DNA from: an uncultured Candidatus Thioglobus sp.
GTDB taxonomy: Bacteria > Pseudomonadota > Gammaproteobacteria > PS1 > Pseudothioglobaceae
Length of the DNA stretch: 64,000 nt
NCBI GenBank assembly: GCA_905182815.1
Contig: CAJJCX010000004.1
Location: forward strand, 1-64,000
Direction: 5' to 3'
The translations under genes were made by a program, and so were the position numbers. The notes under the pieces were generated by a model. The model was not told the DNA's origin. It did no database searches and worked only from the letters and a program-made list of their open reading frames with translations. Within the stretch, counting starts at the first letter, position 1, and each line of letters starts with the position of its first letter. Positions 1 through 64,000 of this stretch are shown here, in pieces.

Positions 1-831
1 TTTTTAGATATTTTTGCTAAGCTTTTGAGCCAAGAAGGCTATCACGTAACACAAGTTACATGGACACGGTTTTTTTTCCATGCTGTTTGGTTGTTGCCAA
101 TGATTATGTGGCAAAAGGTTAAGTTATTTTCAATCCCTGAAAAGCCCGGCTTACAGTTTTTACGGGGCTTGATGCTTACGCTAGCAACACTATTCTTTTT
201 TGCAGCCATTGTAACCAACGATATCCCTGAAGCGCTTACGCTTTTATTTATCTCTCCTCTTGTTGTTGCAGTTCTCTCACCCTTTATTCTAGGAGAGCGC
301 TTTGATATATTTATTGGGGTTGGCGTTCTAATAGGATTTATAGGGGTTATAGTAGTTCTTCAGCCAGATAGTGAGCAGTTTGATCCGACTTTATTGTTTG
401 CCTTAGTTGCAGGATTTTGCTATGCCCTTTATATTATCATAACCAAAAAACTATCTTTTCGTGCGCCACCAGTTTTGACTTTATTTTATTCTGCAATCGT
501 TGGAATAGTTATTATGTCGTTAATTGTTGTGCCTTATTGGACAACTCCAGATTTAAAGGGCGTTCTAATGGGGGCAGCAATGGGTTTTTTTGCTGCAGCT
601 TCGCACTTTATGATTATCAAGGCTTTTGAGTTTGCTAGCGCCTCAGAGCTAAGCCCCTTCAATTATTTTGAGATCGTAGTTGCCATTATTTTGAGCTATT
701 TAGTTTTTGGTGTTTTGCCAAATGTTCAAGCGATACTTGGGTTAATTATTATTATTCTTAGTGGTCTTTATGTCTCTTGGCGAGCAATGAAAAATAATCA
801 AGACCAAGAAAATAAACCAAAAGCTTCATAG
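1..831 (+). CDS. EamA/DMT-family permease, 5' end cut by window
   Basis: The reading frame is already open at base 1, so the gene starts outside the window; the first in-frame start-like codon (TTG at 25) is probably internal. About 276 residues are visible, mostly hydrophobic helices in two repeated halves, which is the drug/metabolite transporter (EamA, ten-helix) layout. The first half contains a run ending in FILGER near residue 98, the second a matching EIVVAIILSYLVFG segment, both typical of the second helix-pair of each EamA repeat. The tail is short, charged and cytoplasmic. The substrate cannot be told. A second, decayed EamA gene lies at 38309-39202. Confidence 0.85.
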   Translation, partial: FLDIFAKLLSQEGYHVTQVTWTRFFFHAVWLLPMIMWQKVKLFSIPEKPGLQFLRGLMLTLATLFFFAAIVTNDIPEALTLLFISPLVVAVLSPFILGERFDIFIGVGVLIGFIGVIVVLQPDSEQFDPTLLFALVAGFCYALYIIITKKLSFRAPPVLTLFYSAIVGIVIMSLIVVPYWTTPDLKGVLMGAAMGFFAAASHFMIIKAFEFASASELSPFNYFEIVVAIILSYLVFGVLPNVQAILGLIIIILSGLYVSWRAMKNNQDQENKPKAS

Positions 832-981
832 AGCCGCTATAAACAAGCTGATCTAAGGCTCTTGAGCCTCTATCTTTAGAATTCCATGCTTTACCCTTTA
901 ATGTCTAACATATAATATGCAGGCTTTAATTTTCTTATGAAGTCCCTATATACTCAACATTGCAACTAACTTTAAAATAAT
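832..981. other. 150-base spacer before the RND exporter
   Basis: No gene is seen here. A small inverted repeat AGGCT-CTTG-AGCCT (856-869) follows the permease but has no clear T-run, so it is a weak terminator candidate. A TATAAT at 911-916 could be the -10 box for the RND gene; the -35 partner (TGCTTT, 887-892, 18-base spacing) is poor. Confidence 0.3.
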
Positions 982-2294
982 ATGAATTGGCGAACAAAAA
1001 CTGAAGCAAAAATAGAGGTATTTTCTGATTGGCTTTTTGAAAATGCAAAGAAAACAATACTAGTTATTTTTCTTCTTGTAGCTGCTCTTGGCTCGCAACT
1101 TCCATCTTTAAAGATTGATACAACTACTGAAGGGTTTTTACATAAATCAGACCCAATGCGTGTTGAGTACGACATATTTAGAGATCAGTTTGGCAGAGAT
1201 GAAAAGTTAATGATCGCTGTTAAAACTGAAAATATTTTTGACTTAAGCTTTTTAAAGAAGCTTGATAGCTTTCATGACGCCCTAGAGAGCGAGCTTCCAA
1301 ATATTAAAGGCGTTGACTCCCTAATAAATGCAAGAAATACTTATGGAATCGAGGGCGAGTTAATTGTTGAGCCCTTAATTGTCAGCCTCCCTGAAACTAA
1401 GGGTGAATTATTCAAACTAAAAGAAACAGTCATTAGCAATAGTCTCTATGAAAACTCACTTTACAGTGAAGACTTTACTATGACTACTGTTACGATTGAC
1501 ACAGAAACATACTCGAATGATGGGCTTTCAAATGAGCCAGTTAATATAGAGTTTGATGATGGCCTAGAGTTTGATGATGGCCTAGAGTTTGATGATGGCC
1601 TAGAGTTTGATGATGATAGCTTGGGCGGCCAGAGGGTGTATTTAACAGATGCTGAGAACGACGAAATAATTGCAAAAACCCAGAGCATCATGCAGCGTTT
1701 TGATGGAGATAATTTTGAAATATACTTGTCAGGCTCGGCTGCAATTGCAGGGATTTTCAAGCAAGCCCTAATGAACGATTCAGTTATTTTTATTAGCTTA
1801 ATGATGATTGTTATTATGATTGTTTTGTTTGCTTTATTTAGGCGAATTTCAGGCGTGATTTTGCCATTAGCCTGCGTTTCTCTTACGCTTATAACAACCG
1901 TCTCATTAATGTCGGTATTTTCAGCTCCTTTCACAATGGCTACCCAAATTATGCCAACCTTTTTGTTGGCGGTGGTGACTAGTGCATCTATACATTTGCT
2001 GGCAGTCTTCTATAAGGACTTTTCAAAAACAAATGACAAGAAAGCATCCTTGAGGTATGCAATGGGCCACTCAGGCTTGCAATTATAATGACCTCTATTA
2101 CTACAGCTGTTGGCTTATGGTCCTTCTCTTTTTCTGGAGTTGCACCCGTAGCCGATCTTGGTGTTTTTGCTAGCAGCGGCGTAATGATTGGCTTAGTTTT
2201 TACTCTCATCTTTCTGCCTGCTTTAATATCTATAACTAGAGTTAAAACCCTTAAGACCAATTTAGATAAAGAAGGTCAAACCTCTAATGGATAG
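982..2294 (+). pseudogene. RND/MMPL-family exporter, N-terminal half, frameshifted
   Basis: This encodes the first half of an HAE3/MMPL-type RND exporter: a membrane segment at about residues 24-42, a large periplasmic loop, then a bundle of membrane helices from about residue 265. The frame from 982 stops at 2088, but the next frame continues the same helix bundle without a gap (ITTAVGLWSF onward) to 2294. Adding one G near 2079, in TTG(G)CAATT, restores HSGLAIIMTSITTAVG, so a single-base deletion breaks the gene. The loop carries an 18-base tandem repeat encoding EFDDGL. The helix that usually bears the proton-relay acidic residues reads TSASIH here, so the second half probably carries the active site. 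Confidence 0.75.
1549..1614 (+). repeat. 18-base in-frame tandem repeat, 3.7 copies
   Basis: Units start at 1549, 1567 and 1585, with a partial unit at 1603; each reads GAGTTTGATGATGGCCTA and encodes EFDDGL. The copies are identical, which points to recent slippage expansion. It lies in the periplasmic loop of the RND N-half and adds an acidic patch without changing frame. Confidence 0.9.
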
Positions 2295-3435
2295 ATCTCT
2301 TATTGGAATAAGTGTGTTCGCAACTGGACGCCCAAAACTTATAGTGTCGGTAAGTGCTGTATTAATTATTTGCGCAGCTATAGTTGCATCACAGCTTAGG
2401 TTTTCTCATTTTCCGCTTCAATGGCTTCCAGAAGATAACTTTGCGCGCGTCGCAACCGAGGCGGTTGACGAAAATCTTAAGGGCTCCCTAACGCTTGAAG
2501 TTATTATTGACACTGGAGAAACAAATGGACTTTATAACCCAGAGCTTTTAAAGGTGATTGATGACGTTTCTAAAAATATAAATTCTATCTCAACAGGAAA
2601 CATGTTTGTTGGAAAAGTTATTAGTTATATTGATGTTATCAAGGAAACAAATAGAGCACTTAACGAAAATCGTGAAGAGTATTATGCGATTCCTGATGAT
2701 CCTGATCTTATTGCACAGGAGTTTTTGCTTTTTGAAAGCAGTGGCAATGATGACCTTTCGAGCCTTGTAGATGCAAATTATTCTAAAGCCCGGCTAACGC
2801 TTAAAACCCCTTTTATTGACTCACTTGAGGCGAATATTTTTATAGACAATGCACAGGTTTACTTAGACCAAAAGTTTGGCTCCCTTGCTAAAGTTACTTT
2901 CACTGGCATTGGAACTCTGATGACCGTAACTTTTGAAGAGGCGATTTATAGTAGTGCATTTAGTTATGTCCTTGCCTTTTCATTAATAACTATTCTTATG
3001 GTGTTATTAATTGGCAATGTAAAAATTGGCCTCATTAGTATGATTCCAAATATTCTGCCCATAATTTTTCTTTCAACAATTATGGTTGTCTTTAAAATGC
3101 CTCTTGACATGTTTACCTTATTGATTGGCGCTATAGCACTTGGACTTGCGGTGGACGACACTGTTCATTTTATGCATAACTTTAGAAGATATGAGCTTCA
3201 ATATAATGATGTTGATAAGGCAGTAAGGCTTACATTGCTTGGCACTGGAAGAGCCATTACACTAACTTCTATAGTCCTCGCTCTTGGCTTCCTTGTGCTG
3301 ACCTTTTCTCAAATGAACAACATGTTTGACTTTGGTGTTTTAACAGCCAGTGCAATTTTGGTAGCAGTATTGGCAGACTTTTTCTTGATGCCAGCAATAA
3401 TGAAGCTGATTATTAAAGATAAGGCTAGTATGTAG
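2287..3435 (+). CDS. RND/MMPL-family exporter, C-terminal half
   Basis: This 382-residue protein has one N-terminal membrane segment, a periplasmic domain and five more helices at the C-terminus: exactly half of an RND permease. The motif GLAVDDTVHFMHNF carries the paired Asp residues expected of the proton pathway. Its ATG overlaps the stop of the N-half by eight bases (ATGGATAG), with an AGAAGG at 2268-2273 as possible ribosome site. It could be a separate subunit translated by coupling, or the second half of a single protein split by another one-base shift. Substrate unknown; lipid or hydrophobe export is typical for the family. Confidence 0.8.
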   Translation: MDRSLIGISVFATGRPKLIVSVSAVLIICAAIVASQLRFSHFPLQWLPEDNFARVATEAVDENLKGSLTLEVIIDTGETNGLYNPELLKVIDDVSKNINSISTGNMFVGKVISYIDVIKETNRALNENREEYYAIPDDPDLIAQEFLLFESSGNDDLSSLVDANYSKARLTLKTPFIDSLEANIFIDNAQVYLDQKFGSLAKVTFTGIGTLMTVTFEEAIYSSAFSYVLAFSLITILMVLLIGNVKIGLISMIPNILPIIFLSTIMVVFKMPLDMFTLLIGAIALGLAVDDTVHFMHNFRRYELQYNDVDKAVRLTLLGTGRAITLTSIVLALGFLVLTFSQMNNMFDFGVLTASAILVAVLADFFLMPAIMKLIIKDKASM

Positions 3436-3455
3436 GAGTTGTAAATTCGAACTAT

Positions 3456-3482
3456 AAAAAAGGCGCCGAAGGCGCCTTTTTT
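3456..3482. terminator. Bidirectional intrinsic terminator
   Basis: A perfect stem GGCGCC-GAA-GGCGCC (3462-3476) is flanked by six A on the left and six T on the right, so it has a U-run on both strands. It sits between the convergent RND gene and tsf and probably ends both transcripts. Confidence 0.92.
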
Positions 3483-3496
3483 GAAGATCTTAAAGC

Positions 3497-4375
3497 TTAG
3501 CTCTGGGCTTGAGCCATAACCTCTTCGACAAAATTATCTTCTTTTTTCTCAATACCCTCACCGACTTCATAGCGAATAAAAGACTCAACTTCTGAATTTT
3601 TAGATTTCACTAAAGCGCCAACGGTAGTGTCTGGATCTTTAACAAAAGATTGGCCGTAAAGAGTAACTTCATTGACAAATTTTTTCATTCTCCCAACAAT
3701 CATTTTTTCAATAATATTGTCAGGCTTTCCACTTTCTTTAGCTTGTTCAATAAAAATTGCCTTTTCTCTTTCAAGAAGTTCAGTTGAGAGCTGGTCTTCA
3801 CTTACACATTCAGGCTTTGAGGCTGCAATATGCATAGCGATATCTTTTGCAAGTTCGGCGTCATTTGAAGACAATACTGTGAGTACAGCAATTCGCTCAC
3901 CATGCTTGTATGCGCCTAAAACTCCGCTTTCAGTACTGACAATTTGAACTCTTCTAACTGAAATATTTTCACCAATTTTAGCGATAATTTCTTCTCTTGC
4001 CTGATCAACAGTAACACCAGAGTCTAGTTTTTGCTCTGAAAAAATCTCAACAGATTCTGGTTTATTCTTTAGTGCTAGGGCGCCTAAAGTGTCAACAAAA
4101 TCAATAAAGGCAGAGCCTTTAGTTACAAAGTCTGTTTCAGAGTTAACTTCAAGAATTGCAGCATGCATTTTATCTTCACTAATAGTAACACTTACAAGTC
4201 CTTCAGAGGCTACTCGACCAGCTTTTTTTGCAGCTTTTGCTGCCCCAGATGCGCGCATTAAATCAATTGCAGCTTCTAGATCTGCATTGGTTTCAACCAA
4301 TGCTTTTTTGCAGTCCATCATGCCTGCGCCAGTTCTTTCTCTTAGTTCTTTAACTAAAGCGGCTGTAATTGCCAT
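3497..4375 (-). CDS. tsf: Translation elongation factor Ts
   Basis: EF-Ts is the guanine-nucleotide exchange factor that recycles EF-Tu. The 292-residue length is normal. The N-terminal UBA-like helix (KELRERTGAGMMDCKKAL) and the TDFV motif at residues 81-84, which contacts EF-Tu, are both present. An AGGAGAT (4381-4387) precedes the ATG. It follows rpsB by about 33 bases, the conserved rpsB-tsf operon order, and its transcript should end at the hairpin at 3456-3482. Confidence 0.98.
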   Translation of the reverse strand: MAITAALVKELRERTGAGMMDCKKALVETNADLEAAIDLMRASGAAKAAKKAGRVASEGLVSVTISEDKMHAAILEVNSETDFVTKGSAFIDFVDTLGALALKNKPESVEIFSEQKLDSGVTVDQAREEIIAKIGENISVRRVQIVSTESGVLGAYKHGERIAVLTVLSSNDAELAKDIAMHIAASKPECVSEDQLSTELLEREKAIFIEQAKESGKPDNIIEKMIVGRMKKFVNEVTLYGQSFVKDPDTTVGALVKSKNSEVESFIRYEVGEGIEKKEDNFVEEVMAQAQS

Positions 4376-4408
4376 AATTTATCTCCTATATATACTTTGT
4401 ATAGCTAT

Positions 4409-5436
4409 TTATTCAGTATCTGCCTTCTTAGCAGCAGGCTTCTTAGCAGCAGGCTTCTTAGCAGCAGGCTTCTTAGCAGCAGGCTTCTTAGCAGCAGGCT
4501 TCTTAGCAGCAGGCTTCTTAGCAGCAGGCTTCTTTTCTTCAGCAGCAGCTTCAGTCTTAGCAGCAGGCTTCTTTTCTTCAGCAGCAGCTTCAGTCTTAGC
4601 AGCAGGCTTCTTTTCTTCAGTAGCAGCTTCAGTCTTAGCAGCAGGCTTCTTTTCTTCAGTAGCAGCTTCAGTCTTAGCAGCAGGCTTCTTTTCTTCAGCA
4701 GCGCTTCAGTCTTAGCAGCAGGCGCAGATTTCTTAACTGCAGCTTTGGTTTCTACAATTGAGGCTTTAGCCTCTAGTATTGCATTAGCAATTTCTCTCGC
4801 ATAATAACCAATTGCTCTTATTGAGTCATCATTTCCCGCTATAACATAATCAATTCCCTCAGGACTGTGATTTGTGTCAACAACACCGATAATTGGAAGT
4901 TGTAAAGTATGGGCTTCACGAACCGCGTTCTTTTCATGACCAATATCAACCACGAAAATAACATCAGGAATGCTGCCTAAATCTTTAATTCCACCAAGAC
5001 TTCTTTCAAGTTTTTCTTGCTCTCTAGTCATAATGAGCGCTTCTTTTTTTGTAAACTGAGAAAAATTTTCTTCAGCAAGAAACTCTAAATCCTTAAGGCG
5101 CTTAATAGAGGCTTTAATAGTTTTATAATTTGTCATCATGCCGCCTAGCCAGCGATGGTTGACATAAGGCATCCCACATCTAATTGCCTCTTCTTTAATA
5201 ATGTTGCTTGCTGCTCTCTTTGTGCCAACAAAAAGGATTGATCCTCCAGCAGCAGCAGTTTTGCTTGCAAAGTTGAGGACATCATTAAATTGTGGTAGAG
5301 TTTTTTCTAGGTTAATTATGTGAACACCATTTCGTGTTCCGTAGATAAAAGGCTCCATTTTTGGATGCCAAAAACGAGACCTGTGACCAAAATGAACACC
5401 TGCCTCTAACATTTTTTTCATTGACGCTTTCGCCAT
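4409..5436 (-). CDS. rpsB: Ribosomal protein S2 with repetitive tail, frameshifted in the tail
   Basis: The first 240 or so residues are a standard S2 (N-terminal [13 protein letters not shown], then [14 protein letters not shown]). The start at 5436 is chosen over an in-frame upstream ATG at 5463 because AGGAGAA lies at 5441-5447. A long Lys/Ala/Pro/Glu-rich extension follows, built of 39-base units (AAKTEA(A/T)AEEKKP) and then 15-base units (KKPAA). The first 39-base unit read by the ribosome lacks one T near 4703 (GAAGC-GCTGCTG). As written, the tail therefore reads out of frame as Leu/Lys/Arg repeats to a stop at 4405; restoring the base gives a tail ending KKADTE at 4409. Both versions are basic. 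A sequencing slip is the simplest explanation. Confidence 0.93.
4425..4723 (-). repeat. Tandem repeats encoding the S2 tail (7 x 15 bases, 5 x about 39 bases)
   Basis: Seven units of TTCTTAGCAGCAGGC (plus-strand reading) run from 4425 to 4529. Four 39-base units with TTCTTTTCTTCAGCAGC or TTCAGTAGC variants follow at 4530-4685, and a 38-base unit that has lost one base lies at 4686-4723. The near-identity of units indicates recent expansion, and length should vary between strains. Confidence 0.9.
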
Positions 5437-5594
5437 ATTTTTCTCCTGGGTTAAGACTTCCACATTGCCTATTAACCAACCTTATTAAAAAGGCACCCTG
5501 GCTAATATTGGGGCTCTGTGTGATACATTAAAATACTAACTTTATAAAGATTTAGTTAGCCCTTTTTCCAGCTCATGTTGGCTGAAAGGCGACG
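5437..5594 (-). promoter_or_regulatory. rpsB leader, candidate S2-responsive region
   Basis: The untranslated leader can form a CAGC/GCTG hairpin near its start and a CTAACT...AGTTAG hairpin further in, ahead of the ribosome site at 5441-5447. Gammaproteobacterial rpsB leaders are known to mediate repression by S2; that this one does is inferred from position and length. The stretch holds no reading frame of note. Confidence 0.4.
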
Positions 5595-5623
5595 ATTATC
5601 CCATATTTTTTTGAATTAAGCAA
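5595..5623 (-). promoter_or_regulatory. rpsB-tsf promoter
   Basis: On the minus strand TTGCTT (5618-5623), a 17-base spacer and GATAAT (5595-5600) fit a sigma-70 promoter. Transcription would begin near 5588, leaving a leader of about 150 bases before rpsB, a length in keeping with the autoregulated rpsB leaders known in enterobacteria. Confidence 0.65.
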
Positions 5624-5807
5624 AGCATATTTTCTCTAATTACCTATATAGGCAGCGACTTACTCCCCTATTCACTAAAAAAACATACAACTCAAAAAAA
5701 CACCCTTTATAATTATGCCTTTTTAAAATAATTGTGACCAGATGTTGGTTATGATATGTATCTAGCCTAATAAGGGGGGCTCTATAATACATATTTGATT
5801 TTATACT
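5624..5807. other. Divergent spacer with possible promoter for the lipid cluster
   Basis: This AT-rich stretch between the rpsB promoter and the plus-strand lipid cluster contains no gene. TTGTGA (5732-5737), a 17-base gap and TATGTA (5755-5760) form a modest promoter candidate about 48 bases before the first ATG. No clear ribosome site precedes that ATG. Confidence 0.35.
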
Positions 5808-7055
5808 ATGAAAATTGCTATTATTGGAAGCGGAATATCTGGCTTAACAGCCGCACACCTTCTTCACAAACAACATGATATTACCATTTTGGAAGCTAAT
5901 GATTATATAGGCGGCCATACCCACACCCATCAAATCGAGGTAGACAAAAAGAAGTGGCTGATTGATTCTGGCTTTATTGTTTACAATGAAAACACATATC
6001 CAAACTTTATAAAGCTTCTTCAAAAACTTAAAGTTGACACGCAAAAAACTTCTATGGGTTTTAGCGTTAAGGCTCCAGGACAAAAACTAGAGTATTCTGG
6101 AGGCTCCCTAAATTCTTTATTTGCTCAACGCCTCAACCTATTTCGACCTTCTTTCTTGATGATGCTTAAAGACATTTTAAGATTTAATCGCATATCAGTG
6201 GCAAAGCTAAATAATTTAAACGAGTCAACAACAATCTATGAATTTTTGATTAACCATAAATTTAGTAAGAACTTTATTGAGCACTATATAATTCCAATGG
6301 GTGCTGCCATATGGTCAACAGCAGCGAAAAAAACAACAGAAATGCCAGCAGTTTTTTATATTAGATTTTTCAAAAACCATGGACTACTTCAAATATTTAA
6401 TCGTCCCCAATGGTTCGTAATTAAGGGCGGCTCAAAAGCATACATACCAAAAATAATTGCAGGATTTAAAAATAAAATTTTGCTTTCAACCCCAGTTTCC
6501 AAGGTTATAAGAAGCAAAAATAGTGTTGAGGTTTTTTATGGAAAGGATTTTGCCTCTCATCAGTTTGATAAAGTTATATTTGCAACACACAGTGATCAAG
6601 CATTGGCATTATTAGAGGACCCTAGTGAAGAAGAAGTTAAAATTTTAGGCTCTCTGCCTTATCAAAAAAATGTGGCACTGCTGCACACAGACTCTTCTAT
6701 ATTGCCTAAAAAGAAAATAACATGGTCTAGTTGGAACTACCTTTTGAGCGGTGATCAAAGTAAGCCGGTGACGCTAACCTATAACATGAATATTTTGCAA
6801 TCATTAAAGTCGAAGACTAATTTTTTAGTAACCCTAAATAGTAATGGGGATGTTGACACAAGCAAAATAATTAAGACTTTAGTCTACCACCATCCTCTTT
6901 TCACGGTCAAGGGCGTTAAAGCACAAAAAGAAAAGAATAAAATAAGTGGTGTAAATAACACTTTTTATTGCGGGGCATATTGGGGAAATGGTTTTCATGA
7001 GGATGGCGTTAACAGTGCCCTTGATGTTTGTAGTTTTTTTGATAAGGCCTTATGA
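5808..7055 (+). CDS. FAD-dependent amine-oxidase-like oxidoreductase
   Basis: The N-terminus has the dinucleotide fold (GSGISG, residues 7-12) with Glu29 ending strand two and the GGHTHT flavin motif at residues 35-40. A C-terminal FAD segment (CGAYWGNGFHEDGVNSAL) also matches flavin-containing amine oxidases and desaturases. At 415 residues it is the size of the oxidoreductases found beside DUF1365 and Cfa genes in many proteobacteria. In that setting it is expected to oxidise an acyl chain or methylated fatty acid rather than an amine; that is context-based inference. It overlaps the next gene by four bases, so translation is likely coupled. Confidence 0.88.
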   Translation: MKIAIIGSGISGLTAAHLLHKQHDITILEANDYIGGHTHTHQIEVDKKKWLIDSGFIVYNENTYPNFIKLLQKLKVDTQKTSMGFSVKAPGQKLEYSGGSLNSLFAQRLNLFRPSFLMMLKDILRFNRISVAKLNNLNESTTIYEFLINHKFSKNFIEHYIIPMGAAIWSTAAKKTTEMPAVFYIRFFKNHGLLQIFNRPQWFVIKGGSKAYIPKIIAGFKNKILLSTPVSKVIRSKNSVEVFYGKDFASHQFDKVIFATHSDQALALLEDPSEEEVKILGSLPYQKNVALLHTDSSILPKKKITWSSWNYLLSGDQSKPVTLTYNMNILQSLKSKTNFLVTLNSNGDVDTSKIIKTLVYHHPLFTVKGVKAQKEKNKISGVNNTFYCGAYWGNGFHEDGVNSALDVCSFFDKAL

Positions 7056-7816
7056 TGCTCTCTAAAAATCACCAACTGTATTGGGGTACGATTAGTCATC
7101 AGCGACACACCCCGTTTAAGCGGTTTTTTTCATACCCAATTTTTATGGCCTATATTGATATCTCGTCTTTAGCATCCACGATGAAGCCATCACTTCTTTG
7201 GAACATTAATAAGCCTGCGCTTGTTTCATTTAAAAGGAAGGACTACCATGGAGACCCAGACTTAGACTTAGATAGTGCGGTTCGAAAAACACTTCATGAA
7301 AAAACTGGTAAAGTTTTTAAAGGGCCAATTAGACTCCTGACGCACTTGAGATACTTTGGGCATTGTTTTAATCCAGTAAGTTTTTATTACTGTTTTGATG
7401 ATTTAGACCAAAAGGTTGAGGCCATAATGGCTGAAGTAACAAACACACCATGGAAAGAAAGGCATGCCTACATTATTGAAGAGCAGACAGAAAATAATAC
7501 TAGGACGGGGTTTATCGCCTCTCCAAAAAAACAACTACATGTAAGCCCTTTTTGGGGGATGGACCATGATTATGAGTGGTTTTTCTCACAGCCTGAAGAC
7601 TCTCTAAATGTAAAAATGAAAAACTTTAAAGATGGTGAAAAGGTTTTTAATGTTTCGCTTGACTTAAAGAGGCGTGCATTTTCAAACGCAGGGCTTGTTA
7701 AGGCAATTTCCAGGTTTCCATTTATCACGCTGATGGTTGTATATAGAATCCATTGGCAAGCATTTATGCTCTATGTAAAAAGAGCTCCATTTTTTACACA
7801 TCCTGACAAACTATGA
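7052..7816 (+). CDS. DUF1365-family protein
   Basis: A 254-residue protein with hallmarks of DUF1365: the start LYWGTISHQRHTP, then RLLTHLRYFGHCFNPVSFYYC at mid-length and EVTNTPWKERHAY after it. The biochemical role of the family is not established, but it is almost always encoded between an FAD oxidoreductase and a cyclopropane-type methyltransferase, as here. The conserved His, Tyr and Asn residues suggest an enzyme or lipid-binding fold. Four-base overlaps (ATGA) with both neighbours support one operon. Confidence 0.88.
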   Translation: MMLSKNHQLYWGTISHQRHTPFKRFFSYPIFMAYIDISSLASTMKPSLLWNINKPALVSFKRKDYHGDPDLDLDSAVRKTLHEKTGKVFKGPIRLLTHLRYFGHCFNPVSFYYCFDDLDQKVEAIMAEVTNTPWKERHAYIIEEQTENNTRTGFIASPKKQLHVSPFWGMDHDYEWFFSQPEDSLNVKMKNFKDGEKVFNVSLDLKRRAFSNAGLVKAISRFPFITLMVVYRIHWQAFMLYVKRAPFFTHPDKL

Positions 7817-9102
7817 CTCAAGAAATTCAAACTAAAGACAGACTTTCAGTTGATGGCCTAGCAAACAATATTCAAGAAATGCAAAGAAGCACTAGAATGA
7901 CTTCATTCTTTAAAAGGATTTTATTTAAAAAACTGAAAGGCTTAAAAACTGGTGAGCTGACAATAATTGATGGTTCTGAAATTCACGTATTTGGCATTCC
8001 AAAATCAGAGCTTAAGGCAACCTTAACTGTTTCATCTCAAGAGTTTTATGTTTTTTTAGGGAGTGGCGGCACCAATGGCGCAGCAGAGGCCTTCACTGCT
8101 GGTTATTGGTCTGCAGATAATTTGGTTGAATTAATTCAGATCATTATTAGAAATAAAAAAACCATGGAGGGGCTTGAATCTGGACTTGCAAGATTAACAA
8201 ATCCAATCACTAAAATAATCCATAGGCTTAGACAAAACACCTTAAAAGGAAGCAAGAGTAATATCTTGGCACACTACGATTTGAGTAATGATTTTTATAA
8301 GCTATGGCTCGACTCAACCATGACTTACTCAAGCGGCATTTTTCTAAACAAGAAGTCAAGTATGCTTGATGCCTCGGTAGAAAAGCTGGATAGGCTATGT
8401 CGAAAACTAAACCTTAATAGTAGTGACCATGTTCTTGAAATAGGAACGGGATGGGGAAGCTTTGCAACACATGCAGCCAAAAATTATGGCTGTAAAGTTA
8501 CCACTACGACTATATCAGACAATCAGTTTAATTATGTTGCTGAGCTGATTAGTAAGGAGAATTTAGATAATAAAATAACTTTACTAAACAAAGATTATAG
8601 AGAGCTTGAGGGTGTTTTTGATAAGGTTGTTTCAATTGAAATGATAGAGGCTGTTGGGTCTGACTTTGTGCCTGGCTTCTTTGAAAAGGCCTCTTCATTG
8701 CTGAAGAAAAATGGTTTAATGGCGCTTCAAGGAATAACATATAACGACCCAGACTTTAATGCCTATAAAAATTCGGTAGACTTTATCAGAAAATATATTT
8801 TTCCTGGCTCATGTCTTATCTCATTGTCACAAGTTGAGAAAGCCATCAAAGATAAAACGGATTTAATTATGGTTGACTCTGAAGATATAACTCTTCACTA
8901 TGCAAGGACACTCGAGATATGGCGTAAAGACTTTGAAAATGTATTGCCGCAAGTGAGAGAGCTTGGTTTTTCTGATCCTTTTATAAGGATTTGGGTTTTT
9001 TACCTAGTCTACTGTGAAGCGGGATTTCTTGAAAACCTAATTGGTGATTTTCAGTTTATATTTGCTAAACCTGACTCCAAAAACATTAAAATTACACACT
9101 AA
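7813..9102 (+). CDS. cfa: Cyclopropane-fatty-acid-synthase-type methyltransferase
   Basis: Class I SAM-dependent methyltransferase of the Cfa family, 429 residues. The family signature AHYDLSNDFY is at residues 153-162, the SAM loop VLEIGTGWGSFATH at about 207-220, and the acidic SIEMIEAVG segment, part of the bicarbonate-binding active site in Cfa, follows. Cfa enzymes methylenate or methylate the double bond of phospholipid acyl chains at the membrane. With the flanking FAD enzyme, the product could be a cyclopropane or a methylated unsaturated chain. Which one cannot be told from sequence. Confidence 0.92.
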   Translation: MTQEIQTKDRLSVDGLANNIQEMQRSTRMTSFFKRILFKKLKGLKTGELTIIDGSEIHVFGIPKSELKATLTVSSQEFYVFLGSGGTNGAAEAFTAGYWSADNLVELIQIIIRNKKTMEGLESGLARLTNPITKIIHRLRQNTLKGSKSNILAHYDLSNDFYKLWLDSTMTYSSGIFLNKKSSMLDASVEKLDRLCRKLNLNSSDHVLEIGTGWGSFATHAAKNYGCKVTTTTISDNQFNYVAELISKENLDNKITLLNKDYRELEGVFDKVVSIEMIEAVGSDFVPGFFEKASSLLKKNGLMALQGITYNDPDFNAYKNSVDFIRKYIFPGSCLISLSQVEKAIKDKTDLIMVDSEDITLHYARTLEIWRKDFENVLPQVRELGFSDPFIRIWVFYLVYCEAGFLENLIGDFQFIFAKPDSKNIKITH

Positions 9103-9106
9103 AAAA

Positions 9107-10141
9107 ATGATTAAATTATTAATAAAACTTGCAGAAAATGGTTTATTACCAGACATGCTTATTAGGCTTGGAATAAGGCGTTTATGCGCTCAAAGGCTTT
9201 TAGAGGCAACGAGCATTGGCAAGCTTGAAATGGAAAAAAGACACTCATCTTGGATTGACTTTTTAAATGAAAGCCCAATTGCTCTGGTTCCAGAAAAAGC
9301 AAATGAACAGCACTATGAGGTTCCACCAAGGCTTTTTGAATTGGTCCTGGGCTCGAACTTAAAATACAGTTCTGGTTATTGGCCAAAGGGTGCTTCGTCT
9401 CTAGACGAATCAGAGCTGGAGATGTTAAAGCTTTCTTGTGAAAGGGCATCCCTTTCAGATGGCCAAGAGGTTTTAGAATTAGGATGTGGTTGGGGCTCCT
9501 TGACTCTTTATATGGCACAAAATTTCCCTAATAGCAAAATTACTGCTGTTAGTAATTCAAAGGACCAGAGGCAGTTTATTGAGAACAAATGTAAGAAATT
9601 AAAGATAGAAAATATCAAGGTTATAACAGCAGACATGAACGACTTTTCAATTGATAAAAGCTTTGATCGTGTTGTTTCAATCGAAATGTTTGAACATATG
9701 CGCAACTATGGTGAGCTTCTAAAAAGAGTAAGTGGCTGGTTAAAAAAAGATGGAAAACTTTTTGTTCATATTTTTTCTCATAAAGAAATTGCCTATCCCT
9801 TTGAAGACCAAGATGAGGGAGACTGGATGGCTAGAGAGTTTTTTAGTGGCGGTCAGATGCCTTCTCATAGGCTCCTAACCTGTTTTCCAAGTCGGATGAA
9901 AATTGAGAAAGATTGGAGGGTAGATGGAACTCACTATGAAAAAACCTCGCTCGCATGGCTTAACAAGATGGATAAAAATAAAGCTGAAGTGCTTAAATTA
10001 TTCGAAAAAACTTATGGCAAAGATGAAGCAGGCATTTGGTTTCAAAGGTGGCGCATTTTTTTCATGTCATGCGAGGTTCTTTTTGGCTTTAAAAGTGGCT
10101 CTGAATGGGGTGTTTCCCACTATCTTTTTGAGAGGCCATAA
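9107..10141 (+). CDS. Second Cfa-like SAM methyltransferase
   Basis: A 344-residue class I methyltransferase with the SAM motif VLELGCGWGSLTLYMA at about residues 122-137 and SIEMFEHMRNYG as the active-site region. It lacks the N-terminal extension of the preceding Cfa and is closer in size to the DUF-linked methyltransferases related to coclaurine N-methyltransferase seen in bacterial lipid clusters. The ATG at 9107, four bases after the cfa stop, is preferred to an in-frame upstream start at 9041 inside cfa. Two paralogous methyltransferases in a row suggest successive or alternative alkylations of the same substrate. Confidence 0.87.
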   Translation: MIKLLIKLAENGLLPDMLIRLGIRRLCAQRLLEATSIGKLEMEKRHSSWIDFLNESPIALVPEKANEQHYEVPPRLFELVLGSNLKYSSGYWPKGASSLDESELEMLKLSCERASLSDGQEVLELGCGWGSLTLYMAQNFPNSKITAVSNSKDQRQFIENKCKKLKIENIKVITADMNDFSIDKSFDRVVSIEMFEHMRNYGELLKRVSGWLKKDGKLFVHIFSHKEIAYPFEDQDEGDWMAREFFSGGQMPSHRLLTCFPSRMKIEKDWRVDGTHYEKTSLAWLNKMDKNKAEVLKLFEKTYGKDEAGIWFQRWRIFFMSCEVLFGFKSGSEWGVSHYLFERP

Positions 10142-11022
10142 TGGATAATATCAAGGACCTTGTTGCTATTATTTTATGTATTTTGACAGCCTATTTTGTT
10201 GCAAATGCTGCAACAGTTGAGGGCGCTGTACTTTACGGCGTGCCAGCCATACTTTTATGTGCCGCTGTTAGCTTTATTGTGCACTGGATTGTTGCAATCC
10301 CTTCGCTTGTAACAAGCTCAGAAAAATATTTTGACTTTACAGGAATGATCGCAACTCTACTTCTAGTTGCTACTTCTATATTTGCACTTTTAGGCCAAGG
10401 AATGCAAGTTTCTATGCGCTCGACTATTGTGGCTATTTTTGTATCTATATGGACGCTAAGACTTGGGACATTTCTCTACATAAGAATAGTTAAAAGTGGA
10501 GAAGACAAAAGGTTTAGGGAGATCAAGAAATCGTTGCCAAAATTTTTAATGACATGGACTCTTTCAGCCCTATGGGTTTTCTTAACGACAGCAAATGCTG
10601 TTACCATTATTGTTTTAAATCAGCATGCAGCTCTTGACTTATTTTTTATAGCAGGATTTTCCCTCTGGGTTTTAGGGTTTGCTTTCGAGGCTGTCGCAGA
10701 TAAACAAAAAAAGAGCTTTAGTGAAATCCCTGAAAATAAGGATAAATTTATAACACTTGGATTGTGGTCTATATCACGCCACCCAAACTATTTTGGGGAG
10801 ATTGTTCTTTGGACGGGCATTGCAATTATATCGCTCCCACTTCTCTCAGGCTGGCAGTTTTTAACCCTTGTGTCGCCAGTTTTTGTCTATCTTCTCTTAA
10901 CTAAAATAAGTGGACTGCCTTTTTTAGAAGAAAAAGCTGAAAAAAAATGGGGCAATGACAAGGAGTATCTTGAATACAAGAACAACACACCCATATTGAT
11001 TCCTTATTTTGGAAAAAAATAA
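10141..11022 (+). CDS. DUF1295 (steroid 5-alpha-reductase-like) membrane protein
   Basis: A 293-residue polytopic membrane protein. The C-terminal motif LWSISRHPNYFGEIVLWTGI and the final EYKNNTPILIP are characteristic of DUF1295/steroid-5-alpha-reductase and isoprenylcysteine methyltransferase folds, which bind NADPH or SAM at the membrane surface. It starts on the last base of the preceding stop (TAATG). It probably reduces or otherwise modifies a lipid produced by the upstream enzymes; no substrate is known. Confidence 0.88.
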   Translation: MDNIKDLVAIILCILTAYFVANAATVEGAVLYGVPAILLCAAVSFIVHWIVAIPSLVTSSEKYFDFTGMIATLLLVATSIFALLGQGMQVSMRSTIVAIFVSIWTLRLGTFLYIRIVKSGEDKRFREIKKSLPKFLMTWTLSALWVFLTTANAVTIIVLNQHAALDLFFIAGFSLWVLGFAFEAVADKQKKSFSEIPENKDKFITLGLWSISRHPNYFGEIVLWTGIAIISLPLLSGWQFLTLVSPVFVYLLLTKISGLPFLEEKAEKKWGNDKEYLEYKNNTPILIPYFGKK

Positions 11023-11036
11023 CTCAAACTAAAAAA

Positions 11037-11558
11037 ATGGCAATTGAAACCCCTGAATATAAAATAATATCCAAGTGTGAAGGCTTTGAAGTTCGTCGTT
11101 ATAGTGACATGGTTATTGCTACAACAAAAGTTCAGGCCGACTACAAAGCCTCAACATCTTCTGGATTCAGAAGAATTGCAAGTTATATTTTTGGTGGCAA
11201 TGATAAAGAAATGAAAATTGCCATGACTGCACCTGTTATTGCTGATTGCCCTTCTGAGGGGCTTAAGTCTTATAACATTTCTTTTATAATGCCCAAAGAA
11301 CACTCTATGAGCGACCTCCCCAAAGCCAACATAAGTGAAGTTTCAATTCAGAAAGAGAGTCTTGGTAAAGTCGCTGTTCTATCTTTTGGGGGCTGGGCTA
11401 CTGAATCTAGAAGCATAAACTATCAAAAAAAACTTTCAGAGTTGCTTTTAAAAAACAAGATTGAAATAAAAGGAGGCTTTATGGTTGCTCAATTTAATTC
11501 ACCATGGACGCTGCCAATGTTTCGTAAAAATGAACTTATGGTGAGAATAAGCAGTTAA
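11037..11558 (+). CDS. SOUL-family haem-binding protein
   Basis: The 173-residue protein matches the SOUL family throughout: start ETPEYKIISKCEGFEVRRY, central KIAMTAPVI motif and final RKNELMVRIS. Animal homologues bind haem; bacterial members are often encoded with Cfa/DUF1365 genes and photolyases in light or singlet-oxygen regulons. It lies 14 bases after the DUF1295 gene and is probably the last gene of the operon. It ends only 13 bases from the convergent Fur-family gene, and no hairpin terminator is visible between them. Confidence 0.88.
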   Translation: MAIETPEYKIISKCEGFEVRRYSDMVIATTKVQADYKASTSSGFRRIASYIFGGNDKEMKIAMTAPVIADCPSEGLKSYNISFIMPKEHSMSDLPKANISEVSIQKESLGKVAVLSFGGWATESRSINYQKKLSELLLKNKIEIKGGFMVAQFNSPWTLPMFRKNELMVRISS

Positions 11559-11571
11559 ATAGTTTTTTTAT

Positions 11572-11988
11572 CTACTGGCACATCTTACAGAGCCCACTAA
11601 GCTCTACAGCTTGAGAGTTATTAACTGAAAACTTGTTGCTTTTAGGTAAAGAAAGTTGAGCTGAAAGCTGACAAGACTCTTCCACAGATTTACAACTAGT
11701 ACAGTTAAGCAAGACATGAAAGTGGTTTGTGTGGCTATCATTGCAAACTAGATAAGTATTGCTTGAGTCCATTTTATGAACAACGCCCACATCAATCCAA
11801 AAGCTTAAGACCCTATAAATTGTACTAATATTAAATGAATGGCCTTTATCTTTTAAAGAGTCCCTCAGATCATAGGCAGAAAGATTTTTTCTTGCAGAGT
11901 CTAGTTCATTAATAATTGACATTCTTTGAGGCGTAGCACTTTTTCCAGACTCTAAACATTTAGACATTAATTTTGCGTTATTAATCAT
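11572..11988 (-). CDS. zur: Fur-family regulator, probable Zur
   Basis: The 138-residue protein has a Fur-like winged helix (TPQRMSIINEL, then FNISTIYRVLSFWIDVGVVHKM) and the dimerisation region with CTSCKSVEES and a final GLCKMC, two CxxC pairs that hold structural zinc. A His-rich HTNHFHVLLNC stretch forms the metal site. The start at 11988 overlaps the preceding gene's stop by eight bases; upstream in-frame starts would lie inside that gene. It closes an operon for a Zrg-type zinc system, so zinc sensing (Zur) is more likely than iron sensing. That assignment is inference from context. Confidence 0.83.
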   Translation of the reverse strand: MINNAKLMSKCLESGKSATPQRMSIINELDSARKNLSAYDLRDSLKDKGHSFNISTIYRVLSFWIDVGVVHKMDSSNTYLVCNDSHTNHFHVLLNCTSCKSVEESCQLSAQLSLPKSNKFSVNNSQAVELSGLCKMCQ

Positions 11989-12535
11989 CACTTTCCTCTT
12001 CGTTTTTTCTATACTCCTCGTCACTAAAATGCAGCGTCTCAACAACTGCATCAGTAATGGCATATCCGCTATCAGCAATATCAAAACTTTGCGATCCTAC
12101 AGATATTCTCCCATAAACAATTATTGGTACGTATAAATCGCGAAACTTTATTGGATTGTTTGACACATCGACAATCAGTGTTTGGTTTAGAGGTGGGGGC
12201 GGAACATGGATGCACTGACCAGCTTCAGGGACAAGCAAAAACTTGCTAATGTCAGATCCTACATATTCAATTGGAACCATGAATCCAGCAAGTGCAATAT
12301 CTTCTCCTTCTAGCAATTTATTTAGTTTTGTTCCAGCCTCTTCTAATTTTGCTTGAAACTCTGGGCTATTATAGATTTCATAGGTCAGATCTTCTGGAAT
12401 AAAATCATATGCATCAGCTGGCTCAAGGCTTAGCCAGTTTTCTTCTATTGTGGATAAATACTCATCAGTAACTACAATGGCAAAAGAGCTTAACGAGAAA
12501 AAAATTAAAATGGAGAGGGATATTTTTTTTAACAT
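11981..12535 (-). CDS. DUF3299 exported protein of the zinc operon
   Basis: A signal peptide of about 20 residues is followed by a DUF3299 domain: the segment GFMVPIEYVG...FLLVPEAGQCIHVPPPPLNQ is the family hallmark. The His/Cys/Pro motif suggests a metal site, although the function is unproven. Genes of this family accompany MacB-like ABC transporters and DUF2796/ZrgA proteins in other gammaproteobacteria, as here. The protein is acidic at the C-terminus (EEYRKNEEESDD) and is predicted to be periplasmic. Confidence 0.85.
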   Translation of the reverse strand: MLKKISLSILIFFSLSSFAIVVTDEYLSTIEENWLSLEPADAYDFIPEDLTYEIYNSPEFQAKLEEAGTKLNKLLEGEDIALAGFMVPIEYVGSDISKFLLVPEAGQCIHVPPPPLNQTLIVDVSNNPIKFRDLYVPIIVYGRISVGSQSFDIADSGYAITDAVVETLHFSDEEYRKNEEESDD

Positions 12536-12540
12536 GCAGA

Positions 12541-13788
12541 CTAGCTTAATGTTTGATGTAAATTTTTTCTAAAAACCATGACTGCTGGAACCAAACTACT
12601 TAATACTCCAGCAAATAAGATCAAGCCAAAAACCTTAATTTCCTCCAAGCTGATCCACTTAAACGAAGGTGAAATGCCTAAAGCCAAGTTTAACTGATTG
12701 GTTGCAAAGTAAGTCACAATTGTCACCAGAATAATTGCACCAATAATTGCAACCAATCCAATTACAAGAGACTCACATATTACCATTATGGCTAAAAATT
12801 TTGGCGAGGCCCCATTGGCTCTGTAAATTGTCATTTCCTGTTTACGGTTATCCAAACTGGCAATAATTAAAGTTACCATTGCTATGAGGCTGATTGCAAT
12901 AATAATCCAGCTTAGAAGCTGAAATCCTTTATCAACTAACCCAACAATTGACCAAAGCTCTGACAATGCTATGCCCGGTATTACAGCAGATATAGCCTCC
13001 TTCGAGTATTCTCTAATACTCTTGGTAAATTTAAATAAAGTTATCTTTGATTTAAGGCCCACAAAAGCAGCTGTAACTGTTTTTGGGTCTAAAGCTCCAG
13101 CTGGCAGAGACGACAAGTCAATATCATCAAGGCTGAATACTTTTTTCCCACTCATCCATCCAAGGTGAAGCAGCTCATAGCCCTTTAGGTCCAAAAAAAT
13201 AGCTTGATCAATTGGGGTTCCTGTTTTCTTAAGAATTCCTGTAACCTTAAATGAAAAGTCATCATGCTTGCTACCTATTGACTCAACTGAGCCATGGGTG
13301 ATTTGAATTTCTGAACCAACATTGTAATTAAGTCTTTCAGCAACATCAGACCCCAAGACTGCCTCCGATAGTTCAGAAAATGCTACTCCGTTCAAAAAAA
13401 TCAATGATTGATTGTTGCCGTATTTAATGTGCTCAAAGTAATTTGATTGAGTCGCTACAACCCTAAACCCTCTATGACTATCACCTAGTGCAATTGGAAC
13501 CAGCCAACTTATATCACTTCTCTGCTTAATATCATTGACAGTCTTCGTTGTGATGTTGTTTGTGGGCCTACCAAGATGAAAAACTGTGTATAAAACCAAT
13601 TCAAGAGAGCTCGACCTTGGTCCAATAATTGCATCAACACCTGAAATACTTTGATTAAAGCCTTCCTCTGTGCCTTGTTGAATTCTCTCTATGCTTAATA
13701 GCAGAACCATTGAAGCCATCAAAGATATCGTCACAAGCGATGTCGGAATAATCCTTGAGCGCATTGATTTAAGCAAAAGACTAAGCAT
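12541..13788 (-). CDS. zrgB: FtsX/MacB-type ABC transporter permease
   Basis: This 415-residue permease has one N-terminal helix (residues 15-32), a large periplasmic domain and three C-terminal helices (about 285-310, 335-360, 380-400), the FtsX/LolC/MacB topology. It overlaps its ATPase by eight bases. Such transporters act as mechanotransmitters on periplasmic partners rather than classical importers. Gene order with a DUF2796 protein suggests the zinc-linked Zrg system; the letter assignment follows the Vibrio naming only tentatively. Confidence 0.85.
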   Translation of the reverse strand: MLSLLLKSMRSRIIPTSLVTISLMASMVLLLSIERIQQGTEEGFNQSISGVDAIIGPRSSSLELVLYTVFHLGRPTNNITTKTVNDIKQRSDISWLVPIALGDSHRGFRVVATQSNYFEHIKYGNNQSLIFLNGVAFSELSEAVLGSDVAERLNYNVGSEIQITHGSVESIGSKHDDFSFKVTGILKKTGTPIDQAIFLDLKGYELLHLGWMSGKKVFSLDDIDLSSLPAGALDPKTVTAAFVGLKSKITLFKFTKSIREYSKEAISAVIPGIALSELWSIVGLVDKGFQLLSWIIIAISLIAMVTLIIASLDNRKQEMTIYRANGASPKFLAIMVICESLVIGLVAIIGAIILVTIVTYFATNQLNLALGISPSFKWISLEEIKVFGLILFAGVLSSLVPAVMVFRKNLHQTLS

Positions 13789-14440
13789 GCTGTTTATTCA
13801 AATCTATGACAGTGTCAAAGTAATGTGTAATAGAGGCGTCATGACTCACCATAATTATTGCCTGTTTGGTTGAGTCAAAGGCGTCCATCACCTCATTTAA
13901 AAATTTTTTAGTCGTTTCAGCATCAAGAGCAGAGGTTGGCTCATCAGCTAAAATTAAATCTGGCTTGCCAAGCAGAGCTCTAGCAACTGCAACTCTTTGT
14001 TGCTGACCAACACTTAGGCGGTTTACTGGAGTTGTTAAAACCTCTTTTCCTAGCCCTAGTGATTTGACCAGTCTAGTGATTTCTTGATTTAGATCATTGA
14101 CTTTAGATTTTCTAGATTGAGAGAATCTAATACCCAATGCTATATTTTCTGAAACACTTAAAAATGGAATAAGGTTAAGTGTTTGAAAAATATAGCCGAT
14201 GTGATCTGCTCTAAATTTATCCAAAAGCAGGGAGGACATTGAAGAGTAATTAATGCCATCAAACTTAATATCACCAGCTTGAAGTTTTAAGGCGCCAGCA
14301 ATCAGGCTGAGTAGAGTAGTTTTACCACAGCCTGAAAAGCCACTAATCAATAATCGCTGTCCCCTTTTAACCTCTATTTCTGGAAACACAATTTTTTTAC
14401 CGTGCTGATAATGGTATTCCAGTCCTAGTGTTTCTAACAT
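13781..14440 (-). CDS. zrgC: LolD/MacB-type ABC transporter ATPase
   Basis: The 219-residue protein has all ABC ATPase motifs: Walker A GFSGCGKTT (about residues 34-42), a Q-loop in YIFQTLNLIPF, signature LSVGQQQRVAVA, Walker B LILADEPTSALD and a switch His in VSHD. It belongs to the short LolD/MacB class that pairs with FtsX-like permeases. It lies 11 bases after the DUF2796 gene. The zinc role is inferred from neighbours; the symbol is tentative. Confidence 0.88.
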   Translation of the reverse strand: MLETLGLEYHYQHGKKIVFPEIEVKRGQRLLISGFSGCGKTTLLSLIAGALKLQAGDIKFDGINYSSMSSLLLDKFRADHIGYIFQTLNLIPFLSVSENIALGIRFSQSRKSKVNDLNQEITRLVKSLGLGKEVLTTPVNRLSVGQQQRVAVARALLGKPDLILADEPTSALDAETTKKFLNEVMDAFDSTKQAIIMVSHDASITHYFDTVIDLNKQHA

Positions 14441-14451
14441 CAGATTCTCAT

Positions 14452-15142
14452 TTAAAATATTACTTTATCGACGTCAGATTTTAGGCTTTTTGTTAGCGCT
14501 TTATTGTTTATTACTGCCTCGAAGTATAAATTTTCTAGTTCGCTGAAGTGATTGAATGCATTAATGGTAATGCTCTTTAATTGGCTTGGCTCATTGCAAG
14601 AAAACTCATATGATAATTCGACATCTTTGTGATCTCCTTCTGTTGAGACACTGTGAAGTTCAGATTTAAATGAAACTAAGTCACAATTAGCACCTTTAGG
14701 AAATGCAAATAATTGTGAATAATTTTGAAATTCAGCTAATGATTCATCTGATACGGTTAACTTATCATGCTCGTCATGCTCGTCATGCTCGTCATGCTCG
14801 TCATGCTCGTCATGCTCGTCATGTTCATCATGCTCGTCATGTCTCATGCTCTCATGCTCGTCATGTTCATCATGCTCGTCATGTCTCATGTTCATCATGC
14901 TCGTCATGTTCATCATTCTCATCATGCTCGTCATGTTCATCATGCTCGTCATGTTCATCATGCTCGTCATGTTCATCAAGTAGTTGAACTATTGGCATTT
15001 CATAAGTAATAGCAACTTGATTTTGACTGATTACCATTGAAAAATTGTTTAGTCCGTGGGCATGTGCATCTGCACGCCTTTCTTCCTCTGCGCTTGCAAA
15101 AGAAGAAATTAATAGCAACGAAAGAAAGCTAAGTTTTAACAT
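14452..15142 (-). pseudogene. zrgA: ZrgA/DUF2796 periplasmic zinc-linked protein with HDE repeats, frame broken in repeats
   Basis: The first frame (15142 down to 14879) gives a signal peptide, the DUF2796 start RRADAHAHGLNNFSMVI and then repeated DEH triplets before a stop. The domain resumes in another frame after the repeats (AEFQNYSQLFAFP...VELSYEFSCNEP...INAFNHF) and ends at 14452. The repeat unit is nine bases (CATGACGAG or CATGATGAA), but three units are short: two of seven bases (CATGAGA) and one of eight (CATGAGAG). Together they lose five bases and shift the frame. An intact version would be about 232 residues with a His/Asp/Glu-rich metal-binding tract. This is either a real break, a switching mechanism or a consensus error in low-complexity DNA. 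Confidence 0.8.
14762..14977 (-). repeat. Nine-base His/Asp/Glu repeat tract with irregular units
   Basis: About two dozen copies of CATGACGAG/CATGATGAA (minus strand) encode HDE. Irregular 7- and 8-base units at about 14840-14860 and 14881-14888 are the only ones that break the triplet phase. One unit has AAT for CAT (DEN). The repeats generate long but meaningless open frames on both strands. Confidence 0.9.
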
Positions 15143-15149
15143 TTTTGAG

Positions 15150-15170
15150 TCCTGTTTAATTAAAACAGGA
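15150..15170 (-). promoter_or_regulatory. Inverted repeat over the zrgA ribosome site
   Basis: TCCTGTTT-AATTA-AAACAGGA is an eight-base perfect inverted repeat. Its downstream arm contains the AACAGGA that would serve as ribosome site for zrgA. It could fold in the mRNA and hide that site, or be a second protein-binding site; its left half may lie just at the transcription start. Confidence 0.45.
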
Positions 15171-15171
15171 T

Positions 15172-15200
15172 AATATATCCTAAATGCAATATTATTGCAA
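15172..15200 (-). promoter_or_regulatory. zrg operon promoter with palindromic operator
   Basis: On the minus strand TTGCAA (15195-15200), a 17-base spacer and TATATT (15172-15177) form a good promoter ending 30 bases from the zrgA ATG. A perfect 7-1-7 inverted repeat TGCAATA-T-TATTGCA (15185-15199) covers the -35 box and part of the spacer. Its core resembles Fur/Zur-type operators (TG..ATATTAT..CA), so repression by the operon's own Fur-family protein is likely. Confidence 0.65.
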
Positions 15201-15214
15201 TAGGGTAAATGTAA

Positions 15215-16969
15215 TTAATTCGTACACGCAGATATTGTTGAAAAATTTGATAGATATCTTGGCATGATAAAGTCTAGATAGTGTTTTGCAGTTTCAGTTT
15301 TTTCTTTTAAAAATTCAGAAGATGATGTGTTGTTTTTAAAAGCAGATGATGCCCTCTCAACGCTTAAAAGCATTTGCCAAGCTGCTGAAATAGTTCCAAT
15401 CATCATGAGTGTATCAAAGGCAATTTTTCCAGTAAATTCTTTGTCATCAGAGTTTTTAGTAATAATCGAAACAGTTTCTTCAAGATCATCAAGAGACTTT
15501 TTAAACCGATCAATCTGCGACGTGGAAATCAGCTTTGATAATGATGGGGCTTCGACACATTCTTGCATTTCTAAAATAAGCTCCCTAACTCCAAGCCCAT
15601 CATCGCTAATGATTTTTCTACCAATGAGGTCCATTGCTTGAATTCCATTGGTCCCTTCATAGATTGGAAGTATGCGTGCATCCCTTAAAATCTGAGCAAT
15701 TCCAGTCTCTTCAACATAGCCCATTCCTCCGTGACACTGAAGGCTGACAGAGGCAACTTCTTGTGCGGTTTCAGTGCACCAGCCCTTTACAACCGGCGTT
15801 AAGACTCCAAGTTTCCTTTTATGTTTTTCTAATAATTCTGCTGGCAAGTCGCTTCCAGAATAGTCAACTTCTGCACAAGCGGAATAGGCTAAAGCTCTCG
15901 ATGCTTCGGTAATGGATTTCATGTTTGCTAACATTCTTTGCACATCAGGATGCCTAGCGATTGGACCAGGCTCTTGAAATCCTGGAGCAATTCCTTGAAC
16001 ACGTTCATTACAAAAACTAAGCGCTTGTTGGTACGCACGTTCTGAAACTGATACTCCCTGGAGTCCAACTGTGAGTCTTGCATTATTCATCATTGTGAAC
16101 ATACACTGAATACCTCTATTTTCCTCGCCAACTAAGTAGCCAATTGCCCCATCTTCTTCTCCATAGCTCATGACGCACGTCGGGCAAGCATGAATTCCAA
16201 TTTTGTGCTCAATTGATAATGCTTTTAAGTCGTTTGACTCTCCAAGGGAGCCATCATCATTGACAAGAATCTTTGGCACTAAAAACAAAGATATGCCTTT
16301 AACACCCTGAGGAGAGTTTGGCAGTCGGGCCAACACTAAATGAATGATATTCTCAGACATATCGTGCTCGCCCCAAGTGATATAAATTTTTTGACCACGG
16401 ATTAAATAATGATCACCGTTTGGAGTTGCTCGCGTTTTAAGCGAACCAACATCTGTCCCTGCATCACCTTCAGTAAGATTCATCGTGCCGCTCCACTCAC
16501 CAGATATAAGCTTTGGAAGGTAGCGCTGTTTGAGTTCCTCATTTGCATTTAGAGTTATTGCTTCCACTGCTCCCTGGGTAAGGAGAGGGCACAGACCCCA
16601 TGACATGTTTGCCGAATGCCACATTTCTTGAACGCTTGCAGCAACGACAAAAGGGACGCCTTGTCCTCCATAATTAGGTGAGAATTGTAACGAGCCCCAT
16701 CCTCCTTCAACAAAGTGCTGGTACGCCTCTTTAAAACCAGTTGCAGTAGTGATTTTGCCAGAGCTGTCAATTTTTAAACCCTCTGAGTCACCAGTTTTGT
16801 TAATTGGTTCTATCTCTTCTTTTGCAAGCTTTCCTGCAGCATCTAAAACAGTATCAATTATGTCAACTGTTGAAGCATCAAGGCCTATCTCATTACAAAG
16901 TTTTTCAATTTCAACAACTTCTTTTAATACAAAACTCATATCTTCTACAGGCGCAGTATAGTATGACAT
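15215..16969 (-). CDS. Acyl-CoA dehydrogenase, DmdC-like
   Basis: A 584-residue FAD enzyme that would make the alpha-beta double bond in an acyl-CoA. It has the N-terminal helical, middle (MNLTEGDAGTDVGSLKTRA, residues 163-181) and C-terminal domains, the catalytic Glu in YEGTNGIQ (Glu438), and an extra C-terminal domain. This length and layout match the long acyl-CoA dehydrogenases that include methylmercaptopropionyl-CoA dehydrogenase DmdC, but also some general fatty acid enzymes. It starts on the last base of the ligase gene's stop, so the two are probably co-translated. Substrate assignment is tentative. Confidence 0.88.
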   Translation of the reverse strand: MSYYTAPVEDMSFVLKEVVEIEKLCNEIGLDASTVDIIDTVLDAAGKLAKEEIEPINKTGDSEGLKIDSSGKITTATGFKEAYQHFVEGGWGSLQFSPNYGGQGVPFVVAASVQEMWHSANMSWGLCPLLTQGAVEAITLNANEELKQRYLPKLISGEWSGTMNLTEGDAGTDVGSLKTRATPNGDHYLIRGQKIYITWGEHDMSENIIHLVLARLPNSPQGVKGISLFLVPKILVNDDGSLGESNDLKALSIEHKIGIHACPTCVMSYGEEDGAIGYLVGEENRGIQCMFTMMNNARLTVGLQGVSVSERAYQQALSFCNERVQGIAPGFQEPGPIARHPDVQRMLANMKSITEASRALAYSACAEVDYSGSDLPAELLEKHKRKLGVLTPVVKGWCTETAQEVASVSLQCHGGMGYVEETGIAQILRDARILPIYEGTNGIQAMDLIGRKIISDDGLGVRELILEMQECVEAPSLSKLISTSQIDRFKKSLDDLEETVSIITKNSDDKEFTGKIAFDTLMMIGTISAAWQMLLSVERASSAFKNNTSSSEFLKEKTETAKHYLDFIMPRYLSNFSTISACTN

Positions 16970-18582
16970 TATTCTTCTCCTAGGTTTTTAACTGACGCTC
17001 TAAGCTCGTGTTTTTGTATTTTCCCAGTTGCGGTTTTTGGCAGCGGCCCAAAGACAACTTTTTTTGGCCTTTTAAATTTAGCCATATTGTTTTTGCAAAA
17101 GGCTATAAGCTCATCTTCAGAAGCCTCTTGGTTAGACTTGAGTTCTACAAATGCACACGGCACTTCTCCCCAAGTCTCATTTGGCATTGCTACAACTGCT
17201 GCTTCTCCGACTGCAGGATGTTGATAAAGTACATTTTCAACCTCCACGGAAGAAATATTCTCACCACCCGATATGATGATGTCTTTTGATCTGTCTTTAA
17301 TTTGAATATAGCCATCACTATGAATTACTGCTAGGTCGCCACTATGAAACCAGCCACCTGCAAATGCCTCTTCTGTTGCCTTGGGGCTGTTCCAATAGCC
17401 CATCATACAAGTGTTACAGCGAATTACAATTTCACCAATCGCCTCTCCGTCATGCGGAACTCGCTGCCCAGTCTCTTGATCAATGACGCTAACATCCTCG
17501 GTCATTGGGAATCTTACTCCCTGCCTTGAGCTTAATTTAGCAAGCTCGGCTGGACTCTCATTAAGCCAAGATGCTTGAGGTGCGGCTTGAAGGATATGTC
17601 CATACGTTTCAGTCAATCCATATACATGCATAACATTAAATCCTAGTTTCATCATGCTCTCTAAAACCTTTGCAGGAGGAGGTGCGCCAGCAGTCATTAC
17701 TTTAATTTCTCTCTCAAAATATTTTTGCGTTTCTTTAGGCGCGTTGGCAAGCATATTGAGCATTATAGGAGCTCCACCAAAGTGAGTTACATTATGCTGT
17801 TCAAGGAGGTTAAATACTTTTTCAGGGGCAAAAGTCCTAAGGCAAACTATAGTTCCAGCGATCGCAGCCATTGTCCAAGCATGGCCCCAGCCATTGCAGT
17901 GAAATAATGGAACTGAGTACAGATAAACCGGGTGGTTGGGAAGGCTCCAGCCAATCACAGTACCCATACTCATTAAATAAGAGCCACGATGATGATAGAC
18001 GACGCCTTTAGGTTTTCCAGTTGTTCCAGAGGTGTAGCTGAGTGAAAGTGGGCTCCACTCATCATCAGGCATTTGCCAGTTATATAGAGGATCTCCATTT
18101 ACAACTAGAGATTCATAATCAGTTATATCTGAAGAAATATCAGGCTGTGATTCAGCAAAAGAATCGTTTATTACTACTATTTTTGGACTAACTGAAGTCA
18201 TAGAGAGGGCCTCAGATGCAACTGCAAAAAGCTCTCTGTCAACAAAGAGCATCTTTGCATTACTGTCGTCAAAAATGTATGCAATTGTTGCGGCATCAAG
18301 TCTAATATTTATAGTGTTTAGGATTGCGCCAGCCATTGGAATTGAAAAATGTGATTCAAACATTTCTGGGGTGTTAAATGCCAGTACCGAGACAGTATCA
18401 CCTGGCTTTATGCCATAACTTTTTAGACTTGAGGCAATTCGAACGCATCTTTCTCTTGACTCACTCCAAGTGTAAGCTCTATTTTCATAAATTACAGAAG
18501 TGTGCTGACCATAAACATCCGCTGTTCTATGTAAGAACGAAAGCGGTGAAAGAGGTATAAAATTTGCAGGATTTTTTTTCAT
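16969..18582 (-). CDS. AMP-forming acyl-CoA ligase, DmdB-like
   Basis: An acyl-adenylate-forming ligase of 537 residues that activates a carboxylate with ATP and CoA. The P-loop YTSGTTGKPKG is at residues 183-193, the adenylate motif GLTETYG is mid-protein, and the catalytic Lys lies in PKTATGKIQK near residue 521. The length and the pairing with a 584-residue acyl-CoA dehydrogenase resemble methylmercaptopropionate-CoA ligase DmdB, but medium- or short-chain acids fit equally well. It is followed directly by the dehydrogenase gene. Confidence 0.9.
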   Translation of the reverse strand: MKKNPANFIPLSPLSFLHRTADVYGQHTSVIYENRAYTWSESRERCVRIASSLKSYGIKPGDTVSVLAFNTPEMFESHFSIPMAGAILNTINIRLDAATIAYIFDDSNAKMLFVDRELFAVASEALSMTSVSPKIVVINDSFAESQPDISSDITDYESLVVNGDPLYNWQMPDDEWSPLSLSYTSGTTGKPKGVVYHHRGSYLMSMGTVIGWSLPNHPVYLYSVPLFHCNGWGHAWTMAAIAGTIVCLRTFAPEKVFNLLEQHNVTHFGGAPIMLNMLANAPKETQKYFEREIKVMTAGAPPPAKVLESMMKLGFNVMHVYGLTETYGHILQAAPQASWLNESPAELAKLSSRQGVRFPMTEDVSVIDQETGQRVPHDGEAIGEIVIRCNTCMMGYWNSPKATEEAFAGGWFHSGDLAVIHSDGYIQIKDRSKDIIISGGENISSVEVENVLYQHPAVGEAAVVAMPNETWGEVPCAFVELKSNQEASEDELIAFCKNNMAKFKRPKKVVFGPLPKTATGKIQKHELRASVKNLGEE

Positions 18583-18593
18583 AGCATTAACGG

Positions 18594-20891
18594 TTAATTT
18601 CTAAGCGTAATTCCATTATCTAACATAGATACAATTCTTGCTTGCGTTTCTTGCGTTTGAGCAAGAGTGAGGAATGAAGAGCGCTCAGCATCTAAAATAT
18701 CTTGTTCAGTAAAAATAGTACCAGAAGCACAATTTCCACCAGTCATAATTCTTCCAATCTCAGTTCCAACAGTCACATCATGTGGCGTAAGCATGCCATT
18801 TTTATGATTTGTTGTAAGCCATTGCAGCATTTCTTCAAAGTGGTCTACGCCAGAAAGTGCGAGGGGATTTCGGGCTTTTGCTTTTGAGGTTGTCTCAATC
18901 GATGAAAGCGCATCAGTCAGTATGCGGTCTCTATTCATATGAAAGACATCATTAGCTCTTCTCATTGATAGAGCATCAGCTTCTTGTGGAGAGTTGGCTT
19001 TTCTACCAAGTCCAATATTCATAAATGATTTCCAGGCACCTTTCCGACCGTCTCCTAGACTTTCAGACCACCTATATAGTGTTTCTTTACATCCACCACC
19101 AGCTGGAACAACCCCCATAAATGACTCAACAAGGCCCATGACAGAGTTAGCATGACCAACAACATGATCCGCATGAAGGACAACTTCAAAGCCACCACCA
19201 ATTGACATGCCAACAGGGGCAGCAATTACAGGTAGTTTTGAATTTCTCATTTGTAGCATTGTGTTTTGAAAGTAAATAAGAAATGCATCAAGAGCATCAA
19301 AGTCATTTTTTTCAAAGCAATTTCTAACACTCCAAAGACTAACCCCACATGAGAAATGCTGGAAGTCATTGTGAATTACCACGCCTCGTAAGCCCTTTTT
19401 TTCAGACTCAGATATTGCATCAGAAATCATATCTAAAGACCCACTATCAAGAGCATTAGCTTTTGAGTGAAACTCAACAATTGCCGCGCCTTCGTATTCA
19501 AACCAGCTAGCAGACTCATTTGAATTGATTGCTTTGAGGGTTTGTCGCACTTCAGAAAATCTAAGCACACCATCTGGCCTGATAATTGGTTTTAGATTTC
19601 CACTAGGTGAAAGGGAGCTTAATCCAGATTTTGAATTGATATAAAATTTATTGTTAATAGCCTTAAGAAGAAACTCTGGAACGTCTCTACCATCAGCTTG
19701 TAGTCTGTCAACAAAGTACTCAATTCCAATTTCATCTAACAGCTCAAATGGCCCCTGAACCCAGTTATAGCCAAGCTTCATAGCATCATCTATCTGCGTT
19801 AAATCATCAGTGACCTCTGGTACCAGAGAAGCAGCATAGCAGAGCGTTTCTGAAATAACATCCCATATATAAAGACCATACGGGCTTGTGTCTTTAATAA
19901 TAAAAGAGACCCCAATTTTTTCTGCCTCTTCAAGAAGAGGGGTCTTTAAGCGCTCATGAGGACCATAACTTCCATTCGATAAATCAATTACTTGTCTTTC
20001 ATCACCAATTTGTTTATAAAAACCTTTTTCATTTTTATTTCCAGTTTGGCCATTTGCAATCATTTTGCTCATAAACTTAATTTGAGACGAGTACTTATGA
20101 AAAGCATCATTTTCTGGAAGTATACTTACGAGGCTTTTGACAACATCAGCCATAAGATCAATGCCTATTAAATCATATAGTCCAAAAACCCCTGTCTTTG
20201 GAAGACCTAGAGGTCTGCCAAAAAAAGCATCCGCTTCTGTTGGTGATAGCTTATATTCAAAGGCTTTATGAAGGGCACACTGGATAGCAAAAACACCTAC
20301 TCTATTAGCAAGAAAGCCAGGCGTATCTGAGCATGAGACAACACCTTTTCCAAGTATTTTCTCACTAAATAAATCAAGAGTATCAATTACTTCATCTCTA
20401 GTAAATTCACCACGCACCAATTCAAGTAATCTCATGAATCTAACTGGGTTGAAAAAATGAGTTATTGCAAAGCGCTCACAAAACTTTTTTGGCATTCCTT
20501 TTGTCAGAAGACTAATGGGAATCGTTGAGGTATTAGAGGTAATAATGGTTGACTCTTTACAGCCTTCATTTAACTTTTGATAAAGGGCTTGCTTAATATC
20601 AAGCCTCTCTACAACAGCTTCAGCAATCCAATCGCAATCCTCAAGCTCATGGAAGTGATCACGCGTGTTTCCAATTCTTATAAGGCTTTCCGCCTCTTTA
20701 CTCATAAGGCCAGGCATGTCTGGGTCTTTAAGCCTTTCAAGGCCTTTAGCCGCTAGGCTGTTTACGTTCTCACCCTCACTAGGAAGGTCAAGAAGCCAGA
20801 CTTCTACCCCAGCATTTGCAACTTGACCAGCAATTCCAGCCCCCATTGTTCCGGCGCCAATAACGCCAACTTTTTTAATTTGATTTGTCAT
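18594..20891 (-). CDS. fadN: Bifunctional 3-hydroxyacyl-CoA dehydrogenase / enoyl-CoA hydratase
   Basis: This 765-residue protein has the dehydrogenase first (NAD fold GAGTMGAG, residues 12-19; then SNTSTIPIS and FNPVRFMRLLELV) and a crotonase domain from about residue 430. That order is opposite to FadB and matches FadN-type proteins. The crotonase part keeps both catalytic Glu residues (GGGFEVVL and GLVESFMGVVPAGGG), so hydratase activity is expected. With the neighbouring ligase and dehydrogenase it supplies steps two and three of beta-oxidation. No thiolase gene is present nearby. The symbol is by resemblance only. Confidence 0.88.
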   Translation of the reverse strand: MTNQIKKVGVIGAGTMGAGIAGQVANAGVEVWLLDLPSEGENVNSLAAKGLERLKDPDMPGLMSKEAESLIRIGNTRDHFHELEDCDWIAEAVVERLDIKQALYQKLNEGCKESTIITSNTSTIPISLLTKGMPKKFCERFAITHFFNPVRFMRLLELVRGEFTRDEVIDTLDLFSEKILGKGVVSCSDTPGFLANRVGVFAIQCALHKAFEYKLSPTEADAFFGRPLGLPKTGVFGLYDLIGIDLMADVVKSLVSILPENDAFHKYSSQIKFMSKMIANGQTGNKNEKGFYKQIGDERQVIDLSNGSYGPHERLKTPLLEEAEKIGVSFIIKDTSPYGLYIWDVISETLCYAASLVPEVTDDLTQIDDAMKLGYNWVQGPFELLDEIGIEYFVDRLQADGRDVPEFLLKAINNKFYINSKSGLSSLSPSGNLKPIIRPDGVLRFSEVRQTLKAINSNESASWFEYEGAAIVEFHSKANALDSGSLDMISDAISESEKKGLRGVVIHNDFQHFSCGVSLWSVRNCFEKNDFDALDAFLIYFQNTMLQMRNSKLPVIAAPVGMSIGGGFEVVLHADHVVGHANSVMGLVESFMGVVPAGGGCKETLYRWSESLGDGRKGAWKSFMNIGLGRKANSPQEADALSMRRANDVFHMNRDRILTDALSSIETTSKAKARNPLALSGVDHFEEMLQWLTTNHKNGMLTPHDVTVGTEIGRIMTGGNCASGTIFTEQDILDAERSSFLTLAQTQETQARIVSMLDNGITLRN

Positions 20892-21679
20892 GAAGAGTTT
20901 TTTAGAATGAATGATTTAATAGCGTCAAGAGTATCTTTTGGAGACTCTATTGGAAGCATATGGCCTGCATTAGAAATAGTCGTGGTCTCAGCATTCAGCA
21001 GCTCAGCTAATTCTAAGCCGAATCGAAGAGGCGTATTTTTGTCTTCTGTTGCGAGAATAACATTAGATGGAATGTTGATATTTTTAGCACAATTTATGCC
21101 ATTTTTATATTCAGTGCAAGCAATAAGATCTTCTGCTAGGGGATTATTAGCCATTATTTGTCGACCAATTCCTATAGGCTGCATTCCTGGAACAGCACTA
21201 CTACCTGATTGTGACTGAGAGCCAAACCCCCACTTGAGCAACATATCAGCTGCATCAATAGGTGTCTTTTTGGCTGCGTCAACCAGAGCTTCGTTAACAG
21301 GTATTGAGGCAGCAGTTGCAACAGCAGTTAGTGTTTTTAGTTTTGCCCCTAAAGAGCTGGCTGTCTCCAAAGCAACAAGAAATCCTTGAGAGTGGCCAAC
21401 AAGATGTATTGATTCACAGCCTGCTAGTTTAAGAGTTTTTCCAAGCCATTTGCCCATCTCTTCAATTGTTTTTAAAGGCTTACCTTCTGAAAGGCTATGA
21501 CCTGGCAGGTCAGGTGCAAATACTGAAAAACCATGAAAAGCAAACCATCTAGCCTGAAGGGCCCAAGACCTATGGTCTAGACCACTTCCATGAATAAACA
21601 CCACAGTAGGTTTTTTGGGATCAAATGCACAGCCACCGGTGGCTACAAAAATATTTTCTCCATCAACAACAATATTCAT
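20888..21679 (-). CDS. Alpha/beta hydrolase
   Basis: A 263-residue serine hydrolase: the oxyanion region HGSGLDHRSW is at residues 30-39, the nucleophile elbow GHSQG has Ser97, and a late GHMLPIE carries the His. It lies in a cluster of CoA-ester enzymes with four-base and one-base overlaps to its neighbours, so it may cleave a thioester or ester intermediate of the same pathway. No signal peptide is seen, so it should be cytoplasmic. Confidence 0.85.
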   Translation of the reverse strand: MNIVVDGENIFVATGGCAFDPKKPTVVFIHGSGLDHRSWALQARWFAFHGFSVFAPDLPGHSLSEGKPLKTIEEMGKWLGKTLKLAGCESIHLVGHSQGFLVALETASSLGAKLKTLTAVATAASIPVNEALVDAAKKTPIDAADMLLKWGFGSQSQSGSSAVPGMQPIGIGRQIMANNPLAEDLIACTEYKNGINCAKNINIPSNVILATEDKNTPLRFGLELAELLNAETTTISNAGHMLPIESPKDTLDAIKSFILKNSS

Positions 21680-22980
21680 TATGAAATTGCCTTTTCTACT
21701 GCTTTAAGCCCAGATTTGAAGTCACTAATAATATCTGTTACAGATTCTATTCCAACAGATACGCGTATTAAGTCAACACTACTTCCAGCTGCTTTCATTG
21801 CTTCTTCATCAAGGCGCGAGTGAGTAGTACTAGCTGGATGAAGAACTAAGGTTCTTGAGTCACCAACATTTGCTAAATTAGATGATAATTTTAGTGCATT
21901 GATAAATGCCGCACCACCTTCTCTGCCCCCTTTGACCCCAAAGCAAAGCATAGAGCCAGCACCATTTGGAAATAGCTTTTGAGCAATTTCATAAGTTGGG
22001 TTTTCGGGTAAATCTGGATGGTTAACCCACATAACAGCGGATTGTTCTAGGAGCCACTTTGCAAGTTTAACCGCATTTTTTACATGTTGATTCATTCTAA
22101 GGGTGAGAGTTTCTATTCCTTGAAGAATCAAAAATGCACTATGAGGGCTCATTGCTGGACCAAAATCACGCATTGATTCTGCTCTAATTTTCATTGATAG
22201 GGCAGAGGGACCAAATTCTTCCCAAAAATTTATACCATGAAATGGCTCATAAGGTGTTGTTAGGGTTGGGTGTTTGTTGCTAGAACCCCAGTCAAAAGAA
22301 CCGCCATCAACAATTACCCCTCCAACAGCAACTCCATGCCCACCAATCCATTTTGTGACTGAGTGAACAACTACATCAACGCCGTGCTCTAAAGGCTTGC
22401 ATAATACAGGCGTAGCAAAAGTAGCATCCACAACAAGCGGCAAGTTATTTTGATGGGCGATTTCAGCAATTTTAGGAAGGTCAGAAACCTCGAGCCCTGG
22501 ATTTCCTATTGACTCACAAAACACAAGCTTAGTATTTTCTTGTATTGCGTCTTTTAGGGCTTTTTCATCATTTATAGAAACAAAGGTACATTCTATATTA
22601 AACCTTTTAAGAGTGTGTTTTAGAAGTGTTGCTGTCGAACCATAAATTTGTGACGCACTTACAATATGATCTCCTGCAGAACACAGGCTAATAAAAGTAA
22701 CAAAAAGTGCGCTCATGCCTGAAGCAGTACAAATAGCTCCAACACCACCTTCAAGTGCAGCAATTCGCTGCTCTAAAACCGCAACTGTTGGATTGGTCAT
22801 TCGGCTATATATGTGACCACCTTTTTCAATATTAAAAAGAGCTGCAGCATCGTCAACTGTTTCGAAAACATAAGAGGTGGTTTGGTATATAGGAACTGCT
22901 CTGCTTCCAAAAGACGATTCTGGCTGATAACCAGAATGCAAAGATATTGTTTCAGGACCAAAAAAGGATGACTTTCCCAT
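21679..22980 (-). CDS. metY: O-acetylhomoserine aminocarboxypropyltransferase (sulfhydrylase)
   Basis: PLP enzyme of the Cys/Met metabolism family, 433 residues, in the long O-acetylhomoserine sulfhydrylase subgroup. The PLP Lys is Lys210 in HSVTKWIGGHG; the SRMTNPT motif binds cofactor phosphate. It condenses O-acetylhomoserine with sulfide to give homocysteine, and family members also accept methanethiol to give methionine directly. Placed at the head of a gene set that may degrade methylmercaptopropionate, recapture of methanethiol is an attractive but unproven role. Confidence 0.92.
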   Translation of the reverse strand: MGKSSFFGPETISLHSGYQPESSFGSRAVPIYQTTSYVFETVDDAAALFNIEKGGHIYSRMTNPTVAVLEQRIAALEGGVGAICTASGMSALFVTFISLCSAGDHIVSASQIYGSTATLLKHTLKRFNIECTFVSINDEKALKDAIQENTKLVFCESIGNPGLEVSDLPKIAEIAHQNNLPLVVDATFATPVLCKPLEHGVDVVVHSVTKWIGGHGVAVGGVIVDGGSFDWGSSNKHPTLTTPYEPFHGINFWEEFGPSALSMKIRAESMRDFGPAMSPHSAFLILQGIETLTLRMNQHVKNAVKLAKWLLEQSAVMWVNHPDLPENPTYEIAQKLFPNGAGSMLCFGVKGGREGGAAFINALKLSSNLANVGDSRTLVLHPASTTHSRLDEEAMKAAGSSVDLIRVSVGIESVTDIISDFKSGLKAVEKAIS

Positions 22981-23003
22981 AAATGCTCAGTTTAAAAAAC
23001 AAA

Positions 23004-23017
23004 GAGAATATTTTCTC
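23004..23017 (-). promoter_or_regulatory. Palindrome upstream of metY
   Basis: GAGAA-TATT-TTCTC lies about 25 bases before the metY ATG, next to a TTGTGA that could be a -35 box. It could be an operator for the metY-to-acyl-CoA-dehydrogenase operon. No regulator gene is adjacent, and no SAM riboswitch fold fits in this 77-base spacer. Confidence 0.3.
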
Positions 23018-23057
23018 ACAACTGGCTATTGAGGTGGTTTAAATTTTGTCTTAAAGG

Positions 23058-23732
23058 TTATTTAGCTAAAGCCAGCTCTTTGCGCATTTTGTCAATCGTT
23101 AACTTGTAATTTTCAGTATTAAAAATTGCTGACCCGGCGACAAATGTATCAGCACCAGCTGCCGCAATTTCTTGAATATTGTCAACTTTAACGCCACCAT
23201 CAACCTCAAGTCTTGTGCTAAGGCCTTTTTCATCAATTAATTTTCTTACAATTTTCAATTTTTCTAAAGACGAGGCTATGAAAGACTGACCTCCAAATCC
23301 TGGATTTACTGACATCAGCAGTATCATGTCAAGTTGATCGATTACATGCTCTAAATAGTGAAGTGAGGTTGCTGGGTTAAAAACTAAACCTGCTTTGCAG
23401 CCATTTTCTTTTATAAGCCCTATTGTGCGGTCTATATGATCAGAGGCTTCGGGGTGAAATGTGATGTAAGAAGCCCCCGCTTTTGCAAAGTCAGGAATAA
23501 TTCTATCGACTGGCTTGACCATTAAGTGAACATCGATTGGTGCAGTAACACCATGATTTCTCAGTGCTTCGCAAACTAAAGGCCCAATTGTAAGGTTTGG
23601 CACATAGTGATTATCCATGACATCAAAATGAACAATGTCGGCACCAGCAACTAAAACATTATCAACCTCTTCTCCAAGCTTAGCAAAATCTGCTGAAAGT
23701 ATTGAGGGGGCGATAAAGTTTGGTTGCTTCAT
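23058..23732 (-). CDS. rpe: Ribulose-phosphate 3-epimerase
   Basis: A 224-residue TIM barrel that interconverts ribulose-5-phosphate and xylulose-5-phosphate in the pentose phosphate pathway. Family motifs are clear: [12 protein letters not shown] at the N-terminus, [15 protein letters not shown] with a catalytic Asp, [21 protein letters not shown] and EVDGGVK with the second Asp. It lies 12 bases after gpmI. Confidence 0.97.
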
Positions 23733-23744
23733 TTTAGTCTCCGT

Positions 23745-25271
23745 TTATTCTATAAAAAGGCTTTGGCCTGTCATTTCTTTTGGCTGATCAATTTCCATAA
23801 GCTCCAAAAGCGAAGGCGCTAGGTCTGCAAGTGTACCAATATGTGGGCCCAATAGTGAGCTTTTCCTTTTCCCAACATATATTAAAGGGACTGGATTAGT
23901 TGTATGTGCAGTATGGTTTTTTTGCGTTTCAGGGTCTAACATTTGTTCTACATTTCCATGGTCTGCAGTAATGAGGACTTCGGTTTCAGACTCTAGACAT
24001 GCCTGGTGAATTTTTCCTAAGCAGCTATCGACTGCTTCAACGGCTTTAATGGCCGCCTCAAGGTTTCCAGTGTGCCCAACCATGTCTGTGTTGGCAAAAT
24101 TACAAACAACCAGTTTATGTTTTCGAGATTTAAGTTCTGAAATAAGATTTTCAGTTAATTCGTATGCACTCATTTCTGGCTTTAAATCATAAGTTTTTAC
24201 ATTAGGCGATTGAATAAGCTTTCTTTCTTCTCCAGCAAGTATTGTCTCAACGCCCCCATTAAAGAAAAAGGTAACGTGTGCGTATTTTTCAGTTTCAGCA
24301 ATTCTAAGCTGACTAAAACCAAGGCTTGAAATATAGTAACCCAGAGTGTTAAAGACAGATATTGGAGGATAAGCGCACTCAAGATTAAAGTCTTTCTTGA
24401 ACTCTGTGAGGCAAATAAAATTGCATTTTTTGAACGCATGCCTATCAAATCCATCAAATATTTCTGAAGTTAGAGCTTGAGTTATTTCTCTTGCACGATC
24501 TGCACGATAATTCATAAAGATTACTGTATCGCCATTATTAATTTTTACAGGTTCACCAATAATTGTAGGAGCAATAAACTCATCATTTTCGCCTTCTTCA
24601 TAGGCCATTTGGATTGCATTTTTTGCAGAATCTGCTTTACGATCTCCTTTTCCAGAAGATATTAATTCATAAGCTTTTGAAACCCTCTCCCAGCGATTGT
24701 CTCGATCCATTGCATAGAACCTTCCTACTACTGAAACAATTTTACCTAAATTTAGCTCAGAGATTTTTAACTCCAGCAGTTCAATAAATTTTGAGGCACT
24801 GTTTGGCGGCGTATCACGCCCATCTGTAAAGACATGAAAATAAACCTCTTTGCAGCCTTTTTGTTTTGCCAGCTCAAGAGCCGCATAAATGTGGTCTTGG
24901 TGCGAGTGAACTCCTCCATCAGATAAGAGTCCAAGAATATGCACTGCTTTATTATTAGCCTTAGCAGAGTCAAGTGCTTTGCACAAATTTTTATTGCTGA
25001 AGAAAGCACCACTTTTAATGTCATTACCTATTCTGGTGAAATCTTGCTCAACAATTCTTCCCGCACCAATTGTTAAGTGGCCTACTTCTGAATTGCCCAT
25101 TTGGCCTTCCGGCAGTCCAACACTTTTTCCAGAGGTTCCAATTAACGTATTAGGGTAGGTATCAATAAGATGATTCCAGTTAGGGGTATTAGCCATTGCT
25201 ATTGCGTTATTCTCAGAGTTTTGAGAATAGCCCCAGCCATCTAAAATTAAAAGTAGTTTTGTATTTTGCAT
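23745..25271 (-). CDS. gpmI: 2,3-bisphosphoglycerate-independent phosphoglycerate mutase
   Basis: A 508-residue manganese enzyme of lower glycolysis, interconverting 3- and 2-phosphoglycerate. Metal-site DGWG is near the N-terminus and the phosphorylated Ser61 sits in MGNSEVGHL. FTDGRDTPP, NYRADRAREI and the C-terminal TADHGNVEQM and NHTAHTTNPVP motifs are all present. It is a full-length alkaline-phosphatase-superfamily member. It lies 14 bases downstream of ychF. Confidence 0.97.
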   Translation of the reverse strand: MQNTKLLLILDGWGYSQNSENNAIAMANTPNWNHLIDTYPNTLIGTSGKSVGLPEGQMGNSEVGHLTIGAGRIVEQDFTRIGNDIKSGAFFSNKNLCKALDSAKANNKAVHILGLLSDGGVHSHQDHIYAALELAKQKGCKEVYFHVFTDGRDTPPNSASKFIELLELKISELNLGKIVSVVGRFYAMDRDNRWERVSKAYELISSGKGDRKADSAKNAIQMAYEEGENDEFIAPTIIGEPVKINNGDTVIFMNYRADRAREITQALTSEIFDGFDRHAFKKCNFICLTEFKKDFNLECAYPPISVFNTLGYYISSLGFSQLRIAETEKYAHVTFFFNGGVETILAGEERKLIQSPNVKTYDLKPEMSAYELTENLISELKSRKHKLVVCNFANTDMVGHTGNLEAAIKAVEAVDSCLGKIHQACLESETEVLITADHGNVEQMLDPETQKNHTAHTTNPVPLIYVGKRKSSLLGPHIGTLADLAPSLLELMEIDQPKEMTGQSLFIE

Positions 25272-25285
25272 TGAAAAATTAACAG

Positions 25286-26377
25286 TTATACATTAAATAA
25301 AAAGTGAACTACATCACCATCTTTAACAACATATTCCTTTCCTTCAGAGCGCAACTTGCCGGCGTCTTTTGACCCTTTTTCGCCTTTATATTGAATAAAG
25401 TCTTCATATGAAATCGTTTCAGCTCTAATAAAGCCTTTTTCAAAGTCACCATGTATTTTACCCGCGGCCATTGGAGCTGAATCTCCAATGTTTATTGTCC
25501 AGGCTCTAACCTCTTTAACGCCTGCGGTAAAATATGTTTGAAGCCCTAGCAAGCTATATCCCGCTTTAATTAAGCGATCAAGACCAGATTCAGATTGCCC
25601 CATCTCATCTAAAAAACCTTGCTTGTCTTCGTCATCAAGCTCAGCAATTTCAGACTCAATATCAGCACATACAGCAACAACTTGACTATTTTCATTATCT
25701 GCATAGTTCGTTAATGCAGATAAGTGAGGATTATTTGTAAATCCATTCTCACTTACATTGGCAACATAAAGAACTGGCTTTGAAGTAAGCAATTGCAAGC
25801 CCTTAACTAGCTTTTCCTCTTCTTCAGTAAAGACAAGAGATCTAACTGCATGGCCTTCTTCAAGAGTTGGTAGGATTTTTTCAAGCAAGTTTTTTAAAGG
25901 CAGGCCTTCTTTTTGCCCTGATTTGGAGTTTTTTAAAGCTTTTTGGTAGGCCTTGTCTGCGCTAAAAAGATCGGATAAGGCAAGCTCCGTATTAATTGTA
26001 TCTATGTCATCAAGTGGATCAACTTTATTTGAAACGTGAATGATGTCGTCATTTTCAAAGCATCGAACAACGTGCAGGATTGCATCTGTTTCACGAATAT
26101 TTGAAAGAAATTGATTTCCTAGTCCTTCACCTTTTGAAGCGCCCTCAACTAATCCAGCAATATCTACAAACTCCATTGTGGTTGGTAAAATTTTTTCTGG
26201 AGTAACGATATTTGCTAATCCTTGTAATCGAGGATCATTAACAGGCACGATGCCAACGTTTGGCTCAATCGTACAAAAGGGGTAATTTTCTGAATCTATG
26301 CCCGCCATTGTTAGCGCATTGAATAGTGTTGATTTACCTACATTTGGAAGTCCAACTATGCCACATTTAAATCCCAT
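25286..26377 (-). CDS. ychF: Redox-regulated ATPase YchF
   Basis: The 363-residue P-loop protein starts with [17 protein letters not shown] (Walker A) and contains [17 protein letters not shown] (switch region) and a C-terminal TGS-like domain ([28 protein letters not shown]). YchF binds the ribosome and hydrolyses ATP in preference to GTP. It follows pth by 12 bases, the widely conserved pth-ychF pair. Confidence 0.97.
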
Positions 26378-26389
26378 CTTCTTGCTCCA

Positions 26390-26959
26390 TTATAAGGAAT
26401 GAAGGGCCTTCATAGCGGCTTCAAAATCTCCATCAACTAGCATTTCAATAACGCCTGATGCTTCTATCATTCCTTGTTCAATTAGTTTTAATTCAGAGCT
26501 AGTTGGGGAGCTTAAAACAAAATCTACAACATCATTTTTTGTTCCTGGATGACCTATTCCCATTCTTAGACGATAAAAATTATTCGTATCAAGTGCCTTA
26601 ATTGTGTCTCTTAGGCCGTTATGACCACCATGTCCACCACCAAGTTTTAGCTTGATTAAGCCAACAGGCAAATCTAACTCATCATGAATCACAAGAGTCT
26701 CTTCAGGTTTGATGTTGTAATAACTCAATAAGCTTTTGATAGAGCCACCAGAATTATTCATAAAGGTCTGAGGCTTGAGAAGGTGAACTTTTTTAGAGCC
26801 AAAGTTAATGGTTGAAGTTTCACCTAGAAACTTAGACTGACCATTAAATTTGGAGCTTAATACACTAGCTAATGAATCAACAAACCAAAAGCCGGCGTTG
26901 TGACGATGTCCTTGATATTCTTTTCCTGGGTTTCCCAGTCCAACAATTAATTTAATCAT
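26390..26959 (-). CDS. pth: Peptidyl-tRNA hydrolase
   Basis: A 189-residue enzyme that frees tRNA from stalled peptidyl-tRNA. The N-terminal VGLGNPGKEYQGHRHNAG contains the catalytic His, and KPQTFMNNSG and HDELDLP follow as in all bacterial Pth proteins. It lies 49 bases after rplY and is likely in the same transcript, an order common in bacteria. Confidence 0.97.
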   Translation of the reverse strand: MIKLIVGLGNPGKEYQGHRHNAGFWFVDSLASVLSSKFNGQSKFLGETSTINFGSKKVHLLKPQTFMNNSGGSIKSLLSYYNIKPEETLVIHDELDLPVGLIKLKLGGGHGGHNGLRDTIKALDTNNFYRLRMGIGHPGTKNDVVDFVLSSPTSSELKLIEQGMIEASGVIEMLVDGDFEAAMKALHSL

Positions 26960-27008
26960 TACAACGCTTCGTTTAAGTATTTATTGAGCCAATAAGGCTG
27001 GCAACGTT

Positions 27009-27701
27009 TTATTCTTTTTCGTCACCATCTTTTGAACCTTCAGAGCCCTCATCAGATTCACCCTCTTCGCCTTCTGTTTCAGAATCATCAGACTCTAAAA
27101 TTTCTTCCTCTTCCTCTACGATAACTTTAGGTTCCGTGACAGAACATACAGTTTGATCATGCGCCTCAACATCTTCATGTTGAAGTGAAGTAATTACAAC
27201 GCCTTTAGGCAAGACAAGATTAGTTAGTGTTAGATGATCACCAATCTCTAGATTGGTAACATCTACATCAATACCATTTGGAAGGTCTTGCGGTAAGCAT
27301 GAGATTTCAACCGAAACAACGAATTGATTCAGCATATTTCCTAGCCTTAATGCCTCATTTTCATCCATTCCAATAAAGTGTAATGGAGTCATTGTAACAA
27401 GAGCGTGTTTTGCGTCTACTCGTAAAAAATCCATATGTTGAACAGTATTTTTTGCAGGATGACGCTGAATGTCTTTTAAAACAACAGATTCTTTTGATTT
27501 ATCAACCATCAAATCTAATACAGAAGTGAATGTATTTTCATTTTCTAGTAAGTGGGTGATTTCATGAATGTTTAGTGTTACCATCTGTGGCGCTTTAGTT
27601 CCGCCATAAACGATACCTGGTACTCTTTCTTCTTTTCTCAAGCGGCGGCTCGCACCTTTCCCTTGATCTTTACGCTCTAATGCGTTTACAGTAATACTCA
27701 T
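27009..27701 (-). CDS. rplY: Ribosomal protein L25/Ctc with acidic tail
   Basis: 5S-rRNA-binding protein of the long CTC type, 230 residues: an N-terminal L25 domain (KGASRRLRKEERVPGIVYGG) followed by the TL5-type C-terminal domain. The last 45 residues are almost entirely Glu, Asp, Ser and Gly. The start ATG at 27701 has GGAGA just upstream. The leader carries an attenuator-like hairpin, described separately. Confidence 0.95.
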   Translation of the reverse strand: MSITVNALERKDQGKGASRRLRKEERVPGIVYGGTKAPQMVTLNIHEITHLLENENTFTSVLDLMVDKSKESVVLKDIQRHPAKNTVQHMDFLRVDAKHALVTMTPLHFIGMDENEALRLGNMLNQFVVSVEISCLPQDLPNGIDVDVTNLEIGDHLTLTNLVLPKGVVITSLQHEDVEAHDQTVCSVTEPKVIVEEEEEILESDDSETEGEEGESDEGSEGSKDGDEKE

Positions 27702-27720
27702 TTTGAGTTCTCCAATAAAT

Positions 27721-27793
27721 AAAAAAACACCACGTTTAGTGGTGTAACCAATATTGCCCGTCTTGCGACCAGATAGGCTGGAGCATTATTTTA
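27721..27793 (-). promoter_or_regulatory. rplY promoter and attenuator-like leader
   Basis: A TAAAAT at 27788-27793 is the likely -10 box, giving a leader of roughly 80 bases. Within it a GTC-GCAA-GAC stem with a GNRA loop (27760-27769) is followed by ACACCAC-GTTTA-GTGGTGT (27727-27745) and seven U (27721-27727 on the minus strand). The second element is a textbook intrinsic terminator placed between promoter and gene. It may attenuate rplY, possibly in response to L25, or stop stray antisense transcription. Confidence 0.6.
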
Positions 27794-27849
27794 CCCGAAT
27801 TTCTTTTGCTATAGTCATCATTGGGGTGCACTCAGGCATCAAACGAAAT

Positions 27850-27878
27850 TTGGACTTTAAGGCAAAATCAAATATAAT
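27850..27878 (+). promoter_or_regulatory. Strong promoter giving a probable leaderless mRNA
   Basis: TTGGAC (27850-27855), 17 bases, TATAAT (27873-27878). The start codon of the MORN gene is at 27885, where transcription itself should begin, and there is no ribosome site between. Confidence 0.7.
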
Positions 27879-27884
27879 CTTACT

Positions 27885-28274
27885 ATGAATAAAAATACAA
27901 ATGGACTACATACTGAGAATTTAGATAATGGCATGAGGCTAGAGACAACTTATAAAGATGGCATTAAATATGGAAGGGAAACTTACTGGTATGAAAGTGG
28001 CAAAAAAGCTTCAGAGGGATTCTATGAAAATAATGAGCTTGCAGGAACGCTGACTTATTGGTATGAGAATGGGAAGAAAGCTTCAGCAGGTTTTTATGAA
28101 GATAATAAACTTGAAGGAGTTCTAACTGCTTGGAATGAAGATGGTCTTTTAGAGTCCGAGCAAGAATATAAAAATGGTATTCTTAATGGTAAATCTATTT
28201 TCTATGAAGATGGTGTAAGAGCGGCAGAGTACATTTTGGAAAATGGAGAGATATCAGGAAATACTAACGGCTGA
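27885..28274 (+). CDS. MORN-repeat protein (YwqK-like)
   Basis: The 129-residue protein consists of about five MORN-2 repeats of the form YKDGIKYGRETYWYESGKKAS, YENNELAGTLTYWYENGKKAS and YEDNKLEGVLTAWNEDGLLE. Such proteins form single-layer beta-sheets; members related to YwqK are sometimes called antitoxins, but no toxin gene lies beside this one. It has no signal peptide. The mRNA appears leaderless, with the promoter 7 bases before the ATG. Function unknown. Confidence 0.85.
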   Translation: MNKNTNGLHTENLDNGMRLETTYKDGIKYGRETYWYESGKKASEGFYENNELAGTLTYWYENGKKASAGFYEDNKLEGVLTAWNEDGLLESEQEYKNGILNGKSIFYEDGVRAAEYILENGEISGNTNG

Positions 28275-28350
28275 TCAGCTTAATATAGTCTTAGTATAAA
28301 GGCTCCTAATCAATGTTTAACTTTTTGCCTAAGACTTAGACTCACTTATT

Positions 28351-28746
28351 ATGACAAAATTATTCCTAATTGTACTTTTTTTAACGTCCCATTCAATTTC
28401 TGCTGATGAAATTAATAAAATGGCTACAATTGATGGAGATCCCGATGGAATTATAGTTGAGAGCTTTTCTTTTGAGAGAAAAGAGCTAACTGATAGCACT
28501 TCAATTTTCATCAGTACTAATGAAGTTACAAGTATTAAGTGTGCCATTTATGATAAAAATGATAAGCCAATAAAGGCTTCAGACGGCATAGCCACTCCTC
28601 CGCTTAGTAAGGTTTTGGTTTTATCTCAAAACGCAATGATTACATCAGTTAAATGTTGGGAACAAGGCCCTGAAAAAAAAGTAAAAATAATAGATAACTC
28701 AGTTGATATGTACTACAAGATGCCAACTTTTTTACTAGATGACTAA
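28351..28746 (+). CDS. Small exported protein of unknown function
   Basis: A 131-residue protein with an N-terminal signal peptide (about residues 1-18, cleavage after SISA). The mature part is mixed beta-like sequence with two Cys residues (KCAIYDKN and KCWEQGPE), which could form a disulfide in the periplasm. No family was recognised. It follows the MORN gene by 76 bases and converges on ubiB. Confidence 0.7.
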   Translation: MTKLFLIVLFLTSHSISADEINKMATIDGDPDGIIVESFSFERKELTDSTSIFISTNEVTSIKCAIYDKNDKPIKASDGIATPPLSKVLVLSQNAMITSVKCWEQGPEKKVKIIDNSVDMYYKMPTFLLDD

Positions 28747-28786
28747 ACCCATAAAACTTCCAATTTTTACGTCTTGTTGAGTTTCT

Positions 28787-30391
28787 TTAGCGAGATTTAA
28801 ACCAGAATATAAGGCTGGAAAATGCACTTACTGCTGCATAAGTCCAGATTGATTGAGTAACAAGGAACCCTGTGAGTGCAAGAAGCGATATTGCAATAAT
28901 AGTCGCACGCTCCTTTAGAGAATTTTCTCGAAGTTGAGAGAGAATCGCTTCTGTTTGTTTTTTTGAATTTTCTTGTTTAAGCGAGCCTTTTTCAATTTGT
29001 TTTAAAGCGTTAATAACCAACATAGGGATTTCGGGTAATTCTAAAATAAGTTCAGGGAGTTGAGCAGAGATTTTTTTAACAGTGTTTTTTAAGCTGTATT
29101 TGTCTTTGGCAAGCTTTTCAAGGTAAGGCTTTGCAGTTGCCCAAAGGTCAAGTTCAGGGTATAGAGTTCGACCTAACCCTTCAATGTTTAGTAACGTTTT
29201 ATAGAGTAATAGAAGTTGAGGCTGAACTTCCATATCAAAACGTTTGGCCTCTTTTAGTAAGCTTAATAAAACTTGACCAAAAGAAATTTCACTTAAAGGT
29301 TTTTCGAATATCGGTTCACAAACGCTTCGAATGGCGTTTTCAAACTCTAAGACGTTTGTTCCTTCTGGTATCCACCCTGACTCAAGATGGACTTGAGCTA
29401 CTTTTTTATAATCCTGATTGAAAAACGCTAAAAAGTTTTGAGCAAGATAGTATTGATCGGCCTCTGTTAGGGTGCCCATAATGCCAAAATCAACACCAAT
29501 ATATTGATCATTTTCACCAACAAAAATGTTTCCTGGATGCATATCAGCATGGAAAAAATTATGATCAAACACTTGGGTGAAGAAAATCACCACACCATTT
29601 TCAGCAAGAGTTCGAAGGTTTGTATCAGTACTCTTTAAGGCCTCAATATTAGTTACTGGAGTTCCATAAATGCGCTCAGTTACTAGTATGTTAGAGCGGC
29701 AATAATCCCAGTGTACTTTTGGAACATAAAGAAGGCTAGAGTCACTAAAGTTCTTTCTAAGTAGAGATGCATTAGCTGCTTCAACCATCATATTAAGTTC
29801 GTTATAAATGATAGTTTCAAATTCAGCAACCGCTTCTCTTGGCCTCAGTCTTTTGCCGTCAGGATGCTTTTCAGCTAAGCCTGCAAATGCATAAAGTAGG
29901 CGAATATCTCTTTTAATTTGTTTTTCTATTCCTGGGCGAACAACCTTAATAATAATTTCTTCCTCATTATGAGTAATCGCACTATGAACCTGTGCAATAG
30001 ATGCCGAGGCTAAGGGTTCATCATCAAAAGATGCAAATAGGGTTGAGACGCTTTCATCAAGGGCTTTTTCAATAATCAACTTAGATTCTTTAGCAGGAAA
30101 GGGAGGGCATTTATCTTGGAGTTTTGCTAATTCATTGCCTATATCTTCTGGAAGAAGGTCCCTTCGAGTTGAGAGCGTTTGACCAAATTTAATAAATATT
30201 GGGCCTAGTTCTTCGAGTGCAAGGCGAATTCTTTCACCTCGAGTAAATTTTTTGCTCGGAAAGTAATGCCATGGCGTCAAATAAATTAGTGGCTTGAGGC
30301 TTTTTAAGAGCGAAGTAGATAATATAAGATGATCTAATCGATACCGAATTAGAGTCCTTGATATGCCAAGGAAGCGAAAAAAGCTTTTCAT
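28787..30391 (-). CDS. ubiB: UbiB, ubiquinone biosynthesis kinase-like ATPase
   Basis: A 534-residue atypical kinase-like protein needed for ubiquinone synthesis. The KxGQ motif (FIKFGQTLSTRRDLLP), the Ala-rich loop ASASIAQVH, the metal-site segment HADMHPGNIF and DFGIMG are all present, and two C-terminal membrane helices (about 495-530) anchor it. It overlaps ubiJ by four bases in the classic ubiE-ubiJ-ubiB order. Confidence 0.96.
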   Translation of the reverse strand: MKSFFRFLGISRTLIRYRLDHLILSTSLLKSLKPLIYLTPWHYFPSKKFTRGERIRLALEELGPIFIKFGQTLSTRRDLLPEDIGNELAKLQDKCPPFPAKESKLIIEKALDESVSTLFASFDDEPLASASIAQVHSAITHNEEEIIIKVVRPGIEKQIKRDIRLLYAFAGLAEKHPDGKRLRPREAVAEFETIIYNELNMMVEAANASLLRKNFSDSSLLYVPKVHWDYCRSNILVTERIYGTPVTNIEALKSTDTNLRTLAENGVVIFFTQVFDHNFFHADMHPGNIFVGENDQYIGVDFGIMGTLTEADQYYLAQNFLAFFNQDYKKVAQVHLESGWIPEGTNVLEFENAIRSVCEPIFEKPLSEISFGQVLLSLLKEAKRFDMEVQPQLLLLYKTLLNIEGLGRTLYPELDLWATAKPYLEKLAKDKYSLKNTVKKISAQLPELILELPEIPMLVINALKQIEKGSLKQENSKKQTEAILSQLRENSLKERATIIAISLLALTGFLVTQSIWTYAAVSAFSSLIFWFKSR

Positions 30392-30909
30392 CTAGAACGC
30401 GCTTTTTTAAAAAATTTAGACCGACTAGGGGCAATCAAAAGAGTGGTAAATTCATTTTTTAAGTTTTCAACAAATGAATCCTTTTCCTGAGATGACGAGC
30501 CTTTAATCCTATCTAATGTTTGTCCAAGCTGATGCGCAATAATGTCCCCAGTATATTGAGAAATAAGCTCTTCAATGTCAATAGAGGATAATGCAAGTAA
30601 GTCAGCCAACTGCTGTGCTGTTTTAATGCTTCCATTAATTTCAATATCTTCGCTTTCAATTAAATCTTCAAAAGATATACCTTTAAATAAAGCTAAAAAG
30701 GCTTTTTTATTGAGAGTGATATCAACATTAGTATTTTTTTGCTCACTATTTTCTATGACGAAAATGCGAGAATTTAGACACAGAAAAAAAAGCCTTAAAT
30801 CAATATCATCAACATACACGCTAACTAGACTATTATCGAGGCGCGTTATGTTAATGTCATTAACATTTACCATGTGGTTAAGAGCTTTTTCAATAGCGAG
30901 GCGAAACAT
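30388..30909 (-). CDS. ubiJ: UbiJ, ubiquinone biosynthesis accessory factor
   Basis: The 173-residue protein contains an SCP2-like lipid-binding domain (about residues 20-110) and a charged C-terminal tail. Sequence alone is not distinctive, but the place between ubiE and ubiB, five bases after the first and overlapping the second by four, is the conserved position of ubiJ. UbiJ helps organise the soluble Ubi complex. Confidence 0.88.
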   Translation of the reverse strand: MFRLAIEKALNHMVNVNDINITRLDNSLVSVYVDDIDLRLFFLCLNSRIFVIENSEQKNTNVDITLNKKAFLALFKGISFEDLIESEDIEINGSIKTAQQLADLLALSSIDIEELISQYTGDIIAHQLGQTLDRIKGSSSQEKDSFVENLKNEFTTLLIAPSRSKFFKKARSR

Positions 30910-30914
30910 AGTAA

Positions 30915-31655
30915 TTAAGTTTTGATTGCTTTATGAAGTGCGACTATGCCACCCGTAAGATTGTGATACTCACAAAAACCAAACCCAGCATCAAGCGCCA
31001 TAGACTTCAAGGTTTCTTGATCAGGGTGTTTGCGAATTGATTCCGCAAGGTATTGATAACTATCTTCATCATTTGCAAAAAATTCACCAAATTTTGGTAT
31101 AACGTTGAACGAGTATAAATCGTATATTTTTTTAAGCATCTCATTTTCAACTTTAGAAAACTCCAAAATCAGTAATGTGCCACCTTTTTTTAAAACACGA
31201 TACATTTGCTGAAGGGCAACATCTTTATTTGTTACATTCCTTAAGCCAAACGCAATACTTACACAATCAAATGTGTTGTCTTCAAATGGGAGAGATTCAG
31301 CATTGGCCTGAACAAAGTCCACATCAATAATGCCATGATTCAAAAGATTTTTTCTACCCTCATTCAGCATTGAGCCATTGATGTCAGATAAGATAACCTT
31401 TCCAGATTCGCCCACTTTTTTTCTAAACTTTATAGCTAGATCACCTGTTCCTCCAGCAATATCAAGAACATGATCTCCTTCTGATACATTGCTACTAGAG
31501 ATTGTGTAGTTTTTCCACAGGCGGTGGGTTCCCATTGACATGACATCATTCATGAGATCATATTTGCCTGCAACTGAGTCAAATACACCCTTAACTAGGC
31601 CTTGTTTTTTTTCAACGTCGACCTGTTTAAAGCCAAAGTGTGTAGTCTTGTCCAT
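30915..31655 (-). CDS. ubiE: Demethylmenaquinone/ubiquinone C-methyltransferase
   Basis: A 246-residue class I methyltransferase that adds the C-methyl group of ubiquinone. It has the SAM loop [15 protein letters not shown], the UbiE signature [17 protein letters not shown] near residue 40, and [13 protein letters not shown] with a C-terminal [14 protein letters not shown]. All match the family. It is preceded at two bases by the citrate synthase gene. Confidence 0.97.
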
Positions 31656-31657
31656 TA

Positions 31658-32794
31658 TTAACTAGAGGGGTAGTCCCTAAAGTCAGCACCAGTATATATC
31701 TGTGTCGGCCTAAAGATTCTATTGTGACTAACCTGCTCATGCCAATGAGCTACCCATCCAGCTGAACGAGCCATGGCAAAAATAGGAGTAAAGTGTTCTT
31801 TGGTAAAGTTAAATATTTCTGAGTAAAGGATGCCAGAATAAAAGTCAACGTTGGGATAGACACCTTTTTGAGACAATAACTCATCACAGATGCTTTCAAC
31901 TTCAAGCGCTGTTTCGAATCGGTTAGATAAGTTGAGGCCATTTTTCTTAATATAAGTTTTAATCATTTTTTCAAGAATTGTGGCTCTAGGATCTTTGGTT
32001 TTATACTCACGATGACCCATTCCCCAGATAACTTGTTTGTTTTTGAGTCTATTTTCAATCCAAGGGCGGGCATTTTTTGCAGAACCAATTTCATCAAGCA
32101 TAAGAAGCACATTTTCATTTGCGTTGCCATGCAAAGGTCCTGCAAGTGTTCCAACTCCTGATGCAATTGAAGAAAAAGGATTAGCAAGAGTAGATGCTGT
32201 CACCATGGTAGAAAAAGTGGAGGCGTTGATTGTATGCTCGGCATGTAAAATTAAGGAGGCATCTAAAAGGTTAACAATTTCTGGGTCAGATTCCTCTCCA
32301 AAACACATGTACATAAAATTTTCAGCATAAGACATCTTGTTGCTTGGAGGAATTGGATCATATCCTCTACTAATGCGAGTCCACATTGCGACCAGAGTGC
32401 TCATGTTTGAGATTATTTTAATAAGCGCATTTTGCGTATAGGCCGAGTCTGGCTCTGATGCGCCAGCATCTGGGTAAAAAGTAGCCATTGCAGCCATTGC
32501 AGTTTGAAGCACATCCATTGAGTGGCCAGTTGGTGGAAGCGACCAAAGTAAATGGCGGATTTTTCGTTTTACTTCATTTCTTTTTTGTAAAATATTTTTA
32601 AAGGTTGACAGCTCTTTAGGTGAAGGCAATTCACCATTCATTAACAACAAAGCAGTTTCTTCAAATGAGGAGTGCTCGACGAGATCTTGAATGGAGTAGC
32701 CTCTATAAGCGAGTATTCCTTTTTCTCCATCGATTGAAGAAATTGCTGATTTAGTTGCTGGAACGCCTGCTAGGCCTGGAATATATTCGGTCAT
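31658..32794 (-). CDS. gltA: Citrate synthase (short type)
   Basis: A 378-residue enzyme that condenses acetyl-CoA and oxaloacetate. The catalytic triad is visible: His222 in GPLHGNANE, His261 in [13 protein letters not shown] and Asp317 in PNVDFYSG. The start at 32794 ([10 protein letters not shown]) is chosen because upstream in-frame starts lie inside erpA. This shorter form groups by appearance with type I/2-methylcitrate-like synthases rather than the NADH-regulated hexameric GltA, so 2-methylcitrate synthase remains possible. Its place between erpA and ubiE is unusual. Confidence 0.9.
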
Positions 32795-32804
32795 AATATT
32801 GTTA

Positions 32805-33158
32805 TTAAATTGAAAAAGAAGAGCCACAACCACACGTGGTTTTGGCATTAGGGTTACTTACAATAAATCTTGCTCCTTGGAGATCCTCAAGATAGTCTAC
32901 TGTTGAACCCATTAGATACTGATAACTCATTGGGTCGATAACTAACTCAACGCCCTGCTTATTAACACCACTATCACCTTCTTTAAGGTTTTCATCAAAA
33001 GCAAAGCCGTAGGAGAAGCCTGAACATCCTCCACCAGTAATATAAACTCGAAGCCTTAAAGCTGGGTTTTTTTCTTCCTTGATGAGTTGCGCCACTCTGC
33101 TTGCAGCACTATCACTAAAAACTATATCAGCTTCATCTTGAATTTCAGCGGCAACCAT
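32805..33158 (-). CDS. erpA: A-type Fe-S carrier ErpA
   Basis: The 117-residue protein carries the three Cys ligands of A-type carriers: Cys45 in [11 protein letters not shown] and Cys109/Cys111 in TTCGCGSSF. The start at 33158 ([10 protein letters not shown]) has GGAGA just upstream; an in-frame start at 33242 would run into argC. ErpA delivers Fe-S clusters to isoprenoid and respiratory enzymes. The argC-erpA adjacency recurs in proteobacteria. Confidence 0.95.
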
Positions 33159-33192
33159 AGGGCATCTCCAAATTATTATATATAGACTGCTT

Positions 33193-34227
33193 TTAAGGCA
33201 GTAAACCAATCTGTGTAAGGCCTTCCTTTTCTGCAAGCCCAAACATTAAGTTCATATTTTGGATTGCTTGTCCCGCAGCACCCTTAACTAAGTTGTCAAT
33301 AACCGACATAATTACTAGTTTATTGCTGTGTTCAATATACTGAATTGAAATCTGGCAATAGTTCGATGATTTAACTGAACGCGTTTCAGGATAAGTACCT
33401 TCAGGGAGTATTTTAACAAATTCTTCGTTTTTGTAGGCATTTTCGAAATAAGGCCTAACATTGACAGATGAATCAACAAGGTCAACATAAATCGTAGCCT
33501 CTATGCCTCGAATCATAGGAAGCAAGTGGGGAACAAAAGTTAATCCAACTGGCTTCCCAGCAATAAGTTCTAGCTCTTGCTTTATTTCAGGAAAGTGTCT
33601 GTGGCCACCAACTGCATATGGCTTAAAGCTTTCAGTTATCTCACAAAGAAGAGTTGCTTGGTTGGCAATTCTTCCTGCTCCGCTAGCTCCAGATTTGCAG
33701 TCTGCAATTATGTTTGAGATATCAATTAAGCCACTCTCAAGAAGAGGCTTTAAGGCCAGAAGAACGGCTGTTGGGTAACATCCAGGATTTGCAACTAGTC
33801 GTGCATTTTTTATAGCATCTCGTCTAATTTCAGGCTGACCATATACTGCCTCCTCAAGAAGTGAAGGCTGTGAGTGTTCCATTTTGTACCAATCTGACCA
33901 TAAGTCAGCATCATTAATCCTAAAGTCAGCACCCAAATCAACAACTTTGACGCCTTTTTCAAGAAAAGATTCAGCATTATCCATGGCAACCCCATGAGGC
34001 GTTGCAAAGAAAACAATATCACATTCAAATAAAGCTTTATCATCGGGAAGTGAATATACCAACTCTGAGAGACCATGCATGTTGGGGAAAACGTCTGATA
34101 TTTTTTTACCTTGAAGAGCCCTTGATGTAATCGAGGTAACTTCTGCAAGTGGATGTTGATGGATGATACGCAATAGTTCAATACCGGTATATCCTGAACC
34201 ACCAATTATTCCAACTTTAATTTTCAT
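33193..34227 (-). CDS. argC: N-acetyl-gamma-glutamyl-phosphate reductase
   Basis: NADPH-dependent enzyme of arginine synthesis, 344 residues. The nucleotide-binding [15 protein letters not shown] is at the N-terminus and the catalytic Cys150 lies in NPGCYPTA. It starts on the last base of the accC stop (TAATG), so translation is coupled to a fatty-acid synthesis gene, an unexpected operon partner. Confidence 0.97.
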
Positions 34228-35580
34228 TATTCTTCATCCCCAAGCATCTTTTCTAGATAGTGAATATTCATACCACCTTTCCTAAACACTTTATCGGTCA
34301 TAATTTTTCTTTGAAGTGGAATATTTGTTTTTATTCCATCAATAACCATTTCATCAAGAGCATTTTGCATCTTAATAATTGCATTATTTCGATTGTCGCC
34401 AAAAGTAATCACTTTTCCAATCATAGAGTCATAGTATGGCGGGACATTATAGCCATTATAAATGTGAGAGTCTATTCTAACTCCAAGACCGCCAGCAGCA
34501 TGGTACTGTGTAATTTTTCCTGGTGAAGGCATAAAAGTTTCAGGATCTTCAGCATTAATTCTACATTCAATAGCATGACCTTTAATTTCAACTTGATCTT
34601 GAGTTATTGATAACTTATCACCACCCGCAATTAAGATTTGTTCACGGACAATATCAACACCAGTGATCATTTCAGTTACTGGATGCTCAACCTGAACTCT
34701 AGTGTTCATTTCAATAAAGTAAAACTCATCATTATCGAAAAGAAATTCAAAGGTCCCAGCTCCACGATAGTTAATTTTTTTACAAGCTTCAGCACAAATA
34801 TTGCCAATTTTATTTCGTAATTTTGGAGAGATTCCTGGTGCAGGAGCCTCTTCTACAACTTTTTGATGACGCCTTTGCATTGAGCAGTCTCTTTCACCAA
34901 GGTGAACTGCGTTTCCATGCTGGTCCGCTAGAATTTGAATCTCAACATGGCGAGGGGTCGTTAAGAATTTTTCCATATAAACTTCACCATTACCAAAAAA
35001 GCTTAACGCCTCAGATTGAGTGAGCCTTATTGAGTCAGCTAAGTCATCTTCAGAGTCAACAACTCGCATTCCTCGGCCACCACCACCACCAGAAGCTTTA
35101 ATAATTATTGGTAAGCCAATTTCTCTGGCAATTTTAATGCTTCTTTGTTCGTTGTCATCTAATGCTCCATTTGATCCTGGAACACAAGGTACGCCAGAGC
35201 TTTGCATTGCCTCAATGGCAGCTACCTTGTCCCCCATAACCCTTATATTTTCTGCGTGTGGACCAATAAAGATAAAGCCACTTTGCTCAACTTGATCAGC
35301 AAAATCGGCGCTTTCAGAAAGAAATCCATATCCTGGATGTATTGCATCAGAGTGTGTGACCTCAGCCGCACTTATAATAGCTGGAATATTTAAGATAGCT
35401 TTTGATAGATGGATGTGGCCCAATACAAACGGCTTCATCAGCTAAACGAACGTGCTTTAAGTCTTTATCTGCTGTTGAATATACTGCTACAGTTTGGATT
35501 CCAAGTTCTTTGCAAGCCCTAAGAATTCGAAGTGCAATTTCACCCCGGTTAGCAATTAAAACTTTTTTTATTGAGCTCAT
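34227..35580 (-). CDS. accC: Biotin carboxylase subunit of acetyl-CoA carboxylase, one-base frameshift
   Basis: The N-terminal part ([15 protein letters not shown] to [11 protein letters not shown]) and the rest ([11 protein letters not shown] through the ATP-grasp domain, including GGGGRGMR and [12 protein letters not shown]) are in different frames. The join is at 35389-35391, where AAA on the coding strand should be AA: removing one A restores KSYLNIPAII, the conserved family sequence. Total length would then be about 450 residues, as usual. Because biotin carboxylase is normally essential and the change is a homopolymer slip, I treat it as a sequence error in a functional gene. Confidence 0.93.
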
Positions 35581-36020
35581 TCGACTATGATTAGCGGTTG
35601 TCCAAATTCTACAGCTTCACCATCTTTAACAAGAATTTGAAGGACTGTTCCAGACTTCTCAGCTTCAATTTGGTTCATTATCTTCATGGCCTCAACAATA
35701 CCAATGGTGTCGCCCTGTTTTACGTGCTGTCCAATTGTAACAAAAGGCTTTGCAGTTGGAGATGGGGCTGAATAGTAGGTTCCTACCATGGGAGATGTTA
35801 AAGACTGACCAACAGTTGAGGGCTCATCTGCAATTGCTGGAGCCGCAACCACTGGAGGCAATGAAGTAGGCGCTTGTTGCTGAACAAAAGAGTGACTTGG
35901 TGCAGGCGAATTTCCATATCTAGAAATTTTTACTGACTCTTCACCTTCTTTAATTTCAATTTCTGACATTCCAGATTCCTCTAGAAGCTCCATTAGCTTT
36001 TTAACTTTTCGAATATCCAT
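35577..36020 (-). CDS. accB: Biotin carboxyl carrier protein of acetyl-CoA carboxylase
   Basis: A 147-residue BCCP: an N-terminal helical region, a Pro/Ala-rich linker (about residues 38-70) and a C-terminal biotinyl domain with the biotin Lys113 in [13 protein letters not shown]. It overlaps accC by four bases. It carries carboxybiotin between AccC and the carboxyltransferase in malonyl-CoA synthesis. It heads the accB-accC-argC-erpA-gltA-ubiEJB run. Confidence 0.97.
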
Positions 36021-36248
36021 TTACGTTCCCCTTTATTATTCTTTGCAACTAGTTTTTTGAATCTAAATACAAATTCACATTGCGGCCATTAAGGCAGGCA
36101 ATGATTGCAAGTTCATGTTTTGGCTTAAAAATATAATAAATAAGCCTTTAAGACTAGATTTTAACTGTAAGTAACTAAGAAGTATTTTAACATCTATTTA
36201 ATCAAATATAGCTACAATTCGAAGCTTTTAGAGGAAATTAATAAATAT
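36021..36248. other. Spacer between dsbD and accB
   Basis: The 228 bases between these two same-strand genes hold no gene. An inverted repeat GGCTT...TAAGCC (about 36122-36146) has no U-run. The accB promoter must lie here, but no pair of boxes stands out. Confidence 0.4.
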
Positions 36249-38090
36249 TTATTGCAGATTATTTATGTGGGCTACAAACTCTTTAGCGCTAAATTCACCA
36301 ATAATTCTTTGGTCTCTAAGCTCGATGCCATTTTTAAAAAATAATATGGCGGGTGGTCCAACAAGTGAGAATCTTGCAAGCATCGACTGGTTAAAGCGAT
36401 TATTCTCAGTAACGTCTAATGTGTGTTTAAGAGAATCTGCAAGAGCCTCATTGACTTGTCTGTTTGAGAATACAACCCTCTCTAGCTTGTTGCAAGAAAT
36501 ACACCATTCTGCATAAAACTTAATGACCAGTAGGCTGTTATTCTTTGTAGTTATAGCTAATAATTTATTAAATTCATCTTCATCTGTAATTACCTGAAAG
36601 TCGACACTATTTGATGAATCTATGCTGTCCCCATAAATGATTGAGTCAAGAGGTTGCTGAATATCACCACCACCTTTTGCCACCAATAGCCATAGCAAGA
36701 CGCCATAAGCTAAGAAAATCAAACATGTTGCTTTAAATAGCAAACTCCAGAAGCTAATAGGTTTAGTGATTTTGTTAAAAACACCAAGCATAATTGGCCC
36801 TAGAGTGAATAGGAGTGACCATAGAATTAGAGATAAAAGTGGACTCAGAATTCGATCCAGTAAATACAGAGAAACAGCAATCATTGAAAGACCAAAAATT
36901 TTCTTGACGTTTTCCATCCATAGTCCAGCTTTTGGCAGTGCATTGACACCCCAGCCACAAATTATTATTAAAGGGATGCCCATTCCCAGCCCCATTGCAA
37001 AAAGACTAGCAGCGCCTTTAGCAGCACTTCCTCCAGCAATAACATAACTTAAAGCAGTTGCAAGGAATGGCGTAACACATGGACCAACAATTAGGGCAGA
37101 AAGGAACCCCATGATGCTAACACCAATGAAATCCCCACTCGTTTGCCTGTTACTTAGGTTTGTAATCTTGACCTGCAATTTAGAGGGTAGTTGAATGTCA
37201 TAGTATCCAAACATTGAAAATGCTAAGAATAGAAAGATTAAACTGAAAACAATTAAGACCCAGGGAGTTTGCATTATCGCCTGAATATTTATGCCAGCTC
37301 CAAAGTAGCCTGCTGTCGCTCCAATCAAAGCATAAGCGAGAGACATTGAAAAAACGAAGACAACCGACATCAAGATAGCTCTTGGAGTGCTTGGAGCTTT
37401 CTTTTGTCCAATAATAATTCCAGACAGTATTGGGACCATTGGGTATACACAAGGTGTCCAAGAAAGAGCCAACCCAGCCAAAAACGCTGCAATTAATAAA
37501 GTTAAACCGCCTTGTTGAAACTTTTCATTGGCACTTTTTTCTGACTTTGTTATTTGACTATTATCTTGAGAAGAAAATGCTTGAGTTCCATTAAAATCAA
37601 CTTGAATGGTATCGCTCTGAGGGGGATAACAAACTCCACCTTCCCAGCAGCCTTGGTGTTCTACTGTTAATATAACTTTGTTGCTAACAATGTCGGTAAG
37701 TGAAAGAATAACCTCCACGGATGAATTGTAAATATTGACCTCACCAAAAAACTCATCAACTTTTAACTTTGCCTTTGGAAACAGGGCATCTTCAATTGTT
37801 GCCCCTTTGACTGAAAAAGAAATTTTATCTTTATAGAGGTAATAGTTTTCTTTAACAATCCATCTCACAGCAATTGTATTTTCATCAACCGAAATAGCGC
37901 TTAACTTGAAAGCCTCGTTAACTTTTACTGGGCTTTTTTCAAAACCGAGATTATTTTCAGACTGCAATAAAATTGATGATTGATTGCTTTCACTTAGAGT
38001 AGGTTCTTTATCAACTGAAAGGATTTCAGCCCAGCTTGTTGAGAGAGGGACAAGGATCAAAAGCAGAATGATAGAAAAAAATTGCTTCAT
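36249..38090 (-). CDS. dsbD: Thiol:disulfide interchange protein DsbD
   Basis: The 613-residue protein has the three-part DsbD layout: signal peptide and periplasmic alpha domain with the Cys pair GCWEGGVCYPP, eight-helix membrane beta domain with Cys in SWTPCVYP and GPCVTPF, and C-terminal thioredoxin-like gamma domain with EWCISC. All six electron-relay cysteines are present. DsbD moves electrons from cytoplasmic thioredoxin to the periplasm for disulfide isomerisation and cytochrome c maturation. Confidence 0.96.
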   Translation of the reverse strand: MKQFFSIILLLILVPLSTSWAEILSVDKEPTLSESNQSSILLQSENNLGFEKSPVKVNEAFKLSAISVDENTIAVRWIVKENYYLYKDKISFSVKGATIEDALFPKAKLKVDEFFGEVNIYNSSVEVILSLTDIVSNKVILTVEHQGCWEGGVCYPPQSDTIQVDFNGTQAFSSQDNSQITKSEKSANEKFQQGGLTLLIAAFLAGLALSWTPCVYPMVPILSGIIIGQKKAPSTPRAILMSVVFVFSMSLAYALIGATAGYFGAGINIQAIMQTPWVLIVFSLIFLFLAFSMFGYYDIQLPSKLQVKITNLSNRQTSGDFIGVSIMGFLSALIVGPCVTPFLATALSYVIAGGSAAKGAASLFAMGLGMGIPLIIICGWGVNALPKAGLWMENVKKIFGLSMIAVSLYLLDRILSPLLSLILWSLLFTLGPIMLGVFNKITKPISFWSLLFKATCLIFLAYGVLLWLLVAKGGGDIQQPLDSIIYGDSIDSSNSVDFQVITDEDEFNKLLAITTKNNSLLVIKFYAEWCISCNKLERVVFSNRQVNEALADSLKHTLDVTENNRFNQSMLARFSLVGPPAILFFKNGIELRDQRIIGEFSAKEFVAHINNLQ

Positions 38091-38308
38091 AAAATTATTT
38101 AAAATTGGGTAACTTTATTCAAAAGAAATAGTCAAAATCTGACGGGTTTCTGAAAGAATTACAGTATATATTATAGTCTAATCAAAGTTTTGCTCGAGTG
38201 ACGTTTCTTGGTTGCCATAGAGCTATTTTGTATAAAATCGATTCTTGATTAATTATTAAGTTATTTTAATTAGTGATTTATTAAGTAAATGAATTTTTGG
38301 TGTTTTTT
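38091..38308. other. Divergent spacer between dsbD and the decayed permease
   Basis: This AT-rich stretch has no gene. On the minus strand a TATAAT about 80 bases before dsbD is a possible -10 box without a convincing -35 partner. Confidence 0.35.
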
Positions 38309-39202
38309 ATGAAAAATCTTACTTTAAGTCCCCGTTTGATTCCATGGCTATTTGTTTTGATATGGAGTACAGGCTTTGTGGCTGCAAAATATGGCCTTCC
38401 ATATGCAGAACCTTTTACTTTGTTGTCTTACCGTAATGGCCTTACATTAATAGTGCTATTTATAATTATGCAAGTTAAGAAAAGCATTTGGCCAAGTTCT
38501 GGCATGGCATTTTTTCACTTGATGGTAACAGGTTTATTAATTCATGGAGTTTATCTTGGTGGTGTTTTTCAAGCTATTAAGTGGGAAATACCTATTGGAC
38601 TTACGGCTCATGATTATTGGACTTCAGCCACTAGGAATGGCCTTTCATTGCAGGAATAATTCTCCATGAGAGGATTATAAGAAAACAATGGATAGGTTTA
38701 ATAATAGGGTTTTTAGGGCTATATTTGGTTTTATTTGAAAAGTTTGATTTAGCTATTGAGGGATTTTTTACTGGTTTTTCTTTTCTGGCAGTTTTAGCTG
38801 TCTTTGGGTCGCTAGTTGGTATCTCTCTAGGGACTATTTATCAAAAGCGATTTTGTAGTGATATGGATTTAATTAGTGGAACTTTGATCCAATACCTTGG
38901 TGCTTTTATACTATGCATTATTATGTCCCTTTGTTTTGAGACTGGTGATATTCTTTGGACTAATGCATTTATGATTACCCTAGCTTGGCAGGTCTTTGGC
39001 CTATCAATCGGTGCAGTGCTGTTATTAATGACAATGATAAAGCAAGATGCTTTAGCAAGAGTTGGTAGTTATTTTTATCTAGTTCCAGCTCTTGTTGCTA
39101 TCCAAGCTTGGTATTTATTTGATGAAACTATGAACTTTATCTCAATAATTGGGGTTCTTATTAATAGTATTTGCAGTCGCAATAGCTAGCTCAAAAAAAT
39201 AA
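38309..39202 (+). pseudogene. EamA/DMT-family permease, three frameshifts
   Basis: The gene reads as an EamA permease only if the frame is changed three times. The start (RLIPWLFVLIWSTGFVAAKYGLPYAEP) to IGLTA is in one frame; IIGLQPLGMAF is in a second (extra base near 38610); IAGIILHERIIRKQW to IIGVLIN is in a third (extra base near 38650). The final VFAVAIASSKK needs another one-base change near 39165 and then ends at 39202. Three single-base changes in 0.9 kb, while most genes here have none, suggest real decay rather than random error. It was a ten-helix exporter of about 297 residues. Confidence 0.8.
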
Positions 39203-39233
39203 TGATTCTAAAGTAGCGCATTAAGAAGTTTAT

Positions 39234-40088
39234 TTAAAGCAACCAATCCTTTACTTTTATGAAAATCTGAGAGTCCTTATTTGCAAGCCTCTCTACTACT
39301 CCAAAGTGATCTACATCTGGCTCTGCATGATAATCAAGCGGAGCATTATGCTCTTTCCATTTTTCAACAAATTTATTAGTTTGCCAATGAAATTCAGGAG
39401 TCTCTCCACCACCAAGTGCTACTAGAATGGGAGCGCTTGTTTTTGGTTCAAAGAAATGAGGGCTTAATGCTTTGCTTTCCTTATCATCTAAGCCTAGCGC
39501 ATCACCTATTGTTGTCTCTCTAATTGGATCGAGTTGATAAAGGCCACTTATTGGAATACCTGTCTTTACAATATTTTTTGGTAAGTCATTGGATATTTGT
39601 TGCCAATCTGTTGCAAGAACCATGCCAGTGATATGGCCACCTGCAGAATGTCCAGAAACATTAATTCGATTTTTTGAAATTGAGTACTTATCAGCATTTC
39701 GCCACAACCAAATGATAGCCTCTTGTATTTTTTCAACAATATTGGTCATGCTTGCACCAGGACATAGTTGATAGCCAATAAGAGCAACATCAATCCCTGA
39801 TTGCACAAATGACTCAGCTACAAAGCTATAGAATGATTTATCACCTCGCTGCCAGTATCCACCATGAATAAAAATGAATAGCGGCGCATTATCTTGTCCA
39901 CAACGAAAAATATCTAGCTTATCTTTTTCACCACTTCCATATTGACAATCAATTGAGGAATCTACAGTAGCTCTGAAAGCTGCACTTCTTTTAGTCCATT
40001 TATTAATAAGTCCGTCAAAATCATCAACTAATAATCTTACGTTATAACCCTTCTCTAATATTGGATCAATGGGTTTAGTTCTTGTCAT
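39234..40088 (-). CDS. Alpha/beta hydrolase, kynurenine-formamidase-like
   Basis: A 284-residue esterase-type hydrolase with HGGYW (residues 75-79, oxyanion hole) and GHSAGGH (Ser148). Both motifs are shared with arylformamidase and carboxylesterases of the hormone-sensitive-lipase side of the family. The late DVDHFGVVE carries the His. It is the last gene of the catabolic operon and might open a formyl ester or lactone made by the upstream flavin monooxygenases; tryptophan degradation is less likely as no other kyn gene is present. Confidence 0.85.
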   Translation of the reverse strand: MTRTKPIDPILEKGYNVRLLVDDFDGLINKWTKRSAAFRATVDSSIDCQYGSGEKDKLDIFRCGQDNAPLFIFIHGGYWQRGDKSFYSFVAESFVQSGIDVALIGYQLCPGASMTNIVEKIQEAIIWLWRNADKYSISKNRINVSGHSAGGHITGMVLATDWQQISNDLPKNIVKTGIPISGLYQLDPIRETTIGDALGLDDKESKALSPHFFEPKTSAPILVALGGGETPEFHWQTNKFVEKWKEHNAPLDYHAEPDVDHFGVVERLANKDSQIFIKVKDWLL

Positions 40089-40101
40089 TTAAAATCCTTT
40101 T

Positions 40102-40508
40102 TTAGTTAGTTCTACTTTTATAAAAAGTATCTTTATGGATAATTAGTCCATCACGGAATGTCAAGATATCAATACTCAAAAAGTCTTGAGTTTCACCAGA
40201 TTTGAGTTTTGCAAGTCGATGAAATTCACAGTAAGCTTTGTCTCCAGAAATCCGGTATCAATTGGGGTCCATTGAACACTCTCAACACTATTAAACAGTC
40301 CCTCGAAAATTCCTCTGATAGTATCCAGTCCAGAAAACCGAGTACCATTGATATTAGGCCCTGTTGCATGGTCAAACACCACATCTTCCGCAAAAAATGA
40401 CATGACTTTATCAATATCATTTTGATTGTAGGCATTAGTAATTTTATCAAGCAGATCGGTGGTTATTCCTGCTTCTTTCGTTGAAATATTTGAATTAAAG
40501 ATTGACAT
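40102..40508 (-). pseudogene. SnoaL/NTF2-like protein, one-base frameshift
   Basis: The first frame encodes a SnoaL-like cone fold (ITNAYNQNDIDKVMSFFAEDVVFDHATGP) to VQWTPIDTG, then runs off-frame to a stop at 40176. Shifting by one base near 40251 gives SGDKAYCEFHRLAKLKSGE and LTFRDGLIIHKDTFYKS ending at 40102, the expected strand-rich second half. An intact protein would have about 135 residues. Family members are small isomerases, cyclases or hydratases. It sits 9 bases from the glutathione transferase gene and 13 from the hydrolase. Confidence 0.78.
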
Positions 40509-40517
40509 AGAAGTTAA

Positions 40518-41189
40518 TTATAAATTTTTCTCACCTTTGGTTTGTAATTTCAAGAATTCTTCAGGTGAGTTGCCAAATGGCTGCATTGCGTGTTCTTTGT
40601 AAGGATTTCTCTCAGTTAGTCTTTGATACCATGCTTCAATTCCAGGCATTGATGGTCTTTTAATATCAAGGACAAAGTACTTATGTATTAAAACACCAAG
40701 AGGAATGTCACCATAAGTAAAATCATCACCAGCAACAAATTTATTATTATCTAAATGCCCCTCAAGCACTTTCAGTACTTCAGCACTCTGCTTTGCCATT
40801 TCAGCAATCTTGTTATAATCTCTTTGTGACTCTTCAGTTCGAACAAGCTGCCAAAAAACAGGAAAAAAAGTTCCCATAAAACCATCTGTAGACCAGGTCA
40901 TCCATTGATCAGAGATTGCCGCCTTTTGAGGATCTTTAGGATAAAGATTACCAAAACCATACTGCCTTGCAAGATAGCGAATTATTGCATGGGATTCCCA
41001 CAATACAAACCCATTGTCACGAATAGTAGGTATTTTTGAGTTAGGGTTAAGGGATTTATAATCATCAGCATCTAGATCACCTGATTCAGTTCCTATAGAG
41101 TGCCTTTTGTAATCAACACCTAACTCAGATAGAGTCCAAAGGACCTGTATAACTTGATTAGCATTTTTTCTACCCCAAACTTCTAACAT
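40518..41189 (-). CDS. Glutathione S-transferase family protein
   Basis: A 223-residue GST: thioredoxin-like N-terminal domain (RKNANQVIQVLWTLSELGVDYKR, then NSKIPTIRDNGFVLWESHAIIRYLA with the cis-Pro and the Glu-Ser glutathione-binding pair) and an all-helical C-terminal domain. It resembles theta/beta-like bacterial GSTs. In the operon it may conjugate or isomerise a reactive intermediate such as an epoxide or enone. Confidence 0.9.
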   Translation of the reverse strand: MLEVWGRKNANQVIQVLWTLSELGVDYKRHSIGTESGDLDADDYKSLNPNSKIPTIRDNGFVLWESHAIIRYLARQYGFGNLYPKDPQKAAISDQWMTWSTDGFMGTFFPVFWQLVRTEESQRDYNKIAEMAKQSAEVLKVLEGHLDNNKFVAGDDFTYGDIPLGVLIHKYFVLDIKRPSMPGIEAWYQRLTERNPYKEHAMQPFGNSPEEFLKLQTKGEKNL

Positions 41190-41207
41190 TTATCTAATCT
41201 CCTATTC

Positions 41208-42368
41208 TTAAACTCCATCTGGATTAAACCTGGGCATAACCCTCTCAGAAAATAAAGCCATGCTTTTGAGTATTTTTTGATAGTCAAATCCTGGAAATTG
41301 TTGAAGCAGCATAATATGATTTAGACCAATTGATTTATTAAGCTTATCAATTTTCTCAGCAACATAGTCTGCATCACCAACCCATATCAGTTCATACTTC
41401 ATAAGGAAATCAAACCACTCTCCATTGAGATCTTCATCAGTTGGATTGGCATCTTCATCTAGATAGGCTTTTCTAGTCCAACTTCCTTCTGGTCTCGAAC
41501 CACTTAGATATTCATAATAGCCATTGATTGCAGCTCTAGCATCTTTGTCAGCCTGCTCCATTGTTTCAGCAACATAAATAACGGTGCATACTCCAACACC
41601 ATCCCCTCTTTGGTATTTTGCCCCATCATGTGACTCTGCATTGGCATAGGCATCCCAACAACTTACAAGCTTTCCTGGAGGGCTCGACATGCCAATCACC
41701 TTAAATCCTCTCTCAGCAGCTAATTTATAGGTGTGTGGTGAATTCGACATTAGCCATACTGGAGGATGTGGATTTTGATAAGGCCTAGGATGGATATACA
41801 TACCAGTATATTCACCTTCTTTTGAGTGATATTCTTTTTCAAGAGGCATTAAGAATCGGTTTGTTTCTTTCCAACCGGGAACAGGGAACTCATAAAACTC
41901 TCCCTTATGTGAAAATGGATCTTGGGTCCATGCTTTTAATATGACTTCAAGAGACTCCATGAATAGTCTGTAGCTTTTTTCATTATCTCTTCGATCAGCC
42001 TCTTTATTGAATTGAATTGTCACCCTTTCATTAATACCCTTGGCAACACCAAAATCAACCCTTCCTTCAGTCATGTTGTCAAGCAGTGCTATATCTTCTG
42101 CCACTCTTAATGGATGCCAATCAGGAAGAACGATTGGTGCCTGACCTACTCTTATTCTTTTTGAGTGAGAAGCTAGATCAAGAGACATCATTATTGGATT
42201 AGGTGGAGCATTTAGATAACCATTGTGTGCAAAGTGATGCTCTGTAAGCCAAACAGTTGTGAAATCAGCCTGTTCAGCTAAATTCGTTTGCTCACGCATC
42301 ATTTTAACAACACGATTCCAAGGAATATTTTCCCCTGGATTAAAAAATGGAACAAAATCAAATCTCAT
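41208..42368 (-). CDS. Luciferase-like (LLM class) flavin-dependent monooxygenase
   Basis: The 386-residue TIM-barrel protein belongs to the bacterial luciferase-like family: ADFTTVWLTEHHF near residue 40, RIRVGQAPIVLPDWHPLRVAEDIALLDNMTEGRVDFGVAKG at about 90-130 and HPPVWLMSNSPHTYKLAAERGF near 230. Such enzymes use reduced FMN, supplied by a partner reductase, to oxygenate or Baeyer-Villiger-oxidise small molecules. A second LLM gene and a flavin reductase are in the same operon. Substrate unknown. Confidence 0.9.
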   Translation of the reverse strand: MRFDFVPFFNPGENIPWNRVVKMMREQTNLAEQADFTTVWLTEHHFAHNGYLNAPPNPIMMSLDLASHSKRIRVGQAPIVLPDWHPLRVAEDIALLDNMTEGRVDFGVAKGINERVTIQFNKEADRRDNEKSYRLFMESLEVILKAWTQDPFSHKGEFYEFPVPGWKETNRFLMPLEKEYHSKEGEYTGMYIHPRPYQNPHPPVWLMSNSPHTYKLAAERGFKVIGMSSPPGKLVSCWDAYANAESHDGAKYQRGDGVGVCTVIYVAETMEQADKDARAAINGYYEYLSGSRPEGSWTRKAYLDEDANPTDEDLNGEWFDFLMKYELIWVGDADYVAEKIDKLNKSIGLNHIMLLQQFPGFDYQKILKSMALFSERVMPRFNPDGV

Positions 42369-42424
42369 AGATATCCAAAAGTCATTTAAGTTATATCCAA
42401 ATAATTGTAAGAATTTTTTGGCAC

Positions 42425-42805
42425 TTAAATCTCACCAGCATTCTCTAAAACTTTTCTTGCAATTTTAAAACACTCAACTCCTTGAGGAACTCCGCAATAG
42501 ATTGCAATAACATGGAGTATTGATTTAATCTCATCCTTACTTACTCCATTCGTTAAAGCTCCTTTGAGGTGGATTTCCCATTCATCCATTTTTCCAAGGG
42601 CAGCAATCATTGTTAGATTCATCATAGACCTAGTTTTTTCATTAATGGTGTCATCACCCCATCCAAAGCCCCAGCACCACTCAGTCATTTGTTTTTGAAA
42701 GTCTTCGTTAAAATCATCAGCGGCCTCTAGGTTTTTTTCTACATAGTCACTTCCAAGGGTTGCTTTTCTCTTTGATAAGCCTAGTTCGAATAATTCTTTG
42801 TCCAT
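42425..42805 (-). CDS. Carboxymuconolactone-decarboxylase-family protein
   Basis: A 126-residue all-helical CMD protein similar in layout to PcaC: LGSDYVEKNL, WCWGFGWGDDTINEKTRSMMNLTMIAALGKMDEWEIHLKGAL and ILHVIAIYCGVPQGVE with a late Cys and conserved His. It lacks the CxxC of the AhpD peroxidase branch, so lactone decarboxylation or a related ring reaction is the better guess. It follows the aldehyde dehydrogenase by 30 bases. Confidence 0.88.
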   Translation of the reverse strand: MDKELFELGLSKRKATLGSDYVEKNLEAADDFNEDFQKQMTEWCWGFGWGDDTINEKTRSMMNLTMIAALGKMDEWEIHLKGALTNGVSKDEIKSILHVIAIYCGVPQGVECFKIARKVLENAGEI

Positions 42806-42835
42806 TATTTACTCCGTTAATTTTTTAAAGATTAT

Positions 42836-44305
42836 TTATCTCATTATAAAAGGATTGCTCATTGGTTCAGAAGAGGTATTAATCCAGGTTGTTTTAGTTC
42901 TAGTGTATTCATGAATAGCATCTATGCCAGCCTCTCTGCTACCACCACTTTGCTTCACTCCACCAAAAGGAGCAATAGGTGATATTGCTCGATAAGTATT
43001 AATCCAAACAATCCCAGACTGTATTTTTTCACTAACGCGATGAGCTCTTGCTAGGTTTTCAGTAAATACTCCTGCACCAAGACCATAAGCAGAGTCATTT
43101 GCCATCCTTATGGCTTCTTCCTCAGTGTCAAATGCAATGACACTTATTACTGGTGCAAATAGTTCTGTTTTAACGCAATCAAATTCCTGATTAGGACAAT
43201 CAAGTAGAGTAGGCTCAAAGTACCATCCTTCTTTTTTATGACTTGGCTTGTTCCCTCCAAAAATAAGGCTAGCTCCTTGCTTAATAGACTGTTTAACAAC
43301 GCTTAGCGCTCTTTCGACCTGATGTTTTGTGGCAAGAGGACCAACCTGTGTATCACTATCTAAGGGGTCACCAACTATAATATTTTTTGCGCGCTCTTTA
43401 ATCTTGTCAACTATTTTAGAGTGTATTGATCTTTGAATAAAAACGCGCGAGCCAGCAACACAGCTTTGCCCAGAAGCTCCAAAGTTTCCTGCAATAATGC
43501 CATTTACTGCCCCATCAATATTGCAGTCTTCAAATATTAGCATGGGTGATTTACCACCAAGCTCAAGACTTACATGAGCAAAGTTTTCAGCACTATTCCT
43601 AACAATATGTCTCGCAACTTCAGTGCCTCCAGTAAAAGCAATTCTCGCAACTTTTGGATGCGTAGTTAATACACGCCCACAGGGCTCTGCAAAGCCAGTT
43701 ATGATATTTATAACTCCAGGAGGAAAGCCACTTTTTTCAACCAATTCAGCAAATTTAAATAATGCAGCTGGGGCCTGCTCCGACGCTTTTACTACTAGTG
43801 TATTGCCAGCAGCTAAGGCAGGAGCTATTTTGGTTGCTGAAAGAAAGAGTTGAGCATTCCAAGGAACAATAGCAACAACAACCCCAATAGGTTCACGGGT
43901 TGTAAAAACACGCATATCAGGCTTGTCAATAGGAAGAACTTCTCCCTGTATTTTGTCTGCTAGGCCCGCATAGTAATAGTAGTAGTCAGAAACATAGCTG
44001 GATTGAGCGCGAGTTTCAACCGCTAACTTTCCACTATCCCTAGTCTCGAGATCACCTAATTCGCTAGCATGTTCAGAGATTAAATCACCAAGCCTATGAA
44101 TTAACTTACCTCTTTGAGTGGGGGTAAGGCTTGACCAGGCACCATCATAGAGTGCTTTATGTGCAGACTCTATAGCAAAGTTAGACTCATCTTCTGTCGC
44201 AGATGGAAAGGTTGCCCATGGCATACCATTTGCAGGATTAAGAGTCTCAAAGCGCTCTGATCCAGAACTAAACTTACCATTAATGTAGTGTTTAAAGTGC
44301 TCCAT
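42836..44305 (-). CDS. Aldehyde dehydrogenase (NAD(P)-dependent)
   Basis: A full-length 489-residue ALDH with catalytic Cys282 in GASGQSCVAGSRVF, general base Glu248 in SLELGGKSP and the cofactor-binding VPWNAQLFLSATKIAPALAAGN and FTGGTEVARHI segments. It resembles the betaine/hydroxymuconic-semialdehyde group. In this operon it should oxidise an aldehyde formed after monooxygenation and ring opening. Confidence 0.93.
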   Translation of the reverse strand: MEHFKHYINGKFSSGSERFETLNPANGMPWATFPSATEDESNFAIESAHKALYDGAWSSLTPTQRGKLIHRLGDLISEHASELGDLETRDSGKLAVETRAQSSYVSDYYYYYAGLADKIQGEVLPIDKPDMRVFTTREPIGVVVAIVPWNAQLFLSATKIAPALAAGNTLVVKASEQAPAALFKFAELVEKSGFPPGVINIITGFAEPCGRVLTTHPKVARIAFTGGTEVARHIVRNSAENFAHVSLELGGKSPMLIFEDCNIDGAVNGIIAGNFGASGQSCVAGSRVFIQRSIHSKIVDKIKERAKNIIVGDPLDSDTQVGPLATKHQVERALSVVKQSIKQGASLIFGGNKPSHKKEGWYFEPTLLDCPNQEFDCVKTELFAPVISVIAFDTEEEAIRMANDSAYGLGAGVFTENLARAHRVSEKIQSGIVWINTYRAISPIAPFGGVKQSGGSREAGIDAIHEYTRTKTTWINTSSEPMSNPFIMR

Positions 44306-44317
44306 GTCCCATCCTCT

Positions 44318-45355
44318 TTAAGTAAATTCAGGCATCACTTTTTCAATAAAAAGCTCTAAAGATTTCTTTTTCTTTTCAAAGCTCATGCTACTATCAATCC
44401 AGTAACTATATTCGTCAAAACCAAGATTCTCGCAAAACTTAATACGCTCAATAACTTTATCAGGAGTTCCTATAATACTATTTTGACGCATTTTTTCAGG
44501 TGAGTACATTTCAATCTTAGACATTTCTTCTTCCGTAAGTTTCTCAATAAGCCCTTGATTAATAGGTCTTTCATTTTTAAACCATGCACCAAAATAACAG
44601 TAGAATCTAGATATATCTTTAGCGCCTTGAACAACTTCTTCTTCACTCTCACCCACAAATGTATGGCGTAATACCATTATTTTTGGACGCTCTATATCTT
44701 TAAATTTCTCACAGGAGTTATTGAATTTTTCCATCAATGAGACAACCTCATCATCACCAAGCCATAGAGGAGTTACTTGAACATTGCAGCCCTGCTGAAC
44801 TGCAAAGTCATGAGAATGTTGATCCCTTGCTGCAATCCAAATGGGCGGGTGAGGGGATTGAAGGGGTTTTGGTGAGCTAGTAGTTTTTGGGAAGGACCAG
44901 TGTTCTCCTTCACCTGTGTAGTCACCTCTCCACAAGCCCTTAATTGCTGGGACAATCTCTCTCATAGCGCTTCCAGCTGAAAAAGGATCTATACCATCTG
45001 CAAGGCGGTCATACTCAAAAGAGTAAGCTCCTCGAGCTATACCAATTTCAAGCCGACCTCCTGAAATAATATCGGTCATTGCCGCTTCTTCAGCAAGTTT
45101 TATTGGGTGCCAAAAAGGAGCAATAATTGTTCCAGTTCCAAGCCTAACATTCTTTGTTTTGTTGGCTAAATCAGCTAGATTTACAAATGGATTTGGAGCA
45201 ATAGTGAAGTTCATGCCGTGATGTTCACCAGTCCATATTGTTTTGAAACCTGACCTATCAGCTATTTGACATAACTCGACATACTCCTCATACAAGCGCT
45301 TTTGCGACTGCTCCTCATCTATTCTTTCCATTTGTATAAATAAAGAAAAATTCAT
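44318..45355 (-). CDS. Second LLM-class flavin-dependent monooxygenase
   Basis: A 345-residue luciferase-like TIM barrel: RSGFKTIWTGEHHGMNF, KNVRLGTGTIIAPFWHPIKLAEEAAMTDIISGGRLEIGIARGAYSFEYDRL and HPPIWIAARDQHSHDFAVQQGCNV. It is distinct from the 386-residue paralogue downstream, so the two may act in sequence or as a heteromer. It lies 11 bases after the flavin reductase gene, which should supply its reduced flavin. Confidence 0.9.
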   Translation of the reverse strand: MNFSLFIQMERIDEEQSQKRLYEEYVELCQIADRSGFKTIWTGEHHGMNFTIAPNPFVNLADLANKTKNVRLGTGTIIAPFWHPIKLAEEAAMTDIISGGRLEIGIARGAYSFEYDRLADGIDPFSAGSAMREIVPAIKGLWRGDYTGEGEHWSFPKTTSSPKPLQSPHPPIWIAARDQHSHDFAVQQGCNVQVTPLWLGDDEVVSLMEKFNNSCEKFKDIERPKIMVLRHTFVGESEEEVVQGAKDISRFYCYFGAWFKNERPINQGLIEKLTEEEMSKIEMYSPEKMRQNSIIGTPDKVIERIKFCENLGFDEYSYWIDSSMSFEKKKKSLELFIEKVMPEFT

Positions 45356-45366
45356 ATTAATAGCTC

Positions 45367-46314
45367 CTACACATTTTGATTAGTTTTACTTATAGCCTCT
45401 ACATTGCCTTCACTTTCCTTACCCACAAATACTCCGAAAGCATTTAAATCTCTTTCTGCAATATAGCGTTTAAGCATTATTCTACTTGCATCATCAGCTA
45501 GAAGTTCAAACGGTATTGAATCAAATTCATAGAATTGTCCAGTAGTTATAGATGAGCCATCTTCGACTTTTGTGCGGTAATATATAAGACTAGTTTTATC
45601 ATCATTATTTTCAAATACTGAAAATAGATAGTGTTCATTAATATGTATTTTTTGCTTTTGGAGACTTCCAAGAAGACTTTCTTCGTCAGAAGTTGAACCC
45701 AGTCTTGAAGCATTTGGGAAATAAAGCATTCCAGTTGTTTGATCTGTAAGAAGAAATATTTTTTTTCGCCATTCAATTAACGCCCCAACAATTATTTTTG
45801 TGTTTTTATTTTCCATTGCAAGGAGCATTTTTTGTTCAAGTCCGAGATTAACATAATTTCCTCGTAAATAAACCAGTGGGGTTTGTGGATTGTATCCAAA
45901 CTCCCTTACCTTACCAATAAGAATAAGGTGATCACCACCCTCTATAATATTATCCGTATCACAATCAAACCAGGCAACTGAGTCAGATATGATAGGGCTT
46001 CCTGTAGTTTTTGATTTCCAAGAAATATTTTTAAAGCGATCAGTTTCAGGGCTTGCAAAAGTGGTTGATATATGTTGCTGACTTTCAGAGAGAACACTAA
46101 CTGCAAAACTTCCACCTTTAGAAAACGACTCTATGTTGAAAGACTCCTTGTCAATACATATCAATATTAATTGAGGCTCTAACGACACTGAAGTGAAAGA
46201 GTTCGCAGTAAATCCTACTGGACTTCCATCTTTATCTTTGGCTGTAACCACAGTTACCCCTGTTGGAAAAGAGCCAAGTGCTTGTCTTAGATCCCGTGTT
46301 TCTTCTGTTTTCAT
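45367..46314 (-). CDS. Two-domain flavin reductase with unusual C-terminal domain
   Basis: Residues 1-155 form a flavin reductase-like domain (LGSFPTGVTVVTAKDKDG, FTANSFTSVSLEPQLILICIDKES, GGDHLILIGKVREFGYNPQTPLVYLRGNY). The other 160 residues form a separate domain (KIIVGALIEWRKKIFLLTD onward) with a Nudix-like strand pattern but no Nudix catalytic box. HpaC/NtaB-type reductases normally stop at about 170 residues. The extra domain may sense a ligand or dock the monooxygenases. It overlaps the upstream hydrolase gene by four bases. Confidence 0.87.
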   Translation of the reverse strand: MKTEETRDLRQALGSFPTGVTVVTAKDKDGSPVGFTANSFTSVSLEPQLILICIDKESFNIESFSKGGSFAVSVLSESQQHISTTFASPETDRFKNISWKSKTTGSPIISDSVAWFDCDTDNIIEGGDHLILIGKVREFGYNPQTPLVYLRGNYVNLGLEQKMLLAMENKNTKIIVGALIEWRKKIFLLTDQTTGMLYFPNASRLGSTSDEESLLGSLQKQKIHINEHYLFSVFENNDDKTSLIYYRTKVEDGSSITTGQFYEFDSIPFELLADDASRIMLKRYIAERDLNAFGVFVGKESEGNVEAISKTNQNV

Positions 46315-47162
46315 GTAGTAGTATTGGTAGTGTTATTAAGAAAATGTTCTATTATTGGGTTAACTTTTTTTGCCGATATATATGCCATCATATGCGCCTC
46401 ACTTTCAATGGACTCACTCCAGCTATTTGGAGTTTCTTGAGCCATTTGTTCAGACATTAGCGAAGTAGAATTAGGGTCTTCACTCCCGGTTAAGTATAAA
46501 ACAGGTGGTTGTAAGTTTGAAAGATTATTTACAAAAACTCGATCAGATGTAGCAAATAAATAGTAAGCTTCTGCGTAAGCTTTTGGCGAGGTATTGTTAA
46601 GCCAGCTTCGAACATTATTAATCTTCAGTAAATCATCAGGGCTGGTTTTGTTTTTAAACCACCTTTCAAGTGTTTGACTAATATTAGTTATTTGTTGAGA
46701 TTTAAAGACATCTTTAGCCCTCATAATTACATCATCTTGGGCTTTTTTAGTTCTCTTAAAGACAATATTTATGGGAATGAGTGTGTCAACTTTTCTAGGA
46801 TATTTTAATGCGAATGCAACCGCAATAATTGCCCCCATTGAGTGTCCAATTAATGAAAAGTTTGTAACTCCAATCTCATTAACAAGATTGTATAGTTGAG
46901 TTACATAGTCTTCTAGGGTGAGTTTGTCCTTTTTGAGCACGCTTTTTCCATGACCTAAAAAGTCATAAGTTATTACGCGATAATCTTTTGAAAAATGTTC
47001 AACTTGAGGCTGCCATATTTCTCCACACATTCCAACACCATGTATAAAGATCAATGTAGCAGGTTCGTCTCCAAAGATTTTGTAGGCTGTACCATCTTTA
47101 TCAAAAAGAGAGGGGATATCTGAATAATTGCTTAATTCAAGGTCTTTCACAAGCCAGTCCAT
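46311..47162 (-). CDS. Alpha/beta hydrolase, first gene of the catabolic operon
   Basis: A 283-residue hydrolase with HGVGMCGEIW (oxyanion region, residues 41-50) and GHSMGAI (Ser108), plus a cap region of about 80 residues before the late acidic residue and His (TGSEDPN, EAHMMAYISA). The layout matches MhpC-like C-C-bond hydrolases and lactonases. As the promoter-proximal gene of a flavin-monooxygenase cluster it may hydrolyse the substrate ester or the lactone product. Confidence 0.87.
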   Translation of the reverse strand: MDWLVKDLELSNYSDIPSLFDKDGTAYKIFGDEPATLIFIHGVGMCGEIWQPQVEHFSKDYRVITYDFLGHGKSVLKKDKLTLEDYVTQLYNLVNEIGVTNFSLIGHSMGAIIAVAFALKYPRKVDTLIPINIVFKRTKKAQDDVIMRAKDVFKSQQITNISQTLERWFKNKTSPDDLLKINNVRSWLNNTSPKAYAEAYYLFATSDRVFVNNLSNLQPPVLYLTGSEDPNSTSLMSEQMAQETPNSWSESIESEAHMMAYISAKKVNPIIEHFLNNTTNTTT

Positions 47163-47237
47163 TTATAAATGTTTGTAAAATATTCTTACAGGGCACACAC
47201 CTTTTTCTCTCACTGCCTGCCGACTTGAGTAATAAGA

Positions 47238-47266
47238 AATATAGAGTATTAAATGTTATGTGTCAA
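47238..47266 (-). promoter_or_regulatory. Near-consensus promoter of the catabolic operon
   Basis: On the minus strand TTGACA (47261-47266), exactly 17 bases, TATATT (47238-47243). Transcription would start near 47231, giving a leader of about 69 bases to the hydrolase ATG at 47162. This is the best -35 box in the window. Confidence 0.82.
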
Positions 47267-47300
47267 GGGACAAAAATATGCGATTTTTTTAAGAATATGG

Positions 47301-47349
47301 CTTATTATCTAAAAAAAATTACTTAATATCTAAAAAAATGATTAAAAAA
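47301..47349 (-). repeat. Phased A-tract direct repeats upstream of the catabolic promoter
   Basis: CTTATTATCTAAAAAAA (47301-47317) and CTTAATATCTAAAAAAA (47322-47338) differ by one base and are 21 bases apart, two turns of DNA; a third A-run is at 47344-47349. They lie 35-85 bases upstream of the -35 box, suiting an activator site or intrinsic bend. Confidence 0.6.
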
Positions 47350-47442
47350 TGGTAATTTGACTATTTTTGTATATAAAAACATTGTTATTAGTTAAAAAAT
47401 AGCTAAAAATAGCTCATTTTTATGAAAATTAATGTATTTATA
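47350..47442. other. AT-rich spacer between catabolic operon and hydroxylase gene
   Basis: No gene is seen. A short direct repeat AAAAATAGCT occurs twice in tandem (47395-47414). Orientation of any signal is unclear. Confidence 0.35.
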
Positions 47443-48058
47443 TCAAAAAATACCCTTAAATAGTGTTTTTAACTCATCATTTACGAAGCAATCTATAACT
47501 AGGTGGTACCTATCAATATTACTATTATTGCTTACGGAATGATGTTTCGTAACGTCAAGGTAGTAATAGTGCCCTGTTTTGAGATTAAATAACTTGCCTT
47601 TTAGATCATTTTCATTTTCATAAAAAGTAAAAATAACATCATTATTGGTCCTAATTGGAATATGAAGCCTGGCAATCTTTTTATTTTTAATATCATCATC
47701 TATATTGTCTGTATGCTTTTTAAGAGATCTTGCCTGCAACTAATTTTGTAAATCGAATTCTCTCAAAATTACAAGGTAGCTTAGAGATCATTTCACTTAT
47801 TGGCTTCATAGTAGGTTCATTGAATAGCGAAGTCCACTGCAATTGAGTGTCAACTTCTACCTTTGTATCTACAAAACCTGGTTTAAATATATCTGATGCA
47901 TTTGAGCCAAACCCGTGAAGAGATAATGCTGTCCAAATATTATTGTTTTTATAAGGCGCTATTTGAGTTAACAGTTGAAAATTCATTCCATCGAGGTAAT
48001 CCGCAACACCTGATAAATCACCCTCATAGGGCTCTATTGGAATTCTTAAATTATGCAC
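47443..48058 (-). pseudogene. Aspartyl/asparaginyl beta-hydroxylase-like protein, one-base frameshift
   Basis: The first frame (48058 down to 47720) ends FERIRFTKLVAGK; the second resumes SLKKHTDNIDDDIKNKKIARLHIPIRTNNDV and continues to 47443. Removing one base near 47735 joins them into about 204 residues. The combined sequence has the family pattern: HTD with the first metal His, RLHIPIRTNNDVIFTFYE, then KHHSVSNNSNIDRYHLVID with the distal His and Arg for 2-oxoglutarate. Such Fe(II) dioxygenases hydroxylate Asp/Asn or small molecules. Whether the break is real is unknown. Confidence 0.78.
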
Positions 48059-48076
48059 TTAATTCTATTACGATTT

Positions 48077-48385
48077 TTAGTTGTTAGTATGTGTCGATAT
48101 GCCTAGTGAAGTTCCAGCAAGAACTTTGTCTGAATCGGACCCATCAAGAACCCAGCCATTTGTTAGCATTCTTGTCATGTATTGTTTGTTATATAGGAAA
48201 CTTACAATAATTTGCCAAATACCACCAGTTACTATCGTGAAAAGAAGATGAAGCGCCCCAACACCTAATTCACCTCTAAACAATGGAACAAACCAACCAA
48301 AGATGAGATATGTCCAACTATAACCATAAAAACCTGTCTTCACCATTCCACTTTGAGTATGCTTAATATTTATTTTTGTTGCCAT
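48077..48385 (-). CDS. Small HrgC-like membrane protein
   Basis: A 102-residue protein with two membrane segments (about residues 25-40 and 44-65) in the pattern GYSWTYLIFGWFVPLFRGELGVGALHLLFTIVTGG, then IVSFLYNKQYMTRMLTNGW. Similar small proteins are found in phages and accessory regions and are sometimes named HrgC; their function is unknown. It lies 18 bases upstream of the hydroxylase-like gene. Confidence 0.7.
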   Translation of the reverse strand: MATKINIKHTQSGMVKTGFYGYSWTYLIFGWFVPLFRGELGVGALHLLFTIVTGGIWQIIVSFLYNKQYMTRMLTNGWVLDGSDSDKVLAGTSLGISTHTNN

Positions 48386-48570
48386 TTATATTTATTCATT
48401 TGAAATCATCACTAAATTATATTTCAATATAAACACAGAGTGTACAAAAGTACCTCAGAAATAACTGAATTGAAGCCCTCTTAAAGTAGGACATTCTGGC
48501 AGTCTAAAACTGTGTTGTGAAATCAAGGGTTTTTTCACCACTAATAAAGCCATTTTTGTATATGGATTTT
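48386..48570. other. Divergent AT-rich spacer
   Basis: No gene is supported in this stretch. The promoter for the plus-strand orphan lies at its right edge. Confidence 0.4.
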
Positions 48571-48600
48571 TTGCCACATATTTTTTGTGTCCTGTAACAT
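48571..48600 (+). promoter_or_regulatory. Promoter giving a probable leaderless orphan mRNA
   Basis: TTGCCA (48571-48576), 18 bases, TAACAT (48595-48600). Transcription should begin at about 48607, and the ATG is at 48608, so no ribosome site is possible in the message. Confidence 0.5.
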
Positions 48601-48607
48601 TTTGCAA

Positions 48608-48970
48608 ATGAAAAACTTTACAGTTACTTACTATGTAGAAAATCATGAAGAGGTGGATTTTGTTACATATGATTTTGATGCAGAAAATTTAGAGTCACTT
48701 CAACTTCAACTTCAACAAAGTGAAGGGATTTCTCAAAGATGGTGGAAACATTTCTACACTCAACACTTAGCACCTGATCAAACGACTAGTCTTGATGATA
48801 TTACTGATTGGGGTTATTTTTATATTGAAGATACAGATGGTAATGTGGCGTTTTGCAACAATGATGAGTATCTTGAACTACTTCTTAAAGATAAACAAAC
48901 ATTTATTAATAAGTTAATAAAGAAGAATATAACAAATCCAGTAGTCGTTCATCAAAGTAAGAAGAGTTAA
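48608..48970 (+). CDS. Orphan acidic protein, unknown function
   Basis: A 120-residue soluble protein with no recognised family. The first half alternates beta-like segments (FTVTYYVENHEEVDFVTYDF) and contains a glutamine/leucine-rich stretch (LESLQLQLQQSEG). A RWWKHFYTQH patch is followed by a WGYFYIEDTDGNVAFCNND segment. No signal peptide or membrane helix. It lies in the AT-rich orphan patch. Confidence 0.6.
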   Translation: MKNFTVTYYVENHEEVDFVTYDFDAENLESLQLQLQQSEGISQRWWKHFYTQHLAPDQTTSLDDITDWGYFYIEDTDGNVAFCNNDEYLELLLKDKQTFINKLIKKNITNPVVVHQSKKS

Positions 48971-49049
48971 ATCCAGTTGTATTTTTGACTGAATGATTTT
49001 GTAAGTTGGAGACACCTAACAAAGTCATATTTATAATAAAATAAAAATT

Positions 49050-49472
49050 ATGATGAATAACTTTGTTAAACACTCAATAATTAGATTTGTTACAAAAGAA
49101 TTGACAACGATTATTGATGACACTAAATCATCAACCTATAACTTTACTAAGGTCAGAACAAACTTTTCAGATGATTCCTTTAATATCACTAGAGTTGACG
49201 GAATGTTTGAAGGATCATTACATATGTTGATTCACAGAATTATGTACGTAGAAAAACACTATCTGAGGTTTTTAGATTCTGAAATGATGAATGAAGTTGA
49301 AGAAGATCCACATTCAAGATGGTGGGTTGATCATGATCATGAGGATTATGAAAAGATTGATGAATTTTTATCTGATATTTATTATGATTGTATCTTTAAT
49401 GTTTACGAGTACCTAACTAATGACATTGGTAGTGATGTCAAGGATGAATTTAAAGATTATTTAAATCTTTAA
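49050..49472 (+). CDS. Orphan acidic protein, unknown function
   Basis: A 140-residue protein, basic at the N-terminus and strongly acidic after (EEDPHSRWWVDHDHEDYEKIDEF). Predicted mostly helical. No family recognised. The His/Asp cluster HDHEDYE could bind metal. A TATAAT at 49032-49037 lies 13 bases before the ATG. Like its neighbour it has AT-rich codons and no signal peptide. Confidence 0.55.
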   Translation: MMNNFVKHSIIRFVTKELTTIIDDTKSSTYNFTKVRTNFSDDSFNITRVDGMFEGSLHMLIHRIMYVEKHYLRFLDSEMMNEVEEDPHSRWWVDHDHEDYEKIDEFLSDIYYDCIFNVYEYLTNDIGSDVKDEFKDYLNL

Positions 49473-49506
49473 TTTAAAGTAAATTTACATTTAGATACAA
49501 TAAGTA

Positions 49507-49932
49507 ATGAAGAACAGGATAAAAGTATTGTGCCTATTGTTAACTTTGTTAATGTTTCCAATGATGAGTAATTCAAGTGTAAAAATAAATTTAGAAGAAT
49601 ATATTAATTCATTTTCATGGGATAAAAGAATAGTCCTCTTTATTACAAAAGATATTCATTTCATTAATGAAACTGACGATTTTTTTAAAACAAATAGTTG
49701 TGAAAATGAAGAAAGAAATTTGAAGTACATTAGAATTGTTGGAGATGATATTAATAAATACATTGTTCCAGATAGATATAAGAATAAATATGGACTTTGG
49801 TTAATTGGTTATGATGGTGGAGATAAATCATATTCAAATGACACCTCATTACTAAAAGAAATTCACAATATTATTGATACAATGACAATAAGAAAGAGTG
49901 AAATGACTGAACAAAATGAAAAATGTAATTAA
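49507..49932 (+). CDS. DUF4174-family exported protein
   Basis: A 141-residue protein with a signal peptide (about residues 1-24). The mature part matches the DUF4174 plan: WDKRIVLFITKD at the start, a central DDINKYIV strand, then LWLIGYDGGDKSYS and the closing IIDTMTIRKSEM, which parallels the family's IDxMPMRxxEM ending. The fold is thioredoxin-like but without a CxxC. Function unknown; it is presumed periplasmic. Confidence 0.75.
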   Translation: MKNRIKVLCLLLTLLMFPMMSNSSVKINLEEYINSFSWDKRIVLFITKDIHFINETDDFFKTNSCENEERNLKYIRIVGDDINKYIVPDRYKNKYGLWLIGYDGGDKSYSNDTSLLKEIHNIIDTMTIRKSEMTEQNEKCN

Positions 49933-50011
49933 GGTTTTGTTACAGGATTACTTTTAAAAATGTTTTAAAATGATTTTTGACCAGTTGGAGTAGGGGTTGA
50001 AGAGGGGCCGG

Positions 50012-50554
50012 TTATTGTACGACTATTACCAGTGCTGGGCGGACTAATCGACCATTTAAAGTAAATCCAACTTGGATAACCTCTAAAACAGTGTTTGATA
50101 TTTTGTCTGGCATCGGCGCCATAGTTACTGCCTCATGCAGTTCTGGGTTAAATTTTTCATCAACAGGGTTTATGGCCTCAACTCCAAATTTTTCAAGAGT
50201 TGACATAAAAACTTTATTTGTAAGCTCAATTCCTTCAATTGTATTTTCTAGAGTTGCATTTTCATCCATTGCTAGCTTAAGTCCCATTGAAAGAGAGTCG
50301 TTGACCTCTAATAGGGCTTTAACGAAACCATCAAGCGCATATTTATGGGCATTCTCAAGATCTTTTGATGTACGCCTCTTAAGGTTTTCCATCTCAGCTT
50401 GGGAGCGTAAAAGCTTATCCCAATTATCTTTTGCAGACTGCTGTGCCTCTAAAAGCTGAGTCGCTAAATCTTCATTTTTGTTATCATCAAGTACATCTTC
50501 TTGAGCCTCATTAGAGGTATCATCTTGAGTTTTTTGTTCTTTCTTTTTTGTCAT
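50012..50554 (-). CDS. grpE: Nucleotide exchange factor GrpE
   Basis: A 180-residue co-chaperone that releases ADP from DnaK. The acidic N-terminus, long coiled-coil helix ([38 protein letters not shown]) and beta-domain ([17 protein letters not shown]) are typical. dnaK and dnaJ are not adjacent. A sigma-32-like -35 element lies upstream. Confidence 0.95.
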
Positions 50555-50586
50555 TTTTTAACCAAACTAATGTATATTTAACATGT

Positions 50587-50615
50587 TATGTAGTTACTTT
50601 TTAGTATATTTCAAG
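50587..50615 (-). promoter_or_regulatory. Possible heat-shock (sigma-32) promoter of grpE
   Basis: The minus strand reads CTTGAAA at 50609-50615, the exact sigma-32 -35 element; a loose CTACAT follows about 15 bases on in the -10 position. It lies about 55 bases before the grpE ATG and overlaps the upstream edge of the divergent nadK. Confidence 0.45.
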
Positions 50616-50619
50616 GCCT

Positions 50620-51438
50620 ATGTTTAATTCTATTGGCGTTATCTGTAAACCAAACGATTTTACCAGTCAAAAAACTGCTCTGGAGCTTGGTGTTCTCCTT
50701 AAAGATCTTGGTGTTATTTTGTTAGAGGATCAAAAAGACTTTGAGAAAAATGCTGATCTAATTATTGTTGTTGGTGGTGACGGTACCATATTGAATACCG
50801 CAAGAACTTATGTAGACTTCAATATTCCTATACTTGGAGTTAATTTAGGACGCCTTGGTTTTCTAGCTGACGTTTCAGTTGACTCAATGACGCCAGTTGT
50901 TAGTGCGGTTCTAAATGGTGAGTTTATCAAAGAGAAAAGATCTCTTTTAAGCTGTCAAATTGAACAAAATGGTAAAGTATTGTCAAAACATCTAGCATTT
51001 AATGAGGTGGTAATTCATAGGAATGAAACTCCAAGAATGATAGAGTTTGAACTGAATGTTGATGGAGACTTTGTGAACAATCAGAGGGCAGATGGAATTA
51101 TAGTTACCACACCTACTGGCTCTACTGCGTATGCACTTTCTAGCGGAGGCCCAATTATGCACCCGAGTACAAATGCGATTTGCCTAGTATCAATCAGCCC
51201 TCATACAATGAGTCATAGACCGTTCATTCTTGATGGCGAAAGTGAGGTATTGATTACTCTTTTAGATTGCGAAGATAGGGCAACAATTAGTTTTGATGCT
51301 CAGTCCTCAGTTCATGCATCAGAAGGGGTTGCTCTTAGAGTGAAGCAACATGAAAATTTTGTCCATCTAATTCATCCAAAAGGTTACGACTATTTTGAAA
51401 TTATCAGGTCAAAGCTTCATTGGGGCCAAAAAGTTTAA
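50620..51438 (+). CDS. nadK: NAD kinase
   Basis: A 272-residue ATP-NAD kinase making NADP. The catalytic GGDG is at residues 52-55 within IIVVGGDGTIL; NLGRLGFL and TPTGSTAYALSSGGPIMHP follow as in all members. It is divergent from grpE and followed by recN 12 bases on, the common nadK-recN pairing. Confidence 0.97.
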   Translation: MFNSIGVICKPNDFTSQKTALELGVLLKDLGVILLEDQKDFEKNADLIIVVGGDGTILNTARTYVDFNIPILGVNLGRLGFLADVSVDSMTPVVSAVLNGEFIKEKRSLLSCQIEQNGKVLSKHLAFNEVVIHRNETPRMIEFELNVDGDFVNNQRADGIIVTTPTGSTAYALSSGGPIMHPSTNAICLVSISPHTMSHRPFILDGESEVLITLLDCEDRATISFDAQSSVHASEGVALRVKQHENFVHLIHPKGYDYFEIIRSKLHWGQKV

Positions 51439-51450
51439 TAAATTAAAGAT

Positions 51451-53113
51451 ATGCTTGAGCACTTACATGTAAAAAATTTAGTTGTTGTCGAAGACTTAAG
51501 TGTTGAGTTTAAGTCTGGCATGACTGTTGTGACGGGTGAGACGGGTGCAGGTAAATCAATCTTAATTCAGGCATTAAGTTTAGTTGCTGGAGGTCGTTCT
51601 GATTCCTCTCTCGTTAGGAAAGGCGCAAGTAAGGCTGAAATTGTGGCTACATTTAGTTTGAATTCTGGAACCGAGCTTCAAACTTTTTTAGAGGGCCTGG
51701 ATTTAGAAAATGAGAATGAGTGCATCTTACGAAGAGTTATTGCTTCGGATGGAAAGTCTCGTTCATACGTCAATGGCTCTAATGTGCCTTTATCAACACT
51801 AAAAGATATTGGCAGTTTTTTGATTGATATGCATGGCCAAAATGAGCATCAGCTGTTACTTCGAGCGAACCATCATCGCTTGCTACTTGATGATTATGCC
51901 GGCACTCAAAAGCAGTGTGAAGAGGTAAATAATATTGTCAACAACTATCAAGTGGTCAAGAATGAGGTTGAAGACTTACAAAATAATAACTCTCTCCTTG
52001 CAGCCCAAAAAGAGTTAATAACCCATCAACTGAATGAACTTATTCAGGCTGAAATGACTCAGGATGAGCTTAGATAATATTGAGGATGACTATAAAGTCT
52101 CAACAAACGCAAGCGAGCTTGTTGAAAAAATTTCTAAGATAATAGACTCTCTTGACAACGAAAAAGGCGTTAATAATGTGTTAATTGAGAGTGAAAATAT
52201 TGTTAATCAGTCGAAAGAACTTGATTCGCGGTTAGACACAATACATTCATTGCTGGCTAGTGCCCAGCTTCAGGTTCAAGAAGGAATTTATGACTTGACA
52301 GATTACCTTGGTAAGATTAGCAGCCAAGAAGATAATTCAGTACAACTTAGCTCTAGAATTAATGAGCTTCATGACCTTGGTCGTAAGCACAATTGTCGAA
52401 TTCAAGGACTACTTGAGGCACAATTAGCTTTGCAAGAAAATCTTAATATGTTGGGCTCATCGAGCGATAAGATAGAAGAGTTATTACTCGCGCAAAGTAA
52501 ATTTGAGAAAGAATATTATGCTAAGTCAAAGTTGTTGAGTGCTGAAAGAGTAATTGCTAGCAAGTCTCTTTCAAAAGAGGTTACAAGCTTAATGCAAAAA
52601 CTTGGAATGCCTGGGAGTGAAATTACTTTTAGCATTAACTCTTCTGAAGGATCTGTAAGGCTTAATGGTATGGAGGAAATTATCATTCTTACAAAAACTA
52701 ACGCTGGGCAGGATTTTAAGCCACTAGGTAAAGTAGCCTCGGGTGGAGAGTTATCAAGAATATCTCTAGCACTTTCAGTTGTCACAAGTAAAACTGAGCT
52801 CACCCCATCAGTTGTATTTGATGAAGTCGACGTAGGTATCAGTGGATCAGTTGCTGAAATTGTTGGCCAAATGTTAAAAAAATTATCAAATCGATATCAA
52901 ATTATTTGTGTAACGCACCTTGCTCAGGTTGCAGCTCAGGGACAAGATCATATGAAGGTTGTAAAAACGCAAAAAAATGGCTCAACTTTTACCCAAGTTG
53001 CAAGCCTAAGTCCGAAAGAAAGGACGGACGAAGTGGCAAGAATCTTAGGTGGGATTACAATCAGTGATAAAACTCGAATAGCTGCTGAAGAGATGATAAA
53101 TTCAAGCTCTTAA
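51451..53113 (+). CDS. recN: DNA repair protein RecN, one-base frameshift
   Basis: The SMC-like protein is split: 51451-52077 gives the Walker A part (GETGAGKS, residues 29-36) and the first coiled coil to LIQAEMTQDEL; DNIEDDYKVSTNASELVEK onward to 53113 follows in the next frame with GGELSRISLALSVV (signature) and VVFDEVDVGISG (Walker B). Removing one base near 52072 fuses them into about 553 residues, the normal length. RecN acts in double-strand-break repair. Confidence 0.92.
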
Positions 53114-53198
53114 TCAACTGAATCTTTTTTGAAAATAAGCTTTAATAAATTGCGTAAATTTATTTTGCTTCACAGTAAATAAATTGTCTTTGTAGGAC

Positions 53199-53226
53199 TT
53201 GACTATTAAACATTAAATTGTATAAT
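53199..53226 (+). promoter_or_regulatory. ATP synthase operon promoter
   Basis: TTGACT (53199-53204), 16 bases, TATAAT (53221-53226). Transcription would start near 53233, which excludes the upstream TTG at 53234 as an atpI start and favours the GTG at 53264. Confidence 0.85.
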
Positions 53227-53263
53227 ATTTCGTTTGTGCATAGTCAGGGTGAATATCGAAAAA

Positions 53264-54429
<1,166 letters not shown>

Positions 54430-54462
54430 TTTTTTTTAAACAGTTTTTATAAGTAGGAGTAA

Positions 54463-54699
<237 letters not shown>

Positions 54700-54733
54700 A
54701 TTGTATTCTTTTAATAATTAAGGGTATTAAGTT

Positions 54734-55204
54734 ATGAATATTAACCTTACACTCATTGGGCAAACAATCATGTTTGCCATGTTTGTCTTGTTCTGCATGA
54801 AGTTTGTTTGGCCTCCACTCGTTGAGGCAATGGCTGCTCGCAAAAAGGCAATCGAAGATGGATTAAAAGCTGCAGAACTTGGAAAAGAAGAGCATGCTTT
54901 AGCCCAGAAAAATGCTGAAGATCTAATAGAAAGTACTAAAACCCAAGCGGCTGAAATTATTGCAAATGCTGATAAACAAGCTAATGGAATGATTGATAAA
55001 GCTAAAGGCACAGCTTCTGAAGAGGCTGATAAGATTAAAGCACACGCTAAGTCTGAACTAGACCAAGAGGTTGTGAAGGCACGTAATGAGCTTAAAAATC
55101 AAGTCTCAACTTTGGTTATGCAGGGAGTCAACTCAGTTTTAGAGAAAGAAGTTGATGCTAAGGCACATAAAGATATGCTTTCTAAGTTGTCTCAATCACT
55201 CTAG
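54734..55204 (+). CDS. atpF: ATP synthase Fo subunit b
   Basis: A 156-residue subunit with one N-terminal membrane helix (about residues 5-25, [20 protein letters not shown]) and a long charged coiled coil rich in Ala, Glu and Lys. It forms the peripheral stalk together with subunit delta. It lies between atpE and atpH. Confidence 0.97.
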
Positions 55205-55213
55205 GACGGTAGG

Positions 55214-55762
55214 ATGGAATTATCAACAATTGCCAAGCCATACGCTCAAGCGATTTTTGAAATTGCTGAACAAAGTAATTCTGTTTTAGGATGGAGTGAC
55301 TTTTTAGCTGCTGCTACTGTAATTATGGCTGATAAAAATACAAAGACTTTTATTGCATCTCCAAGCAAAAGTAAAAATCAAAAATTTGATTTAATTTCTG
55401 CTTTAATTGCAAGAATGACTTCAAAAGATTTAAGTAAACAAGAGGCGGCTTTTATTAATCTTGTTTTAAACAACGATCGTTCGAGTGCAATTAGCAGTAT
55501 AGCTAATGTGTTTGAATCGACAGTTTCTAATGCTAACAAGAGCAAGAACTTTAAAGTTATTAGCGCTTATGAGCTTAGTGAAGACGAACAAAAAGCAATC
55601 GTTAAAGATTTAACAAGTAAACATAAAACAACTGTATCTGTTGAAACTGAAATTGATGTGACCCTTAAAGGTGGTGTCATTATTAAAGAAGGTGATAAGG
55701 TAATTGATACATCAATTAAGGCAAAAGTAGATGCTCTAGGCGTCTCCTTGTCTGTAAATTAA
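55214..55762 (+). CDS. atpH: ATP synthase F1 subunit delta
   Basis: A 182-residue subunit with the helical N-terminal domain (STIAKPYAQAIFEIAEQ) and the C-terminal GGVIIKEGDKVIDTSIKAK motif that is diagnostic for the delta/OSCP family. It joins the stalk to the top of F1. Confidence 0.97.
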   Translation: MELSTIAKPYAQAIFEIAEQSNSVLGWSDFLAAATVIMADKNTKTFIASPSKSKNQKFDLISALIARMTSKDLSKQEAAFINLVLNNDRSSAISSIANVFESTVSNANKSKNFKVISAYELSEDEQKAIVKDLTSKHKTTVSVETEIDVTLKGGVIIKEGDKVIDTSIKAKVDALGVSLSVN

Positions 55763-55783
55763 TTTTATAAAGAGAGGTTAGTT

Positions 55784-57325
55784 ATGCAATTAAATGCTTC
55801 TGAAATCAGTGATTTAATTAAAAAAGAAATAGAGGGGTTTGACTTTTCAGCTGAAGCTCGCACAGAAGGCACAGTAATTAGTGTAAGTGATGGAATCGTT
55901 CGTATTCATGGTCTAGCAGATGCTCAGTTTGGTGAGATGCTAGAATTTCCAGGAAATACTTTTGGTTTAGCGCTTAACCTTGAACAAGATTCTGTTGGTG
56001 CAGTTGTATTAGGTGACTACCTTCACATTTCAGAAGGCGACACTGTTAAGTGTACAAATCGAATTATGGAAGTGCCAGTTGGTAATGAGCTGCTTGGACG
56101 CGTTGTTAATCCTCTTGGAGTAGACCTAGAAGGTAAGGGAGAAATAAAAACATCTATCACTCGCCCAATTGAGGTTGTTGCTCCTGGTGTTATTGAAAGA
56201 CAATCAGTTGATCAACCAATTCAAACTGGTATTAAGGCGATTGATGCAATGGTTCCAATTGGACGTGGTCAGCGCGAACTTATTATTGGTGATCGCCAAA
56301 CTGGAAAAACTGCCGTTGCAATTGATGCCATTATTAATCAAAAAGGTACAGGCGTTAAATGTATCTATGTTGCAATTGGACAAAAGGCGTCTTCAATTGC
56401 TACTGTAGTTCGCAAGCTTGAAGAGCATGGAGCATTAGAGCATACTATTATTGTTGCTGCAGCCGCTTCTGACTCTGCAGCTCTTCAATATATTGCTCCT
56501 TACGCTGGATGTGCAATGGGCGAATATTTCAGAGATCGTGGCGAAGATGCACTAATTGTTTATGATGATTTGACAAAGCAAGCGTGGGCATACCGCCAAG
56601 TATCGCTTCTTTTAAAGCGCCCACCAGGACGTGAAGCATATCCAGGTGATGTATTCTATCTTCACTCTCGTTTATTAGAAAGAGCATCAAGAGTTAATGC
56701 GGAGTATGTAGAAAAAGTAACAAATGGAGAGGTGAAAGGTAAGACAGGTTCTTTGACAGCTCTTCCTATAATTGAAACTCAGGCTGGAGACGTTTCGGCG
56801 TTTGTTCCAACAAATGTAATTTCCATTACAGACGGTCAAATCTTCTTAGAAACAGACCTATTTAACTCTGGTATTCGACCGGCAATTAATGCGGGCCTTT
56901 CAGTTTCTAGAGTTGGCGGTGCAGCACAAACTAAAATTGTTAAGAAGCTTGGTGGTAGTATTCGCCTTGACTTAGCACAGTATCGTGAATTAGCGGCGTT
57001 TGCTCAGTTTGCATCTGATTTAGATGCTGAAACTAAAGCTCAAATTGATCGAGGCATACGCGTAACCGAACTAATGAAGCAAGCACAATACTCCCCTCTA
57101 AATGTTGCTGAAACTGCGACGTCACTTTTTGCTGCTAATTCTGGCGCACTAGATGATGTTGAGGCGAATAAAGTTGTTGCATTTGAAGGCGCACTTTTAG
57201 CTTATATGAATGCTAATCAGGCTGAATTGATGGCATCTATTAATGAGTCTGGTGACTACAATGATGATATATCAGCAAAACTTCAAGCTGCTATTGATGA
57301 CTTTAAAGCTAACAATACCTGGTAG
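55784..57325 (+). CDS. atpA: ATP synthase F1 subunit alpha
   Basis: A 513-residue non-catalytic nucleotide-binding subunit. Walker A GDRQTGKT is at residues 169-176, and the family signature [17 protein letters not shown] lies further on. The length is normal and there is no frameshift in the gene. Confidence 0.99.
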
Positions 57326-57331
57326 AAAGAT

Positions 57332-58195
57332 ATGGCAGTAGGCAAGGAAATTAGAACACAAATTTCGAGTATTAAAAATACTCAAAAGATTACTTCGGCC
57401 ATGGAAATGGTTGCCGCTTCTAAGATGAAGAAAGCGCAAGATAGAATGCTCGCTTCACGTCCGTATGCTGAAAAAATTCTTAATGTTATTGGACATCTGA
57501 CTCATGCTAACTCTGAGTTTAAACATCCATATATGACCTCTTCAGAAGAGAAAAAGCGTGTAGGAATTATAGTTATTTCAAGTGATAGAGGGCTTTGTGG
57601 TGGTTTAAACACCAATTTATTTAGAAGCCTTTTAAAAGATATAGCTGCTTTGCAATCAGATAAAGTTGAGGTTGAGCTTTGTACGATTGGTAAAAAAGCA
57701 ACTTCATTTTTTAAAAATACTGGACTTAAAATTAACTCTGTTCTTACTGATATTGGTGATAAGCCTCAATTTGATGATCTTTTAGGTACTATCAAAGTAA
57801 TGCTTGATCGCTATGACTCAGGTGAGATTGATCAAATCATGATTGCTTATAATAAGTTTGCAAGTGCAATGACACAAGTCCCAACTGTCAAGCAAATTGT
57901 GCCAATGGAGGTTACTGATGAAACCAGTAAGGATCACCACTGGGACTATTTATATGAACCAGATGCAGAGAGTGCACTAAGCGCACTATTAGTTAGGTAT
58001 ATCGAAGCATTAGTTTATCAAGGAATTGTAGAAAACATTGCTTGTGAGCAATCTTCTAGAATGATAGCCATGCATAGCGCAACAGAAAATGCAGGTGATA
58101 TGATTGATGAGCTACAATTAATTTATAACAAGGCAAGGCAGGCAGCTATTACTCAGGAAATATCTGAGATTGTAGCAGGCGCTGCTGCTGTTTAA
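57332..58195 (+). CDS. atpG: ATP synthase F1 subunit gamma
   Basis: A 287-residue rotor subunit with the N-terminal helix [30 protein letters not shown] and the C-terminal signature [40 protein letters not shown]. It lies six bases after atpA. Confidence 0.98.
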
Positions 58196-58203
58196 AGATT
58201 TAA

Positions 58204-59598
<1,395 letters not shown>

Positions 59599-60015
59599 AT
59601 GGCAGTAATACACGTTGATGTAGTTTGCGCAACTGAGGAGATATACTCAGGTGAGGCAAAGTGTGTATTTGCGCCAGCTACAAACGGCGAGATTGGTGTC
59701 TACCCTATGCATGTTCCTTTAATAAGTACACTTAAACCTGGTGAAGTCAGAGTTGAAACTGAAAATGGTGTTGAATCTATTTTTGTCTCTGGTGGCATCA
59801 TTGAGGTGCAGCCTGACACAGTTACAATATTTTCTGATACAGCTATTCGTGCTGGTGATTTAGATGAGTCAAAAGCCCTCGAAGCGAAAAAGCGCGCTGA
59901 AGAAGCTATGTCTAGTTCGCAGACAGAACAGGATATTTCTACTACTCAAGCAGCACTTGCTGAGTCAATGATGCAGCTTCAAATGATCTCTAAGATGAGA
60001 GGGAAGAAGCGCTAG
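59599..60015 (+). CDS. atpC: ATP synthase F1 subunit epsilon
   Basis: A 138-residue subunit with the N-terminal beta-sandwich (GEIGVYPMHVPLISTLKPGEVRV) and a C-terminal helical pair. It starts immediately after the atpD stop. Its stop overlaps the stop of the convergent MGMT-type gene by three bases (CTAG). Confidence 0.97.
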   Translation: MAVIHVDVVCATEEIYSGEAKCVFAPATNGEIGVYPMHVPLISTLKPGEVRVETENGVESIFVSGGIIEVQPDTVTIFSDTAIRAGDLDESKALEAKKRAEEAMSSSQTEQDISTTQAALAESMMQLQMISKMRGKKR

Positions 60016-60317
60016 TTTGATTTAAAGAGTACAGACTGAAAATTAACAATCTTATTGTTTGACACACGAACGCCTTCTTTTTGAAGGCGTTTTATTTTGA
60101 CGCTGATGTCATCCGCAAAGCCACCTAATTCGCCGTTTGATTTAACAACTCGATGGCACGGCACGGTTGGTGCAAATGGGTTTTTATTCATTGCACTGCC
60201 AACTGCGCGATGTGCGTTGGGTCTTCCAATCATTTCCGCAAGGCCTCCATATGAAATTACATTGCCAGCAGGAATTTTTTTTAAAGCCTCATAACATTCT
60301 GATTGAAAGGATGTCAT
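60012..60317 (-). CDS. MGMT-family DNA alkyltransferase-like protein, short form
   Basis: The 101-residue protein is just the C-terminal domain of O6-alkylguanine-DNA alkyltransferase: RPNAHRAVGSAMNKNP (DNA-binding helix), PCHRVV with Cys54, then GGFADDISVKIKRLQKEGV. Its size is that of alkyltransferase-like proteins, which usually have Trp in place of Cys; here Cys is kept, so direct methyl transfer is possible. Part of its coding sequence doubles as the terminator of the atp operon. Confidence 0.9.
   Translation of the reverse strand: MTSFQSECYEALKKIPAGNVISYGGLAEMIGRPNAHRAVGSAMNKNPFAPTVPCHRVVKSNGELGGFADDISVKIKRLQKEGVRVSNNKIVNFQSVLFKSN
60069..60098 (+). terminator. ATP synthase operon terminator, inside the convergent gene
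   Basis: AACGCCTTC-TTTTT-GAAGGCGTT (60069-60091) is a perfect nine-base stem followed by TTATTTT on the plus strand. It lies 54 bases after the atpC stop but within the coding part of the minus-strand MGMT-type gene, where the same bases encode RLQKEGV. The minus strand lacks a U-run, so it should act only on the atp transcript. Confidence 0.88.
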
Positions 60318-60847
60318 TTTAGAAAAGATTTTACTAAAGCATCATATTTATCTTGTGACTTTAACAAGAAATTACATACCTCACGAACTGCTCCATTACC
60401 ACCACTCTTCTCAGTAACCATAAGTGCGTGATCTTTTACAGATTCTTGAGCATTTGCTACTGCAATTGGAAGAGCAACCCTGGTCATGACAGGTAAGTCA
60501 ATGACGTCATCACCAACATAAGCTGACTCACTAGGATCGATTGAAAGTTTCTTTATTAGTTTTTCCAGAGCAATACTTTTATCAAGTATGCCATGATAAT
60601 AATGTTCAACTCCAAGTCCTTTAAGTCTATGAGCAACAGATTTTGTGCTTCTTGCTGTGATTACTGCAACTTCAATTCCTGATAATTGCAATAATTTAAT
60701 ACCAAGACCATCTTGCGAATCAAATTTTTTCTGTTCAACACCATTGTCGTCAAAATATATCCCACCGTCAGTGAGAACACCATCAACATCTACAATTAAG
60801 AGTTTAATTTTTTTAGCTATCTCACTTACTTTTTCATTTGAGTGCAT
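60314..60847 (-). CDS. kdsC: 3-deoxy-D-manno-octulosonate 8-phosphate phosphatase
   Basis: A 177-residue HAD-family phosphatase acting in lipopolysaccharide core sugar (KDO) synthesis. Catalytic Asp20 and Asp22 are in IVDVDGVLTDG, VITARSTKSV is motif II and YVGDDVIDLPVM motif IV. No cap domain, as expected of a tetrameric KdsC. It overlaps the MGMT-type gene by four bases. Confidence 0.95.
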   Translation of the reverse strand: MHSNEKVSEIAKKIKLLIVDVDGVLTDGGIYFDDNGVEQKKFDSQDGLGIKLLQLSGIEVAVITARSTKSVAHRLKGLGVEHYYHGILDKSIALEKLIKKLSIDPSESAYVGDDVIDLPVMTRVALPIAVANAQESVKDHALMVTEKSGGNGAVREVCNFLLKSQDKYDALVKSFLK

Positions 60848-60855
60848 GGGCTTAT

Positions 60856-62499
60856 TTAACCATTAATTTTTTTATTGATGTACACTTGTTGAGCAATTGA
60901 AAGTACGTTATTGGTTACCCAGTACAATACTAAGCCTGAAGGGAACCAGAGGAAGAAAACTGTAAATACAACTGGCAGCATCATCATTATTTTTGCTTGT
61001 ATTGGGTCCGCTGGAGGCGGATTAAGTCGCTGCTGAAACCACATAGATGCACCCATAATTAATGGCAGAATGAAATAAGGATCTTTCATCGCAAGGTCAG
61101 GTAAGTACAAGAATGGGGTCATTCTTAGTTCAACCATTTCAATAAGAACCCAATAAACAGAAATAAATACTGGAATCTGAACTAAGATAGGAAGACAGCC
61201 TGCAGCAGGATTTATTTTTTCAGTCCTATAAAGCTCCATCGTTTTCTTACCAATTTTTTGCTTATCACCCTCATAGGTTTCTTTAATTTTCTGAAGCCTT
61301 GGCGCTAATTTTTTCATTCCAGCCATTGAGCGGAATGATTTTTCAGAAAGCTTATAAAAAGCCAGCTTAATTGATAGCGTTAGAAGAACAATAGATATTG
61401 CCCAGTCACCAACAAAACTATAAATCCAATGAAGAAATATTGACAAAGGTTTGGCAACAATAAAAAGGAAGCCATAGTCTACAGTTTTGTCTAGGCCAGG
61501 GGCAAGCTCTTCAAGGCGCACATGCTCTTTAGGGCCAACATATAGCTGGTTTTTTTCGAGACTAGCTGTTGTTCCAGCAGCAACTCTTACTGTTGGATTC
61601 ACTGTGGTTAATAGGTAGTTGCCTCTACTAGTTTTAGTTGAGTAAGTATGCTTTTGACTATCATTTGGTATCCACGCAGTAAAGAAGTAGTGCTGAATCA
61701 TTGCGGCCCAGCCACCAATAGATGAAGTTTTTGGCGTAGAGTCAAAATCTTCAAAATCAATTTTCTCAAAAACTTCTTCATCGTTATAGGTTGCGCCGCC
61801 ACTAAAGTTTTGCATACCCATTGCCATGCCGCTAGACTCAATTATTGCACCATGGGCTAACTGCGTATAACTGCTAACATTTTGATCAGTCAAGCTGTTA
61901 TTTCGAATTTGGTAATCTACTTCGATGATATAACTATCAGGCTTAAAGTAGAAGTATTTAGTAACTTCAATGCCATTATCCCCCTTCCAAGAAAGTGGCA
62001 CAATTAGCTCACTATTGTTTTGTAGAAAGTACTCTTGTCTTTCCGAAGTAAATTCAGATTGGTGCGTTGGCATTTGATCTGCAGGGATGAGACCACTTTG
62101 AGCGTGGAAAATACTCTCTGGAGAATTGCTAAGTAGTTCAAATGTTTGATCTGAGTATAATTCTGTTGGGTAGTCATTCAGAAACGCACTAATTATTGTT
62201 CCACCCTTATTTGAAATTTGTACTGTTAAAAGATCTGTTACAACCGTTGTGTATGCGCCGCTTATGTTTGATTCCTCCATAACGGGAGTTGAAACTTCTG
62301 TAAATGTGTTTTCTGCCACTGGAACCTCAGCAGCTAATGGGACGTCGTTCTCTGCAGATGGCGCATCAATTCCCACTATCGCAGTTTGCGTTACTATATT
62401 TCCATTTTCATCGATTGATTGTGTCAGTTCCCATTTATCCCAAAGAAGGAAAATTGTCAAAAAGATTGCAATGAAAAGAAATAATTTTTGAGTGTTCAT
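60856..62499 (-). CDS. yidC: Membrane protein insertase YidC
   Basis: A 547-residue insertase with an N-terminal helix (residues 5-20), a large periplasmic beta domain (about 60-340) and five C-terminal helices, including the positively charged loop AGMKKLAPRLQKIKETYEGDKQKIGKKTMELY and INPAAGCLPILVQIPVFISVYWVL. This is the long Gram-negative form. It inserts proteins such as AtpE. Confidence 0.97.
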   Translation of the reverse strand: MNTQKLFLFIAIFLTIFLLWDKWELTQSIDENGNIVTQTAIVGIDAPSAENDVPLAAEVPVAENTFTEVSTPVMEESNISGAYTTVVTDLLTVQISNKGGTIISAFLNDYPTELYSDQTFELLSNSPESIFHAQSGLIPADQMPTHQSEFTSERQEYFLQNNSELIVPLSWKGDNGIEVTKYFYFKPDSYIIEVDYQIRNNSLTDQNVSSYTQLAHGAIIESSGMAMGMQNFSGGATYNDEEVFEKIDFEDFDSTPKTSSIGGWAAMIQHYFFTAWIPNDSQKHTYSTKTSRGNYLLTTVNPTVRVAAGTTASLEKNQLYVGPKEHVRLEELAPGLDKTVDYGFLFIVAKPLSIFLHWIYSFVGDWAISIVLLTLSIKLAFYKLSEKSFRSMAGMKKLAPRLQKIKETYEGDKQKIGKKTMELYRTEKINPAAGCLPILVQIPVFISVYWVLIEMVELRMTPFLYLPDLAMKDPYFILPLIMGASMWFQQRLNPPPADPIQAKIMMMLPVVFTVFFLWFPSGLVLYWVTNNVLSIAQQVYINKKING

Positions 62500-62505
62500 A
62501 AATTT

Positions 62506-62739
62506 TTAATTGTTAATTGAGTGAATTTTTTTTGGTACAGGATCATAACTTGCCTCTGACCATGGGTGGCACTTACTAATTCTTTTTGCTCCGAGAGTAA
62601 CTCCTTTGACAGCTCCGTGATATTTGATAGCATCGAATGTATACTCTGAGCAGGTTGGAATGTGACGGCAGTTGCTTCCTAACAGAGGACTAACAATCCA
62701 TTGGTATAATTTAATTAGAGGTAGAAGTAGAAATTTCAT
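62506..62739 (-). CDS. yidD: Membrane protein insertion efficiency factor YidD
   Basis: A 77-residue protein with the YidD pattern [34 protein letters not shown] and [17 protein letters not shown], including three conserved Cys. It lies between rnpA (four-base overlap) and yidC in the standard order. Confidence 0.97.
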
Positions 62740-63089
62740 TTTGACTGCACTTGGCTCTTTACATTTTTCATAAGTGAAAGGAGGTCTTTAGTAATTTCAA
62801 TATTATCAGTGCAAGCTGATTTTTTTACCATTATGACAAAGTCAATAGACTCTAAATCGTCCCGATTGTTTCTAAAAGTTTCGCGTGCTAAGCGCTTAAA
62901 AAGGTTTCGGTCTACTGCCCTTTTATATTGCTTTTTGGAAATCGCAAGACCAAGCCTTGAAAATGATTTACCAGAATCACTAGCTATGACCTTCCAGAAT
63001 CTACTTTGAGTATGAAAGCCTTTTTTGAAAACGTGAGCGTAATCTTTGGAATCTGTAATACGCGCACCGTGAGCGAGCGAGCTGGTCAT
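62736..63089 (-). CDS. rnpA: Ribonuclease P protein component
   Basis: A 117-residue basic protein cofactor of RNase P. The RNR motif lies in [22 protein letters not shown], preceded by GLAIS. It starts only a few bases after the rpmH stop and overlaps yidD by four bases, both typical of this operon. Confidence 0.96.
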
Positions 63090-63093
63090 GAGT

Positions 63094-63228
63094 TTAAGCA
63101 GCTAAACGTTTACGCCCTTTTTTCCTGCGAGCACTTAAGATAGCACGCCCAGAACGAGTTTTCATTCTAGCTCTAAAGCCATGGTTACGTTTACGTTTTA
63201 GTACGCTTGGTTGAAAAGTTCTTTTCAT
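63094..63228 (-). CDS. rpmH: Ribosomal protein L34
   Basis: A 44-residue basic protein, start [19 protein letters not shown] and end [11 protein letters not shown], with the fixed length and sequence of bacterial L34. It heads rpmH-rnpA-yidD-yidC and its stop is four bases from the rnpA start. Confidence 0.98.
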
Positions 63229-63256
63229 AATGTATCTACCAATAAAAAAGTTTGCA

Positions 63257-63266
63257 ATTTTACCAT
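63257..63266 (-). promoter_or_regulatory. rpmH extended -10 promoter
   Basis: The minus strand reads TATGG-TAAAAT, an extended -10 element (TGG before TAAAAT at 63257-63262), about 28 bases before the rpmH ATG. No good -35 box is present, which an extended -10 can tolerate. Confidence 0.55.
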
Positions 63267-63346
63267 ACTTGGATTAGTTCGGTATGCATGTTAAACGAGA
63301 GTTTATATGACAATACTGCTTTAATAAAGCCCAATCTCGATCAAGA

Positions 63347-63355
63347 TGTGGATAA
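63347..63355 (-). promoter_or_regulatory. Perfect DnaA box upstream of rpmH
   Basis: TGTGGATAA on the plus strand is TTATCCACA on the minus strand, an exact strong DnaA box. It lies in the 296-base AT-rich spacer between rpmH and smg. In many gammaproteobacteria the origin lies next to rpmH and dnaA, but no dnaA or clear array of boxes is in this window. Confidence 0.65.
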
Positions 63356-63524
63356 TAAGGGTTAAATTAAGAATTTACTTTTCGAGCAAATCACTATATA
63401 ACTCAATGTATGGTTGAAAAAGTGTTTTTTGCCCACAAGTAATAAGCAATATAGGTTCTTTTGATGTTTATAAGAATCTCGTAATAGTTAGCTTGAAATA
63501 CATGTATTAATTTGATGAGGCTTT

Positions 63525-64000
63525 ATGACTAATAATATTCTTGATGTACTCACCTTTATGTTTGATTTCCTATTTGAGTCTGCTGAGCAAGACTCTTCTC
63601 AAGAGCTGGATGATGATCTTTTAAAGACGCATCTTTCAGAGGCTGGCTTTGATGCTGACCGGATTGAGAAGGCTTTAGTTTGGCTTGAAAATATTGCAGC
63701 ACTTCAAGATGGAAAGATAGCTAGTTTTGATACTTTGCATAATTCTATGCGAATTTATAGTGAGTATGAAAAAACCAAATTAGATTCTAGGGCCAGAGGC
63801 TTCATAATGTTTATGGAGAATATGGGTCAGCTTAATGCCAGTCAACGTGAAATAGTAATTGATCAGGTTATGTCTCTAGAGGACTCAAAATTGAGTATTG
63901 ATGACTTGAAATGGGTAGTTATGATGGTCATCGGAAATAGCACTGAATCATCTGTGCCATCGCAATGGATAGAGTCTATTGTGTTTTATGATGATAACCC
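63525..64000 (+). CDS. smg: Smg/DUF494 protein, 3' end cut by window
   Basis: Translation from the ATG at 63525 (GAGG a few bases upstream) stays open to the window end, giving about 158 residues. The start NILDVLTFMFDFLFES, the central LSEAGFDADRIEKALVWLENIAAL and RGFIMFMENMGQLNASQREIVIDQVMSLE, and the DLKWVVMMVIGN segment match the all-helical Smg (DUF494) family, normally about 160 residues, so only the last few are missing. Its function is unclear; it usually lies near dprA and topA. Confidence 0.93.
   Translation, partial: MTNNILDVLTFMFDFLFESAEQDSSQELDDDLLKTHLSEAGFDADRIEKALVWLENIAALQDGKIASFDTLHNSMRIYSEYEKTKLDSRARGFIMFMENMGQLNASQREIVIDQVMSLEDSKLSIDDLKWVVMMVIGNSTESSVPSQWIESIVFYDDN

Follow-up and report, generated by a model that had tools for sequence, protein, structure and literature searches.

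Homarine and trigonelline are phytoplankton osmolytes, and a gene system has been described for each. A cluster for trigonelline degradation, tgn, was reportedly characterised by Perchat et al. in 2018, and an operon for homarine catabolism is said to have been published by Ferrer-Gonzalez et al. in Nat Microbiol in 2026; the published name of the latter operon is presumably homABCDER, with which the five-enzyme-plus-regulator layout of Ruegeria meonggei agrees. The window, that is the whole stretch of 64,000 nucleotides analysed here from an uncultured Candidatus Thioglobus sp., contains nine ORFs between 39234 and 47162, all on the minus strand. Judged by sequence comparison, these nine genes probably constitute a composite operon that serves a pair of osmolytes, both of them N-methylpyridinium-carboxylates and isomers of each other: trigonelline and, as proposed here, homarine.

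Gene content and the tgn-like block

The nine genes form two blocks in the direction of transcription, the first (47162-42425) comprising a hydrolase, a two-domain flavin reductase, a luciferase-family oxygenase (LLM), an aldehyde dehydrogenase (ALDH) and a CMD protein, and the second (42368-39234) comprising an LLM, a GST, a SnoaL-like protein and a formamidase/esterase-like hydrolase, as listed below.

46311..47162, minus strand: hyd2, alpha/beta hydrolase (Abhydrolase_1), relative of the tgn-cluster hydrolase; 34.9% identical to the PK01 hydrolase preceding tgnA
45367..46314, minus strand: TgnA-like two-domain flavin reductase (Flavin_Reduct); 37.1% identical to PK01 TgnA; 3rh7 match over residues 5-310 of 315
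44318..45355, minus strand: llmB, TgnB-like luciferase-family oxygenase; 66.1% identical to annotated TgnB over 345 residues
42836..44305, minus strand: TgnC-like aldehyde dehydrogenase; 55.2% identical to annotated TgnC
42425..42805, minus strand: CMD (carboxymuconolactone decarboxylase-like); 46.3% identical to the CMD gene near the PK01 tgn cluster
41208..42368, minus strand: llmA, cassette oxygenase (Bac_luciferase), proposed homarine monooxygenase
40518..41189, minus strand: glutathione transferase (GST), with N- and C-terminal GST domains
40176..40508, minus strand: SnoaL-like protein of 110 aa (SnoaL_2), frame-broken relative to congeners
39234..40088, minus strand: hyd1, proposed N-deformylase; an alpha/beta hydrolase carrying the motifs HGGYW and GHSAGGH

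The gaps from neighbour to neighbour are -4, 11, 12, 30, 56, 18, 9 and 87 nt, seven of the eight being below 60 nt. The initial annotation had reported nine co-directional genes with spacings mostly under 60 bases and no regulator or transporter, and this description holds, the ORF list showing neither kind of gene among the nine; Pfam concurs with its family calls for all nine proteins, and the 3rh7 match bears out the two-domain reductase. Its single catabolic operon stands as a flavin-monooxygenase cluster that resembles one transcription unit, and the nine genes are likely one operon, but to judge from their distribution among genomes they fall into two modules that can be separated and whose genomic histories differ.

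The order hydrolase-reductase-LLM-ALDH matches hydrolase-tgnA-tgnB-tgnC of Acinetobacter sp. PK01 and is also found on plasmids of Rhizobium (Rhizobium etli) and Phyllobacterium. In a 12-row tree llmB groups with TgnB with support of 100/99, and the CMD protein reaches 123.1 bits against the PcaC model, below the cut-off of 155.7. By these matches the five-gene block appears as a relative of the trigonelline (tgn) cluster, closely related to known trigonelline-breakdown genes, and the statement that the substrate was unknown no longer applies to these five genes, which match tgn in order and sequence. Clusters of homologues with an assigned pathway, which the initial annotation had named as evidence against its own reading, were thus found for the five; the other four genes form a separate cassette. 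The tgn LLM is present in 25 of the 29 genomes of the genus, many of which are incomplete, and the tgn site is fixed; chance clustering was ruled out because the order of the tgn block is the same in all 19 fetched Thioglobus loci, as far as their contigs reach.

The PF06684 gene and the SSADH of canonical tgn clusters are absent from the block in the window, which was counted against the composite reading, and relatives of both lie elsewhere in the genome (G000:C1:383413 for the PF06684 gene; two frame-broken pieces at G000:C4:469269-470694 for the SSADH); in the relatives seen, both are linked to the cluster, an arrangement that the trigonelline pathway is not known to require. Also counted against it was the identity of hyd2 and the reductase to their tgn counterparts, which is 35-37%, hyd2 being the most divergent member of the block (58.7% mean protein identity within the genus).

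The sequences themselves establish gene content and homology, the fixed tgn site, the limits of the cassette, the empty site and the scar; all substrates and reactions in Thioglobus, as well as co-transcription, are inferred, and this holds for the homarine assignment above all. The TgnA-like reductase would supply reduced flavin to the TgnB-like oxygenase, which would open the trigonelline ring to yield N-methylformamido hydroxybutyrolactone; the TgnC-like dehydrogenase would oxidise this compound, and hyd2 would probably cleave the resulting product, with release of methylamine and formate and of a semialdehyde with four carbons (C4).

The initial suggestion that a cyclic ketone or terpenoid is degraded by type II Baeyer-Villiger chemistry is very improbable. 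3,6-Diketocamphane monooxygenase (4uwm) is a luciferase-family oxygenase like llmA and matches it at E 1.6e-13, the match to llmB being weaker at E 8.2e-06; however, both LLMs have nearer relatives, namely bacterial luciferase alpha for llmA (E 5.6e-20) and TgnB, with 66% identity, for llmB, whose partner genes are of tgn type and in tgn order. Luciferase chains and TgnB are therefore closer to llmA and llmB, respectively, than diketocamphane-type enzymes are.

The llmA cassette and its junction with the tgn block

The llmA protein is 58-66% identical to relatives in roseobacters, SAR116 and other proteobacteria, 27.5-29.6% identical to relatives in six plasmid records and 23-26% identical to TgnB and llmB. 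Relatives of the LLM-GST-hydrolase-SnoaL set were observed at loci of Ruegeria, Litoreibacter, HTCC2083, Octadecabacter and SAR116, which shows relationship and not function; in Ruegeria meonggei the LLM, GST, flavin reductase, hydrolase and SnoaL genes are accompanied by a divergent HTH-cupin gene. The best solved relative of the GST is 6nv6 (E 1.4e-53). The SnoaL gene has one base fewer than that of the congener G028, where the ORF runs further, and the 87-nt gap follows it; this one-base deletion may be either a sequencing error or a mutation. The solved relatives of hyd1 rank as 9n8r 'Lipase 1' (1.2e-34), 2pbl, a putative esterase (2e-28), and 4e11, a kynurenine formamidase (7.5e-20), and its best NCBIfam model is hormone-sensitive lipase (186 bits, below the cut-off of 320); hyd1 is thus nearer to solved lipases and esterases than to the formamidase, a point counted against the composite reading.

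The cassette is a putative homarine module, in which llmA would open the homarine ring beside the nitrogen to give an N-formyl-N-methyl intermediate, hyd1 would strip the formyl group from this product, and the GST and SnoaL proteins would isomerise or hydrolyse intermediates to N-methylglutamate; lacking a reductase gene in Thioglobus, the cassette could borrow the TgnA-like one. The findings counted for the composite reading include GmaS, which is above its cut-off in the genome, and a TgnB relative of at least 57% identity, which also occurs in six of the ten non-Thioglobus genomes that carry the cassette LLM. The genome further holds two sarcosine-oxidase/Mgd-type loci, the models not separating the two types. 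According to PMC13390433, Mgd takes part in homarine catabolism, and PMC8269262 argues that homarine is probably no substrate of TgnA/TgnB, in keeping with the presence of a second oxygenase.

Another reading, unlikely but carrying some weight, is that the five genes serve trigonelline and the llmA cassette acts on some other N-heterocycle or N-methylated ring compound. The low identity of llmA to TgnB and llmB leaves its substrate unreadable from TgnB, and llmA relatives of 36-39% identity lie beside tgn-type ALDH and PF06684 genes in kin of Bacillus and Arthrobacter, neighbourhoods indicating that members of the llmA branch occur in several settings. The occurrence of the cassette in marine roseobacters and SAR116, its frequent co-occurrence with tgn, and the five enzymes and one regulator of Ruegeria meonggei, in agreement with the presumed published name homABCDER, nevertheless argue for homarine.

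The cassette LLM was detected in 12 of the 29 genus genomes, 11 of which hold both LLMs, and the tgn LLM occurs without it in 14 of the 25 tgn-bearing genomes, many genomes being incomplete, which indicates that the modules are separable. All 11 other Thioglobus carriers have the cassette unattached to tgn, and ten of them carry both modules at separate places, so that the fusion is dispensable, which was counted against the composite reading. In the cassette-bearing G025, whose genome is 89% complete, the tgn LLM was not found, a further point against that reading, since the cassette may be able to work without the TgnA-like reductase. The window cassette is flanked by cmd and an EamA gene, and its DNA is homologous to that of G028 over 39234-42369 only.

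42369..42424, minus strand: junction of tgn block and cassette, the cassette DNA homology to G028 ending at 42369

The cassette site is empty in G002, G015 and G024, and G009 carries a 348-bp remnant (scar) of hyd1 there; as this remnant occupies the same place, the junction is unlikely to be an assembly artefact. That the nine genes form a single pathway in which one substrate is oxygenated twice, as initially supposed, would agree with the short gaps and the one upstream promoter candidate, but it is quite improbable in view of the 14 tgn-bearing genomes that show no cassette LLM, the unjoined state in 11 of 11 other carriers and the empty sites. Under the composite reading, expression of the whole set of nine would depend on the promoter and leader of tgn, since the cassette behind cmd is without a recognisable promoter, the scan having found no promoter-like or terminator-like site at 42369..42424 on the minus strand.

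Promoter and conserved leader

47238..47266, minus strand: predicted operon promoter TTGACA-17-TATATT, 11 of 12 consensus matches
47192..47229, minus strand: conserved 38-nt leader element with a 21-nt core, an A-rich linker and a 3' GTGTGTGCC

The promoter scan alone is no evidence, since it found 23 sites against 30.7 in shuffles; all 23 copies of the leader in Thioglobus are preceded by these two hexamers at a spacing of 17 nt. The leader is absent from the initial annotation and is the most novel part of this report. It is single-copy in 23 of the 29 genus genomes, measures 38-40 nt across copies and lies directly after the promoter, starting 7-9 nt after the -10 hexamer, and in 23 of 23 copies an ORF of more than 150 codons begins 29-41 nt past it. 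Among the 23 genomes the 21-nt core has a mean pairwise identity of 98.8% (0.988); identities of the flanks refer to ungapped windows, in which indels lower the values. Two Rfam matches at E<=5 were obtained in 47000-47500, neither overlapping 47192-47229.

The leader may function either as regulatory RNA or, at the DNA level, as an operator. An operator, namely a site for a repressor or roadblock that spans the transcript start, is a realistic possibility that falls short of an even chance, and it is consistent with the start so close to the -10 hexamer, with the covariation analysis (no pair changed on both sides in nine sequences, most pairs never varying), with the fold of the entire 78-nt leader, which is no better than shuffles (z -0.42), and with the G005 variant, which disrupts pairs in each of the two structures proposed. 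Two interleaved inverted repeats and the A-rich linker within an asymmetric conservation of 38 nt would, however, be unusual for an operator, no regulator lies among the nine genes, and three of the four folded variants gave z values of -2.0 to -2.6. As RNA, the leader may form an H-type pseudoknot, with CUCA/UGAG interleaved with GGCA/UGCC and an A-rich loop. That it represents a new small ligand-binding RNA class sensing trigonelline or its ring-opened product is a tentative suggestion and rather doubtful.

The leader model was built from nine of the 12 distinct variants, the 40-nt and two 39-nt variants being left out. At E<=0.05 it matched 78 of 369 Gammaproteobacteria, window included, which is above the nominal rate with E-values that are rough; the window scored 68.4 bits and the next best match 27.0, and around the best matches in 11 of the 77 other genomes none of the nine proteins was encoded within the ~3-kb locus. 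No match under E 0.3 was found in 43 further named loci, no leader within 6 substitutions at the block of the sister-genus genome G436, no exact copy of two patterns in viral contigs and, judged by eye, no conserved leader before stand-alone cassettes.

Significance and comparison with known systems

PMC8269262 reports homarine at up to 3% of particulate carbon, and the abstract of a later correction states that the concentrations were overstated. If the operon joins both routes, Thioglobus would be a consumer of osmolyte carbon and nitrogen. Relatives with an empty site or a scar offer a natural experiment on how the cassette is gained and lost. Should the leader prove to be an RNA switch, an algal osmolyte would have a regulatory RNA of its own, of a length that permits direct tests, and trigonelline and captured homarine-type genes would stand under one osmolyte switch in the window.

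Among the papers searched, none combined Thioglobus with trigonelline or listed the genes of the homarine operon. Clusters of Siminovitchia, Bacillus, Sporosarcina, Arthrobacter and Sinomonas (L035-L040) harbor an llmA-branch LLM (36-39% identical to llmA) together with a flavin reductase, a TgnC-like ALDH (44-52%) and a gene of PF06684 type. L037-L040 also have a BCCT transporter, and L035 and L037-L039 a GntR-type regulator; unlike the Thioglobus cassette, these clusters had no GST, SnoaL or hyd1 relative flagged. The presumed likeness to the homarine operon was drawn from the Ruegeria meonggei layout, the name homABCDER and the roseobacter and SAR116 relatives; compared with that layout, the Thioglobus cassette has four genes, without reductase or regulator. 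The tgn cluster annotated in Acinetobacter sp. PK01 has the same gene order, identities of 35-66% and a CMD gene nearby, whereas the block in the window is without the PF06684 gene, SSADH, regulator and transporter, and its CMD gene adjoins the block directly, with a second cassette fused behind and a conserved leader in front.

Organisation of the nine genes and the trigonelline-type block

All nine open reading frames were confirmed on the minus strand at 39234-47162, with intergenic gaps of -4 to 87 nt, seven of the eight being below 60 nt, as described in the initial annotation, and Pfam bore out the protein families named there. The genes form two modules preceded by a conserved element:

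47192-47229 (-): leader, 38 nt, upstream of hyd2; 21-nt core, A-rich linker and 3' nine bases
47162-42425 (-): module 1 (tgn block); hyd2, fred (TgnA-like), llmB (TgnB-like), aldh (TgnC-like) and cmd
42368-39234 (-): module 2 (cassette); llmA, GST, SnoaL and hyd1

When searched by tblastn against plasmids (408 records with a match), llmB, a luciferase-family oxygenase (LLM), exhibited 66.1% identity over 345 residues to tgnB of Acinetobacter sp. PK01, which lies among a PF06684-type gene, a hydrolase, tgnA and tgnC, with SSADH and CMD genes farther along; the other PK01 counterparts displayed identities of 34.9% (hydrolase), 37.1% (TgnA), 55.2% (TgnC) and 46.3% (CMD). Rhizobium etli and Phyllobacterium plasmids also displayed the hydrolase-reductase-LLM-ALDH order. 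In a tree of 26 rows, llmB grouped with TgnB in a 12-row set (support 100/99), and llmA fell in a separate 7-row set (support 100/100). By sequence and gene order, the five-gene block is part of the known trigonelline degradation (tgn) system; of the initial reading as a pathway of unknown substrate, the catabolic gene set stands, and the unknown substrate is not supported.

The tgn LLM was found in 25 of 29 genus genomes and 27 of 83 order genomes, both carriers beyond the genus being members of a single sister genus. The order hyd2-fred-llmB-aldh-cmd was retained in all 19 fetched Thioglobus loci as far as the contigs extend, and in 13 of them the next gene encodes 298-310 aa (Pfam identified the one examined as EamA), beyond which most loci carry ORFs sized like those of the window. 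In Ruegeria meonggei (L241 4061-12001) the tgn cluster adjoins sarcosine-oxidase/Mgd-type genes, a neighbourhood shared with Acinetobacter PK01 and Phyllobacterium plasmids.

Distribution and joining of the llmA cassette

Counting the window's genome, llmA had a match in 12 of 58 relatives, and its profile matched 2 of 398 phylum genomes, one being again the window's. No junction of llmA with the tgn block was seen in any of the other 11 carriers: the preceding gene was not cmd in 10 of them; in the remaining one (G004) the contig ends, and its tgn locus has cmd followed by another gene. In G028, DNA homology to the cassette (39234-42369, 90.7%) spans the four genes only, and the cassette adjoins an APS kinase gene. 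At the tgn locus, cmd adjoins the EamA gene in G015 and G024, the flanking bases being the same; G002, matching 4565 bp of the tgn block at 99.7% identity, has an empty site on a contig starting at cmd; and G009 retains a 348-bp 3' remnant of hyd1 (94.5% identical) between cmd and the EamA gene. Judging from these empty sites and the remnant, the cassette has been gained or lost among close relatives, and an assembly error is unlikely. No promoter-like or terminator-like site was detected on the minus strand of the 56-nt junction, in a weak scan (23 promoter-like sites versus 30.7 in shuffles).

Frame breaks relative to congeners were observed in the EamA gene (38297-39189) and SnoaL (40176-40508); an ORF read as biotin carboxylase (34227-35438) has 403 aa versus about 450 in congeners; and the pairs 982-2088/2287-3435 and 51451-52077/52064-53113 appear by eye to be broken genes, all representing sequencing indels or pseudogenes. 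The low-complexity ORF at 14452-14979 (-), with long DEH/HDE repeats and neighbours that look ABC exporter-like by eye, may encode a metal-binding protein, or its frame may be misread. ATP synthase genes, then yidC- and rnpA-like genes by eye, occupy 53605-63089, an arrangement often found near the replication origin.

Relatives of llmA (58-66%) were present at ten loci, which come from roseobacters, SAR116, a Chromatiales symbiont and other proteobacteria; six of these ten genomes also encode a TgnB relative at 57% or more, two only one of 36-37%, and in two none was found at E<=1e-40. The Ruegeria meonggei cassette runs divergent HTH-cupin gene, LLM, GST, flavin reductase, hyd1-like, SnoaL. 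The hyd1 protein carries the motif HGGYW; kynurenine formamidase was among its matches (E 7.5e-20), with a lipase and a putative esterase matching better. Downstream of the cassette in Rhodobacteraceae HTCC2083 (L027 11126-12529) are genes for a longer SnoaL protein and for a CMD protein with 69% identity to that of the window, which suggests that CMD may have a role in both modules. The contig titled Rhodospirillales bacterium UWMA-0295 (L019 1-3029), whose cassette resembles that of Thioglobus at 84%, may have been misbinned and belong to Thioglobus. In Siminovitchia, Bacillus and Sporosarcina (L037-L040, about 4788-15672), an llmA-branch LLM has PF06684-type, TgnC-like, flavin reductase and BCCT transporter genes as neighbours; these clusters may represent N-methylpyridinium catabolism in a Gram-positive form.

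The conserved leader upstream of hyd2

Alignment of upstream regions revealed the leader, which was absent from the initial annotation. One copy was present in each of 23 of the 29 genus genomes. Four of the remaining six (G014, G021, G022, G025) lack an llmB match, and the contigs of the last two (G011, G018) stop at or before hyd2. Mean pairwise identity, with nucleotide windows compared ungapped, was 0.988 for the core; the last nine bases reached 0.971 and the linker 0.807, whereas three flanking windows gave 0.377-0.429 and the promoter span about 0.53. That of the hyd2 protein was 0.587. A predicted promoter (TTGACA-17-TATATT) ends 7-9 nt before the core in all 23 copies, which would place the transcript start close to the core.

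The CUCA/UGAG and GGCA/UGCC repeats are interleaved and permit an H-type pseudoknot or, alternatively, a GGCA..UGCC hairpin, with no compensatory changes for either. Four variants folded alone gave z of -2.22, -2.57, +0.79 and -1.99, and the whole 78-nt leader -0.42. Rfam contained no matching family; among 369 Gammaproteobacteria the leader model scored the window at 68.4 bits and the next best at 27.0, and the leader was absent from the sister-genus genome G436. Of the hits in 77 other genomes, outside the genus, the 11 examined were chance-like. A new ligand-binding RNA appears rather unlikely, slightly more so because the G005 variant breaks pairs and because examination of the outside hits covered 11 of 77. 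A DNA operator is a tentative but credible reading. Neither the fusion of the modules nor the leader was found described in the open-licence literature, in searches mostly aimed elsewhere.

Product fate and comparison with known systems

The window's genome (1.32 Mb, 4 contigs, 76.8% complete) encodes GmaS (674.6 bits, cut-off 469.6), preceded by three ORFs that look like MgsABC, and two sarcosine-oxidase/Mgd-type loci, one broken in this assembly. The best SSADH relative is unlinked to the tgn block and split in two, with polyamine transporter-like neighbours by eye.

The cassette probably represents a homarine system described in a recent publication, with an operon reportedly named homABCDER. 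By carbon count and analogy to tgn chemistry, homarine would pass through an N-formyl-N-methyl intermediate to N-methylglutamate. The window block differs from canonical tgn clusters in lacking two of their features. According to PMC13390433, Mgd has a part in homarine catabolism; PMC8269262 argues that TgnA/TgnB action on homarine is sterically unlikely and reports poorer growth of Ruegeria pomeroyi on homarine than on trigonelline.
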